In this document: positions 1 through 64,000 of the stretch, one piece after another
Numbering within the stretch: the first letter of the stretch is position 1
Layout: each line of letters starts with the position of its first letter
NCBI GenBank assembly: GCA_949752745.1
Contig: OX457033.1
Coordinates: forward strand, 19,941,907 to 20,005,906
From: Protula sp. h YS-2021
Lineage: Eukaryota; Annelida; Polychaeta; Sabellida; Serpulidae
Reading direction: 5' to 3'
Length of the DNA stretch: 64,000 nucleotides
Notes under the pieces: generated by a model
What the model saw: the letters and a program-made list of their open reading frames with translations, nothing else
Databases searched by the model: none
Told to the model about the DNA's origin: nothing
Position numbers and translations under genes: made by a program

Positions 1-229
1 ATAATGATAGTAATAATAATAAATGTATTTTTAAAGTAAAAGATAGGTAAAATTATGTTGGTAATATAAAAAAGAAAGTATTATGCACTTTACAAGATTG
101 CTCCGATGATTGATTCATTGAGTGAGTGAGTGGTACAATCCTAATTTCAGGTGAATCACGTTATTCTGTTCATCACTTTGGAATTAAAACCAGTACTGAT
201 TGCCTGAGATTTGTATGTTTTTGGTTTTA

Positions 230-625
230 CTTTAGCATGCGTCTAACGTTCTTCCACTGCCGCTGTTTGTTTATGAGTTAATGCAACAAATTTGACACAT
301 TAGCTGGTATAAATCTCCATTTCTTATACCATGTGACACATATCCAACAGCGAACCATGGACTTAGAATATATACACTGAACACATATCTGATGCCGAGT
401 TATTATACTATTACTCTTCAAGTAAACTTTAGCATGAGAATTTACATGTTTGTAAACACGCTTTGTATAATGTTTACGTGACCAAATTTGTGGTGCTGTT
501 ATGTAACCCAAAATGCGTTCACAATCATCAGGTTTTATGTAGTTGAACAAGTTGATACTTTTGTTGGCTAGAGTGAAGGCAATGACGCCATCGAAAACAT
601 AATATTTACTACATACAGCAGATTG
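230..625 (-). pseudogene. ENPP-type phosphodiesterase relic (left copy)
   Basis: The minus strand holds an open stretch starting with residues like VIAFTLANKSINLFNYIKP and then HAKVYLK. It aligns by eye with the minus-strand relic at 58.2-58.8 kb, and the nucleotide similarity extends over about 1-750 versus 58110-58930. The right copy carries the more recognisable ectonucleotide pyrophosphatase/phosphodiesterase motifs. In this copy the segment between HAKVYLK and the Gly-Tyr-Asn-Asn block is deleted and the last block is out of frame. I infer a broken fragment of a membrane or secreted phosphodiesterase gene. The family call depends on the right copy. Confidence 0.45.
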
Positions 626-904
626 TGCTCTCTTAGTATTGAAAACTTCACAATTAGTGCCTCATCGAGATCTTTTATATACTGACTCAGGATGTACAGG
701 GAGTCAGGACCAACAACGAAATTGCCGAAGAAATGGACGAATTAAAAAAACAATAAAGGTAGTATATATCGTGCATTTATTGATTCATGGATTGCTTTTT
801 ATCTGTTCTACGGTTTTGTGTGTAATGTCTTTGTATGGAAAAGAAAAACTGGGTCTCCTGTCGAATATCTCAACGTCGTATCTAGGCTTGTGCAATAGAT
901 GTTG

Positions 905-1470
905 AGTATCAGCACCTGGTGTAATAAGTCGGTCAAATCCTCATAGCTGTGATAAATCAGGACAACATTTCTGAAGATAGTCTCAGTGATATTCACAAAG
1001 CAAGAAACATATAAGCTTCATAAGAGCAGTCGGTGTTTGAAAAGACGTAAAACAATGCGGCAATTTAAACGGCGAGAGATAGTGTCTCACTGATAATTTT
1101 ACCATGCCTGAATATTTAGTGAGTGGGGTCACCAGAAGGCTTATGTTACAAATTCCACTTCTGTAGGCTTTAGTTATCTGGTAACAAAGAAAACCGATGT
1201 AAATGGTCACACGTGTTGGATTTTCTTTTCTTGTTACTTTTTTTATTGTCAAAAAATCAAACAAATTGTTTCTATTTCGTACAGCCTTTTACTCAATACA
1301 TGCCAATGGCCTTCATATTTAGTTTAGTATAATGCGAGTCCTGTAAACTGAAAATTTGATACCAGATTAAGAATTTACATGGTGCAATTGATCCGTTGTT
1401 TGAGATGTCCTTTTGATCAGCGCATATTGTAAGCTAAGTTGTCAATTTAAGTCGCAGAAAAAACACGTGC
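905..1470. other. Intergenic, nothing recognised
   Basis: AT-rich sequence with a 93-codon minus-strand open frame (983-1264) that shows no domain, hydrophobic pattern or match to the other units. I see no supported gene here. Confidence 0.5.
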
Positions 1471-1473
1471 TCC

Positions 1474-1600
1474 CAGGGGTTGGCTCGGTTGGGTAGAGCG
1501 TTGGTCTGGTTATTTTTTTATCAAATCGTCAATTGAGTATTGAGTTTGTGGCGAAGGCAGCGTGTCATAGAAAACACCGTTAATTCTTTTGCGCAAGGAA
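1474..1600 (+). repeat. tRNA-derived SINE fragment
   Basis: The segment around 1484-1516 (GGCTCGGTTGGGTAGAGCG) resembles the 5' half of a tRNA with a pol III A box. No clear B box follows, so this is at most the head of a tRNA-derived SINE and not a functional tRNA gene. Confidence 0.4.
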
Positions 1601-1689
1601 ACGATTCAACGCGTCCTACTGGCGTTGAGTTTATGGTCGTGTTTATGTAAAAAAGTTGTAAAACAACAGCCACAGTTACGAAACTCTGA

Positions 1690-2630
1690 TTTGAATCTTC
1701 TTAAAGGTGGTAAGTAGGGTTTGCGCTTCACTACAGTTGACTTAGCTAGGCGAATGCAATAAGCTAGAACATGATTTTTTGAATAACCTAATGTGATTTG
1801 CATCAAACTCTCGACAAGTACTGACAATTAGTTGACAGAGGATAAGCTATAAAATACATGGCAGCAATGCAAATGCTGTAAAATGTGATAATTTAAGCAC
1901 AACCACATAAGCTACTGAAATGGAAAGTCGAGTTCTTTTTTATCTTTTGTATTTACAGTAAAACATAACATTTAGATACATACGTAATCAAAATCAAATC
2001 AATTCACTGTTTTAATTACACAGAAAAATGTTTTTCCAAATTATAGCGAAGCGTGAAGTTAAAAAAAATTCTGCATCACAAGCGGAATGATACATGTGAA
2101 ACCAAACCAGGCGCGAACACAAATTGCTGTTCAATGATTTGTCGTGAGCAATAAAATAAGGAAATGTGACACATCCTTATACAGGATATATACAAAATTA
2201 TATTTTGTTATATCATTGTGCTGTTTGCCCATTATACTGTAACAATTGTAAGTGTTCATATTTAGAGATGTTTCCGCGTATAATCCAAATTTCCTTCTCT
2301 AAATTTTTCAAGTTTAAGCATAGAACTTATTTATACAGTTGAAAAGTTAGTCATGCAGCAATATGCTCACATAGTCCATGAAGCATGTCTGTTTTCAAAA
2401 CTATTAATTTGCTGTTACATATTTTTCACTAATATGTACATTGTCATAAACGTAATAACATTTTCCAATGCTTTGAATTACCTTAACAAGTACTCATGAT
2501 GTCACCATGCCAATGTGATTGTAAAATACACTACACAGTCAATAATAAGCCGTCAAAGACGGCGTAAGCAGCCACATTTTTCATACATCTTTACTTATTT
2601 ACGATTACGACACGAGCGCTGAATAATTTA
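1690..2630. repeat. 3' flank segment of the tandem unit
   Basis: Noncoding sequence that recurs ahead of each DEG/ENaC 3' end. The motif TTAGCTAGGCGAATGCA at about 1741-1757 recurs near 36070 and 47710, and GAGGATAAGCTATA near 1837 recurs near 24230 and 36395. This shows that a further array unit lies to the left, of which only the end is in the window. No gene is seen. Confidence 0.6.
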
Positions 2631-2727
2631 TAACATGCGAGGGAAAATCACATTGGAAAGTTACGTTTTTAAGCAGCAGAAGAAATGTGCTACAAACTAT
2701 TGTTCGAGTTATAAAAAAGTATTATTT

Positions 2728-5160
2728 TTAATGAATCCATCTGTAAAAAGACTTCGATATATATTCCAATATTTCACCCATTGTAAGCAAACTGGCTCCA
2801 AGGAACAAGCCAAGTTGGCCACCAAGATTAGAAATCAATGTATCTGCAGTGTATGCTTTTATTTGTTTAGTTTCAGTATACTGCAACACTGGATAAAACA
2901 CATTTAAGTGTATCATGTTTTGCCGGATTTCGTCAGCTGTTCTGTAAGGGCTACTGACGACACTTGCTAATTCCGTTAAGATGGGGCTTGGTAATTGCAA
3001 TGATGATATTTTTGTTTCGTATGTGGTTTGTTTACATGGATACAGACATTTACATTTGGTAAAATACGTAGTTGCTCTGTTACGGATGCAGGAATAGTAG
3101 TCGTCGAGGTTACACAAATTGTTCATATCAAACGAACAATTACAACCATAAAGTGCGTGCTCAAGCATACAGTCTAACATACAACTTTCATAACTATATC
3201 GCCCCAATTCTACAATCTTGTATGAATAAGAGTTGCGTTCATTCTCCTCCATGCATGACACGTTTGAGTAAGGAGGCGGAAGAGTTTCAATGACATTTTT
3301 GTTGATTGCTATGTAGGCCTCTTTACCCGGCTCTATAGCGGATGCCTGTTCGTTGACTCGGGGATATATGCTCTGGTCATGCACTACTACCTTGGCACCC
3401 ATACCATAGGACGCGCTTACAAAATAGTTTTCCACGTCAACATTGATCCAAACTCCTACGTAACAAACAAAAGGTAGAGTAACATTGACCAGTGCAAGCA
3501 ATATCAGTATCAGCATTTTCTCTCTTTTTGTTTATTTTCTGTCTAGTTCAAAATCTGTAAATTAAATTTTAGATATATTATGTACTTTCTGCGTATACCA
3601 GATCAATAATTTTAAAAGCTGAAACTAATTTATATTATTTAAGTACACATGTATTAATGGATGTTTGTACAAATAAGTGATAAAGTCGACTAATGTAGTC
3701 GTATGTAGTATTACATATGAGATGTATCACGTACTTTGTACACATACCAAACCAACGTATTCAAAAATTTAAATTAAACATAAGAAAAATTTACCACTAA
3801 GGAAGGAGTAACATTTACAAGTGCAAGAGACATCAATGGAATACATTTCATCTTTTCTCTGCTAGATTTGTTTATTTGTTTTTGTGTTTTCTTTGTCTAA
3901 TTCAAAATATATAAAATGGCATTTGAGGGTTATTACGTATTTCTACGCATACCAAATCAATTTTAAAAAAAATCAAGCATTAAATCAAACAACTCTCGAA
4001 TTATTTTTAATTGCATCAGTGCATTATAATTTAAATAACATATTCCCAATTCTTAAATGCAATTAATGCAAACTTCGTGATGCAATAGAATCAACTAAGT
4101 AAATTATTCTAAGAATGGCAGGTGCATTCAAAGTTAAAGACAAAAACCGCACATTTTATATTGTTATTTTTTATTGACGTCTATAAACTAGAATAAGCCA
4201 GCATGACAAAGATGGTGTCTTTGATATCAAGTGATATTTGTTTTGCATAACCGTGGCAGCTATATTTAAGAAGAATTTAAGAGGAAAGGAAGTTACAATT
4301 TCGCTTCGGTTTGCCTATCATCGACATCAGCGACATTGTGGTTTATGTGTTATAAAGAGCGATATACCATAGGGGCTGGTACTGTTACTTTGTATCAAAG
4401 TTGGGCACTCGAAAACGATTTAATCACAGAGCTCCAACACAAAGTACTCACTTTTGTGTCTGCTGTAAGCCACCAGCCAAAGAACAAAATACACTAATTA
4501 ATATCTTTTCATTACATCACCACTCATGAGACTAGAAAGCTAAAACTAAAACTTACTTAGACCATATAGAAAACCGGGCTGAGTTGTGAATTTGCTGCCT
4601 TCTCTGTCTTCTATTGCATTGTCCATAAATGTAAAACATATACCTGTATCTGTCATTCTGATAGCAAAGTAATCCGTGCAATTAAAGATTTCTGCATTAA
4701 ACTCACATTCAATCAGAAAGAAAGGTATTGTTTTGTAAAACAGATCCTGTAGAACATGAGACTGTAGTAACCGCTTCACTCTGGAGTGTTCCGTTATATT
4801 TGTGTATGGATTAAGTTCTAAATATTTTATCCAGAATTCCAACTCAGTATTATTCTGCACATAAGATTTCGGAAACTGGTTCATTTGGCAGATTGATACT
4901 GCTGGAAACTGTAGATGATCAGCAGTTAACAGAGATATTTTAGTTGAACTTTCAAAACTGTAATATTTCACTATTGAAAAAATTGAAAGTGTTAAGTAGC
5001 TTATCAACATTGCTAACATCATGAGAATCCAAACACATCGTCTAATAAAATGTGAGTTTGTGTCACACGCTTGACTTAATCCATGAAGCGTAGCAGAATT
5101 CGCAAATTCTCGAAGCGATTGCATTTGATTGTTTTGTATTGTTTGTGTTGATTTCTCCAT
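2728..5160 (-). CDS. DEG/ENaC family cation channel subunit, copy 1
   Basis: Two-exon gene read right to left: exon 1 is 4557-5160 and exon 2 is 2728-3455, giving about 443 residues. Exon 1 has the His-Gly gating motif (TLHG, residues 24-27), TM1 (about 42-64) and the post-TM1 signature FPAVSICQMN (85-94). Exon 2 has a Cys-rich extracellular part and TM2 with GLFLGAS, the G-x-S selectivity-filter region, then a very short cytoplasmic tail. Exon 1 ends at a GTAAGT donor in phase 1. Exon 2 follows a pyrimidine-rich ...TAG acceptor with two bases that complete the codon, so the frame joins exactly. The family forms trimeric amiloride-sensitive Na+ channels of the plasma membrane, gated in different members by peptides, protons or mechanical force; ligand unknown here. 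The protein is short for the family (often 500-700 residues). Both exons are open and no disabling change was seen. Confidence 0.9.
3456..4556 (-). repeat. DEG/ENaC intron with internal tandem duplication
   Basis: The intron of channel copy 1 contains two related blocks, about 3480-3785 and 3790-4060. Each has a GTGCAAG-type start, a TTTTCTCT...TTTGTTTATTT tract, then AATTCAAAAT and a TATTACGTA/TATTATGTA stretch. Similar paired blocks lie in the introns of copies 2 and 3 (27720-27960, 39345-39800), so the duplication predates the array. No coding content was seen. Confidence 0.5.
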
Positions 5161-5406
5161 TTTTTATATTTTAATAGTTACTTGATAAAACGCGTTAGTT
5201 TTGATGATTGACATATGACAACGTATCCTCATCCCATGATTTTATAACAATCATGCACAGACCTTTTTATTTGCTGTCCAATAAATCCAGGAAACAATGT
5301 AATAACAGTTTTGAACATTATCCTTGGGGCAGAATTACACGTAACAATTAAACAAATTAACTTGTGATTTGTCATGTCACCCCGCTAAAAGCAAATAGAT
5401 GCAAAA

Positions 5407-5544
5407 ATGCATTGTGTTTGTTCATTTGCGTTTTCAATGTTGGCTTTTGCTTTAGTAGTGACGGCAACAGCCGGCCTGGAGCCAGTACTATATATGGTAA
5501 ACGAATATAAAAGGATGCACGCGCTAGCCGAAAGGCAATTATAG
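5407..5544 (+). CDS. Short ORF head-to-head with DEG/ENaC copy 1, 45 aa
   Basis: Starts MHCVCSFA with a hydrophobic stretch (about residues 8-21) like a weak signal peptide. Related ORFs lie at the same place in units 2 and 3 (29528 and 41348). In this copy a small insertion replaces the ECNRT segment, the later Lys-Arg pair is Glu-Arg, and a stop falls straight after QL. The start is 246 bp from the oppositely oriented channel start, so the two may share a promoter region. It could be a secreted peptide precursor, a decayed first exon, or non-coding. Function unknown. Confidence 0.3.
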   Translation: MHCVCSFAFSMLAFALVVTATAGLEPVLYMVNEYKRMHALAERQL

Positions 5545-5579
5545 GAATATGACAATACCAGTCATTCAAGGGTGGTTAA

Positions 5580-6270
5580 CAACAAGGATACAAAATACTT
5601 TGTACGTTTTGACACGGATCAGCAATATAGCATTTTACTACATTATTTTCGGCAAATTGCAACATTTCAAAATAGAATACATGTGATTACTGATCATACA
5701 TTTGGCCCTTTTATTTTGATAAGACGAACGTAAAATGACCTTTTTATCTATCTATGAATCAAACAACTCTGTTTCGAAACGGACATTAAATAATCACATT
5801 TTGCATATATAATTTCAAATCGTACCTTCTTCATATAATAATTCTATAAAATAGGTATAATTGCATCACGTTGCCGAAGCTCATCACAATTTTCTCAATA
5901 GTGATTATTATCAGAGTTATGCCATGTGCATAGTGATATTCCTGTTGAAAACAGTCTAGTAATATTACATTTTCTCATGAATTGTATTTATATTCTAAAT
6001 TTTATTCTTTTACTTTACGAATTTCCTGTAATTAGCCGTTGCTTGAGTTTTCGTTTCTGTCTTATGAATGGTGATCTGACATTACCTCTTCATTTACCGC
6101 TAGATACGTGTCGGCACTTATGTACGTATACCATTTCATGAAAAGACAACGTCGCCAGAACTACCTTTGGCGATATCACTATTTTATTTTAAATACCTTA
6201 TTTCAAATATCTAGAATTGGTTCAGGTATCTCTTAGCAAATGGGTATCGCTAATTCAAGTTGATCTATTT
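5580..6270. other. Tandem-unit spacer, no gene seen
   Basis: AT-rich sequence matching 29740-31150 and 41470-42350 in units 2 and 3, for example the TGATCATACATTTGGCC motif near 5691 and GGTATCGCTAATTCAAGTT at 6243-6261. It ends where the large insertion begins. No coding region is supported. Confidence 0.6.
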
Positions 6271-6280
6271 ACAAATAACA

Positions 6281-6413
6281 GTCCATGTGCACAAGTACAC
6301 ATGGATTTATCTATGGAAGAAAGGAATTTGATTGGCTGACGCGCTTTATCCTCGGAAGAGCTAGCCTTTGCTTGTTTTGCTGTTGGTGCCAAATGATCAA
6401 ATTTTTATGATTA
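6281..6413 (+). repeat. Split direct repeat A1 of the DIRS-type element
   Basis: Matches A2 at 20372-20513 in the same orientation. Shared stretches include GGAAGAAAG/GAAATTTGATTGG-like sequence and TGATCAAATTTTTAT at the 3' end. The copies differ at many positions, indicating an old insertion. Confidence 0.7.
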
Positions 6414-6960
6414 TTTTGTTTTGTTTGGGATTCTGCAATTTGCTGAATAATTTGGGATACTGTTACCATGTAAGTCATTTTACTTGTGAACATTATGTTG
6501 ATTTTATTAATGCTGATAAAATTCGTTAATACTGTTTAAAACCGGCAACTACCTAATTTATATTAATCATATGTTTTTTTCTCCTCACTTTCACCTCACC
6601 GACATTGTATATTTTTTATTGTATATTATTGTATATTGTATATCTAAGCCTCACTATTGCTTTGATTTCATTAACACTAGTCTTGAGCTCTTCTTGACGT
6701 GTTAGTGATGCAGGTTTCTTTGATATGTGTTGTTTCTGACTTGTTCGGGGACATTCTTTGTTTTTTTTTGTCATCGTGTGGTCACAATTTTCAATAGTTG
6801 TTCATAACTTATTGGTTGTTTATTCTGACATCATGTACACTTTTACCTAAACCTTTTAATTGTCACGTCATGATATAGAACTCAGCCAACATATGGCCTC
6901 TTGGGTGTTTTTTTCTTCGGCGTTTATTTTGCTGACTAGAATGCCTCCTCAAAAACTTTA
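6414..6960. other. DIRS-type element leader, no clear ORF
   Basis: T-rich sequence between repeat A1 and the first Gag-like frame. It has short TATTGTATAT repeats near 6607-6645. No coding frame is supported. Confidence 0.4.
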
Positions 6961-6964
6961 AAAC

Positions 6965-7575
6965 TTGCAAACAGCAGCCATGCCGGGATTGTTTCTGATG
7001 TCGTTACAAAACTGCGGCCCATCATCGCTCAATCGGTGCAAGACGCTATATCGAAAGCCGCAGGGCCGTCTCCAGACACGCAGCAGGAGCCTTTGGAGGA
7101 ATTACCCACAGTGGAGGAATTATTCGACTCCGAGGTGGATTTTCGTATGAACACTCGTAAACCAGGGGCCCTTCTGCTCCTCTACAGTATCACGAGGAGT
7201 TCTGAAAGCTGAGGGAAACCTCCTCGGTGCCACCAGTGGGACAGCATAAATCAGAAGCTGTACCTCCTCTCCGTATTCACGAGACTTCCTCGCCAGACTT
7301 TTCGTGGATCCTATACGACCCATATTTTTCGCAACCAACTCCAGTTGGATATTTTCGCCCGTATAACGCCGTCGAATCCTGCAATCGAGCCACCTGCCGG
7401 TATCGGCACTGTTGTTTCAAATGCCAAGGACAACATGCCAGCCCTCGTTGTCCGTCAAATAGGACACCAGACACCGTCAACCATAAACAAGTTCATTGAA
7501 TCAAAACGAAATGTGCACAAAACTACCACTTTTGTTAAAAAGTTATCCAGGACATGGCTTTCTATTTAATGGGTT
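6965..7575 (+). pseudogene. DIRS-type Gag remnant with Cys/His motif
   Basis: Broken plus-strand frames. The clearest part (frame at 7227-7499, about 7374-7452) reads CNRATCRYRHCCFKC followed by GQHASPRC. This Cys-x4-Cys-x3-His-x2-Cys-x2-Cys-x4-His-x4-Cys pattern is typical of the C-terminal part of Gag in metazoan DIRS-superfamily elements and presumably binds nucleic acid. The reading frame shifts before and after the motif, so no protein can be made from it. Confidence 0.6.
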
Positions 7576-7739
7576 TACACGCGGTGATAGTTTACATCAC
7601 CGGGGTCCCAGACAATCTTACAAAATTCCTAACCATAAATCAGTGAACAACAAAGTAGATCTTGTGATGGAAAAAAATATCCATGAAATTTCTTTAGGCG
7701 GGGCCATTTTCTGTTCCACATTTTGAATTTTCCAGGTTT

Positions 7740-8370
7740 CTCCGCTGGGAGTGGTTCCTAAGGACAGTAATACTTTCAGAATTATACAAGAATTAAGTTT
7801 ACCTCGTAATCAGTCTGTCCCCGGTGCTTATGCTACTGTGACCTATGAATCCTTTGATGATGTCGTTTCACTTATTTTAACTTGTGAACCTGAAGCTTCA
7901 ATTGCAAAATGTGATATTCCAGATGCTTTCAGAGAAATTCCGGTTCTTGCGGTCCAATACCATTTACCCGGATTCTTCCTTAATATATATTAGTTTTATG
8001 ATAAAGTGTTGCCTATGGGTTGTGCCATATTTGAGTCTTTCAGTTCTTGGATTGTTAATATTGTTTACTCCTTTCCCTATGTCAGTCATATTTTAGATGC
8101 CTTCATTTTTGTGGATGCAGGTCATTGCGACGATGCAATGCGTCGGTTATGTTCCTTTTTCCGTTTATCTCGTGTGATAATCCCCTCCCCCAATAAAATC
8201 GTCTAAAACTGTCTTACCGACCACAAAAATAGTTATTCATGGCATTGATGTCGACAAAGTCAGAATGACAGTTGCCATCCCACAGGATAAGATTGACAAG
8301 GCGTTATATCTGTTATGTGCGTTACGCAACCTGCAGAAACTGTTAGGCTTGCTGCAGTTTTGCTGCCGGT
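7740..8370 (+). pseudogene. DIRS-type reverse transcriptase remnant
   Basis: The frame holds SPLGVVPKDS, then AKCDIPDAFREIPV and, after an in-frame TAG at 7992-7994, YDKVLPMGCAIFESF. These are hallmark blocks of DIRS-superfamily RT. The catalytic box that should contain two adjacent Asp residues reads ILDAFIFVD, so one catalytic Asp is lost. A further stretch, GIDVDKVRMTV...LQKLLGLLQF, continues the connection domain in another frame. The stop, the frameshift and the active-site change make it dead. Confidence 0.7.
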
Positions 8371-8559
8371 GCATCACCCGTGGGTGAGCTTTTCTGCGCA
8401 GACTATGGGATATCACATGTTGTTTACCCGCTGTTCACAAGACGCAGCCATGGTTTTGTGTTCGCTTGACAGGTCATAGAAAACTGGATTTATCAGCCTT
8501 GAATATGTTTTTAACACACATTAACTGTTCCAGTTTGCTGGTAACACAGAAATGAGTGG

Positions 8560-8839
8560 CCGCCGACACATTAGATTTATTTACAGATGCGGTCGAATCT
8601 GTGGGATTCGGAGGGTTTATGGGTACACGTTGGTTTTTCAGGGTCATTGCCAGTTAATTTTAAAACTTATAACGTAGTTGTTCTTGAATTTATACCTATT
8701 TCTTTTCATTTATTTTGCAATTGCAATATGTTACAAAATAAGTACATAACGTTCAATCCTGATAATAAGGCATTAGTTTATGTAATTAATCGACAAACGT
8801 CGAAATATCCAACAACTTTATATCTTATTCCTAAATTAG
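8560..8839 (+). pseudogene. DIRS-type RNase H remnant, 5' part
   Basis: Contains LDLFTDAVESVGFGGFMG (about 8569-8623), the Asp-bearing first RNase H block, and later FNPDNKALVYVINRQTSKY with the second Asp block. The frame runs to PKLV at the LTR element junction and continues as ILSLHFNI at 19165, so the LTR element landed inside this domain. Internal frameshifts are present. Confidence 0.65.
8836..8839. repeat. Target-site duplication, left (TTAG)
   Basis: TTAG directly precedes the left LTR and is repeated at 19161-19164 directly after the right LTR. A 4-bp duplication fits Ty3/Gypsy integrases. Confidence 0.85.
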
Positions 8840-9040
8840 TGTCGTGAACTCACCTTATTCAGGATTTACAGCTTTTGGTCATTGGATGTTACCAGCCGGA
8901 CAGTTGGAAGAAGACTGAATCCAAAGCATGGAGATTGATCACACTGTGAGTCGTGGTTGCCCATCGAGTCCTGCCGCCGTTGTTGGCGAGTTCCATGATG
9001 CTGAAATGCTACTATATAAACTTATAATAACTTCACGACA
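8840..9040 (-). repeat. 3' LTR
   Basis: 201 bp, identical by eye to 18960-19160. In element orientation it starts TGTCGTGAA and has a TATA-like TTTATATAGTAG about 20 bases in, giving a very short U3. It ends TTCACGACA. Confidence 0.92.
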
Positions 9041-9447
9041 TTCTTCCCCATTTTATTTTTTTTTTAACAATAGCAATATATCTAGAAATAAACGTTCAAT
9101 TAGTGCACCTATAATGGTTACACTAATCTCATTATATTTTTGCTAAAAGTAACTGCGAAAAACATGTATATAGTACGTTCTTCCCCGTCTTATTTTTTAT
9201 ATACACACATATGACGAAGAAGTATGAAAGTCTCTGACGTTTTCTCCCCATTCTTATTTTATATACATTTGCACAAGTAAAGACATTATTATTATTGATA
9301 AACTTAATTAATTTAATATATTTACACTGGTTACGAAATCTTCATATCACACTGAAATACAGATAAACCCACTTCTCAATGTAGGTATGAATCAATGTAC
9401 TGCAGTGATCAACAAAGAGAAAAAAAACAGTAAAAGGTTCAAACCTT
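9041..9447 (-). promoter_or_regulatory. 3' untranslated region with polypurine tracts
   Basis: In element orientation the sequence abutting the 3' LTR is AAAATGGGGAAGAA (9041-9054), a good polypurine tract for plus-strand priming. Two related tracts, with GGGGAAGAA and GGGGAGAAA cores, lie at about 9178-9192 and 9241-9256. Only the one touching the LTR should prime. Confidence 0.65.
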
Positions 9448-10779
9448 TCAAATTTGGTAGATTCTCAAGGTATTGAAATACACCGTTGTAAGAAGTTCGT
9501 TTATTTCAATGGATCTGAGGCTGCTTAAGTTTAGTGCCAAATCAGCTATGCTTGAAGATGTTTTCCCTAGGTATGGACTATCACTTTCTAATAAGATTCG
9601 TTGGATATTGACGCTATTTAGGAATTGCTTGTGTTTGCTAATATCACTGGATTTAAAGAGAATCGAGGTAAGACCAAAACATGTATTTGGAAAACTATTG
9701 AGCCATTTTTCCATATGATGTATGCTGTAGGTAAAACAGTGAAAGTGTATACGATGAAATTTTGAGAGATGTTTCTCGGCAATTGCCAAAAGTTTTTCGA
9801 AAGCTTCATCTTTTCCATCTAGGTCACGACAATGAATGACTAAAGTTTTTCCACTCTCCGTAGCAAGTTTGAGAAAGAATTCAAATAATGAGATTTGTTT
9901 GGAGACGCCGGATGATGAGGTGAAGTCAAGACCAGTTTCACCTAAACCAACAACTGAAGGAAGCTTCAAAAGATTATAAATTATTTTCTTCAACATCGTT
10001 ATACCTACATCCGGAAATCGTGGATGTGCCCCAATTGTAAAATACAAACGAGAATCATTGTCATGCAATATTTCCAATTTCTCCGGTAGTGGAGGCTTTC
10101 TAAAGCAGCAATTATTAATACCCAATGCCACTGGTATAGTAGACGTAGCACATGACTGAGAAAAGCTGGAAAATTTAAATTTACTTAAGGTTTGATCTAA
10201 ATGAAAGTGTGAATCTGCTAAAACATACATGTCCGAAGTGTTGAAATTTTGTACAGCGCCGTATTTGATTTCTATTTGTTGTGTGTTTGTTAGTTTTGAT
10301 AATAGCACAGACAATACTCTCCAATGGATGAGAAGGACCGGTGAGTTTAATGGGTGCAGAGAATAATGCACTGGTGAAATGCCCAACTTCTGACTAACCA
10401 CGTCCATAAGCTTTCGGTCATCCTCAGATACAACGCACTTAGCAAATGAAGGAAGAAACCATTCTTTTTCTAGCAACAGCTTATATAAAGCTTCAACCGA
10501 ACAAACTTGGAGGAAAGCCGCTACCCGAAGCAAACTTTCAATTATAACATCAGCTGATTCAGAAGAGACATTTTTGTTTGGATTGAACTGAATAGGAAGA
10601 TGGCAAGAGATGGTATGTATTCTTGGATGTCTATTTTTGTCACCGCACAGGAGGCAGATACTGGTTTTTCGTTTTAATGATTTTCGGTTTTGACTATTTT
10701 CAGAGACTAAAGTTGACTCTTCCACCTCTTCCTCTGTGTAATCCTCGTAATCAGGCACAAAGTGTTCTTCATCTTCCAT
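9448..10779 (-). CDS. TatD-family metal-dependent nuclease ORF of the retrotransposon (TATDN2-like)
   Basis: The open frame starts at 10830 (460 codons), but the ATG at 10779 is preferred (443 residues). It has the context GCCATGG and lies nine bases after a strong acceptor (pyrimidine tract then CAG, exon starting at 10788). In 460-aa numbering there is an acidic N-terminus, a zinc-finger-like cluster C59-x2-C62 with H68, H72, C76 and H77, a helical linker, and a TatD barrel from about 203 to 460. All TatD metal-site motifs are visible: HxH (H208, H210), E298 in GETGLDF, H333 in VIHCRD, H364 in HFHCF and D417 in ESDSPY. TatD proteins are Mg2+-dependent DNases/exonucleases, reported in DNA repair and apoptosis. 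The gene lies 121 bp downstream of pol, in the same strand, where retroviruses have env. Role in the element unknown; cDNA processing or target interaction are guesses. Confidence 0.88.
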   Translation of the reverse strand: MEDEEHFVPDYEDYTEEEVEESTLVSENSQNRKSLKRKTSICLLCGDKNRHPRIHTISCHLPIQFNPNKNVSSESADVIIESLLRVAAFLQVCSVEALYKLLLEKEWFLPSFAKCVVSEDDRKLMDVVSQKLGISPVHYSLHPLNSPVLLIHWRVLSVLLSKLTNTQQIEIKYGAVQNFNTSDMYVLADSHFHLDQTLSKFKFSSFSQSCATSTIPVALGINNCCFRKPPLPEKLEILHDNDSRLYFTIGAHPRFPDVGITMLKKIIYNLLKLPSVVGLGETGLDFTSSSGVSKQISLFEFFLKLATESGKTLVIHCRDLDGKDEAFEKLLAIAEKHLSKFHRIHFHCFTYSIHHMEKWLNSFPNTCFGLTSILFKSSDISKHKQFLNSVNIQRILLESDSPYLGKTSSSIADLALNLSSLRSIEINELLTTVYFNTLRIYQI

Positions 10780-10951
10780 GGCCACAGGCTGTACCAGGAA
10801 AATAGAAGAATAATTAATTTTACCAAACATGTCAGATGTACAAAGTATGCATTAAAGTATGTACAAGTACGTATGCATTAAAGTATATACATGAATTTCA
10901 TATGCAACATGATGATGCTTTTTCACATCGTTATGAATCACTACACTTAGA
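10780..10951 (-). promoter_or_regulatory. pol-TatD spacer with candidate splice acceptor
   Basis: Between the pol stop and the nuclease start, the minus strand carries a near-repeat of CATACTTTAATGCATA type twice (about 10844-10890). Next comes TTCTTCTATTTTCCTGG TACAG with the cut after 10789. The pyrimidine tract plus CAG just before a Kozak ATG suggests a spliced subgenomic mRNA, as used for env genes. No RNA evidence is available here. Confidence 0.5.
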
Positions 10952-13900
10952 TTACTTGTAATCACTCAAATAGCTTGGTCGCTTTATTTTACGACCGGTT
11001 CGTGTTGTGATAGGATCTTTGTTCTCAGACTTGTTATGCATCTCATTATCAAGATCAAACAGTGGTTGTAATTCCAAGTCATCACTTTCAATATCGGTGT
11101 AAGTTTCATGATTTTCATTTGACTTTGAACTATCGAATAAACCGGTTACATCTTCAAGTATGTTTTCAGGCTCTACTTCTTCACCATATAAGATTTGATT
11201 TCTCACTCTAACTATTGCAACTGGTATATTTCTATCATGGCACGGTTTTAAATTATCGTGATGTATTACTAATCTTCTATTAAGAGTTTTTGAGATCTCA
11301 TATGTAACTGGTGAAACTACTTTTGTTACAACGTATGGACCGGAATACACTTCTTTCAATTTGTTACTTTGCCCCACAACAGATGCTAGATTTAAACGAT
11401 ACACGTAGTCTCCTATTTGGTATTTATTGATTTTAAGTTTGATGTCGAAGTTTCGTTTTTGAACACGCAAAGACCGCTGAAGTTCCTTTCTTGCTACTGA
11501 GTGTGCTTTGTCATGTGCTTCTAATAGCTGTCTGAGATATTGTGAGTGATTCTCAAAATGCTCTTGCTTTGTCGCCAAACCCGTAACTATTTCTACTGGC
11601 TGAATAATTTCCCTTCCTAACATTAACAAATTTGGGGTAAAACCTGTGTGGCGATTTTCTGTACATCTGATTGCTCCGGCTAACTGTTGTAAATTCAAGT
11701 CCCAGTTTGCATGATCATCTTCAATGTAGGATCGAATCATTTGTAAAATTAGTCTATTGAAGCGCTCTACTTGGCCATTTGAAGAAGGATGATATGGTGT
11801 TGTACGAGATTTTGTTATGTTGAGTTCTTCACAGAGCGATTGAAATAGGTTACTCTCAAAGCATTTCCCTTGATCGGTGAAAATTTCGATTGGACAGCCG
11901 AATCTTGATATGACATGATCTACTAATGTTTTGGCTACCTCTTCACTGGTTTGTGTTTTGATTGGGAAAAGTTCTATCCATTTTGTAAATTGATCTACTA
12001 TTGAAAGGATGTAATTATTTCCTGAATGGCTAGTAGGGAAAGGTCCAAGAAGGTCTATGTGAATTTTTTCCATCGGTGATGAGGCATGGTATTGGCCAAG
12101 GCTGTGTTTAGGTTTCCGGTTTGACTTCTTATTCTTATTACAGATGTTGCAGGTTCCAATGTACAGTTTTGTATCAAGGTATCTGTTTTGCCACATGAAC
12201 GACCGTTTTATCTTGCTATAAGTTTTTCGCATGCCCAAATGACCTGAAGTTACACTGTCGTGGCATTCTTTTAAAATTTCGTTTACCATCTTTTTGGGAA
12301 CCATTAGTAGGTTACGTCTTTCGGTTGGAAATTCATAAACGTAATGCAACACGCCTTTATCCAAGAGTAGTTGAGATTTGTTTCGCCAAAATCGTTTCAC
12401 TGCTGGGCTCTGTAACATAACTTCGTGCTGTAATGGTTTATAATCATTTTCTAGCCAAACGATCAATGTTCTAAGATCTTCATCGTCTAGTTGTTGTTTT
12501 CGTATTTCGGAATCTTGAGAAGAAGAACATAATGAAACAGATCTTAGTTTTTTGTTAGCTAGAGGCACCACATTGTCGACGTCTTCTGAAAATCGCGACC
12601 ATTGATGATGAGCACGAGTGCAGAAAGAACATCCTTTGCATGGAAGCGACTCTAATTCTTTTTCAGGTGTATAATGATTGCAATAAGTCTCTCGGTCAGG
12701 TATGCGGGACAGTCCATCTGCGTTGCCATGAAACTTACCAGGACGATGTTGTATGACCATGTTGTATTGGCTTAATTCTTCCAACCATCGAGCAAGAATC
12801 CCCTCTATGTGCTTAAAACGTAGAAGCCAGGTCAAGCTATTGTGATCTGTACGTACCAAAAAACGACGGCCTAATAGATAATTCCGGAATTGTCTCGTAA
12901 ATCTAACAATTGCCAAAAGTTCTTTGCGTGTTGTGCAATACTTTCTGTGTGATGGGCTTAGAACGTAACTGCCGTATGCAATAACTCTTTCTTCTCCAGT
13001 TTGCGGATTTATTTGAGATAACTCGGCTCCAATTGCTTCATCAGATGCATCAGTGTCTAATACAAAATCGTAGTTGGGATTGGGATACGCTAGTGTAGGC
13101 AGATTAATCATTATTGTTTTAAGATTTTCAAAAGCTTGCTCATGTTCTTCTAACCATTTGAATTTTACTCGAGATCCGGTCAATTTGTATAAAGGCGCTG
13201 AAATTTTAGCATAATTTTTTATGTGGTCTCTGTGATAGTTGACAAAGCCTAAAAATCTTTCTACTTCTTTGGTGTTGATTGGAGCAGGCCAGTCCCGTAC
13301 TTTAGCAATGTTTTCTGGATTTACTTGAACCCCATCTTCGCTGACTAGCTTTCCAAGAAATAAAACTTGTTTCTGAAAAAATCTGCATTTCTTTGGCTTT
13401 AATTTCAAATTGTTTTCCTTAAACTTCTGTAAGACATTCTTGATATTCTGTAAATGGTCTTTGAAGTCTCTTCCCAAGACAATTATGTCGTCTAGATAGG
13501 CGAGTACTTGCTTCCATGTCATACCTCGCAACAGAAATTGAACAACTCTCTGAAACACTGACGGAGCGTTTGATAATCCAAATGGCATTCTATTATATTC
13601 AAATAATCCATATTTTGTCGTGAAAGCAGTTTTGTGTCGATCATTTTTATCAATTAAAATTTGCCAATATCCACTGCTCATATCAACGGTACTAAACCAC
13701 GTATTCTCGGATAAAGTGTCGATACATTCGTCAATTTTGGGTAAAGGAAAACTATCTTTGACTGTGACAGAATTTAATTTTCTATAATCAATGCACCATC
13801 TGACGGAACCATCTTTCTTGCGAACCAAAACTGGACAGCTTGCCCATTCTGAATTGGAGGGGGAAATTACATTTGCTTTTAACATTTTCTCGAGGTGCTC

Positions 13901-14455
13901 TTCCTCTTCTGCTTCAAAATTAAATGGAGTACGTCTCATGTTTTGTTTTATGGGTTTAGCGTCTTTTGTGTCAATTTTCATCTGAATTTTGTCAAAGCAT
14001 CCTATGTCCAAATCATCTGTTGAGAAAACGTCGGCATATTCAATGATAGCCTCTGCAAATTTCCACTTTTCATTTTCGTTGAGGTTTGTTGATGACTGAT
14101 CGAACATGTCTTTTAAGTGTTCCGGGATAGAACTTAGAATATCTTGATTTACATTTGTGGTGGTTCTTCGTACAAAAGGCTCAGAAGCTTGTTCGATCTC
14201 ATCATAGTTACCATCAGCTTCGGCACTTGTTTTGTCTGTTGCAGGCTCTTGATCTGGGATTTCAGTGACCTCTTCAGTGACTTCAGTACATTCTATGGCA
14301 GTTCCAATAAACTTGTCTTTACTTAAATGGATATGAACTGTTGTAGGATTGGCAATTTCTAAAACAACTTCTTTTTTACCTCTGACTAGAACGTTAGGAA
14401 TCAGACCTTTGTTTTTTCCGTGTGATGTAATAACGAATTCTTTTTTATCATCAAT
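10952..14455 (-). CDS. pol: Ty3/Gypsy reverse transcriptase-RNase H-integrase
   Basis: The frame is open from directly after the TAA at 14456-14458 to the stop at 10952. The first ATG is at 14107, giving 1051 residues, but upstream codons are in frame with the protease, so translation probably reads in from there. In 1051-aa numbering: RT about 60-240 with FSTVDMSSGYWQ and YLDD (204-207), RNase H about 345-470 (DTDASDEAIGAELS, RTDHNS), integrase zinc finger H616, H623, C653, C656, and catalytic D685, D745, E781. A GPY/F-type module (SGPYVVTKVV) lies near residue 935. No chromodomain follows. It copies element RNA to DNA in virus-like particles and integrates it. All catalytic residues look intact. 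Confidence 0.92.
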   Translation of the reverse strand: MDDKKEFVITSHGKNKGLIPNVLVRGKKEVVLEIANPTTVHIHLSKDKFIGTAIECTEVTEEVTEIPDQEPATDKTSAEADGNYDEIEQASEPFVRRTTTNVNQDILSSIPEHLKDMFDQSSTNLNENEKWKFAEAIIEYADVFSTDDLDIGCFDKIQMKIDTKDAKPIKQNMRRTPFNFEAEEEEHLEKMLKANVISPSNSEWASCPVLVRKKDGSVRWCIDYRKLNSVTVKDSFPLPKIDECIDTLSENTWFSTVDMSSGYWQILIDKNDRHKTAFTTKYGLFEYNRMPFGLSNAPSVFQRVVQFLLRGMTWKQVLAYLDDIIVLGRDFKDHLQNIKNVLQKFKENNLKLKPKKCRFFQKQVLFLGKLVSEDGVQVNPENIAKVRDWPAPINTKEVERFLGFVNYHRDHIKNYAKISAPLYKLTGSRVKFKWLEEHEQAFENLKTIMINLPTLAYPNPNYDFVLDTDASDEAIGAELSQINPQTGEERVIAYGSYVLSPSHRKYCTTRKELLAIVRFTRQFRNYLLGRRFLVRTDHNSLTWLLRFKHIEGILARWLEELSQYNMVIQHRPGKFHGNADGLSRIPDRETYCNHYTPEKELESLPCKGCSFCTRAHHQWSRFSEDVDNVVPLANKKLRSVSLCSSSQDSEIRKQQLDDEDLRTLIVWLENDYKPLQHEVMLQSPAVKRFWRNKSQLLLDKGVLHYVYEFPTERRNLLMVPKKMVNEILKECHDSVTSGHLGMRKTYSKIKRSFMWQNRYLDTKLYIGTCNICNKNKKSNRKPKHSLGQYHASSPMEKIHIDLLGPFPTSHSGNNYILSIVDQFTKWIELFPIKTQTSEEVAKTLVDHVISRFGCPIEIFTDQGKCFESNLFQSLCEELNITKSRTTPYHPSSNGQVERFNRLILQMIRSYIEDDHANWDLNLQQLAGAIRCTENRHTGFTPNLLMLGREIIQPVEIVTGLATKQEHFENHSQYLRQLLEAHDKAHSVARKELQRSLRVQKRNFDIKLKINKYQIGDYVYRLNLASVVGQSNKLKEVYSGPYVVTKVVSPVTYEISKTLNRRLVIHHDNLKPCHDRNIPVAIVRVRNQILYGEEVEPENILEDVTGLFDSSKSNENHETYTDIESDDLELQPLFDLDNEMHNKSENKDPITTRTGRKIKRPSYLSDYK

Positions 14456-15010
14456 TTAACCTATCATTTCTACCTTTGCTTGCACTACGCTTTCAGGAGG
14501 TACGACGATTTTCTTTTTCATTTGAACTCTATGTATTTCATACTGTTGATTTGGGTCTCTGACAACAGTTATTGGAACGGTTGTGTTTTTCATCAAAAGC
14601 TGGTTTTGGTATAGGTCAACGACAACGTTATTTTGTAATAAAAAGTCCAAGCCTAAAATCATTTGATCGCTTATCGTTGCAACGTACAAATCAATGCAGA
14701 AATTTTTTCCTCCTAGAAGAATGTTGATATTGCGTGCTATCTCTGCGCTGAAGGTTTGTGAATCACTAACTCCCTTAAGTTTTACTTTTTCACCAAGTTT
14801 TGGCTTATCTGAGAGATTATTGAAAATATCTTGCCTCAAGACACAAACTTGAGCACCACTGTCTATTACTGCAGAAACTGCCTGTTTTCCTATTTTTACT
14901 GGAGTTACTATATTGACGTTTTGGTTTTGATTTCGCCATGAAATTTCTCGAATCTTTGTTGAGTTCTCGGTTGTAGCTTTTGGTTTGCCCTTTTGCTTAA
15001 ATTTGTGGGT
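14456..15010 (-). CDS. Ty3/Gypsy aspartic protease region
   Basis: The retropepsin motif VIDSGAQVCVL is encoded near 14840-14870, followed by LGLDFL (about residue 65 downstream), the usual second protease signature. The frame is open from the end of gag but in the -1 register relative to Gag, and it stops at TAA 14456-14458. That stop is in frame with pol. The protease should cleave the Gag and Pol polyproteins. There is no good ATG, so expression by -1 frameshift near the gag stop (TTAAAATAG context) is likely. The heptamer is not a canonical slippery site, which lowers certainty about the mechanism. Confidence 0.75.
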   Translation of the reverse strand, partial: THKFKQKGKPKATTENSTKIREISWRNQNQNVNIVTPVKIGKQAVSAVIDSGAQVCVLRQDIFNNLSDKPKLGEKVKLKGVSDSQTFSAEIARNINILLGGKNFCIDLYVATISDQMILGLDFLLQNNVVVDLYQNQLLMKNTTVPITVVRDPNQQYEIHRVQMKKKIVVPPESVVQAKVEMIG

Positions 15011-15024
15011 CGCAATATGGGCAC

Positions 15025-16977
15025 CTATTTTAACCCCATTTCGTTTTTTTCAAACGTGACATTCTTTTCTTTTCTTTGGCTTGTTTTTGGACTATCTCCG
15101 TGTTTGAACGAATAACGCTCTAAGCTGTCGTTTCGTTTTTCTTGTTTTTCGTTTCTGTCGTAGCGTTCGGGTGTTCTATCACTGTACCTCTGGCGAGGGT
15201 TGTCTGGTGACTGTCGACTCTCTGGAGTTCTTTCTCTATAACTTCGACGAGGGCTAACAGACAGTTCCCTATAGCGTTCTGGTGTCACATCTCTATAGCT
15301 TCGACGAGAAGTAAAAGTCACATCTCTATGACATTCTGGTGTGACATCTCTGTGAGTCCTTCTTGGGCTGTGAATACGAGAATCATAAAATCCATATCTC
15401 CTCTCGTGATGTTCTTCAGGTGCAATATAACTTCGGTTAGTTTCTTGATAGTTTGATCTCGAATCATAGAAGCGTTGACGTAAGTGTCGAGTATCTGGAG
15501 AACGTCTTTCGGACCGGTTGTAATTACTTGGCGCTCGTCTTTCGTAAGAATATTGTCGCTGTCGATAACATTGGTCATGTTGCCTAGGTCTGAGCTTGGT
15601 TGAGGAACGTGGCTCGTATAAGTAAGTGCGAGGGTTCCTGACATGGTAAGACCGCTGTTCATAATAAGGGCTTTGACTTCTGTCGAGCCTCCGATAGCTG
15701 TACTCATCATCAGAGCTGAAGCTACGTTCCCTGTTTCCTCTATAGGTACGTAAATCTTTGTGCCGTCTATATTTCTCATCGTCGCTAGAGCTTCTATCAT
15801 GGTTGTCACGATTGCCACGCTCTCTATTGTTGCGATGACGACCAGAAGGAGGCATTCTACTCTTGGAACGTTCTTGTCTTCGATTACGTGATCGATCTTC
15901 GGACGAGTCACTATCAACGCGAGTGTATCGTCGAATCCTAGCGGAAGCGTCTCCTAATATTGCAATTTGATTACTAATGTGCGCTTTTAATCGCCTAACT
16001 GCTTGGTTTATGTTAGCAGGAGGTGGCTCTTGATCGGCTAGCAACAATGCAGCTCTTCGGTTTGAACATCCTTTAATAAGAGCTTCAACTGCGATGGAGT
16101 TGAGTATGTTGTCCTCTGCTACAGGATAAGCTTGCTTTGCTAAACGACCTATACGCTCAGCAAACTCATCTTCTGTTTCACCGACAAGTTGTTTGATAGA
16201 AGCCAGTTGTCTTCTTGTCGTGATCTCGTCGTCACGAGTACTAAAGCGCTCGGTAAGTCTCAAAACCAATTCATCATAATTCCTCCGTATACTATCAGGT
16301 AAAAGATCTTTAAATTCCGCTGCGGATTCCCTGAGGCAGAGAATGAGGAAGTCCAATTTGTCTTTCTCACTGACTTCAAATTTGTTAACCACAGCTTGAA
16401 ATGTAGATAAAAAAGCTTCCCATGAACCGGTGCCGTCAAATTTTGGGAGATTATGTAAAATTTTTGACCATGTTTGAGTTTTCGATTCTTCTTTCCTGTT
16501 AAAGCTTCTTTCTCTCTTTCCAGGTCTTTTTGGTGTTGCTGTAAAAAATTCTGCAGGTATAGACACATCAGGGTTGTCACGATCCTTGTCTCCTTCCGAC
16601 TCTGGCGTAGCATAAGTAGCATGAATTGACTCTTCAATTTCCCGTTTAATTATTTTTTGTTTTTCATCTAAAGCGTGGTGCATGGTTGCGGCAAGTTCTT
16701 GATTTATTTCGTGACAGATTTCTTTCTTTTGAGCTGTCATTCTCTTGTCTATTTCTTTGGATATATCTTCCCTCAATTCTTGTTTTGTCTCTTGCCTACC
16801 TGAGACTGCAATCAGTTTCATCTGCTCCAGTATGCTATGATGTTCTTTCCTCCATTCCTCTCTTAACTCTCTCTGTTCTCTCCTAAAATCCTCAAATAAT
16901 TGTGACAACACCTTTGTTATAACATATTCTTCCTTTTCTTCCTCACTTTCCATCTTTGTCTTTACCCCACGTGGCAT
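15025..16977 (-). CDS. gag: Ty3/Gypsy Gag with Arg/Ser/Tyr-rich tail
   Basis: 650 residues from an ATG at 16977. Residues about 10-120 are charged and probably coiled coil (LREEWRKEHHSILEQ region). Residues about 165-330 match the retrotransposon Gag/capsid domain, with FDGTGSWEAFLSTFQ and a later FAERIGRLAKQAYP. From about 345 to 640 the chain is strongly basic and repetitive, with units such as RRSYRDVTPE, SVSPRRSYRERTPE and RYSDRTPERYDR. No CCHC zinc knuckle was found, so this basic tail probably does the RNA binding. Gag assembles virus-like particles. The frame is fully open. A 199-codon frame at 15318-15917 is a shadow of this repeat. Confidence 0.88.
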   Translation of the reverse strand: MPRGVKTKMESEEEKEEYVITKVLSQLFEDFRREQRELREEWRKEHHSILEQMKLIAVSGRQETKQELREDISKEIDKRMTAQKKEICHEINQELAATMHHALDEKQKIIKREIEESIHATYATPESEGDKDRDNPDVSIPAEFFTATPKRPGKRERSFNRKEESKTQTWSKILHNLPKFDGTGSWEAFLSTFQAVVNKFEVSEKDKLDFLILCLRESAAEFKDLLPDSIRRNYDELVLRLTERFSTRDDEITTRRQLASIKQLVGETEDEFAERIGRLAKQAYPVAEDNILNSIAVEALIKGCSNRRAALLLADQEPPPANINQAVRRLKAHISNQIAILGDASARIRRYTRVDSDSSEDRSRNRRQERSKSRMPPSGRHRNNRERGNRDNHDRSSSDDEKYRRHKDLRTYRGNRERSFSSDDEYSYRRLDRSQSPYYEQRSYHVRNPRTYLYEPRSSTKLRPRQHDQCYRQRQYSYERRAPSNYNRSERRSPDTRHLRQRFYDSRSNYQETNRSYIAPEEHHERRYGFYDSRIHSPRRTHRDVTPECHRDVTFTSRRSYRDVTPERYRELSVSPRRSYRERTPESRQSPDNPRQRYSDRTPERYDRNEKQEKRNDSLERYSFKHGDSPKTSQRKEKNVTFEKNEMGLK

Positions 16978-18959
16978 TCTTCTCTAAACATGTATTCTGG
17001 CATTAAGGCGTATGGGTATGTTCTGTATCCAATGATTTTCAAAGTAAAAAATCAGAAATTTTGCCTAATATTAAAAAAAAAAAATAAAAATTATAATTTA
17101 TACAACAAACAAGTCAGCCTTGCGAAGCTAAACCAAGAATCTCAATCTCGGTAAAAGAACCACGCAAGAAATGAAATGTTTGTTAAACTTTCACATGATT
17201 TGAGAAAACTAAATAAAAGAAACCAATTCAAAATGAAGTCTTGTACAAACGAAATGAGTCTGTGTCGAGATGTTATAAATGTTCTGGCTAATTGTGGCTT
17301 GTTTTTGTTATTCTTTAATGAGTATTAATTTTTGTCAGAATTTAGAATGCGTAGGTTTAGTTACATATCTAGATATAATACCTAAGATGTTTGTTATTTA
17401 CTAAAGCACATAGATTTCTCGTATTTTGATAAAATTACTGGGAATCTATAAATTGAATAGACTTGAAATTGAAGTGAAATTTAAATAACAGACGATTCAC
17501 TCTAACCAAGTTCGACCAAGAATCTCGATCTAGGTAAGTGAACGAGGAAAGAAATGAAAAGTTTGTTAAATGCCAAAGAAATTCAATGTTATATTGTATT
17601 GTATTGACAGGTTGTGAGTCTATTGTTATGTGCAGCTTTTATGTACTCACTTGCAATACAAACCTTATTGATATTTTCCAAATGGGTGTTTGGGTTTTCC
17701 TGATTAATTCGAAGAAGACACTGTGAAAACTTTCAGTCAATTTTTGTTGACTTTCAACCAACAAAAATCTTTCTGAAAATGCTAAGTTAAATCATTTATA
17801 CTGAGTGAATGTTTAATTTAATATTGCTTTATACTGTAACGTTTATTCGAGGGAATAACTATTGCATAAACGCTATAATTCGACAAAGAGTTAGTGTGTC
17901 TTTTCAGCTAGATTATGATGCAACGATGTGTTAGTCTTGTAATTAAAAGCCCTTTAGTTTATAAGAGGAATATGACAGGTAATTTTATAACATACGACAA
18001 GCCTTTTGTTTGCTTGAGCAAACAAAGAAATTTCTCGTATGAATATTACAACACTTTGATCTGGGTACCAAACTAGTGTTCAAAAAAAAAATAAATGTTT
18101 CGGGATGACTGACAAATTCTGACTGGAGAGTATGCAAATTATGTAAATAAATCTGTGAACACGGAAGTGAAAAAAAATATACAAATTTGTTTAATATCTC
18201 ATGGATTATTTATCAAAATCTCAAAATAGATATATGGTAGATGATTACTAGATATCTATTATTATCTACTGTAGTTTTAAGGAGATCGGTTTGAGGTAAG
18301 CGTTATTTTAGCACAGTTTATAACATTTTTGAAAATCATTCATCAAAGCACTTTTTAATGGATCTGTTGAGTATGGATCTTTAAGAATAATATATTTTTA
18401 TTGGAAATGTCCTTTGATGTGCTGAATAATGTGTAACTTTTAATATAATAGGACAAACTTCTCAAATATCGCCAATTGACTATAATAAGGTTTTCAAGAA
18501 GTTCCTGTCAATACCGTCTATTACTTATAAATACTGTTCAATATTACACTTCGGATTTGTTGAAATAAAAATTGTTGTTAATAAAACCAAATGACTGCAG
18601 TTGTTGGCGTATGGATTCGCACTTTGTAAATAGTTCCAAATGTAACGATTTAAAGTTCTAATTTCAATTAAATCGAAGAAGGACGTTCAATTAATTTTTA
18701 TAATTTCGATTAATATATATACTTATATATATATATATATTATATATTTAACTTAGGAATGACTTATGGAATTTATTAAAATTGGCCTACGGATTTGAAT
18801 ATGGCATCCAAGATCTCCCTGGGAATCACTGACTTTCCGCGCGAAATTCAAATTTCAAAATTACAATATCCTTTCAATCACTATTTCTTTTAATTTTCAC
18901 TGTGCTATTATATTCAGTTATGATATCCAAGTGAGTCCTCCTATGTCTTCTGGTACCAA
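16978..18959 (-). promoter_or_regulatory. Long retrotransposon 5' leader with primer-binding site
   Basis: About 1.98 kb without a minus-strand ORF. Next to the 5' LTR, minus-strand TGGTACCAGAAGA (from 18958 down) begins with TGG at an offset of one base and fits a primer-binding site; the tRNA was not identified. Two related blocks, 17124-17200 and 17502-17572, share CCAAGAATCTC and GAAATGAAA-GTTTGTTAAA. A minus-strand donor-like GCAAGTGAGTA lies near 17641-17651 and could pair with the acceptor before the nuclease ORF. An AT tract lies at 18712-18745. Confidence 0.55.
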
Positions 18960-19160
18960 TGTCGTGAACTCACCTTATTCAGGATTTACAGCTTTTGGTC
19001 ATTGGATGTTACCAGCCGGACAGTTGGAAGAAGACTGAATCCAAAGCATGGAGATTGATCACACTGTGAGTCGTGGTTGCCCATCGAGTCCTGCCGCCGT
19101 TGTTGGCGAGTTCCATGATGCTGAAATGCTACTATATAAACTTATAATAACTTCACGACA
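18960..19160 (-). repeat. 5' LTR
   Basis: 201 bp, identical by eye to 8840-9040. It carries the promoter for the element and is followed in element orientation by the putative primer-binding site. Confidence 0.92.
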
Positions 19161-19164
19161 TTAG
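19161..19164. repeat. Target-site duplication, right (TTAG)
   Basis: Repeats the TTAG at 8836-8839. Joining the flanks across one copy restores the RNase H frame of the older element (PKLV then ILSLHFNI). Confidence 0.85.
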
Positions 19165-20215
19165 TTATTCTTAGTTTACATTTCAATATTAATATTCGTG
19201 CTAAGTTTGTCGAACGCCGTCGCAATCGTGTTGGTGATAGACTTTTCGTTTAAAGGTGGACGAGGTCAAAAAACTTGCTCCGTGGCTGGACAAGCAACAG
19301 ATGATTCTTCCACCAAAGTTACAGTCGACTCTGTGGTTTTCAAAAATATATCTCCGTCAAGTCGATCTACAGGCGGGCTATCGCACATTTTCGTTCTTTT
19401 TGTCGCACTGTTAACTTACCTTCTCTTCCTGCTAGCGTTAGTACATTGTTGTTATACATCGCTCATTGCTATTTAGAAGGCAGTGACCAACCACTGTTGC
19501 TACGCGCTGGTCAGCTATTTCGTTCGTACATCAATGTTGTAAGCTATGTGATGTTACTCGTTACTCATGTGTTACGCATGATTTGTTATGCTTGCGTAAA
19601 TATAAACCATCTTATGATTGTCGCGAGCCTCGTACTATTTTGACAATTTGTAAGCTATGTGAAAAACTGACACAAGCATTTTCTGACAACTTCAGACAGG
19701 CGTTATTTAAATCAATGTTCTTACTTGCGTTTCACGCCTTTCTGCGTGTTGGTGAGTTCATCGTGAGGGTCCTGTAATGTTGCCAATGTTTTACAATTAT
19801 CACAAGCCAGTTTTCGGTTTAACCACTCGAGTAAACTACATGAGCTCGTTATTGTATTTAAAACATTTAACAATGCCTCGGGCCAAAACTTTTCTTGATC
19901 TATCACCTGTAACAATTCTTCTTATTGCCCTGTCCATGCCTTATATTCCTATGTTAAAATACGGGGATGCCATTCCGGACCTTTATTTGTATTTCAAGAT
20001 CATCAACCGGTCTTGGCTAGATGTTTTAACCCCATACTGAAACGGACTGTTTATTTCACTTCTGACAATATTTCAGCTCATTAATTTCGTATATCTGCCA
20101 CTGTGCATTGCCTTCACAACAATTATTCAGTTACAAATTTGGGAACTGGGTAGGTGGCATTCTTCAGCAGTGCAACGCTATTTTCGAGTTCTTTGTTTCA
20201 TGTGGGGTAGTTTCA
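19165..20215 (+). pseudogene. DIRS-type RNase H end and tyrosine recombinase remnant
   Basis: After the RNase H end (19165-19260), broken frames carry tyrosine-recombinase blocks. One is FRQALFKSMFLLAFHAFLRV (about 19693-19752), where the Arg of AFLRVGE is the first catalytic Arg; the other is GRWHSSAVQRYFRV (about 20150-20190), with the nucleophile Tyr region near the C-terminus. A recombinase of this kind inserts circular cDNA in place of an integrase. Stops and frameshifts separate the blocks, so it is inactive. Confidence 0.65.
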
Positions 20216-20227
20216 CGTTGTTCAACA

Positions 20228-20678
20228 GTGGGCAATTTTCAATGTATGCCACATTAATTTTTGTCTTAATTTACCATGTTAATTGATAGAAAACATAATA
20301 TCCTTATATGCTTTATAAATAAACTTTTCAATATATGTGTTTCCTTTCTTGACATAAATAACATTCTAAGTGCATAAGTGCACATGAACTTATTTATGGA
20401 AGAAAGAAATTTGATTGGTTCACACAATTTTTCCTTGGGAGAGCTATCCTTTGTATGATGTCTGTCATTGCTTTTTCTGCTGTTGGTGAGAAATGATCAA
20501 ATTTTTATAATTACCCTCCTATCTTTCCCGGGCAATTTTCAGTGTACCCCACATTAATGTTGTCATAATTCATCATGTTAATTGTTACAAAACATAATAT
20601 TTTTTATATGTATTATAAATAAACTTGCTACCTTTTCAACATATGTGTTTCCTTTGCTGACACAAATGTAATTTTAGA
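20228..20678 (+). repeat. Split direct repeats B1-A2-B2 of the DIRS-type element
   Basis: B1 (20228-20372) and B2 (20528-20678) share GGGCAATTTTCA, CCACATTAAT, TATAAATAAACTT and ATATGTGTTTCCTTT. A2 (20372-20513) lies between them and matches A1 at 6281-6413. This overlapping B-A-B end allows a circular intermediate to be rebuilt, as proposed for PAT and Ngaro elements. Confidence 0.7.
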
Positions 20679-20679
20679 G

Positions 20680-21750
20680 TGCTTTTAAGTTATGCAGATT
20701 TACTTATTTATTTTTCTTTAGTCCTTCATTTGATTTAATGCACTGAAATAGAGATAATAAAATCACTTATGCCTAAAATAAAATCACTTATTCCTTCATG
20801 TTTCCTATCTGTTTCTTACTTGATCAGCGATAAATAAATGAAATTAAATTAAAATCCGTGGAAGTAACCAAATGTCTGGCAACGCTGTGCCTTATCCAAT
20901 ATGATTCCAAGCCATATTTCGATCTGAATCTTATGGGGATGTTTTCTAAATAATCAAAAAGCACCGAAATGATAACAAAAGACACTCTTAGTAGAACTGA
21001 AATCCATAACTTTAAAATATATGTTTAAGGTTATTATGCAAAATCAGTTAAAATACGCAAAAAAGAGTGTTCAAACGCATATAAAATAGAGCATAAATAC
21101 AATGACTGAATCTGCAGAGATGCCAGGGATGAAAGAAGGGATCTGCAACACAAGGTTGCTTAAGTTGAAGCGCAAATTGAAATGGTTCATCAAGTGTCAA
21201 ATGATAAATGCAGCAGGTTTCATGTCATCAGACACACCATGTTAGACGTCGTTATTTGGAGTTATCTTCACTTATTATAAAATCTATGCCTTTCGTTAGT
21301 AAACTGTAAAAAGCTGATCAAATAGCGGTTTGGAATATCACAATAATGCCACATTATTTCTGACATGATGCAGTGGGCATCCTATTTTATTTACTGTCAC
21401 ATTCTCAATGCCAGAGAAAAATCATTTGCTAAACAATTGCTACAATATGGCGTTAGTGTGTTGGTATCATTTCACTATATAAACGAACGCTATTTGAGGA
21501 CTTAAATGACATGTCATTAGAAAATAAGCTAGTAGTATAGTATAATTTTGATGTTTTTTGCACTTCAAAGAGATTAGTGGATATTAGATTAGACTGTAAA
21601 TCTTTTCTGACATCCTACACATTCAGAGTGTGATCCTCCTCTTAATAGTTGCTTAGGCGTAGGATAGATATGCCCTATTATGGCATATAGAATTGACGCA
21701 CGCACTATTATGACCACGACTTTTCGCAACATTTTTGTCTCCACTGATTG
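20680..21750. other. Resumed tandem-unit spacer
   Basis: Sequence after the insertion aligns with units 2 and 3 (31190 onwards and 42380 onwards), for example ATGCAGATTTAC and TTTCTTTAGTCCTTCATT. A 47-codon plus-strand ORF at about 21102-21245 (MTESAEMPG, then LLKLKRKLK) resembles one in unit 3 at 43780-43890 (RRKLLRLKLKLK). Coding is not established. Confidence 0.4.
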
Positions 21751-21752
21751 AT

Positions 21753-21826
21753 AATATATAAACTGTGATACAGCTGAACTGAGAGTCGTTATTAGTGCAC
21801 GTCATATCACTTTCTTTTTCCTATAG
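21753..21826 (+). promoter_or_regulatory. Promoter/5'UTR of membrane-protein gene copy 1
   Basis: A TATA box (ATATATAAAC, 21753-21762) lies about 95 bases before the ATG. The block GAGAGTCGTTATTAGTGCACG after it is conserved in the other units, as is CTTTTTCC(T)ATAGGC near 21820, which looks like a 3' splice site. The TATA is weaker in units 2-4. Confidence 0.5.
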
Positions 21827-21854
21827 GCATATTTAATTACTTCAACCGCCTCAA

Positions 21855-22433
21855 ATGTCAGAAGTAGAAACTTCGCCAGGTGAGAGCGGGCACCCGTCCG
21901 CATCAATACATGGAAGCACGTGTAATGCGACAGGAGTAGAGAGCATGATTGAAAATACTGGCTTCTCAGTTAAAATCGTCATCGGTTTTTCGGTAATCAT
22001 CATAGTTCTCGCAATTATTGTTTCAGTGTTAGCTGCTGAATTATTCAGAATAAAATTCCGTAAAAGGGGAGTTCACAGAGGCCAGCAGACTGAAAGTACG
22101 TCATCTCATGACCACGCTGCACGAGCCACTGATGGTTACATCAATATTAATATGAATGTTGTCGGTCAAAACATAAAAACGAAGAATTCATCGAAGAGAA
22201 AAACTAATGTTAATACAGATAAGAAAAAGGCTGGAACCAGAGGAAACAACTCTAATGATGCACAGAAATCAACAAAGTGCAAAAATGCAGCCGGAGAAAA
22301 ATATGAATATTGCAAAAGGCATTCCTATGAAAACGTACAACGTGGCGTGCTTCAGGCAGAATATGAGAACATTCGGAACCCAGAAAACGTCCTTGAAGAT
22401 GATATTTCAGCTATTTACCACACTATAGAGTAA
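21855..22433 (+). CDS. Single-pass membrane protein with tyrosine-motif cytoplasmic tail, copy 1
   Basis: 192 residues in one exon. The in-frame TAA 18 bases upstream supports this ATG. A short N-terminus (1-37) has an N-glycosylation site (NAT at 24-26) and no signal peptide. One transmembrane helix spans about 39-61 (IVIGFSVIIIVLAIIVSVLA) and is followed by basic residues (FRIKFRKR), giving an Nout-Cin type III topology. The tail has tyrosines at 95 (YINI), 150/152, 158 (YENV), 170 (YENI) and 188 (YHTI). Y158-x2-V-x8-Y170-x2-I has ITAM-like spacing, and three are YxN, the Grb2 SH2 preference. I infer a signalling adaptor or co-receptor; the family was not recognised. An AATAAA signal lies at 22521. 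Three more copies occur downstream, all damaged. Confidence 0.75.
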   Translation: MSEVETSPGESGHPSASIHGSTCNATGVESMIENTGFSVKIVIGFSVIIIVLAIIVSVLAAELFRIKFRKRGVHRGQQTESTSSHDHAARATDGYININMNVVGQNIKTKNSSKRKTNVNTDKKKAGTRGNNSNDAQKSTKCKNAAGEKYEYCKRHSYENVQRGVLQAEYENIRNPENVLEDDISAIYHTIE

Positions 22434-22520
22434 ACATGCTTATTTTTATGTAAAAGCATTTAACCGTTTAAAAGTTCTCTACAAAATGTGACATATAATA
22501 TCAAAAACAGTATATTTTAT

Positions 22521-22526
22521 AATAAA
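22521..22526 (+). terminator. Polyadenylation signal of membrane-protein copy 1
   Basis: AATAAA, 88 bases after the stop codon. A second AATAAA lies near 22594. Confidence 0.5.
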
Positions 22527-22619
22527 ATGACAGTTAATTGTCAACAAAACCTCTTGACGTCAAGCAATGTATATAATTTGTATACAGGCAGTTGAATAAA
22601 ACTGACCGTTAATTTTTTT

Positions 22620-23060
22620 AAAAACTTTACTCCGGCATCGTTCGGGCACTTAAACACCATGCTGCAGACGTTGCATTCATACCTTGCCTTGTTCATGAAC
22701 TTTTAAGTATCTTCTGTAACTACCTTTATAATGAAAACCTGCCGCAAAGACATTGCACTTCTGCTGCTTCTCTGACCCGTGAGTTATCTTGTGTCACTTC
22801 AACCCTTCGTTAACCTTACATGATTTATCGCAAATGTTACACTTGAAGGTTTGCCATCATTATTCCGCTTAAAATGTGCATTTAAATTCTTTCTATGCGA
22901 ACAAATTGCTCACAAGCGGAACTGTTAAAAGATTTTACACCAGTGTGTAGATTTTAATGATTTTGTAAATTCCGTTTCTCAAAATAAATCTGATCATAAA
23001 ACTCGCATCTTCACACTAATGTGATATCTGTCATACCTCAGCAGGTGCCAATGTCACCTG
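22620..23060 (-). pseudogene. C2H2 zinc-finger relic, unit 1
   Basis: Minus-strand translation in mixed frames gives finger-like pieces: EKQQKCNVF, GFHYKGSYRRYLKVHEQGK, then CNVCSMVFKCPND, with linker-like spacing. Stops and frameshifts are many. It lies tail-to-tail with the membrane-protein gene, and the same arrangement recurs in all four units. It derives from a multi-finger DNA-binding protein gene. Confidence 0.6.
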
Positions 23061-23299
23061 AAAGCTTTTGCTTTGCTTTTTGGTTCATTATTTGTGTGTA
23101 CCAGAAGATGCATATTTTACCGCAGAAGGAACAGGCATGATAATTATCTTTATTCTCTGGTACTGGTGTATTGATGTTCATATTGTTCCTTTACTTTTCT
23201 TTAAAACTGACATTTGTGATAATCTCCAACATTCCCGAAGATTTAAACATCTCACTGATCCCCCTTACAGATCATTATAGATTTAGTATTTTCAACATC

Positions 23300-25230
23300 A
23301 CAAGATCCACTTCTTAATATCTGATGCAAAAATCGAGTAATCCTGAGAACAAAAGAATTTACATTTTTTAAACATTCCAGGCATGAATATGAATTTTAAG
23401 CAAAAAACAAACATGTGAAAATTTTCCGACACAGAAAACGAATTTCAATTTCTAAGTAGCAAATTTCCTTCAGTGAACGATTAATGTATTTTTCAATATG
23501 TTTCTTAAGTCAAAAGAATGCAAGCTATATATTTAACCCGCTTTAGTTAAGGAAGTACAAAGTTTGAAGTTTCTACAAAGCACAAATACGTTAAGTTACC
23601 AGAACCTTAATTATAACTACATGTCATCCTCATATTTCAGTATTTTGTGCAAGAAATACAATGTCATATTGTTTCCATACGGGAATTCGAAAAATCAACC
23701 TACTAGCCAAATACACCAAGGGACGTCATGCGCTCATGAAGCAAAGGCCTGCACTCATCAAGTATGCACTCATAGTGAACTTCTGCATATGCTCATCACA
23801 TGAAGGTTCAAATGTGCTTATCACGTGAATGCCTGCATATGATGCTAGCGTGAAGGTTCCTATATGCTCCTCATGTGAAGGCCTGAATGCAGTCATCACT
23901 ACAATTGGCTTAGCGAATGCAGTGAGTTAGAACACCTGTTACTGAATTCAAATTTAATTAATCTTCATGCCACGCTTTTTATTTTATTGAATAACTGATG
24001 TAAAATTCAGAAATACGGCCGTGTTAAAAATCTCCCAATGTCTAAGGAATAAAGGTTGTTTAAATTGTAATAATGATAATGAGCTTTATATCTCATATAT
24101 ACTGCAGAGGAATTATTACCATCTAAACTTTGAAGAGAAAATGACCTCGTTTATCAAATAGCTTAATACTGCATGTGATTTGCACCAGACTGTGGAAAGA
24201 AAATATTAAATAGCACTGTGTGAGCAGAGGATAAGCTATATACTATATGTCAGTAATGAAATTAAGCAATTGTTCTAAAATGTAATAATTTGAGCACATC
24301 CATAGAAACTATTGAACTGTAGTTCATGACTTCGTTGCTCTTTTTAAAAATCGTACGTCAGGTATCATTTTCTCAACAGGCTCTGGGTGTATGTGTGATT
24401 CATGTTGTAACTGATACACACTCAAGAAGAAAGCCGCATTAAAAAAATAAAACTGGAATGGCAAACGGATGCACATGAATAGTATGTACCTAGCATTTAT
24501 ACAGAAAAGAGCCTAACTTGAAGCAGGATTTCTATAGTTGATGTTTCCTACCAAAACAAAAATGATGCCAATATTTCAAATGAACAGGACCAGTATTCCT
24601 TCAACAGCTTTAAGTAGTTCGAATCTTTGGGCCAGGGATGTCGGAAAATGTGTTGAAAAGATTATGTTGAAAAATAATGTTCTCTGTCAAACGGGATGCA
24701 AAACTAGAACAATTACAAAAAACGGTAACTGTTTGTTCTGTTTGGCAGAGTTGAAAAATACGATAGTGATACTGCTGAGAAACTAGACCCATTCCACTAA
24801 AATGTTTGAACTATTACACTGTGATATTTATTGAAATTTATTGAAAAGACTGCAAGGAATAGAGATGGTTTTGGAGTAACGACATACGGCTATTGACACA
24901 TAACATAAAGTTATTGGTATTCTCGTGCACAGTTTAGGTAACAAACTTTATATATAGGCATCATTAACGTTGGTTCCACTTTTGCTACAAGTACTGTGCA
25001 TTTACTTGTTCAGTCACAGTTCTCTACGCCTTTTCAACACCTGTGTTGCTCAGTTCTAATGAGGCTGGCATGCGATTATTAGTCCAATACACCTTAGATC
25101 GCAAAAGCTTGCTCACGTAATTCTTTCACGAAGGCAAACACTTTGGCATAAATGAATGCAACTACTTCTATTTTGGGTTCTGTAATAATGTTTCTTTCCA
25201 GTCATCTCTTAGAACTTATGTTGTTTAAAA
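23300..25230. other. Unit 1 spacer with imperfect 25-bp repeats
   Basis: At 23730-23905 about six degenerate copies of a unit near TGCTCATCACATGAAGGTT occur. Related arrays lie at 34670-34805 and 56270-56670. The rest (24000-25230) aligns with 36100-37400 and 47800-48990. An 82-codon frame at 24538 is partly shared with 48267 (MPIFQMNR versus MPIYQLNR) but has no recognised domain. Confidence 0.45.
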
Positions 25231-25234
25231 ATTT

Positions 25235-25440
25235 TATTTTTGATATGAAAATATTAGTCTATTTTTTAATAAAAAATTCAGAAGTACACATCTGTAAATC
25301 AATAATGACTGGTCCTTGTATACAGTATTTTTCTTTCTTGATTCTTGAGATCAAAAAGTGTGTTGTTACTATTGATCTCAATAATTCAAGCTTTCATCTC
25401 CAAAATTTAATTGACGATACCTTAAATTTTATGTAAATGT
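25235..25440 (-). repeat. Dispersed repeat, inverted copy of 57240-57450
   Basis: The reverse complement of this segment matches 57240-57450, sharing TTTGGAGATGAAA, AAGGACCAGTCATTATT and ACAGATGTGT. The copies are diverged and in opposite orientation. Confidence 0.55.
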
Positions 25441-25800
25441 GTGTCTCAAACAAAAATTGCGCGGGAGATGCAGCCCTATGTGTCCGTTGAGTTGTATTAT
25501 GTCTCATACAGTAGGCGAATGGTACAACAAGAGCTCCGCGTACTCCTGATATTGTTACATTTAGTACAGATTTGATTGATTATGCTACATCTATTGAGGG
25601 AAACATTAATTTTCCTTGCCTGGTTGGTGACAAAATTACAGTTTGCGATGGTTACATTGAGCTGATGTGGGTTGTAGCTATTTACAGAAAATATTTTAAT
25701 GTATGGGTAGTTGATTGTAAGCATATAAGCAACTTCTTCAGAAGATTCAAACATTTGTTTCAATGCACTCAAAATTACAATAAATTAACATACTAAACTT
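25440..25800 (+). pseudogene. Possible OTU-like peptidase fragment
   Basis: A plus-strand frame ending at 25796 reads IDYATSIEGN, then GYIELMWVVAIYRKYFNVWV. The pattern Gly-x-Ile-Glu-Leu followed by a hydrophobic strand and an aromatic-Val-Trp strand recalls the central part of OTU-fold cysteine proteases found in mobile elements. The expected catalytic Cys and His blocks were not found. The call is tentative. Confidence 0.2.
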
Positions 25801-26962
25801 CTACCACACAGAATTTGCTGCATCTGCAAAATGAGGAAATCTGCAGTATGCTTAGAGATTATGATATACCTTTAATCCACCCCTTCCTACAGTGAGTGCA
25901 CCAGAACTGTTCTAATGCTAGCATAAATATACCTAAACAAGGGTTAGATATTACTTCAGAAAATGATTCAACTGAGATTTGGAGCGAAGACAGTTCACAA
26001 CATAATTCCTGTATAAAAAACGATTATTGAAACATATAACATATATAAAACCAAATAAACAAAAAAGTACATTAAGTCGAATAGAATGCATTTCGGAGTA
26101 ATTTTCAAAAGAAATGTGAATTTCATCCGTTTATGATTTTTCACATTATATGTGAGCCGCAACATTGTACAGCTTCTGTTCTTTTTTATCTTTTGTATTT
26201 ACAGTTAAACATAGCATTTAGATATATCACATAATTATGTCAGGATACATATAAATTAACTGCTTTAATTACACAGAAAATGCTTGTGTAGGTATTCACA
26301 AGAAGAAGTTGTGATCAAAAAGCTCTCCACCACCATAAAAAGATATCGGGCGTTTACAAAAACATACACAGCTTTTCTTTCAGCTGACAATGGACAAAAT
26401 TATAGCGAAGTGTGAGGGGCGGGATAAATTCTTGATCACAAACAGAATCATATGTGTCAAAGCAAACCAGCCGCGAGCACAAATTGACGTACCTTTTTTT
26501 TGGTGTATATTTTGTAATATCATTGTACGAGTTCTTATTTTGAAATGTATCTGCATATAATCTAAATTATCGCCTCCTAAATGTTTTAACTTTAAACATA
26601 AGACATAATTATTGCAGGATTATGGTCTAGTGGCGTATAAAACATCTCTGTTTTCAAAAATACTAATTTGATTTTACACATTTTTTACTAATATGTATAT
26701 TGTCATAAACGTAATAAGATTTTCTTATGCTTTGAATTTTCCTAACAATTACTGACATCAGATCCCTGTGATTATAAAATACAATGCGCTGTCAATAACA
26801 AACCTTCACATTTTTACACATTTTCACTCATTTACAGTTAGTAAAAGAGCACTGCATTATTTATAACATGCGAGAAAAAAGTCACAATGGAAAAGTTACA
26901 TGTTTTACACAGAAAAAAAATCTGCAACAAACTATTGTTCAAGTTATACAAAGTAATAATTT

Positions 26963-29255
26963 TTATGAAGACAAAAAAGTTCTATTTTTTTTGTAAAGAC
27001 ATCTGTAAAAACACATCGCTATATATTCCAATATTTCACCCATTGTAAGCAAACTGGCTCCAAGAAACAAGCCAAGCTGGCCACCAAGATTAGAAATCAA
27101 TGTGTCTTCAGTGTATGCTTTTATTTGTTTAGTTTCAGTATACTGTAATATTGGAAAAAACACGTTTAAGTGTATCATGTTTTGCCGGATTTCGTCAGCT
27201 GTCCTGTAAGGGCTGCTGACAACACTTGCTAATTCCGTTAAGATGGGGCTTGGTAATTGCAATGACGATATTTTTGTTTCATATATAGTTTGTTTACATG
27301 GATACAGACATTTACATTTTGTAAAATACATAGATTCCCTGTAGCGGATACAGGAATAGTAGTCGTTAAGGTTACACAAAGAGTTCAAATCGAACGAACA
27401 ATTGCAACCATAAAGCACGTGCTCAATCATACAGTCTAACATACAACTTTCAAAACTATACCGCCCCAATTTTAAAGTCTTGTATGAATAAGAGTTGAGT
27501 TCATTCTCCCCCATGCATGACACGTTTGAGTAAGGAGGCGGAAGAGTTTCAATGATATTTTTGTTGATTGCTATGTAGGCCTCTTTACCCGGCTCTATAG
27601 CGGATGCCTGTTCGTTGACACGTGGATACGTGCTGTGGTCATGCACGACTACTTTGACACCCATACCATAGGATGCGCTTACAAAGTAGTTTTCCACGTC
27701 AACATTGATCCAAACTCCTACATAACAAACAAAAGAAGGAATAACATTGACTAGTACAAGCAATGTTAACATAATTTTTTTATCTCTTCTCTACTAGTTT
27801 TTTTGTTCATAACATTGACTATTATCAGTTGAATACATTTTGATCTTTTCTAAGCTAGCTTTGTTTGTTTTTGGTTTTTGTCTAGTTCAAAGTATGTTAT
27901 ATTACATTTGAGGGTTATTACGTACTTTCTACGCATATCAAACCAACCTTTTTGAAAAATTAAACATCAGCGAAATTTAAAAGTATAATACATATTATCC
28001 AAATATACGTATATACAAGGATATGCCTGTGCAACTTGCAAAACTAAGCCATAAAGTCGCCTTTTATACATATACATACATATACGTACACTTTAACCGC
28101 TATTAATTACGCACCTTATCGGAAAATTATTTGAATGAGACAACTTGTACATACAAAACAATGCTATTCCACGCTCGATTTAGTTTTAATTACATCAGTG
28201 CATTATAATTTAAATAACCAATTTGCATACTAAGAATTACAGTTGCACTCGTTATAAATAACAGCAAATTTTACATTGTCTGTTATTTATTGATATTTGT
28301 AAGATACAAAAATTCAGCATGACAAAGATGACGTCTTAGAAATCAAGCGATATTTGTTTTGCATAGCCTAGGCTGCTATATTTACGAAGAATTTAAGAAG
28401 AAAGGAAGGTATAATTTCGCTTCTGTTCGCCTATCAACGACATTGTGGTTTGTGGTTTTCGTGCTATGAGAGCAACATATCATGGGGCTGATACTGTATC
28501 TTTGTAACAGACTTGGGCATTCGTAGATGGTTTAATCACATAGCTTCAATATGTCGCGGTATCCAATACAAAGTAATCAAAATACTCTAATAAACATTTC
28601 TTTATTATATTATCTGTCATGAAATTATAAAACTACGACTAGCAAACTTACTTAGACCATATAGATAACCGGGCTGAGTTGTGAACTTGCTGCCTACACT
28701 GCCTTCTATTGCATCTTCCATAAACGTCAAACATATACCTGTATCTGTCATTCTGACTGCAAAGTAATCCGTGCAATTAAAGATTTTTGCATTAAACTTA
28801 CACTCAATCAAAAAGAAAGGTATTGTATAGCTAAACATATCCCCTAAGATATGAGACCGCAGTAGCCGCTTCACATTCGGGTGTTCCGTTGCATTTGTGT
28901 ATTCATGAAGTTCTAAATATTTCATCCAGAATTCCAACTCAGTATTATTCTGCAAATAAGATTTGGGAAACCGGTTCATTTGGCAAATTGATACTGCTGG
29001 AAACTGCAGATGATCAGCAGTAAACAGAGATATTTTAGTTGAACTTTCAAAACTGTAATATTTCATTATTGAAAAAATTGAAAATGTTAAGTAGCTTATC
29101 AACATTGCTAACATCATGAAAATCCAAACACATCGCCTGATGAAATTTGAGTTTGTATCACACGCTTGACTTAATCCATGAAGCGTGGCCGAATTCGCAA
29201 ATTCTTGTAGCGATTGTATTTGGTTGTTATGAATTGTTTGTGTTGATTTCTCCAT
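26963..29255 (-). CDS. DEG/ENaC family cation channel subunit, copy 2
   Basis: Same two-exon structure as copy 1: exon 1 28652-29255, exon 2 26963-27717, about 452 residues. GTAAGT donor in phase 1 and acceptor ...TAG before GAGTTTGG. The His-Gly motif, post-TM1 FPAVSICQMN, the extracellular cysteines and GLFLGAS in TM2 are all kept. The C-terminal tail is longer than copy 1 (ends KNRTFLSS) because the stop is displaced. Substitutions relative to copy 1 are scattered and no break was seen, which suggests selection on a working paralogue. Confidence 0.9.
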
Positions 29256-29527
29256 TTCTTTATATTTTAATATTAACTTAATAAAACGTGATAGTTTTGA
29301 TGATTGACATATGACAAAGTACCCTCATCCCATTATTTTACAACAAAATATGGCCTTGCGCCATTATGCATAGACCTTTTTATTTGCTATCCAATAAATC
29401 CAGCACTGGTGTTAATTGAAGTTCTAAACATTATCTCTGGGGCGAAATTACAAATAACAATTAAACAAATTAACTTGTGTTGTGTCATGTCACCCCGCTA
29501 AAAGCAACTTGATGTCATAAACACAAA

Positions 29528-29731
29528 ATGAATTGTGTTTGTTCATTTGCGTCTTCAATATTGGTTTTTGCTTTGGTAGCGACAACACCCGAATGTAATA
29601 GGACGCATGCACGGGCTAAAAGGCAATTATGGGGTTATGAGAGTGCCAGTGATTCAAGTGTGTTGAACAAAGACTGCAAAATGCTTTTACAATTTGACAA
29701 GGATCAGCAATATAGCATATTACTACATTAA
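29528..29731 (+). CDS. Short ORF head-to-head with DEG/ENaC copy 2, 67 aa
   Basis: Longest of the three related short ORFs. It begins MNCVCSFASSILVFALVATT, a weak signal-peptide-like stretch, then ECNRTHARAKRQLWGYES. A Lys-Arg pair before Gln would suit prohormone cleavage with pyroglutamate formation. It starts 272 bp from the channel start on the other strand. Units 1 and 3 keep the N-terminal part but diverge after QL. A peptide precursor, a lone first exon and chance conservation all remain possible. Confidence 0.35.
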   Translation: MNCVCSFASSILVFALVATTPECNRTHARAKRQLWGYESASDSSVLNKDCKMLLQFDKDQQYSILLH

Positions 29732-29734
29732 TAT

Positions 29735-32700
29735 AGGCAAAATGCATTTAAAAAATAGAATACCTATTATTGCTGATCATACATTTGGCCTTTCTTAGAC
29801 TTAGGGGAAACATATTATATGAATTAAAAACTTTCTTTCTTGAGTTTTTATAAGCTATTTAGATGTTTCATAAAACAGCCGTAACCTTGTTGAATATAAG
29901 GCTACACTGATCTTATGGAATTTGTTAATATTGGATAAATTGATCTTTCAAAGGCAAAGGTAAAAAAAGTTTCATGATCTTTTCTATCTGTCTATGAATC
30001 TAGCAACTCGTTATTTCAAAACGGACATTAAATATTCACATTTTGTATTTACAAACTAGAATCGTATTCCTCAACATATAACAATTCTATAACATAGATA
30101 TAATTTATTACATTGCCGAAGCTCTCAACAATTTCTCAGTAGTGAACATTATTAGGATTAGACCATGTGATATTCCAGTTGAAAACAATCTAGTATATTT
30201 TTATTAGCTCGTGAATTGTTACTTACATTCCCCATTTTATTTTATTCAGAATGTGTGTCTGCAGAAACTTGAAGCACAAATTGTACTTTCTTCTCGCATT
30301 TGACATACGCTCCTTTTACCTCGCAGATACTACCACGTACTGTGACGCCGCCTTTGTGTTACATGGCAACTTTCGTTACGCAATAGAAAAAGATTTTTGT
30401 CACAATACCTTTGACAGCATCAAGTAGGTTGTGCTTGTGACGTTCGAGTGTATGTGGCAAATGAAGTTTCTTAAGTGATTAGATTAGATTCTTTGTAAGT
30501 GCACCATTATGATAATACCTTGCAACATAATTCAAATGTATGAAAACAGGAAATTTGTCATACTCTTTAAGCTCGTCTTGGTGTCCAAGTTAACTACGTT
30601 TTTTATTTTTTGTTATAAGTTGTATCATCACAGGAATCGCAATGAGATATTTCTTTGAATACATTTTGCAACGAAAAAGGCTTAACTGAAAGTGAAATGA
30701 ACTAATGAATCCGAGAGCAAATTAATTTGATGCACATAATATTTTAATACTGTTTAAAAAGTTTTTTGTTACAATAACCTTTTAATCACAACTGAAATCT
30801 CATGTTCAAGTCATGGAGAGTAACAGATTTTAAGATGGTACAATGCGTTGCATTCAAGAATATGTGATCGGCCTCAATTCAAAAACACCAATGTGTCACT
30901 ATGGGCTGTAAACATTTCTTTTACTCTCACGGATTTCCTGCAATTAGCCGTTGCTTGGGTTTTCGTTTGTGCCTTATGAATGGTGATCTGGCAGTATTTA
31001 CCTCTAGATACTTCAAGGCACTCATAAGTATAACATTTTATGAAAAGATAACGTTATAAGCACTACATTTTATGAATATCACTATATCAGCTTATTTCAA
31101 ATATCTGGAATTGGTTCAGATATATCTAGGCAAATAGGTATCGCTAATTCAAGTTTTCTTCTTCTAATTTAAGAGTCCTTAAGATATGCAGATTTACACA
31201 TTTTTTTCTTTAGTCCTTCATTATTATTTGATTTAATACACTAAAATAATAATTTAAAACAAAGAAAATGCGTTTTTCAGGAATCACTTTAATTCATTCA
31301 AATGTGACACACGTCTTGACAGATCACAGGTTTAATGAAACACAACACCTTTTACTGATACTTGCATTTTGTCGTCGCGCTCAGTCGTCTCGTTGCTGTA
31401 GGATCTTGCTAGATGTTTTACTATCAGTCTAGGTGTTGTTGCATTCTGTCATTTAGATGCTGTACTATGACGTCTAAGTACCCGTTATCGCACGAATAAA
31501 TGAAATTAAATGCAGAACTATACTCTTGATTAAAACATTGATGAAAAGACAAATTGGTTTAACATGGCAAATTGATCGACCAGCCTCAAAAGATAATAGT
31601 CTATGTGTTGCCCAGATAAAGTAGTATATACTTTCATGTTCCTGACTGCTTCTTCCTTAATCAGCGATAAATAAATGAAACTAAATTTAAATCTGCCTCT
31701 CCTTAGTGGAATGTACAAGCTTTCTAGGTACATGCCCTTGCTTAAACGGCACGGAAGGTGCAGGTCACATTCAAGTCAAGACATTTTCCCTAATGCTTAA
31801 ATTTTCGGTTTTGAATTCGAAAACTTCATGTATAACGAGACTGCCATATGCGGTATTTTGACTTCAACTTTGGAAATCAGCATCAGGGTAAAAATTATAG
31901 TTTACTATTTATACTTAGGAAGTTACCTGTTCAGGCAATACGCGTGTAGCCTTAATCTTTTCTAGCATCTACAATGTTGAGCTTATCGTTTCAAAGTTCT
32001 TACTTTAACAATTTGACAACCTTTTCTATATTAGAAAAATACAGCAAAGAGTGAAGAATACCGTGTAAATTAATTTTATCTACAAACGAAGTTTCAAAGT
32101 TTTTTTAAAGGGATGGCCGGAAGACTCATTTGTGCTAATTTTGAATTCCGTGGTGGTGAATAATCCTGTGCAGTCGTTTAGATGAGGCAATTTGTTTCAA
32201 AGTTTCAAAGTTAGATATAAAGCGTGATATAAAATCGCAAAATTCTCATTGAATAAAATGTCTAACTAATTTGGAAATCTGTAATGCTTTTGTTATATTT
32301 TCATTTCATATCAAAATCTAGACATTTATCTTTATTTATTTTGCATTTTAGTACATTTTGTGTGTTTATCCTTTCTCCATTTAATCGCTTTAGCTGATTA
32401 AAAGTCGATTTTATAGCGACCGTTTTCGCATAAACCTAGATTTTATAAGAAAGCAAGGCAATGATTATTTATTTTGTTCTTTTACAGGCAGTTTTAGTAT
32501 TTGTTTACCTTCAACATCGTGAAGACTTTCGTTTAAGAAATACTCAAGGAGATTTTTCAGGAGGATGTTGTGCGTATATGGACATTAAAATGATAACAGC
32601 GCTGATAAGAATCCTTACTGTTAGATATACCAGATGTGTCGACAAAGGTGTATTGCTCAATTTAGCCAGGAGTTAAGAAGAAAGAACATTACATTAATAT

Positions 32701-33180
32701 TATCTAATCAAATCAATCGCCAAATGGTAACAAAAACAGGCCAGTTAAAAGAACACAACAGTGAATGGCCAAGAGCAAAAAATAGTTTCACATACATCCC
32801 ACAGTTTAGCGCTTTCTATGACCGTTTTTCTGCCCCTTTTGCAGAATGAACGCCACAAGCTAACGCATATTGCTGCAGAGAGGATTTCATTGACATGTAT
32901 TGCAAAAATAGCAGGCGTGTGTGTACAGGACAATTGCCGCTCGGACGAGTACCGCTGAACAACTACCGCTTGGAGAAATGCAGCTGGCGGACAAAATGTA
33001 AAAGAATTCGAAACAAACCAAACTGTCTTATTTTTCGGAGCAGAAGCTTCACTTTCTTGCTCTCGTATAAAGTATTAATTTGTTTGGTAAGTCATTTCGG
33101 CAATTTTTTTTTCATAATTATAATATATATAATAATAGTTATAGAATTGGCGCACTATTGTGACTGCGACTTTTCGTAAC
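29735..33180. other. Unit 2 spacer, no supported gene
   Basis: Aligns with units 1 and 3 in many blocks. A 71-codon frame at 32461-32676 on the plus strand, and an antisense frame with LLEYFLNESLHDVEGKQILK, have a counterpart at 43414-43560, but a one-base indel separates the frames. No domain was recognised. Confidence 0.4.
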
Positions 33181-33299
33181 ATTTTGTCTTCCGATTAATA
33201 ATTTATAAGCTGCGATGGAGCTGATCTGAGAGTCTTTATTAGTGCACGTCGTATCACTTTTCTTTTTATAGGCATATTTAGTTACTTCAACCGCCTCAA

Positions 33300-33740
33300 A
33301 TGTCAGAAGTAGAAACCTCGCCAGGTTTGAGCGAGCACCCATTCGCATCAATACATGATAGCACGTGTAATGCGACAGGAGTAAACATAAGAGAGGAGAG
33401 CACGAGTGAATATACTGGCTTCTCAATTAATATCGTCTTCGGTAATCATTATGGTTCTCGAAATCATTGTTTCCGTGCTAGCTGCTGAACTATTCAGTAT
33501 ATAATTCCACAATAGTGGAGATTACAGAAGCTAGCAGGCACAAAGTACGTCATCTCATGACCACGCTGCACAAGAAAGTTATGGTTACATGTGAGGAGAT
33601 TGTGTGGAGAGAGGAAACAGCTGTAATGATATACAAAAGTCAACAAAAGGCAAAAAGGCAGCCGGGGAAAATATGAATATTGCAAAAGGCACTCCCATGA
33701 AAACGTATAGCGTGGTGTGTTTCAGGAATAATAGAATGGC
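33300..33740 (+). pseudogene. Membrane-protein copy 2, decayed
   Basis: Opens MSEVETSPGLSEHP with the NAT site and GFSINIVFG, but a small deletion before the transmembrane core shifts the frame and stops at 33488. The tail region is shortened, and the C-terminal YENI/YHTI part present in copies 1 and 4 is missing after about 33740. Confidence 0.7.
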
Positions 33741-33949
33741 TTTCTCTATAAAATTTGACGTGTAACATCAAAACATTATACTCTAGAATAAAATGACAAT
33801 TAATTTTCAATAAAACCTCTTGGTGATGCTTTCAAGTCAAAGACTGTATATAAGTGGTATACAAACAGGTAAATAAAAATGACTAATTTAGACTGGAGCA
33901 CAGCAAACTGTTTTTCAAAATACTTTTGTTCTCAAATGTCTTATTTCAA

Positions 33950-34560
33950 AAGTCGCTTTGGTTCCGACATGTGTCTGTCTATGAACTCCAACGTCATTCG
34001 GGTACTTGAAAACCATGCTGCATACGTTACGTGTATGTGTCTTGTCTTTTAATTGCCTTCTATAACTAACTTTATAATGAAAACCCGCCACAAAGACATT
34101 GCACTTTTGCTGCTTCTCAGACCCGTGAGTTATCTTGTGTCACTTGAAAATGTCCTTTGATCTGTTGCAGCTCCCGCACATTTTCGCAAACATATGGTCC
34201 TATATTTGTATGAAGGCGCATATGTACTTTTAAAACACTTTTCACAAAAATCACACTGGTGTGTTTTTTCTCCTTTATAAAGAGAAGTGTGTCGATTTAA
34301 ATGCGATAATAGCTGAAACGATCTTTAATGTGCGTTCTGCCCTTATTTAAACTTAAATGATTTATCGCAAATGTTACACTTGAAAGTTTGCCATCTTTAT
34401 GCTGCTTAAAATGTGCATTTAAATTCTTTGTATGCGAACAAAATGTTCAAACGTGGAACACTTGAAAGATTTTACCCCAGTTAGTAGATTTAAATGATTA
34501 TGTAAATCCTGTTTCTCAAAATAATTCGGATCACAAAACTCACAGCTTTACACTAGTGTG
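33950..34560 (-). pseudogene. C2H2 zinc-finger relic, unit 2
   Basis: Minus-strand pieces in changing frames include FKCNICDKSFKFK, EKTHQCDFCEKCFK and VHMRLHTNIGPYVCE, which are finger and linker patterns. Many stops. It has the same tail-to-tail position as in unit 1. Confidence 0.6.
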
Positions 34561-34669
34561 ATATTTGTCATGCCTCTGCAGGTACTCATATCAGTTGAAA
34601 CCTTCATATCATTTCCACAAAGGAATTCGAAAAAACAAACTACTAGCCAAATACACCAAAAAACCTCAT

Positions 34670-34805
34670 GCCTTCATGAAGCAAAAACCTGCACTCATCA
34701 AGCATGCACTCACCAGTGAAATTCTGCATGTGCTCATCACATGAAGGTTCCCATGTGCTTATCACGTAAAGGATTGCATGCGCTGCTAGCGTGAAGGTGC
34801 GGTCC
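34670..34805 (+). repeat. Degenerate 25-bp tandem repeat, unit 2
   Basis: Repeats of TGCTCATCACATGAAGGTT type, as at 23730-23905 and 56270-56670. Confidence 0.45.
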
Positions 34806-35021
34806 CGATCACATATTTGCCTCTTGTGGCCGTCACCCAAGCGTTGGTCATTAAATCTTTTTTATCTAATCGTCTAACTGTGCATCATTTAGACGATTGC
34901 AAGACAGTAAATAACATAAATTAACGTTAATTCGTCTGCGATTCCTATCCTGTTTACGTTTTAGTCAAATTTATATGAATAAAGCATGAAACAGCAGCTA
35001 TATAGTTATCTGGTTCTAATT

Positions 35022-36020
35022 CCCACTTGCAAGCATAGTTTGCAAATGGGTATGCTTTGCTAAGAATTCTGGCTGTTTATTCCTTCCTTTTTCTGTTTTT
35101 TTTTTCGTCTCGGAGGTTTCCAGAAAACTCCTACGCTATTTGACGTAGGACGATGAAATTTGGCACAGCGATAGAGGATGATGCTATGTCGTGAATCCGC
35201 AAATTTGTTTGACCTTGACCTTGAAGGTCAAGGTCAAATTGAGGTAAATTTTTTTACCTCAAAATGGTTTCCAGGAAACTCCTCCTACACGGTTTGTAGT
35301 AGAAAGACGGCATTTGCAGAAACATGCAATTTGGCAGGTAGTGAGTTGTCGTGAAATCCGCAAAATATTTTGACCTTGACCTTTTGAGGTCAAAGTCAAA
35401 TTGAGGTCAATTTTTTTTCAAAAACCTATTCCATCACGAAAAATTGCTGTAAACAGCGCTCAAATCCTTGTTTCAACACGTGAACGGTGTTAGTAGGTAG
35501 TAACAACATGGATAGAATCTCGATACTTAGTGTCAAGGTCAAGGTTATGTGACCTTTGTATATTGAATTCCGTTAGAGAAAATTGTCCATTGTCTCGAAA
35601 ACAGTTAGAGATAGAGCGATTTTGATCTGATTTTCTACTCTTTGGGCCTAAAAGACGTTAAGTAAGAGGTACCTCCTCCGCATGGTCTAGGTCAAAAACC
35701 GGAAGTTAACCATTATCTCGAAAACGGATACAGATAGAACGATTTTGAGCTTATTTTCGACCCTTTTTAAAAGACGTTATGTAAGAGGTACCTCGGTGAC
35801 CTTGACCTCCTCCGTCTTGGTCAAGGTCAAAAACCGGAAGTTGACCATTATCTCAGAAACGGTTAGAAAACTGAATTTGTTTATTTGAGACTACATTATA
35901 TTTATTTCGATGTCCTCGTTCAAGATAATAATTCGGAAGCTGACAATTATGTAGAAACACTGAAAAGTGTGTCTTTGACCAGATAGACTGCACCAAGTGG
36001 GTGCCATTTCGCTACTTCTA
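35022..36020. mobile_element. Inserted repeat rich in TGACCT/AGGTCA half-sites
   Basis: Units 3 and 2 share TATAGTTATCTGGTTCTAATTC and then GG(A/G)(A/G)TGGTAAGCAGG. In unit 2 about 1 kb lies between them, so it is an insertion younger than the duplication. It contains at least six TGACCTTGA/TCAAGGTCA elements, one (35212-35238) a perfect palindrome of four half-sites, and repeated AAACTCCT and GACGTTA(A/T)GTAAGAGG blocks. No ORF. Probably a non-autonomous transposon; class unknown. Confidence 0.6.
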
Positions 36021-36024
36021 GATC

Positions 36025-38600
36025 CGCTCGGAATGGTAAGCAGGGAACAGACTTTCACTACAACTGGCTTAGCTAGGCGAATGCAGGGGGTTAGAACACC
36101 TGTCACTGAATCAAAGTTAATTAATCTTTATACCACCCTTTTTATTTTATTGAAAAACTGAAAACTAAAATCGAGAAATAAAAAGCTAAAAGCCGTGTTA
36201 AAAATCTCCCAATGTCTAAGGATTAAAGGTTGTTTAAATTGTAATAATGATAGTGAGCTTTATATCTCATATATACTGCGGAGGAATTATTACCATCTAA
36301 ACTCAAGAGAAAATAACCTCGTTTATCAAATAGCTTAATACTGCATGTGATTTGTATCAGATTCTCGATAAAAATTAAATAGCACTATGTGGGCAGAGGA
36401 TAAGCTATATACTATATGGCATTAATGAAATTAAGCAATTGCTGTAAAATGAGCACATCCATAGAAAGTAGCACATCCATAGAAAGTATAGAAATGTAGT
36501 TCATGACTTCCTTGCTCTTTTTAAAAATCGTACGTCAGGTATCATTTTCTCAACAGGCTCTATGTGTTTATGTAATTCATGTTGTAACTGATACACACTC
36601 ACGAAAAATGCATTCAGAAAATAAATAAACTTGGAATGGCAAACGGATGCAAATGAAGAGTATGTACTTAGCATTTATACAGAAAAGGGCCGAACATGAA
36701 GCAGGACTTCTATAGCTGATGTTTTCTACCAAAACAGTATTGATGCCAGTATGTCAACTGAACAGGACCAGTATTCCTTCAACAGCTTTAAGTAGTTTGA
36801 ATGTTTGGGCCAGGAAGACAAAACTAGAATAATTGCAAATAACGGTAATTGTTTGTTCTGAATTGGAAAATACGATAGTGATACTGATGGAAAACCGGAC
36901 CCAGTCCACTAAAACGCTTGAACTATTACAGTGTGAAAGTTATTGAAATATATTAAAATGACTGCAAAGGATAGAGATGATTTTGGAGGAGCGACATACG
37001 TCTATCGACATATACCATATAGTAATTGGTACTCTCGTGCACAGATTAGGTAAGAAGCTTTATATACGCTTTCCAAAATCTTCAAAACCTTAATAATTTT
37101 ATTGCAATTTTTAATTCATATACAAAATATACAAATTAATGTTTCGATATCGTAAATGCCTTCATTTATTCAACGGAAAGCCTTAGTCTTCATTCACCCA
37201 TCTCAAGCCAAAATATACAATACTATGATACCCGGCAAAGGAATCATGGTGGATATAGGCATCATTAACTTTGGTTCCACTTTTGTCACAGGTACTGTGC
37301 ATTTACTTGTCTAATCACAGATCTCAACACCTTTTCAACAACTGCGTTGTTCAGCTGTAATGAACCTGACATGCGATTATAAGTCCAATAGGCTATAGGT
37401 GTTATTATCACCTTGTTTGCAACGTCAAGAAATATGTAGCAAACTAAACAACGTTTAAAAAATAAAACTCTGAAATTAGGAGAAAGAAAATGTTCTCATC
37501 GAGATGATCTTTCAAAGCTTTGGTCTTTTTGATAGTTCCATGCAGTGTGTTAGAGTATAAGAATTTGTGGCTTTGCAAAGTATCGCTTTATTACTATTCA
37601 AACATTGACATCATATTAATGTAATTAATGTAAGCATGTATCTGGTGATATATACTATTATTTGCTATTGAACATAATACGATCTCACATGCATATAAAA
37701 ATATATCTTTTGAACACTTTTTTAAACATTCTTTTGAATTGTCAAAGAATTTTCTGTGTTACTGGGAATAGCTTCATTACGTCGGTTATTACTGAAAAGG
37801 AAAGTAAAATACTTGAAAGGAATAATAGTCTCTGTAGAATACTTTTAACTTTTAGCTATCTCACTGTTTAGTTGTATAGACAAAGCGCTTGCAGTTAATT
37901 TGGATGTTAAATAGATACTTAACTAGAAAAATGCCCCCAAAAGGGCTACATTTCTGTAAATATAACTGATAACATTGTTATCCAAGTCCCTCGTCTAGAG
38001 TTATCATTTTTTTTAAACGGAGAAATGGCAAACAAGCTATATGCATACTGATAAAACTGGAGGTGTTTAACAGCCAACATCTTCGAGTTTCGGCTTTTTA
38101 CATTAGATATTTTGTATTAAATGTGTAATCCGCAGAATAGTAGTTTTTAAAAATATGAAACTGCTTTTATGAATCCACCTGCTTTGTATTTATATATAGT
38201 AGGTAGATATCTTAAGATGTCAGGTATTTTATAGCAATAACAAAATTTTGGCTGTGGACCAAAGCACAGTGATTGCATAGAGTAAAGCTGAAATCGAACA
38301 ACATCGAAGTAGGCTGTGATTAATTTTAAGCGTTGCTATTATTCTTTAAAACTACTGATATTTGAGGTCTTTAAGACAGTGATACACCAATAATTGAGTA
38401 TCAGTAAATATGATTCCAATAACATAACTGCAATAACAAACCTTCACATTTTTACACATGTTTAATTATTTATAGTTAGTAAAAGAGCGCTGCATTATTT
38501 ATAAAACACAAGAGTAAATCACATTAGAAAGTTGCGTTTTTACACAAAAGAAATCTGCAACAAGATATTGTCCCAGTGATAAAAAGTATTACTTTTTATT
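36025..38600. other. Unit 2 spacer, no supported gene
   Basis: Noncoding sequence aligned with 23900-25230 and 47670-49950. It ends before channel copy 3. A 69-codon plus-strand frame (37662-37871) has no support. Confidence 0.5.
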
Positions 38601-38612
38601 AAGACAAAAGTC

Positions 38613-41079
38613 CTATTTTTTGTGAAGACATCTGTAAAAACACGTAGATATATATTCCAATATTTCACACATTGTAAGCAAACTGGCTCCAAGAAACAAG
38701 CCAAGTTGACCACCAAGATTAGAAATCAATGTGTCTGCAGTGTATGCTTTTATTTGTTTAGTTTCAGTATACTGTAATACTGGATAAAAGACGTTTAAGT
38801 GTATCATGTTTTGCTGGATTTGGTCAGCTGTTCTATAATTGCTACTAATGCTTGGAAATTCTGGTAAGATGGGGCTTGGTAATTGCAATGACGATATTTT
38901 TGTTTCGTATATAGTTTGTTTACATGGGTATAGACATTTACATTTTGTAAAATACGTAGATTCTCTGTAGCGGATGCAGGAATAGTAGTCGTTAAGGTTA
39001 CACAAAGAGTTCAAATCGAACGAACAATTGCAACCGTAAAGTGCGTGCTTAATCGTACAATCTAACATGCAACTTTCAAAACTATACCGCCCCAATTTTA
39101 TAGTCTTGTATGAATAAGAATTCAGCTCATTCTCCTCCATGCATGACACGTTGGAGTAAGGCGGTGGAAGAGTTTCAATGACATTTTTGTTGATTGCTAT
39201 ATAGGCCTCTTTACCCGGCTCTATAGCGGACGCCTGTTCATTGACACGAGGATACATGCTCTGGTCATGCACGACTACTTTGACACCCATACCATAGGAT
39301 GCGCTTACAAAGTAGTTTTCCACGTCAACATTGATCCATACTCCTAACAAACAAAAGGAGGAATAACATTGACTAGTACAAGCAATATTAATATGAACAT
39401 TTTTATCTTTTCCCTACTAGTTTTGTTTGTTCATTTTTGTTTTTGTCTAGTACAAAATATGTAAATTACATTTGAGGGTTATTATGTACTTTCTTCCATA
39501 CAAAACCAACGTTTTTAAAAAACTGAAATGAAACATAAGAAAAAAATTAGCAGTATATTATATATTATTTAACTATACGTTTATACAAGGATATGCCTGC
39601 ATAGCTACAACTAAGGCATAACATTGACCAGTACATCAATATCAATTGAATGCATTTTGATTTTTTCTCTGCTAGCTTTGTTTGTTTGTTTTTGTTTGTT
39701 TGTCTGGTTCAAGATAAGTAATATTACATTTGTGGGTTATTACGCACTTTCCTCACATACAAAACTGACGTTTTTGAAAGATCAACCATTAAATATAGGA
39801 GAAATTTTAACAGCATGATACATAATATCAAAATATGCATAAATACAAGAATATGATCTATAACTTGCAAAAATAAGTCGATATGTATACATATACATAC
39901 GTATGCGTATACATAAACCCCTATTAATTGCGCACCTTTACGAAATTTTTTTGTATGAGACCATTTATTAAGAAAGAAGAATGCTATTGCACGCTCGAAT
40001 TAGTTTTAATTATACCAGTGCTTTATAATTTAAATAAAAATTTCGCATTTCTTTAATAAAAGTCATGCAAACTACGTGATGCAATAGAATTAGCTAGGTA
40101 TATTAAACTAAGAATGACAGATAAACTCACACATAACAGCAAATTTTGCCTTTTTTATTATTTATTGATATCTGTAGCATAGAATAAGCCAGCATGACAA
40201 AGATGACGTCTTTGATATCAAGCGAAATTTGTTGGTTTGTGGTTTTCTGTTATGACAGCGACATACCATTGGGGCTGGTACTGCCACTTTGTAAAAGAGT
40301 TGTGCAGTCGTAAATGGTTTAATCACACAACTTTAATATGTCGCGGCATTCAATGCAAAGTAATGACTTTTGTATCTATTGTAAGCCACCAGCAAAGGAA
40401 TAAAAATACACTAGTAAGCATTTCTTTATTATAACATCTGTCATGAAATTATAAAGCTACGACTAATAAACTTACTTAGACCATACAGAAAACCGGGCTG
40501 AGTTGTGAACTTGCTGCCTACTCGCCCTTCTATTGCATTTTCCATAAACGTCAAACAAAGAGCTGTCTCTGTCATTCTGACTGCAAAGTAGTCCGTGCAA
40601 TTAAAGATTTCTGCATTAAACTTACACTCAATCAAAAAGAAAGATATTGTATAGCCAATCATATCCTCTAGGATATGAGACTGTAGTAGCCGCTTCACGT
40701 TCGAGTGTTCCGTTACATTTGTGTATTCATTAAGCTCTAAATATTTCATCCAGAATTCCAACTCAGTATTATTCTGCACATAAGATTTGGGAAACCGGTT
40801 CATTTGGCAAATTGATACTGCTGGAAATTGTAGATGATCAGCAGTTAACAGAGATATTTTAGTTGAACTTTCAAAACTGTAATATTTCACTATTGAAAAA
40901 ATTGAAAGTGTTAAGTAGCTTATCAACATGGCTAACATCATGAAAATCCAAAAACATCGTCTGATAAAATGTGATTTTGTATCACACGCCTGACTTAATC
41001 CATGAAGCGTGGCCGAATTCGCAAATTCTTGTAGCGATTGTATTTGGTTGTTTTGGATTGTTTGTGTTGATTTCTCCAT
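38613..41079 (-). CDS. DEG/ENaC family cation channel subunit, copy 3
   Basis: Exon 1 40476-41079 and exon 2 38613-39343, about 444 residues. The frame is open further upstream to 41133, but MEKSTQ is conserved in all copies and is taken as the start. Splice phases match copies 1 and 2. The His-Gly motif, FPAVSICQMN, and GLFLGAS are intact. A local change in the region before TM2 (LPEFPSISSNYRTADQI in place of LTELASVVSSPYRTADEI) is the main difference and lies in the extracellular part close to the pore. Confidence 0.9.
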
Positions 41080-41347
41080 TTTTTGTATTTTAATTTTAAC
41101 TTGATAAAACGTGTTAGTTTTGATGACTGACATATGACAAGGTATCCTTGGCCTATGATTTTATAACAAATATGGCTTACGCAAGCATGCTTAGACCTTT
41201 TAATTTGCCATCCAATCAATCCAGCACTGGTGTTATAGGATGTTTTAACATTTTGTCTGGAGCACAGTTACACAAAACAATTACACAAACTAACTGGTGT
41301 TGTCATGTCACCCCACTAAAAGCAGAGTTATGCCGTGAACGCAAAAA

Positions 41348-41473
41348 ATGCATTGTGTTTGTTCATTTGCGTGTTCAATAATGGCTTTTGCTTTGGTAGT
41401 GACGGCAACATCCGAATGTAATAGAACGCACGCACTCGCTAAAAGGCAATTATTTGATCATGATTATTACTGA
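41348..41473 (+). CDS. Short ORF head-to-head with DEG/ENaC copy 3, 41 aa
   Basis: Begins MHCVCSFACSIMAFALVV, then SECNRTHALAKRQLFDHDYY and a stop. It keeps the Lys-Arg-Gln-Leu of copy 2 but a deletion removes what follows. It lies 268 bp from the channel start. Same uncertainty as the other two copies. Confidence 0.3.
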   Translation: MHCVCSFACSIMAFALVVTATSECNRTHALAKRQLFDHDYY

Positions 41474-41479
41474 TCATAC

Positions 41480-44400
41480 ATTTGCCCTTTTTAGGCTTAG
41501 GGGAAACATATGAATTAAGAACTTTCTTTATAGAATTTGTATAAGCTACTTAGGTGTTTCATAAAGCAGCCGTAACTTTGTTGAATATAAGGCTACACTG
41601 GTTTCATGGAATTGATAACGACTGGAGAAATTTATCTTTCAAAGGCGAGCGCAAAACAGCTTAATGATCTTTTCTATCTACCGTTTTGGGTGGATACCAA
41701 TTCAAATGCATGAAAACAGGAAATTGATCATACTCTTTGAGCTCATTTTGGTGTCCACGTTTCTTACGATTTTTTATTTTTCGTTTTCACTTGTATCGCC
41801 ACAGGCATCGCAAAGAGATTTTTTTCTTTGAATACATTGTGCAGCAAGAAAGTTCAGCTGAAAGTGAAATGAACTAGTTTTGCGATTCGAGAGCATATTT
41901 ATCTGAAACAAATGATATTCTATTATTTTTTTCAAAGTTTGTTGCTCCAATAACCTTTTAATCATCACTGAAATCTCATGTTCAAGCTTTATACTGTAAC
42001 ACATCTTGAGCCTTGCAATGATGGTGAAATGTATTGAATTCACGAGTATGTGATCGGCCTCATTTCGAAATCACCAATGTGTCACATAAACATTTCTTTT
42101 ACCCTTCCTGCAATTATCCGTTGCTTGAGTTCCTATTTGTGTCTTATGAATGGTGATCTGACATTAGTTCTGTATTTACATCTCGATACTTCTAAGCACT
42201 CATAAGTGTAACAATTTATGAAAAGATAACGTCATTAGCACTGCATTTGGGGGTATCACTATTTTATTTCGCATACCTTATTTCAAATATCTGGAATGTG
42301 TTCAGATATATCTTAGCAAATAGGTATCGCTAATTCAAGTTAATCTATTTCTAATTTTGATTTTATAGTCCTTTAAGATATGCAGATTTACACATTTATT
42401 TTTTCTTAGACTTTCATTGGTATTTGATTTCATATACTGAAATAGAATAATAATAAAAAAAAAAAACAAAGAAGATGCATTATCGAGAAATCACTTTAAT
42501 TCATCTAAATGTAACACACTTTCGGCAGACCAGAGGTTTAATGATACACAACCCCTTTTATTGATAATTGTATTTTCGTCACGAGTTCGTCACTGAAAAA
42601 GTAAAAATACACAGCATTTTCCGAAATTGAATAAAAAATCTGAAAACAGCCTAGATTTTGTGCAGATGTAGTGCTCAGTCGTCTCGATGCCATATGATCT
42701 CGTCTAGATGATTTAGGTGGTGTTGCATTCTTCCGTTAAGATGTTGTACTCTAACTGCTAGATGTACTATGACGTCTAAGTTCCCATTGTCTAAACTTTT
42801 TTCTAGCCAAAATCCTACAATGTGACCTTAGCAATATTATTTATTACTGTCCTACAAATAAATGAGCTAGATGCAAAAGTATATTCTTGCTTAAAAATTG
42901 ATGCAATGACAAATTGGTTTGGCATTGCAAATTGATCGATCAACTTCACAACTAATGGGCTATGTAATATTCAGATAAAATCATTTATGCCGTTGTGTTT
43001 CCTGGCTGCTTCTTACTTAATCAGTAACAGAGCTAAGCTGACCTGTTCAGAGTTATAAATTTTAACAATTTCACAACCTTTTCTATATAAAAGTGGCTCA
43101 GTACAGAAAATATTGAAACTAACTAATATCAGAAATAGGAGAAACTATATAGCAAAGAGTGAAGATTAACAGGCAAATCAATTCTATTTAAACTTGGCGT
43201 TTCAGAGTTAGAATAAAGTGTTATATAAAATCGCATTAAATAATAATGGGTTCATAATATCAAAATCAAGACATTTATCCTTATTTATTTCGCATTTAAG
43301 TTTAATTTGAGTGTTCACCCTTCCTTCATTTCATCGTTTTAGCTCATTTAATATAGATTTTGTAGGAGACGTCATCGCGTTAACACAGAATTTCTAAGAC
43401 AGCAAGAAAATACTTATTTATTTTGTTCCAACGGTTGTTTTTCGGACAGTTTTAGTATTTGTTTTCTTTCAACAACGTTAAAACTTCCGTTTAAGAGATG
43501 CTGCAGAAGATATTTAGGAAGACGTTGTACACATATGGATATTGGTGCATCACTAGGCATTATCGAACATGATTTCAAGCCATATTTCGATCTCATTCCT
43601 TAGGGATATTTTCTAAATAATCAAATAAAACCCAGATGAAGACAAAAGGAACCGCACTCTATCTGAGTGGAACTGAAATCCGTAACTTTAAAATACATGT
43701 TTAAGGTTATTTTGCACATTCAATTAAAAGGGCAAAGAAATGAGCAGTGTTCAACAGCTGACAAAACGGAGACTAATAAAATGACTGATTCTGAAACGGT
43801 GCCATTGACGAAAGAGATCATGTGCAGAAGAAAGTTGCTTAGGTTGAAGCTCAAGTTGAAATGCTACATCATTGCCTATGAACAGAACTGATGAATGAGG
43901 AAATGCAATATGATATCACCAGATACAACATACTAAAAATAAAACACGTCGATCGTTATTTTTAGGTATCTGTCTTCAGTTTTGCCCATTATTGTACAAC
44001 TGACTGATTATTCAACATTTTGAAAACATAACAAAACATACACCCACCCCCGTAAATGAGTAGCCGTTTAGTTACTGTGATACTTATTGTGTATTTAATT
44101 CCGTACAACGTTTTCATTCAATATTTTTGTTATAATTAAAAACCAAACTTATCCATTAATGATTAACATGTTCGAATATTCTCTCTGCGATTCTCGCTAC
44201 ATACATAAATGATTTTGCAACTTATAATTGAAGAAAATTATCTACTGAAATTAATAAATGTTTCTATTTTCCTTTAATCAAATGTATGCATATCCTTCAG
44301 TTATTATACAATCTACGTTTTTATTTGGGCAAAACTTAAAATATAGCAAAAACTTTATCAAATAACTGTTTGGAATATCAATATTATTCTACATTCTTTC

Positions 44401-44600
44401 TGACAAGATGCTGGGATCATACTGTTTTCACGGTCACATTTTCAATGTCAGAGTATAAACATTTGTTTTCGTTAACAGACGCAACTGTTTCAATATGTCG
44501 TCAGTGTCATTGCTGCCACGTCACTGTATAAATGAACGCTAGTTGTGGATATAAATGACATGTCATCAGGTAATAAGCTATCTATTAGCTAGCTTGCTAA
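41480..44600. other. Unit 3 spacer, includes the empty site of the DIRS-type element
   Basis: Uninterrupted sequence at 42320-42400 matches both flanks of the 6.27-20.67 kb insertion. A 60-codon minus frame (43414-43596, LPKYLLQHLLNG) and a plus frame (43667-43891) are shared partly with units 2 and 1 but show frame-changing indels. No gene is supported. Confidence 0.45.
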
Positions 44601-44610
44601 CTAACTGCAG

Positions 44611-44815
44611 CGGAACCTCGATATCGGACCACCTCCCAGTTGGGACCACCTCTGAAATGGAGCAAATTTTTTTCGGTCTCGAATGCACTCCATAGACTGG
44701 TTAAAGAGACTACCAATTGGGACCATCTCGGAATGGACCATTTTGGGCCACTTTTTTCGGTCCCGAGACCTCAAAATGCCTGAGATCGGAGCACTGTGGG
44801 ATAGAGAAGAAATCA
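44611..44815. repeat. pogo/Tigger-like transposon fragment
   Basis: Begins CAGCGGAACCTCGATATCGG, which resembles the terminal repeats of pogo/Tigger-type elements, then has two related blocks with GGGACCA and TTTTTTTCGGTC. Unit 4 lacks this segment at the matching place (about 51830). The opposite terminal repeat was not found. Confidence 0.4.
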
Positions 44816-45258
44816 CTGTATCTGTGCGGCACATTATTCACAACACTCAGCATGTTGCCGTCTTGGATATTGTTGCTGGGGATTGTGGCAACAAGTGTGT
44901 AACCAGAAAGGGGCTTTATTTTGTCATCTATTGTCTAAACAATAGCATCTGACAACATACAAACTCGTTGAATTCCCTCTCCCTCTGAGTACTTCTTGCG
45001 CGCTATAATCCTTAAGCCACTGTTACCACTCAAGCTGATTCTTTGAAACATGGTGTTTAACAATTTTCCGGTGTTCAACCACGTTGAACATGTGCAAAGA
45101 ATTTCTAATTGAATATTCCATTACTCTTGCTTAGTGCCTGATCTGTTACTGCATTGTCTGCCTGGATCAGGGCGCTATTTCTGTTCTGAAACCTCACTAT
45201 CGCAAGTGCTTATTACGTATGTAACATTAGTCTGTCTCGAAAAGTGATAAAGGTGTGT

Positions 45259-45261
<3 letters not shown>

Positions 45262-45296
<35 letters not shown>
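45262..45296. repeat. (TA)n microsatellite
   Basis: About 17 TA repeats, absent at the matching position in unit 4 (about 51905). Confidence 0.9.
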
Positions 45297-45300
<4 letters not shown>

Positions 45301-46420
45301 TATAAATATTTATATTAACATAAATATTAAGGACATTAAGGACCAGGTCGTTTCGAAAATTGTATTATGTTGATAGGTTTTCTGGGCAGTTTGCACTGCA
45401 AAGAGGTTAGCGAATACTAGAATAGACTGTACATCGTTTCTGAATTCCTGTGCATTTAGAGTGTTGTATTGCCCTTAGTACATGCTTATGCATAGTAAAG
45501 ATATGCCTTATTCTGGTTCGGTGCATCACCAGGTCGTTTCGAACATTATTTAAGAGAGCGTTTTTGTCATGTCTGGTGGCTTCAAAATGATATTATATTT
45601 TATCCGCCGCCATTTGAACGCGATACAGATAAAAATTACCCAATAACACAAAATCAAGAAGTCTTCGTTGTTGCCAGTTTTTATTGAAATCCGCCTTTTA
45701 GTTTTATTTATTGCTCAAAATTTAGAATGAACGTGATGGATAATTTATAATATTGTATTTCTATCTTTATTAAACTCACTTATACAAAGTACAAGGGAAA
45801 ATTGTTTTGTTTGTCGCAACAGTCAGAGGGGTGTAAATATTTTAATTTATTTTTAACTTTATTAACTCTGTTATTGAAGTTCTTAATTTGTTGCAGACAA
45901 CCTAGCATCCCTCGGCAGTATGTAACCGCCTCGGTGTAAGGTAACGGCATCATTGAAAAGGTTGGACAGTAGTAGTTTTTGAATCACATCGCGTTTGACG
46001 TTGTTGAAAACTTCTGACGGAATAACAAATTTACATTTAAAACGTTTTTTTTTTTTAAGTTTTTGTTATTAAGACAATTACTCCTCTTTTCTATAATGAA
46101 GCAATAAATAACAAGTCGTTAGTGCAAAATGTAATTGACTAGAAACTAGTCATAGCAAACAACCTCACACTTCCTATCTCCCGGAGCAGAGGCTTAACTT
46201 TCTTGCTCTCATATTAAAGTGTTAAACTGTTGGTAAATCATTTCGGCAAATTTATTGTAGCTATCGAACAGGTGCACAATGTGACTGCGACTTTTCTGCA
46301 ACATTGTTGTCTCACCTGGTTGATAACAGATAATTGTAATGGCGCTGAGAGTAGTTATTAGCGCACGTCATGTCAATTTTCTTTTTCCCATAGGCGTATT
46401 TGGTAACTTTAACCGCCTCA

Positions 46421-46973
46421 ATGCCAGAAGTAAAACCCTCACCAGGTGACAGCCGGCACCTGGCCACATCAAAACACGGTACACGTGTAGTACAACAAGT
46501 GTAAACATAAGGGATGAGAGTACGAATGAAAATACTGGCTTTTCAATTAATATTGTCATTGATTTTTCGGTAATCATTATAGTTCTGGCGATTATTGTTT
46601 CAGTGCTAACTGCTGAATTATTCAGATTAAAATTCCTTAAAAATCGAGGCTGCAAAAGCCAGCAGACACCAAGTTCATCATCTCATGGTTCCACTGCACA
46701 TGCAACTGATGGTTACATCAATATTAACATGAATGTTGACTGTCAAAGTATAAGAACGAAGAATTCATCCCAGTGTTAATACCGATAAGCATAAAGCTGG
46801 GGAGAGAGGAAACAACTCTAAGGGCAAATATGCTACCAGGGGAAATATGAACATTGCTAAAGGCATTCATATGAAAATGTACAATGTGACGTGCTTCAGG
46901 CAGAATATGAGAACATTAGAAACCCCAAAAAAGGTTCTCGAATATTTCAGCTGTTTACCACACTATAGAGTAA
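46421..46973 (+). pseudogene. Membrane-protein copy 3, decayed
   Basis: Opens MPEVKPSPGDSRH but runs into a stop at about 46502 after small deletions around the former NAT site. The transmembrane core (GFSINIVIDFSVIIIVLAI) and the tail (GYININMN) survive in other frames, and the end TTTACCACACTATAGAGTAA matches copies 1 and 4. Several separate frame changes make it non-functional. Confidence 0.75.
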
Positions 46974-47169
46974 AGGTGCTTATTTCCCAAAGTAAAAAGT
47001 ATTTAACTGTTTTTTCTATAAAGTTTGACGTGTAACATCAAAACACTACATTTTAGAAAAGAATGAGACTTAGTTTTCAATTATGCTTCTTGATAATGCT
47101 TTCACGTCAAACAATGTATATAATCTGTATGCAAATACTTGAATAAAAATGAGCACTTTAGACTGGAGT

Positions 47170-47530
47170 ACAGTGAACTTTTAATTTTTTCAAAATACAC
47201 TTGTTCTCAAATGTCTTATTACAAAAGTCGCACTGATAAGCCTTGGTTCCGACATGTGTTTGTTTATGAACTCCAACGTCATTCGGTCATTTGAAAACCA
47301 TGTTGCTTACTAACAAGTATATACCTTGCTTATTCATGATTTCTTAAATGTCTTCTGCAACTATCTTTATAATGAAAACCAGAAGCAAAGGCAATGCACT
47401 TCTACTGCTTCTCTGACAAATGAGTTATTTTGTGTTAGTTCAAAATTTCCTTCGATCTGTAGCAGCTCCCGCACGTTTCGCAAACATGCGGTCCTACATT
47501 TTTATGACGCCTTTTATGTGTAGCCTCATG
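47170..47530 (-). pseudogene. C2H2 zinc-finger relic, unit 3
   Basis: Shortest of the four relics. On the minus strand it retains CDFCNKTFENK-like and HTCRNQGLSV-like pieces of the finger series found in unit 4, with stops. Confidence 0.5.
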
Positions 47531-47539
47531 TGGGGATCA

Positions 47540-49300
47540 CTCAAGCCTTGGTCATATAATCAAAACGTCCAATTGTGTTTTACTTTTGTTGTGAAGACAG
47601 TGAGTAACATAACTTCGTTCACGATCCCTATCACGTTTGAAACAGCAGCTGTATAGTTATCTGGTTCTAATTCGATTCGGAGTGGTAAGCAGGGCACTGA
47701 TATTTAGTACAATTGGATTAGCTAGGCGAATGCAGTGGTTTGGAGCGCCTATCACTGGATTCAAAATTAATGCCAGCTCTTTTATTTTATTGAATAACTG
47801 GTATAAAATCCGCATAAAATACGGCCCTGTGTCTAAGGAATATTGGCTGTTTAAATTGTAATAATGATAATGAGCTTTATATCTCATATATACTGCAGCG
47901 GAATTATTGCCATCTGCACTCTAAACTTGGAAGAGAAAATGATTTTTTTTTCAAATAATTTTCAGAGGAAAAGCTATATAATTTCTGCAAAATGTAATAA
48001 TTTGACCACATCCATATAAACTACTGAAATGTTGTTTTCGATTTTCTGGTTCTTTGAAAAAATATCATTTTCTCAACAGGCTCAGATATCATTTTCTCAG
48101 CAGGCTCTGAATGTTTATATGATTCATGTTGTAACTGATACACACTCACGAAAACAGCATTCAGAAAACAAATAAAACTGGAATGGCAAACGGTTGCGAC
48201 TGAAGAGTATTTACTTAGCATTTATATAGAATAGAGCCTAACATGAAGGAGGTTTTCTGACAGCTGATGCTTTCTACCAAAACAGTAATGATGCCAATAT
48301 ATCAACTGAACAGGACCATTATTGCTTCAACAGATTTAAGTAGTTTGAATGCTTGGGGCCGGGATGTTGGAAAATGTGTTGAAAAAGTTGTGCTGAAAAT
48401 AATGTTCTCTGTCAAAAGAGGACACAAAGCAAGAATAATTGCAAAAAACGGTAATTATTTGTTCTGTCTTAGTGGATAGTGATACTGCTGAGAACCCAGA
48501 CCCATTTCGCTGAAACGTTTGAACTATTACAGTGTGGGATTTATTGGACTTTTAGCCAAAACACTGTAAAGAATAGAGATGATTTAAGAGGAACAACATA
48601 CAGATATTGACACACAGCAGGAAGTTATTGCTATTCTCGTGCACGGGTTTAGGTAAGAAACTTTATATACGCTTTCCAAAATCTTCAAAATTTTATTGCA
48701 TTTTTAATTAATAATTTATTCAACAGGAAGCAATAATCTTCATTCGCCCACCTCAAAAAAATAAATACAATGCTATGATCCCAATCATTGCTGACAAAGC
48801 ATCATTTACGTTTTTCACTTTTGTCACAAGTACTGTGTATTTACATGTCCAGTCACAGATGTCAACGTGTTTTCAACAACTGCGTTGTTAGCTTAATGAA
48901 TGCAACCTTTTGTTTTGGGGTTTTCAAAAATGTTTCTTTCCAGTCAGCTCGTAGAATTTACGTTGCTTAAAAACTGGTGCTATTATCACCTTGTTTGCAA
49001 CGTAAAGAAGCATGTAGCGAAACTAACAATGTTTAAAAATAAAGCTCCGAAATTAGTAGAAATAAAATGTTTTATCGTAATGAACTTTGAAAGCTTTTAG
49101 TCTTTTTGATACTCCGTGCATTGTGTTAGAGTATAAGAATTTGTAGCTTTGCATACTTTAAGGAAGTATCGTTTTATTACTATTCAAACACTGATATCAT
49201 ATTAACACAATTAATCTAAGCATATACCCAGTTGAATATATTATTATTTGCTGTTGAATATATTATTGCATTATACGTTTTCACACGCATATAAAAATAT
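47540..49300. other. Unit 3 spacer, no supported gene
   Basis: Aligns with 23950-25230 and 36020-37700. It includes the empty site of the 1-kb insertion of unit 2 near 47670. Confidence 0.5.
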
Positions 49301-49307
49301 AGCTTCA

Positions 49308-49480
49308 AAGGGGGTCGGTGACCGAGGGGTAAAAGACGCTTGCCAGCCATGCAGTTGTGGTTCTGTGTGCCGGGTTCGAATCACGCTCGTGGTCAGGAAT
49401 CACGACATCTTGCAAACTCCCTCCCTCCGGGATGTCGGTGTTCCTATATAGTCCTCTAATACCAAGTTAGGGTTATATTA
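49308..49480 (+). repeat. tRNA-derived SINE
   Basis: A tRNA-like head with a pol III A-box-like GGTGACCGAGGGGTAAAAG and a good B box GGTTCGAATCACG (49374-49386), followed by a short unrelated body. Unit 2 lacks it at the matching site near 37700, so it inserted after the duplication. Confidence 0.6.
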
Positions 49481-50046
49481 TTGTTACGCGTATGTGCCAA
49501 TAGACCGTGATTTCAGAGACACTATATGGGCATGTCGAAATTATAATAATCCTGAGTTGATAAAATGTAATCAATGAGTATATCAACATGCATGCGCACA
49601 TTGTAAACCGTTTAGAGCAGGTTATCTGGAAAATTGGTATATAAAACTCATTATTTTTTATTATTATGAAACACTCAAAACACTTCGATCAACTTGGATT
49701 AACTCGGTAAACACTAATTTGGATGTTAAAATACTTATTATTTTTCGATGTTAAAATTAGAATATCCAGCTCGAGCAAATTAATATTAAACTAGAAAATT
49801 CCCCCCCGATAAAAGGGACTAAAATTTTGTAAATGTGACTGATAACATTGTTACCCAAGTTCCTCTTCTAAAGTTATTATTTTTTGCATTCTGAGGAGAA
49901 ATAGCAAACAAGCTGTATGCGTACTGATAATACTGACAATATGACAAAAATATTAATTTATAAGTATTATTTAATTTGTTCAATCCCCGGGAGATTCGCG
50001 ATGTATGGTAACTTGCTACTTGATCTGCAGCCTCGCAGAGTCGCAG

Positions 50047-51249
50047 TGTGGTATTCTTGACAACAGCAAACAAATGCAACCTTGGCGAATCAGGTTCAAG
50101 GAAGTCATCAATAAAAGGTTTTGTAATGAAAGTGAGGGTTATTCGTTAGAATCACGAGACATGTAAAGTTATGTGAAGGATGTAAATATAAACTCTTGTG
50201 AAGAAGATATCAGGTATTTATTGCCTTATGTGTTGATTAATCTAGCTAGTGTCTGGTTATAGAATGTAAACAAAACATAGGGCAACTCGTGATTTGTCAA
50301 GGCAATTCGTGTAAAATGGTTTTTTGCTACGCCATTTAGCGTGAAGAAATGCCAATTATGACATGTAATTTTGTGAGTATTGAGACATGAATGCCTGGCA
50401 CGGGTTTACAGGCACATCGTAAACACATTATCTGTCAGAAGTTGTCCGAGAACACTGGTTTGGCATTCGATATGTGGAGTGTTTCGAATGGATTTCTGTT
50501 TATGGTTCATTCGTTGTAACTGGCGTCGAGTTAATTTTTTGAATGCATATATATTGAAATGCTATTTGAATGGTAAAAGTGAGGTAAATGTATATTTGTA
50601 GCACCTGGCCGTGTGTTCCTGGTAGCTGTGGAGGCAATGCTGTGGGAGTCTAGATGTAGTTTCTGGTCTGGACGTCCGTCCGCCTAGCTGTTCGTGATGA
50701 TACTTCAGTTGCATTGAAGCAGTAACAACGCGTCACATATCGCAGTGCGCTATCGGTTTTGAACAGTCGCTGTCCAAGCGTAGTGATCGTTACAAGTTTG
50801 CGTGCCTCGAGCCTGCGTGTCAATGTACTGTTCGTGTCTGGGACGCTGTGTGCGTTCTTCTCTGGTGAATCAGCATTTCACGATACTGTTCGCGTTGGGC
50901 GCTACGTCCTTGCTCCCGTGAAGTTTCGGGTCAAAGTACTGTGCGTATCGGGCGATTTGTGGTAGTTTCGCCGTGGAACAGTGTCAGGTACACCGCAGGG
51001 TGTGAGACATTTTGTGGGTATTTATTTATTTATGTATTTTTTTATTTGGGTATTTATTTATTTATCTAGCATGTACTGTGGGCAGGCCTGTGATAATGTT
51101 GGTTCAAGTGGATGGATTATGTCATATTTATTGGTGTTCATATTATAAATAAAATCCTTGTTTAAATATCTGCCTTTTCACTGTGATTCTTTGACTACTG
51201 TCCACTCATTTGCTCATCTGGCCCAAAACTCCGGATCACATCCGTGACA
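50047..51249 (+). mobile_element. Possible solo LTR replacing the channel region of unit 4
   Basis: Segment starts TGTGG and ends GTGACA, with CGCAG before and CTCAG after as an imperfect 5-bp duplication. It is less AT-rich than its neighbours, contains AATAAA near 51147, and has no ORF of note. Short imperfect repeats of a GTACTGTTCGTGT-type unit lie at 50825-50960. Unit-like sequence stops near 49945 and resumes at 51250 (TCAGTTTTGCCCAT), so the DEG/ENaC part of unit 4 is missing here. Confidence 0.45.
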
Positions 51250-54200
51250 CTCAGTTTTGCCCATCATCTACAACTGGCTGATTGTTCAACATGCAAAAGA
51301 AGTGTAATATGATTCGCATCATCAGACACACCATAGTCAAAACAAAAGGCGTCCATCTGCAATACTGTTGTTATAATTAAAAACGAAAGTTATCTATTAA
51401 TGATCAGCATGTTCGAGTTATTCTCGACGCAATTCTCGCTGCATCACATAAATGATTTTTAACTTATAATTGAAGGAAATTATCTACTGAAATTAATCAG
51501 TGTTTCTTTTTCCTTTAACCAAATGTGCTCATATCCTTCACTTATTACAAAATCTACGGTTTACTTACTTAAACTGATAGAAGCTAATCAAATAACGTTT
51601 TGAAATATCAATAATAGCACATTATTTCTGACTTTATGCAGTGGACATCCTGTTTGCACCGTCACATTGTCAATGCCAAAGTGAAATGATTTTTTTCATC
51701 AACAGAAGTAATTGTTATAATATGGCGTTAGTGCACTGCTATTACGGTGTTTCTTTAATTCAGTGTATAAATGAACGTTATTTGAGGATTCAAATGACAT
51801 GTCATCAGGTAATAAGGTCATCTATTAGCTTGCGTACAAACTATTAACCATTCTTTCGTATTTGGAATTAGTGTGTTTTTAAAAGTGGTAAAGGTGTTTT
51901 TCTACACAGTGCCTATTTTTATCATTCGATGAATAACCAAGGTGAGGTTGAGACTTCACTGCACATTCTAAGGGCAAAATAAATTTAGTGTGAATCCCAG
52001 TGCCAAGACTAGTACTTTTAAGTACGATATACAATGTTTCTTTATGATCTATACAGTTTTGTACATTTACACTTCAATGTTTATATTAGTTAATGGTTTG
52101 CTTTAACAAACAAAATCAAACCATTGCGGGTAATATTGCGCTCATTCCCCGTTGACGACTTGATATATGCAGAATATAATATCAATGATAACAGATGTAA
52201 CAGTTCAAAATAGTGTATATTCTAAAACCTAAAATTAAACCTCTATGACATAATAATCCTAAATATACAGGCAAAAGATTTTATTTGTTTCGGAAATTTT
52301 ATAATTCTCAGTTAGAGGTTAGAGGTTAGAGGATTTTAGAATAGACTGTACATCGTTTCTGATATCCTATAAATTTTGAGTGAGGTCCTACTCTCAATGC
52401 TTATGCGTACGATAGATTCTGGTTCGGTGTATCACGCCCCTTACATTAGTTAGGAGGGAATTATTGTCCTGTTTGTTTGGCTTCAAAATGGTACTATATT
52501 TTTTTCACTATCATGCATCTGAACGTGATAAACATGTGGATATCTGTAAGTGATCATATATTGTTTGACCCATTGAAGCGAAAGCCAAAAGTCTTCTTTG
52601 AGGCCAGTTTTTACTTAAATTTGCCTTGCCGGAAAATTTTATTCATTGCTCAAAATGTAGAAAGCACCTTTATTTTACGTTGTAATTTCATTTTCATTAA
52701 ATTCAATTAAACAAAGAACAAGGGCAATTTGTTTCATTTCTTATAAATATTTTAATTTTTTGTTTAGCTTTTTTGGTCGTGCTGGCCTTGACAGAGAAGA
52801 CATCACAATTTTAAAATGAAAAGGTAATTACAGAGCTTTATTCAACACCGAATATACAAAGCAGAAATAAAGAGTTAGCCGTACAATATGGCAAGAAAAA
52901 AAGAAAACATATCATTGATTGATGTACACTAGAAAGCTACTTCCTGGCTTTAAAATCCCAAATATAAACAATCTTAATTTCTTATGTGTGCCATATTCAC
53001 TACATAAACGCCAGTGTAAAGTCATAATCATAATACATAATGTGACAACGCCATTGAGCAGTAAGGAGGAAGTTGAAATGCCATAGAAAAGAAAATGTAT
53101 CTGTAAAAAGGTTTCTGCTTTGGAGATGTGCTATTTTTATCTGGATCCGCTCTGCAAACAGATACATTGTTGTGTAACTGCAACGGTAAGCAAATATTTT
53201 GTGTTGTAAAATTTCTAAAGATTGTTCTTATGTTAACCCTCAGCTGATCGCTTTAAATTTTACTGCAAAGTTATAATGCACGGCGCCACAATCTCATTTT
53301 ACGATCTCATGACCGATACATTCCAAATTAGCAATTCAGATTAAAATTTAAATGACCCACACAACACAGAATGCGAAAAAGGATAATTCCGTGAACTATC
53401 TTAATTTTTAGGAAATTTTAAAAGCAAATCTGGGTTATAACCAAAGAACTTATGACGTATAATCTGGATTGGAGGAGGGGTAGGGTAGATATCTTAGGAA
53501 GTTTTTACATCATTGTGCATGTACAAATCTGTATGATATTTAGAAATTGGCAGTTTTCGAATCACCGATGTTAAAATATGGCCAAAAATAGACATCGGAA
53601 TAATGAAACCACATTTAAAATGCATTTTGAAAAGAAGCAGAATTTTTTGTTGCAAATAAGGTACGTGGTTTCTTATAGATAGCCTAGCATTCTGCATTCG
53701 TATGTAATCATCTCAGCGTAGAATAGACACACTGCTTGAAAACTGAAAAGGTTGCAGTTTTCAAAAGACATCGTGTTTGATGTTGCTGAAAACTTACACC
53801 AGAGCTATAAATTCACATTTTATTCACACACAAATTCCTTTTTTAAAGACACTTTTTATTATTAACCAAATTACTCATCTGTTCTATAATAAAATAATAA
53901 ATAGTAAGTTGATAGTGCAAAACGTGATACACTTAAAAATTAATCATGGCAAACAAGCCCGTTCTCCTGAGCAGAGCACAGGGCTTTGTTTTCTTACTCA
54001 TATATTAAAGTGTTTTATCATTTTGCAAATCATGTCAACGAATTCAACATCTAAAAAATTATTGCATAATATGACTGCGACGTTTTCACAACATTTTTAT
54101 AATATTAATATTTATAATAGATAAACTTTCATGGTACTGGGCTAACAGGGAGTCGTTTTTAGTCTTCATATCAGTTTTCTTTTTTTCAATAGGTTTATTT
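51250..54200. other. Unit 4 spacer, no supported gene
   Basis: Aligns with 43975-46400 in unit 3 block by block. No coding frame shows a recognisable domain. Confidence 0.5.
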
Positions 54201-54219
54201 AGCTACTTTAGCCGCCTCA

Positions 54220-54811
54220 ATGCCAGAAGCAGAAACCTTGCCAGGTGAGAGTCAGAACCCGTCTACATCAGTAGATGGCCGGACGTGTAATACGACGGGA
54301 GTAAGCATACGACAGGGCACCACGAGTGAAAATACCGGCTTCTCAATTAATATCGTCATCGGTTTTTTCGGTAATCATCATAGTTCTTGCGATCATTGTT
54401 ACAGTGTTAGCTGCTGAACTAATCAGAATAAAGTTCTGTAAAAATCGAGACCGCAGAAACCAGCAGACACAAAGTACTTTATCTAATGACCACTCTGCAC
54501 AAGACACTAATGGCTACGTCAATATTGACATGAATGCTGTCGATCACAACATAAAAACGAAGAATTCATCCAAGAGGAATACTAATGATAATACAGAAAA
54601 GCAGAAGGCTGGGGCAAGAATAAACAATTCTAATGATGTGCAGAAATCACAAAATGGCAAAAAAGCAGCCGAAGGAAAATATGAACATTGCAAAAGGCAT
54701 TCCTATAAAAACGAACAACGTGACATGCCTCAGGTACAATATGAGAACATTAGAAACCCGAAAAAGGTTCTTGAAGACGATATTTCAGCTGTTTACCACA
54801 CTATAGAGTAA
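54220..54811 (+). pseudogene. Membrane-protein copy 4, single frameshift
   Basis: The N-terminus (MPEAETLPGESQNP, N-glycosylation site NTT) and the rest of the protein are in two overlapping frames (54220-54417 and 54326-54811). The cause is one extra T in a T6 run near 54362, where copy 1 has T5. The transmembrane core, YVNI, YENI and YHTI are kept. The first half of the ITAM-like pair has changed to YKNE. It could be a recent pseudogene or a sequence error in a homopolymer. Confidence 0.7.
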
Positions 54812-55039
54812 AGAAGTTTATTTTCTAAGTAAAAAAACATTTGAAGGTTTCAAAGTTTTTTCTATAAATTTGACATGTAATAGCAAAACACTTGTCAAAT
54901 AAAATAACAATTAATTTTTTAATAAAACCTCTTCATTATGCTTTGACATCAAACAATGTTTAAAATTTCGATGTAAATAATTGAATATTAATGAGCACTT
55001 TAGACTGGAGCACAGTGAATTTTTATTTTTTTACAAATT

Positions 55040-55740
55040 ACTTTTGTTCTCAAATGTCTTATTACAAAAGTCACAGTGGTAAGCCTTAGTTCCGTCGTGT
55101 GTTGTCTATGAACACCAATGTCATTCGGGCACTTGAACACCATGCTGTATATGTTACATGTATATGCCCTGTCTTTTAAGTGTCTCTGTAATTACCTTTA
55201 TAACAAAAATCTGCCGCAAAGGCAACACACTTCTACTGCTTCTCCGACCCGTGAGTTATCTTGTGTCACTTCAAAAATGTCCATTGATTTGTAGGGTTTC
55301 CCACATGTTTCGCAAGCATATGGTGCATAAGGTGCACATGTACTTTCAAAGCAATTGCCTTAAAAAAATAATTGTTCAGAGAACCCACACTCGTATATTT
55401 TTCTCTTTTATGAAGCGAAATATGTGTATTTGAATCCGATTTACAAATAAAACGTCTTCCACAAAAACTACACTTACATATTTTATACACGTGTTAAAAA
55501 ATATGTTAAAATTTCTTTAACCTTAAATAATTTATAACCAATGTTACACTTCAAGGATTTATAATCTTACGTGCCTTATCTGAGCTTTTCGTCTTGCTCA
55601 CAAACGTCACACTTGAAAATTTTTTAACCAGTGTCAACTTAAATGATTCTGTAAATTCCGTTTCTCAAAATAACTCTTATCACAAAACTCACACTGATTT
55701 CATCTTCACACTAGTGTGATATTGTCGCAGGTATGCATGT
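55040..55740 (-). pseudogene. C2H2 zinc-finger relic, unit 4
   Basis: The best preserved of the four. The minus frame at 55266-55490 reads CSFCGRRFICKSDSNTHISL then HKREK, a complete C2H2 finger with linker, followed by a decayed finger series (KVHVHLMH, KHVGNP). Other fingers lie in other frames down to about 55050. Stops and shifts rule out a full protein. Confidence 0.65.
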
Positions 55741-56269
55741 CGTTTGAAAGCTTTTACACACATCCCACATTTGCATACTTCAGTATTTGTGTGTACAAGA
55801 AGATGTTCAGATAAACTGCTCTTGCGGCAGTATAGCTTACCGCATGGTGATTGTTTTTATTCTCTTGTCCCTGCGTATTTATATTCCTATTGATTCGGTC
55901 CTATTCTTTAATATCAAACTTATGATAGTGTCCGTCATTCCAGCAAGAAAGCCGAAGCATGAATGTAAAATTTAAACAAGAAACAAACATGTCAAAATTT
56001 TCCTTTGCAGAGAACCAATGTCACTTTGTCATGTTGGAAATGTCCTTCACTGAAAGGCTCAACATATTTTTCAATAAATTTTTAAGTCAAAAATCTGCAA
56101 GCTATACACTGAACCGATTTCAATTGTGGGTACAAGGTGTTGCTTTAAGTTACCGGATGTCTGATTGTAGCACTACCTGTCAGAGTTGGATATTTCAGTA
56201 TTTGTGTAAGAAATACAATATCACATCGTATCCAAAAGGGAATTCGCTAAATACACCAAAGGATCTCTT

Positions 56270-56670
56270 ATGATCATCACGCAAAAGCCCACATGCGTTC
56301 ATCCCATGATGGCCCGCTTGTGCTCATCACATGAAGTCCATAATGAAGTGAAGGTCCACATGTGTCCATTATGCGAAGGCCCATGTGTGAAGGTTCACAT
56401 TTCCTCCTCAGGTGAAAGCCTTGATGCATTCATCACTTGGAGCCCTGTGTGCTGTGTGCCCTCATTTGTACATCATTCGAATACCCCATGCACTTATTAA
56501 GAGAAGGCCCACAAGCGATCATCAAGTGAAAACTTGCGTTTGCTCATCACTTTAAAACTTGCGTCACGGGGAGACTTAGATGTGCTAATAACCTGAAGAG
56601 CCACAAGTGATCATCACGTAAAAACTTACATTCCCTTATTGGGTGGAGGTCCTATTGTGTTCATCAAGTA
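56270..56670 (+). repeat. Degenerate 20-30-bp tandem repeat, unit 4
   Basis: More than ten imperfect copies of a (G/T)(T/C)(G/T)CTCATCA(C/T)(A/G)TGAAG unit. It is the largest of the three such arrays, always just past the zinc-finger relic. Confidence 0.5.
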
Positions 56671-57239
56671 AATGTTAACAAGAACTGATTAAATGAAAGA
56701 TGATCCTTACGTAAAGATCTGCATCTGTTTTACATAAACTCGCAAACGATTTGCTTAGCGGAGACACAGCTGGCTTTAAATAATCACTCTCCTTTATACC
56801 GCTTTTCATGATCAATAAGCAAATATATGTTTTTTCTACTTACAAAATATATACAAAGCAGCTTCTCCACAACAACATAGATATCACACATCAATTGACT
56901 TTAGTTGCGTTTTTGATAAAAAAGATGAGTCAGTTAAACCGAGAATGTTTGTGAACGTGACTAATAGATATATAACATAATCAATGTTCTGAGTAGTTAG
57001 TTAGCTGATGTCAAGTTTATGCGTACTTGTGTACTTGTGTACTTCAAAGGCAGACCACAGGTAAAAATCAAGAGAGAGGAAAATTACAGCTCGAAACTCA
57101 GCCGACAGAGCTGCGATCAATAGAAGATTCATTACCATTGCCATACGAAAACATTGGCCACTTGATTTGGCGGTTTCCACCAAGTGTTTTAACAGCATAA
57201 TTTTAAGGAATACTGTTTAAACATCTAATTTTAGATGGC

Positions 57240-57850
57240 AAAATTTTTGGAGATGAAAACTTGAGTTATTGATATCAATAATAACAAGACAATTTTTGAG
57301 TTGAAAAATTGCTTCTTGTTTACACAGAAAAACATTAAAAGAAACATTCTGCATATAAGGACCAGTCATTATTTTATTCACAGATGTGTGCGTCCGAATC
57401 TTTTATATGAAAAAACACACTTATATTTTGATATCAACAATAATTTCTGAGATCAAAAAATTATTCGCAGATTTCAAATAAAAATTAAAAAACTTTCATT
57501 CTGAAATAATGATTTCTGAAATAACTTCTTGATATCAATAAAAAATAAATTATTCAGCTCAAAACTGAGATCTTGCTATCAAAGATTCCATTTTTTGCTT
57601 TCACAAATTCCATTTTTAATTCCAAAAAAATTATAGAGATCATTAAACCATTTTGACATAATATAAACATTTTTGATATCCCTAAATATTTATTGATATC
57701 AAGAACTATTTTTCAGATCAAGAATACATTTAGAGATATAAAAATGTAATTACAGATAGCACAAATGAATTCTTGATATAAAAAAATCAATTTTTGATAT
57801 CAACAATTAATTCTTGAGATCAGTTATTCTCTAATAAACGGGAAAATGGC
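57240..57850 (+). repeat. GATATCAA-rich dispersed repeat
   Basis: About ten TTGATATCAA- or GAGATCAA-like palindromic words at irregular 25-40 base spacing in an A/T background. Its first 200 bases match 25235-25440 in inverted orientation. Confidence 0.55.
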
Positions 57851-58179
57851 ATTTTTTATGTTTTATGTGTATTTTACTCTCCCTCAGTGTTCATATTCTT
57901 TCTTCAAATATACAATATTTCTCTAAATGTGTCGCCAAAAACATATCTGACCCTAGGCCGAAGCCTCCTTATTTTTATAAAAGAGTATGATCATGGGTTA
58001 TTGGATCTAGTATCTATTAGTTAGGATGGCAGCTTACTCATTTTACCATAGCATGCAAACTTACACCGAGACCTCTACAAAATGAAATTTATCGAATTTT
58101 AATATAATAATAACAATAATAAAAACAGTTTATTTTTTAAAGAAAGAAGTAAATAGCATGATGTTGCAAAATAAAAAGA

Positions 58180-58800
58180 TATGCATTTCGCAAGATTGAT
58201 CCGTTGATGGATTGATAGACTGACTTGTACAAACATAATTCTAGCTGAGTCAAGTTATTTTGTTATTGATTTTGCAATTAAAAGTAATAAAAAGTAGCAC
58301 TGATGGTCTAAGACAATGTTGTTTCCCCCAGCATTGTTTGGTTGTGAATTCCTGCCACGAATAGCACAAAACGACATTTCTTATACCACGTGACACAGAT
58401 CCATACGTGAACATTGGACCATAAGCATGGAATATGCCATACATATCTGATGCCGAGTTATTGTAGCCATGCATTCTCGCTGGCATGGGTATCCCATCTC
58501 AAAAATCAATTCTTCAACCAACATCAGCTACCATTACAATAGGGGAAACAACGAATTTGAGAGATAATTCTAGCGTTTTGGTATTTTTCTTTTCAAGTAA
58601 AAAATTAATATGACGATATACATGCTTGAAGAGCTTCTAAACATGCTTTGCATGATTTTACGTTAGCTGTAATGCGATGTCACCCACAATGCGCTCATAA
58701 TCATTAGATTTATGGAATTAAACAAACAGATTTTTTCAGGAGTGAAGGCCATGTCATGATCGGAAAACAGATCATTCACCTCCAGCATTTTAAAACCCAC
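58180..58800 (-). pseudogene. ENPP-type phosphodiesterase relic (right copy)
   Basis: Minus-strand pieces in two frames read PIVMVADVG, then MHGYNNSASDMYGIFHAYGP and MFTYGS. In ENPP ectoenzymes the equivalent blocks are a (V/A)xVADxGW strand, then HGYDN and MxxxFxAxGPxF, in which the His of HGYDN is a zinc ligand. Here HGYNN is seen. Stops follow VADVG and frames shift, so it is broken. ENPPs hydrolyse nucleotide or phospholipid phosphodiesters outside the cell. A related fragment lies at 230-625. Confidence 0.6.
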
Positions 58801-59432
58801 AATTAGTGCGTGATCGAGACCTTTCATATATTGCGCGATGTATAAGGAGTCAGGACCACCAATGAACTGAAGTTCTCAAAGTGAAAAAAATTGTGCTTTG
58901 CCATTGCACTTATTGATTCAGAGATTCAGAGATACAAAGGCACCAACTTCAAAATAATTTACGCAAACAAGTATAGGCATTTTTCAGTTCACATTTTTAA
59001 AGCATTGAACTGGTTCACAATCCAAAGTGTAAACCACACATGATATTTACACATGGTTTCATATTTATATGCACAAAGAACAAAAACACAAATGCCGAGT
59101 CATAAATAAAACAGAGCAATTGAATAGCCCGTGAGAACCGTTGTTTGCCTGAGATATTTACAATTTTCTTGAGATTGTGCAGTGTGTGTTATACAGATTT
59201 ATCTCTCTTGATTCATATTGCGTATTGACATTAAGGCGAAGGGATGGCTCAGGGCAATTGCAAATATAATCCCTTATTATCAACTTACTTGTCCTCGGAT
59301 ATCAAAATATTTGATATGTTGCATATGTGGTAGTGAAGGTGATTCCAACCGGAGCCTTGTCGTTAATGACAGAGCTTCCCCTTTCTATAATTTATAAACG
59401 GTAATTATGGTACACTAGAGCATAATTCAAAC

Positions 59433-59846
59433 ATGGGTAACGAACAATCAAGAGAAAGAAAGCCACTTTTAATGCAAAAGGCAGTTGCCATTGATTTTGG
59501 AACAGCTAATAGTGGATTCGCTTACGCAGAAAACAGTATGAGCGAAATTAAGTTAAATCCCGCCTGGGATGGAGAAAAATTATTGCGAACGCCTTCAAAT
59601 CTTTTGTTAAATCAAGACCAGGAATTAGTTGATTTTGGATACGAAGTAAAATCTGGCTATTATAAGAAAAAAGCCAAAGGCACTTTCTTGGAAAATATCA
59701 AACTCCAGATCCTAGAGATTGGGCAGCAAAAGGTGACTGGATCACTCGTGAAAATGTTGTGTTTGAAAAATCATTAAGTTTGTTATTATTGCTCTTATTA
59801 CATTATCACTGTTAATATTATTATTATATTTCCTTTATTTTACGCT

Positions 59847-59927
<81 letters not shown>

Positions 59928-62412
59928 GAATTTGCTTGATCTTCTGTTTAGAATCCCGGGGTCTTTGCCATTGAGTCAGTCTGTGGGAAGGAGGTTAGTG
60001 CCGTGATGGCTTTTGCAGCAGCCCTCCAATACATGAAGGATGCCTACAAAAAAACCGTTGGAAAGTAGGTATCCAAATATATGTGTTTGTGACAATTCCA
60101 TTTAAGCAGATGCTCCATCACTTTTAGAGAAACCACTAATGCAACGTATGGTTTTGGCATTAATAGTTTGTAAAGGAATTACTTAGAGCTTTGTGACCAT
60201 TACTAATGCTCCTTTACTCTTTCACATTTTAAAGCAAAATTCTTTTTCCCGAAGTATGTTTTATTCTGCTACAAGACCTTGTGCAAAACTTGTAGCCTAT
60301 TTCAAGGACACAACATAAGTATTCATACTATTCATATCCAAAATTCATAAAATTCAACACCAAAATGCTATTAATTTCGATCGTTTAAATGTAATAGATA
60401 GTTCAGTGTAGTTAAGTAAAGCTTGTTTTTGTTGTTTCAAACAGCATTCGTATTTTATCATTTTGTTAATCAATGCAATCACTCGTTGAAGTATGATCTA
60501 AACATAATTGCAAAGCTTTTTTCTTTACAGTGATGTTCATGATTCAGAGGTCTTCTGGGTTATTACAATTCCATCAAACTGGCAGAACAAACACAGAGAT
60601 TTTATGCATTTATCAGCCTATTCGGTTAATCACTTCTGTGACAAATATTTTAATAAATACAATTCTTCGTATTTTTTTTCAATGTAAACTGCAACTGTAT
60701 TTGCACAGATACGAACATATGTGACTCTCATTTGTGTTTTGTAGACTGAGCTAATGAGCTAAACTAAAACACATTTTAAAATATGCTCTTTCATACATAG
60801 CAAGTGCTTGTGAAGATCAAACGTGTTATACCTCTGTAAAATACCTTCTGCACTGTGTTGACAATAAACTCTAATTTTGTCTGTTTAGGCGAAGTTGTGG
60901 CACAATGCTTCAAATACAAATTTCATTATTGTGACGGAGGCTGCAGCGAGTTTACATTTTTGCAAAAATTTAAAACCTAGTGATTTTGCAAAGAGTGAAG
61001 ATGCGAAAAACCACACAAAAGTCGACAATGTCATGGTCATTGATGCCGGTGGTAAGTAATGCAATTGTCATGAATATCAATTGAACTTTATCAAAAATTA
61101 TGTCAAACGAGTAGAATATAACCAAGTAGGCAGAATTAAAATTAAATAGTACTATACGAAATTAATTTGCAACATTTGTAACTACGGAATATCCCAAAAT
61201 TGCTATATTCCCATATTAGCTGCAAAACAAGCATGGTTTACTCAAAATCCCAAGAGAAAAGTTATAATAGAGATAACTATTGATATCAGAACTAAAATTT
61301 TCAACAAAACTTGTGCTTATTTTCAAGGCGGAACGGTAGACATAGCTGTCTCTGTAAAAAATCAGCTTGAGAAAGGTGAAACAGAAAAACATTGGTCTAC
61401 AGCAGGGAGGCTTGGTGGACACACTATCAACGAACAATTCGAAGAATATTTGTGCACACACGTTCCTTTCTTTCAAGATTTTCGAGATCATGGTAAGAAA
61501 CATAGCTTGATTTGGCTTAAAATTATGGATGCTTTTGAACAAGCGAAACGCGACTTCAGTGGAGGTAATGATGTCTACATGGTTTTCGATGCAAAGTTTA
61601 TGAAAGAATTTGAATCGACAACTGGAAAGCATTTATACGAAGTTGAATTTGGAGAAAACATTGAAATATTATTTAATGAAAGCCCATATCTCACAAGAGG
61701 CGAATGTACCCTTACAATTATGCATGAGCGCATGAAAAAGATCTTCGACAAAACTGTAAATGGAATACTAGAGATGATTGAGGAAACTTTGGAGGAGTCG
61801 AATGCAGAAGTTAAACAAATGTATCTAGTAGGGGGATTTGGGCAACACAAGTATCTACAACAGCAACTAGAAAGGTTCACTCATCATCACCGCATAAAAC
61901 TTCTCATTCCCAAAGAAGCAAATGTGTGCGTTATGAAAGGAGCGCTGCAATTTGCCTACAGCAGGCGGTCGGAGTTTAATCATGAGCCGAAGGTGACATA
62001 TTCCTATGTACAGGCAGTTGAGTTTGATCGTCAAAATCCATTGCATAGAAACAGACCTAGACTCCCGAAAAACGCATCAAAGGTATTAACACTTAACCAT
62101 CTTGCTATAAAGGGGAAAGTTGTGAAAATGGGCGAGTTTTTTGAGGAACTCGTTGATCCATACGAAAGAAATGATGATTACATTATAGAGATTTATATCT
62201 CAGAAAAGGAGGCCGTCGAGGGACGTCACCCATCAGAAGCTGAATGGCTGTGCACATTTACCGAGTGTGATCCAAACAAGCGATACATTTTATCAATCTC
62301 GTTTACGAAAGAAGATGTTCGTATAGCCTTAGAAGAAGCAGACGGAGGCGAGACTGTTGTCAGACGCGTCAAGCATTCTGAAATAGAAAAACCAGGATGC
62401 ACTATGCAGTAA
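59433..62412 (+). CDS. HSPA12-like HSP70-family protein
   Basis: Five exons proposed: exon 1 from ATG 59433 (end unclear, before about 59790), exon 2 59952-60064, exon 3 60531-60624, exon 4 60889-61051, exon 5 61328-62412. Phases of exons 2-5 join exactly. Exon 1 has phosphate-1 motif AIDFGTANSGFAYA; exon 3 has VFWVITIPSNW; exon 4 TEAAASLHFC; the exon 4/5 junction makes DAGGGTVD (phosphate 2); exon 5 has YLVGGFGQHKYLQQQL and MKGALQFAYSR. These are HSPA12-type ATPase motifs; the standard HSP70 substrate domain is absent. MGNEQS at the start is an N-myristoylation consensus. In exon 1 the frame after VKSGYYKKK looks wrong and the +2 frame (PDPRDWAAKGDWITRENVVF) looks right, so a frameshift or a missed splice is possible there. 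Confidence 0.8.
59850..59924. repeat. (CT)n microsatellite in HSPA12-like intron 1
   Basis: About 37 CT units with one TTT interruption, shortly before the exon 2 acceptor. Confidence 0.95.
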
Positions 62413-63615
62413 TTTAGGTCCCTGTAAGCAGGAAAACTTGAACAGACATTATAACAATGTGTCATGTTTCATTTCTATCCACGCTAAACGTCCATTTCTG
62501 ATAAAGACCCGAAAAAGCAAACCTTTTCATCTTAGAAGCTGATGATGTATGATAACATAATGACATGATAGACAACTTATCTAAGGAGAACATGAAAATA
62601 TATTAATTGCTAAATGGTAGTTATATACTATTGTATCATTGCTAAAATAGCATTATTGTCACTGGCAGTTTACTTTTTCTTGGTATTTTACACTTTTCAT
62701 TTTGTCAGTGGCTTTATAGTTTTGACAGCTTCCATTATTGTAATATGCACATACTTAAAATGGGAGTTTATTCTACGGCAGTGTTTTTTTTTTTGCAAAC
62801 TATGTAATTTGTTTGTTACTATGGCCGTTATTGTTATCTTGGCAATGTTGTATTGATGCTCAAATTTCTAATTATTTCATTACTGATATAGCAGTGTAAA
62901 ATTATTGTTTAGGTTTCAATAACATTTCTTACCCACAGATGAATCGTTATATCAATCGGTTCAATGTTTTAATTATAGATTCAATAGACATTTAAAAGCT
63001 TGCATATATAGCACAAATTGTTAATAAGCTATTACTATTTGTATTGATGTCCTAATAACGCAATCAACTGTTAAATGACCGAAATAAATATTACACACTG
63101 TTAGAAACACTAACACAGAACATCAGTCAAAGCCATGTTTCGAAAACTTGTATCTGAAGTTCTATGAGGTTACCCAGATCTGGGGATGGAGGTTCACAGT
63201 GTGCACTTATCTAACATAGGGGTCCCATGACGTAAAAGTAAAAGTAGGCATGCTCAATATGATAAGAGCAAAGTCATCGTAGTTCAACTTTATACCTTAC
63301 AACAAGGTTCCTGGAGCCAACGACCTTGCCAATAAAAGTTAAAAAGTAATCTCTTCGCAAGCGGTATAAATGACCAATTAAAACAAGGTCTAGAAAGTTC
63401 TTCTAATCAAACTCCTCCCACCCCCAAATATAACCTGTAAAACTCCACCTACCAACTGAAGTCCGATTCAGCTGGACTTTAAATCAGTAATTACTCAACA
63501 GTGGCCACTAGTTTACTTATTCTGACAGAAGAATCAGTTATCACTCCACCCTTAAACAAAAATGCAAGTTTGTGGAAACTGACAAAATATCGAACAGGGG
63601 CTTTTCTATACCAAA
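62413..63615. other. HSPA12-like 3' region and spacer
   Basis: An AATAAA signal near 63083 may end the HSPA12-like transcript. An 80-codon hydrophobic frame at 62614 is not supported as a gene. Confidence 0.4.
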
Positions 63616-63616
63616 T

Positions 63617-64000
63617 TTGCAACATTTGTAACTACGGAATATCCCAAAATTGCTATATTCCCATATTAGCTGCAAAACAAGCATGCATTACTCAAAATCC
63701 CAAGAGAAAAGTTAGAATAGAGATAACTATTGATATCAAAACTAAAATTTTCAACAAAATTTGTGCTTGTTTTCAAGGCGGAACAGTAGACATAGCTGTT
63801 TCTATAAAAAAAATCAGCTTGAGAAAGGTGAAACAGAAAAGCATTGGTCTACAGCAGGGAGGCTAGGCGGACACACTATCAACGAAGAATTCGAACGTTA
63901 TTTGTGCAGACACGTTCCTTTCTTTCGAAATTTTCGACATTATAGTAAGGGACATGGCTTGATTTGGCTTAAATTTATGGATGCGTTTGAAAAAGCGAAA
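63617..64000 (+). pseudogene. Truncated HSPA12-like duplicate (runs off the window)
   Basis: Matches 61167-61550: the end of intron 4 and the start of exon 5 of the neighbouring gene. Exons 1-4 have no match in the preceding 1.2 kb. The A-run near 63810 has two more bases than the parent, which shifts the frame right after GGTVDIAVS. The rest of exon 5 is open in the original register. It is probably a dead tandem duplicate. Confidence 0.7.

What the first reader, a model, noticed from the sequence alone, without database searches (positions are those of the whole stretch)
8840..19160. Ty3/Gypsy retrotransposon carrying an intact TatD nuclease gene in the env position
Seen: the ORF at 9448-10830 lies between pol and the 3' LTR on the same strand, within identical LTRs and a TTAG duplication. 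All TatD metal-binding motifs (HxH, GETG, HCRD, HCF, ESDSPY) are present, plus a zinc-finger-like N-terminus. Known: TatD enzymes are Mg2+-dependent DNases. Inference: the element uses a DNase for cDNA trimming, target handling or competition with other elements. I know of no characterised role for such a gene in an LTR element.
Basis: partly seen in the sequence, partly recalled or inferred. Interest (0 to 1): 0.88.

Follow-up and report, generated by a model that had tools for sequence, protein, structure and literature searches.

The report
Retrotransposons carrying a TatD nuclease gene
A group of related jumping genes in this genome carries, after its copying genes, an extra gene for a predicted DNA/RNA-cutting enzyme of the TatD family, and selection has kept that gene intact, so it probably helps the element survive or spread.

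Summary
A Ty3/Gypsy-type element lies on the minus strand (8840-19160): identical 201-bp LTRs, CTAA/TTAG duplication, gag, pol and a third ORF (9448-10830). That ORF is TatD by Pfam (E 4e-35) and predicted fold, with all metal ligands and an N-terminal zinc finger. This copy's pol frame has one in-frame stop.

It is no one-off capture. Of 44 pol loci found in the same genome, 40 of 40 with at least 47% identity have TatD downstream on the same strand; 0 of 4 at 39-40% do. Many are near-identical copies, but they span at least seven families. TatD is under purifying selection (omega 0.086). Four homologues elsewhere share contig lengths with pol homologues. One related family fuses TatD with NADAR.

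The LTR end carries a donor-like AG|GTGAGT in five families; a good acceptor precedes TatD in the window's family, a weaker one in others. A spliced mRNA, as for env, is likely but unproven. Best reading: an accessory metal-dependent nuclease made apart from Gag-Pol; substrate unknown. Seven searches of the PMC open-access library found no report of TatD in LTR elements.

The parts
18960..19160 (-). 5' LTR (201 bp, TG...CA)
   Evidence: identical to 8840-9040; ends read
8840..9040 (-). 3' LTR (201 bp)
19161..19164 (.). target-site duplication, CTAA on minus strand (TTAG on plus)
8836..8839 (.). target-site duplication, other side
18968..18975 (-). putative splice donor AG|GTGAGT in the 5' LTR; first intron base 18973
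   Evidence: highest-scoring of 493 GT sites in the element, tied with its 3' LTR copy; same place in 13 of 13 other clade-A loci scanned; the octamer occurs only in the two LTRs within the 64-kb window
18947..18958 (-). primer-binding-site-like TGGTACCAGAAG, one base after the 5' LTR
   Evidence: read; matching tRNA not identified
15025..16977 (-). gag ORF, 650 aa; Retrotrans_gag just over cut-off, Arg/Ser-rich C-terminus, no CCHC hit at E <= 1
14456..15049 (-). PR part of the pol frame; in-frame stop at 14458-14456 in this copy
10952..14455 (-). RT - RNase H - integrase part of pol
   Evidence: Pfam RVT_1, RT_RNaseH, Integrase_H2C2, rve, Integrase_p58_C; frame
10789..10807 (-). putative splice acceptor (pyrimidine tract, CAG) before TatD; exon would start at 10788
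   Evidence: 3rd of 694 AG sites in the element (sites in gag, 16330, and leader, 18152, score higher); 8 of 2000 dinucleotide shuffles of the 173-nt gap reach its score
9448..10830 (-). third ORF: zinc finger, helical region and TatD domain, 460 aa; likely start at Met 10779
10594..10656 (-). C2H2-like zinc finger C59-x2-C62-x9-H72-x4-H77-x-P79
   Evidence: kept in 7 of 7 homologues with this region and 10 of 10 clade-A frames checked
9454..10215 (-). TatD domain (residues 206-459), metal ligands H208, H210, E298, H333, H364, D417
   Evidence: which residues are ligands is recalled from the TatD family
9041..9049 (-). polypurine tract GGGGAAGAA beside the 3' LTR

Best explanation
SHOWN: this is one member of a group of Ty3/Gypsy-type LTR retrotransposons, present as several divergent families in one genome, in which a TatD protein (with a zinc finger in most families) is a regular third gene between pol and the 3' LTR, kept by purifying selection with its catalytic residues. 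INFERRED (likely): in clade A it is expressed like retroviral env, from an LTR-started RNA spliced from the AG|GTGAGT donor in the LTR to an acceptor just before the TatD Met, so it is made separately from Gag-Pol. INFERRED (less certain): the protein is an accessory enzyme. It binds nucleic acid through its zinc finger and uses metal ions in the TatD barrel to cut DNA, RNA or RNA:DNA hybrid of the element or its host. It would act in trans to clear or process replication intermediates and to blunt nucleic-acid-directed host defence.
For: Group-wide: 50 pol matches merged to 44 loci; 40 of 40 at 47% identity or more have TatD downstream on the same strand, 0 of 4 at 39-40%. By pol identity 9 of the 40 are family A1 and 16 are near-identical family C copies; the other 15 cover the remaining families. 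Selection: omega 0.086 over 10 TatD rows and 438 codons (pol 0.023 over 5 rows); lnL -6054 against -6394 at omega 1; within-family dN/dS 0.18-0.27 for the A2, A3 and A4 pairs. Ligands: four of six ligand columns invariant and two at least 90% over 30 rows. Finger: 10 of 10 clade-A frames checked, 23 of 52 homologues. Fold: pLDDT 87, TatD chains of the PDB with TMt up to 0.85. Co-descent: A1+A2 is a supported clade in both the RT and TatD trees. Splice signals. A related family fuses NADAR to TatD.
Against: No activity, transcript or phenotype was tested. The acceptor is strong only in the window's family; it ranks 25-29 of about 700 in A4, 53-63 of 530-678 in A3 and 87 of 688 in A2 (L016; a better site 63 nt upstream ranks 39 in L016 and 15 in L017). 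In the window element two other acceptor-like sites score higher. The donor octamer was not found in 5 of 5 scanned loci of families B, C and D, whose LTRs I did not delimit. The donor overlaps the LTR terminus, so its conservation could in part reflect integrase recognition. TatD is less constrained than pol. A3 and A4 are placed differently, with weak support, in the RT and TatD trees. Family C lacks the clade-A finger motif (6 of 6 frames). The 12-of-12 invariance of the finger is not independent, as I chose those rows after the motif scan. Two copies (L020, L021) have lost the catalytic glutamate.
Confidence: 0.55

Rival explanations
1. Replication enzyme: the TatD protein enters the virus-like particle and trims or removes nucleic acid during reverse transcription (primer remnants, flaps, RNA fragments left by RNase H).
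For: A TatD relative by profile is named 3'-5' ssDNA/RNA exonuclease (NCBIfam PRK10425, E 5e-16 but below its cut-off); catalytic residues are conserved; the window Gag has no CCHC hit, so another nucleic-acid-binding finger could be useful.
Against: Four elements 39-40% identical in pol have no TatD match downstream; the gene lies outside Gag-Pol, and the putative splice signals would make it apart from particles.
Confidence: 0.22
2. Weapon against competitors: the nuclease degrades RNA or cDNA of other elements or viruses in the same cell.
For: A TatD nuclease is part of the bacterial Qat anti-phage system (NCBIfam QatD matches the window protein at E 6e-9 and the Mytilus coruscus homologue at 1e-17).
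Against: The QatD scores lie far below that family's cut-off (35 and 64 bits against 230); no specificity element was identified.
Confidence: 0.1
3. Nucleic-acid-binding protein whose catalytic activity is not needed, for example a nucleocapsid-like chaperone.
For: The finger is kept in 10 of 10 clade-A frames checked; the window gag gave no CCHC hit, whereas a family-C gag end reads by eye as a CCHC knuckle (L028 upstream sequence).
Against: The TatD ligands are conserved more widely than the finger: four of six columns invariant and two at least 90% over 30 rows.
Confidence: 0.08
4. One-off capture of a host TatD gene by a single element.
For: None after testing.
Against: 40 of 40 loci in several families; omega 0.086; element TatD proteins separate from the fish TATDN2-type proteins in the tree; homologues on contigs of the same length as pol homologues.
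Confidence: 0.01

Closest known systems
Orchid (Phalaenopsis) Ty3/Gypsy elements with an AlkB m6A RNA demethylase ORF (PMC9289625; abstract and outline seen)
   Same: A Gypsy lineage with an extra ORF for a nucleic-acid-modifying enzyme, proposed to reflect host surveillance
   Different: Different enzyme; plant; described as a recent acquisition, whereas the TatD gene here spans elements down to about 47-50% pol identity
Ectocarpus Gypsy lineage with a NADAR domain at the N-terminus of Pol, and Crassostrea Tx1 LINEs with NADAR (PMC12477816; passages seen)
   Same: NADAR captured by Gypsy elements; family C here also carries NADAR
   Different: Here NADAR is in the third ORF, in one frame with TatD; the main text of that paper has no occurrence of TatD
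Env-like third ORFs of plant LTR elements (PMC7264820; passages seen) and of errantiviruses (recalled)
   Same: Position after pol in sense; splicing is reported for some plant elements such as Bagy2
   Different: The product is a TatD protein, not an envelope protein
Cellular TatD nucleases (E. coli TatD/YcfH, human TATDN1 and TATDN3)
   Same: TatD fold and metal ligands
   Different: Extra N-terminal zinc finger and helical region with a conserved HW motif, without a Pfam model over its cut-off; fish TATDN2-type proteins group elsewhere
QatD of the bacterial Qat anti-phage system (NCBIfam)
   Same: TatD-family nuclease in a genetic conflict
   Different: Far below the QatD cut-off; no other Qat component looked for

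Membership tests
Ty3/Gypsy LTR retrotransposon | Identical or near-identical LTRs with TG...CA ends and a short target duplication | tested here: met
Ty3/Gypsy LTR retrotransposon | Domain order PR-RT-RNaseH-INT | tested here: met
   with coordinates
Ty3/Gypsy LTR retrotransposon | RT placed among named reference Ty3/Gypsy clades | not tested
   the RT tree held only 10 rows of this genome; no named reference elements were used
TatD nuclease family (PF01026) | Profile match over the whole domain | tested here: met
   121.9 bits against a cut-off of 27; profile positions 2-253 of 253
TatD nuclease family (PF01026) | Metal ligands HxH, E, H, H, D | tested here: met
   ligand assignment recalled
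TatD nuclease family (PF01026) | TatD TIM-barrel fold | tested here: met
   predicted model, pLDDT 87, TMt 0.85 to 6l25
TatD nuclease family (PF01026) | Metal-dependent nuclease activity | not testable with these tools
   needs protein
TATDN2 orthologue | Groups with vertebrate TATDN2 in a tree | tested here: not met
   seven fish proteins, four of them named TATDN2, form a clade (100/99); the clade-A elements group with P0001-P0008 (99/95) (names); the root is unknown
Errantivirus or env-bearing retroelement | Third ORF encodes a membrane fusion protein | tested here: not met
   TatD by Pfam and by fold
Errantivirus or env-bearing retroelement | Third ORF expressed from a spliced subgenomic RNA | tested here: inconclusive
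   donor and acceptor signals only; no RNA data
NADAR-bearing Gypsy of Ectocarpus | NADAR at the N-terminus of Pol | tested here: not met
   family C carries NADAR in the third ORF (L022); no NADAR hit in the four window proteins

The most novel reading that the evidence does not exclude
An undescribed lineage of animal Ty3/Gypsy elements, spread over mussels and other invertebrates, whose defining third gene is a zinc-finger TatD nuclease, in one branch fused to NADAR. The gene is expressed from an LTR-to-TatD spliced mRNA and serves as a counter-defence enzyme against nucleic-acid-directed host immunity. Many genes annotated tatD or TATDN2 in mollusc genomes would then be element genes.
Probability: 0.35. 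Interest if true: 0.86.

Novelty: new variant of a known kind. Interest (0 to 1): 0.75.

Why it matters
LTR elements are usually held to need only Gag and Pol, with env the usual third gene. A nuclease kept as a third gene across several families, once fused to a NADAR domain, points to a step of the element's life or a host defence that Gag-Pol cannot handle. It gives a compact, testable enzyme family. It also warns that tatD/TATDN2 gene counts in invertebrate genomes may include transposon genes: in this genome TatD matches adjoin 40 of the 44 pol loci found.

Tried and rejected
One-off capture: rejected. Recent derivation from TATDN2: not supported by the tree, though the root is unknown. 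Env-like protein: rejected. Relatives among viral contigs: 53 pattern matches, none confirmed. Literature: searches found no paper on TatD in LTR elements in the held PMC library, judged from the listings; one search (NADAR, retrotransposon) gave 104 papers, 20 listed, most seeming to be author-name hits (not checked) apart from PMC12477816; searches were on extra ORFs and splicing. Passages were read in PMC12477816, PMC12754012, PMC8220671, PMC7264820 and PMC6962438; abstract and outline of PMC9289625. Repbase and subscription papers were not searchable. A genome count of the LTR did not complete, so the number of solo LTRs is unknown. For one search the TatD side was my typed copy of the matches plus 6 rows; only 44 of 7441 pol candidates had been scored, so TatD-less relatives of middle identity could be missed. 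The omega = 1 run had kappa fixed at 2.0; other kappas are. The splice matrices are recalled approximations.
Full report
CHECK OF THE OBSERVATION. The window lies in an 863-Mb genome (G000:C10:19941907-20005906). On the minus strand, two identical repeats bound an element of about 10.3 kb. Read, each LTR is 201 bp, begins TGTCGTGAA and ends TTCACGACA, with CTAA on both outer sides, a TGG-type primer-binding-like site one base inside the 5' LTR, and GGGGAAGAA just before the 3' LTR. Between them lie gag (650 aa), a pol frame and the third ORF. Pfam finds Retrotrans_gag (24.2 bits, cut-off 24.1), RVP_2, RVT_1, RNase H, Integrase_H2C2, rve and an integrase C-terminal domain in this order, and TatD_DNase at 3.8e-35 in the third ORF. 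The pol frame of this copy has one in-frame stop between PR and RT; copies with an uninterrupted frame there exist.

THE THIRD ORF. The eight closest homologues (40-49% identity) are seven of 431-451 aa, which align over the whole length, and one of 313 aa without the N-terminus. Most begin at the second Met of the window ORF (P0003 starts further upstream), with FVPDY or a close variant near the start. The N-terminal C2H2-like finger (C-x2-C ... H ... H-x-P) is present in 7 of 7 of those with this region, in 10 of 10 clade-A frames checked and, by a looser pattern, in 23 of the 52 proteins. The seven fish proteins of that list do not match the pattern. In one search the finger is invariant in 12 of 12 rows, but I chose those rows after the motif scan. 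No Pfam model covers this part above its cut-off (zf-C2H2_2 reaches only E 0.035 in P0010, on a neighbouring stretch). The predicted structure is confident (pLDDT 87.2, pTM 0.85; stretches below 50 lie only within residues 1-47). The TatD half matches S. aureus, Thermotoga and E. coli TatD-type structures and human TATDN1 and TATDN3, and profile search agrees.

IS IT A REGULAR GENE OF THE ELEMENT? The TatD profile matches 112 places in the genome; the window protein gives 100 matches (92 of 195 candidates scored). I fetched 20 of the TatD places, chosen mostly for long open frames: all 20 have gag or pol matches upstream. The less biased test starts from pol. The window's RT-INT protein gave 50 matches (44 of 7441 candidates scored), merged to 44 loci. 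All 40 with 47-100% identity have a TatD match 0.26-2.4 kb downstream on the same strand; none of the 4 with 39-40% does. The 40 are not independent: by identity 9 belong to the window's family A1 and 16 are near-identical family C copies; the other 15 cover the rest. The families (my labels): A1 (window; pol 82-100%, including degraded copies), A2 (L016, L017; 72-74%), A3 (L012-L015, L029; 63-66%), A4 (L018, L019; 63%; L030, at a pol-58% locus, has an A4-like LTR end), further clade-A copies at 58-70%, A5 (L033; TatD 48% identical; its pol was not in the list), B (L001-L005, L007 and L020, which are one place, L021; 47% for the one locus listed), C (L008 and L022, which are one place, L023-L027; 52-55%; L028 has gag and protease matches but no RT match) and D (L006 and L031, one place, and L032; 50%).

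SELECTION AND DESCENT. Over 10 open TatD frames of A1-A4 (438 codons), omega is 0.086 (IQ-TREE GY+F3X4, value from the log), with lnL -6054.1 against -6394.5 at omega 1. For pol (5 rows, 1123 codons) omega is 0.023. Between families dS is saturated by counting, so the model value should be taken as order of magnitude. Within families dN/dS is 0.25 (A2, 39 differences), 0.24 (A4, 22) and 0.18-0.27 (A3, 4-5 differences); the three A1 copies differ by only 2-6 bases (0.28, 0.55, 0.83; uninformative). Metal ligands are kept in A, in B (L001) and in C; L020 and L021 have lost the glutamate of GExGLD, and L011, L017 and L019 have lesions at other conserved positions. In the RT tree (10 rows) A1 and A2 are sisters (100/99); in the TatD tree likewise (100/98). 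A3 joins A1+A2 weakly in the RT tree (78/86) but joins A4 weakly in the TatD tree (81/89), so co-descent is supported for A1+A2 and unresolved for A3 and A4.

ELSEWHERE. The three best TatD homologues (P0001, P0002, P0003) lie on contigs of 29112, 13960 and 10093 bases; the three best pol homologues (P0054, P0053, P0055; 62-65% identity) lie on contigs of exactly these lengths with the same source label. P0018 and P0097 (10544, JGI) also match. As a control, 8 of 3808 length pairs lie within 20 bases without being equal, so about 0.2 exact matches would be expected by chance. I could not see the contigs themselves. Named relatives with the finger-TatD arrangement are the proteins called tatD of Mytilus coruscus and M. 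edulis; one pol relative is from the snail Batillaria attramentaria.

EXPRESSION. The LTR ends ...AG|GTGAGTT...ACA. This is the top-scoring donor of the window element (493 GT sites, tied with its 3' LTR copy), and the octamer is found nowhere else in the 64-kb window. It stands in the same place in 13 of 13 other clade-A loci scanned (L009-L014, L016-L019, L029, L030, L033; L015 not scanned), and was not found in 5 of 5 loci of B, C and D (L020, L021, L022, L031, L032; LTRs not delimited there). In the window the acceptor TTCTATTTTCCTGGTACAG ends 9 nt before the conserved Met and ranks 3rd of 694 AG sites, after one in gag and one in the leader; 8 of 2000 shuffles of the gap reach its score. 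In other families the acceptor before the Met ranks 25-29 of about 700 (A4), 53-63 of 530-678 (A3) and 87 of 688 (A2, L016; a site 63 nt further upstream ranks 39 in L016 and 15 in L017). So the donor evidence is good, and the acceptor evidence is good for A1 only. Splicing of env-like third ORFs is reported for plant elements (PMC7264820).

FAMILY C. Its third ORF (955 aa read in L022) carries NADAR (8e-24) and TatD (1.6e-35); L023-L027 share nearly the same N-terminus. Of the 112 TatD matches, 19 have open frames of 924-1122 aa without a stop, which by frame length and score I take for this family; L028 among them is an internally deleted copy whose PR frame runs into the third ORF. This points to recent amplification. 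NADAR in Gypsy elements is known from Ectocarpus, at the N-terminus of Pol (PMC12477816). From general knowledge (recalled), NADAR proteins can remove ADP-ribose from nucleic acid; this is why I lean towards counter-defence.

VERDICT. The anatomy, distribution and selection are well supported (about 0.95). Expression by splicing is likely in clade A (about 0.7). A catalytic nuclease is likely (about 0.8). Its precise role is open; I put counter-defence or clearance in trans ahead of in-particle processing, but not by much. Overall 0.55.

Noticed in passing
window 2728-5160, 26963-29255, 38613-41133 (minus strand): Three similar ORF pairs that look by eye like peptide-gated sodium channels (DEG/ENaC, FaNaC-like) in tandem; the element lies between the first two.
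   Followed up: no
window 21855-22433 and 54326-54811 (plus strand): Two paralogous short ORFs with one apparent transmembrane stretch.
   Followed up: no
window 61450-62412 (plus strand): ORF that looks by eye like an Hsp70-like (HSPA12-type) fragment.
   Followed up: no
window about 9040-9260 (minus strand): Three GGGGA-purine tracts in the region before the 3' LTR, like repeated polypurine tracts.
   Followed up: no
L022-L027: The family C third ORF starts with two CxxCx5Hx5C-like motifs (by eye) before NADAR and lacks the clade-A finger; its Gag end (L028) reads as a CCHC knuckle, while the window gag gave no CCHC hit.
   Followed up: partly
L028: Internally deleted family C copy in which the protease frame runs into the third ORF (1122 aa).
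   Followed up: partly
G000:C1:60505725-60508678 and C6:4667157-4669405: Clusters of short TatD matches spaced like exons, probably cellular TATDN genes.
   Followed up: no
Architeuthis Hox cluster, PMC6962438 (figure legend passage): A gene labelled putative deoxyribonuclease TATDN2 is drawn, with transposon-related genes, inside the giant squid Hox cluster; it may be an element copy of this kind.
   Followed up: no
window 16978-18959 (minus strand): Long leader (about 2 kb) between the 5' LTR and gag, with acceptor-like sites at 18152 and 17529; gag may also come from a spliced RNA.
   Followed up: no
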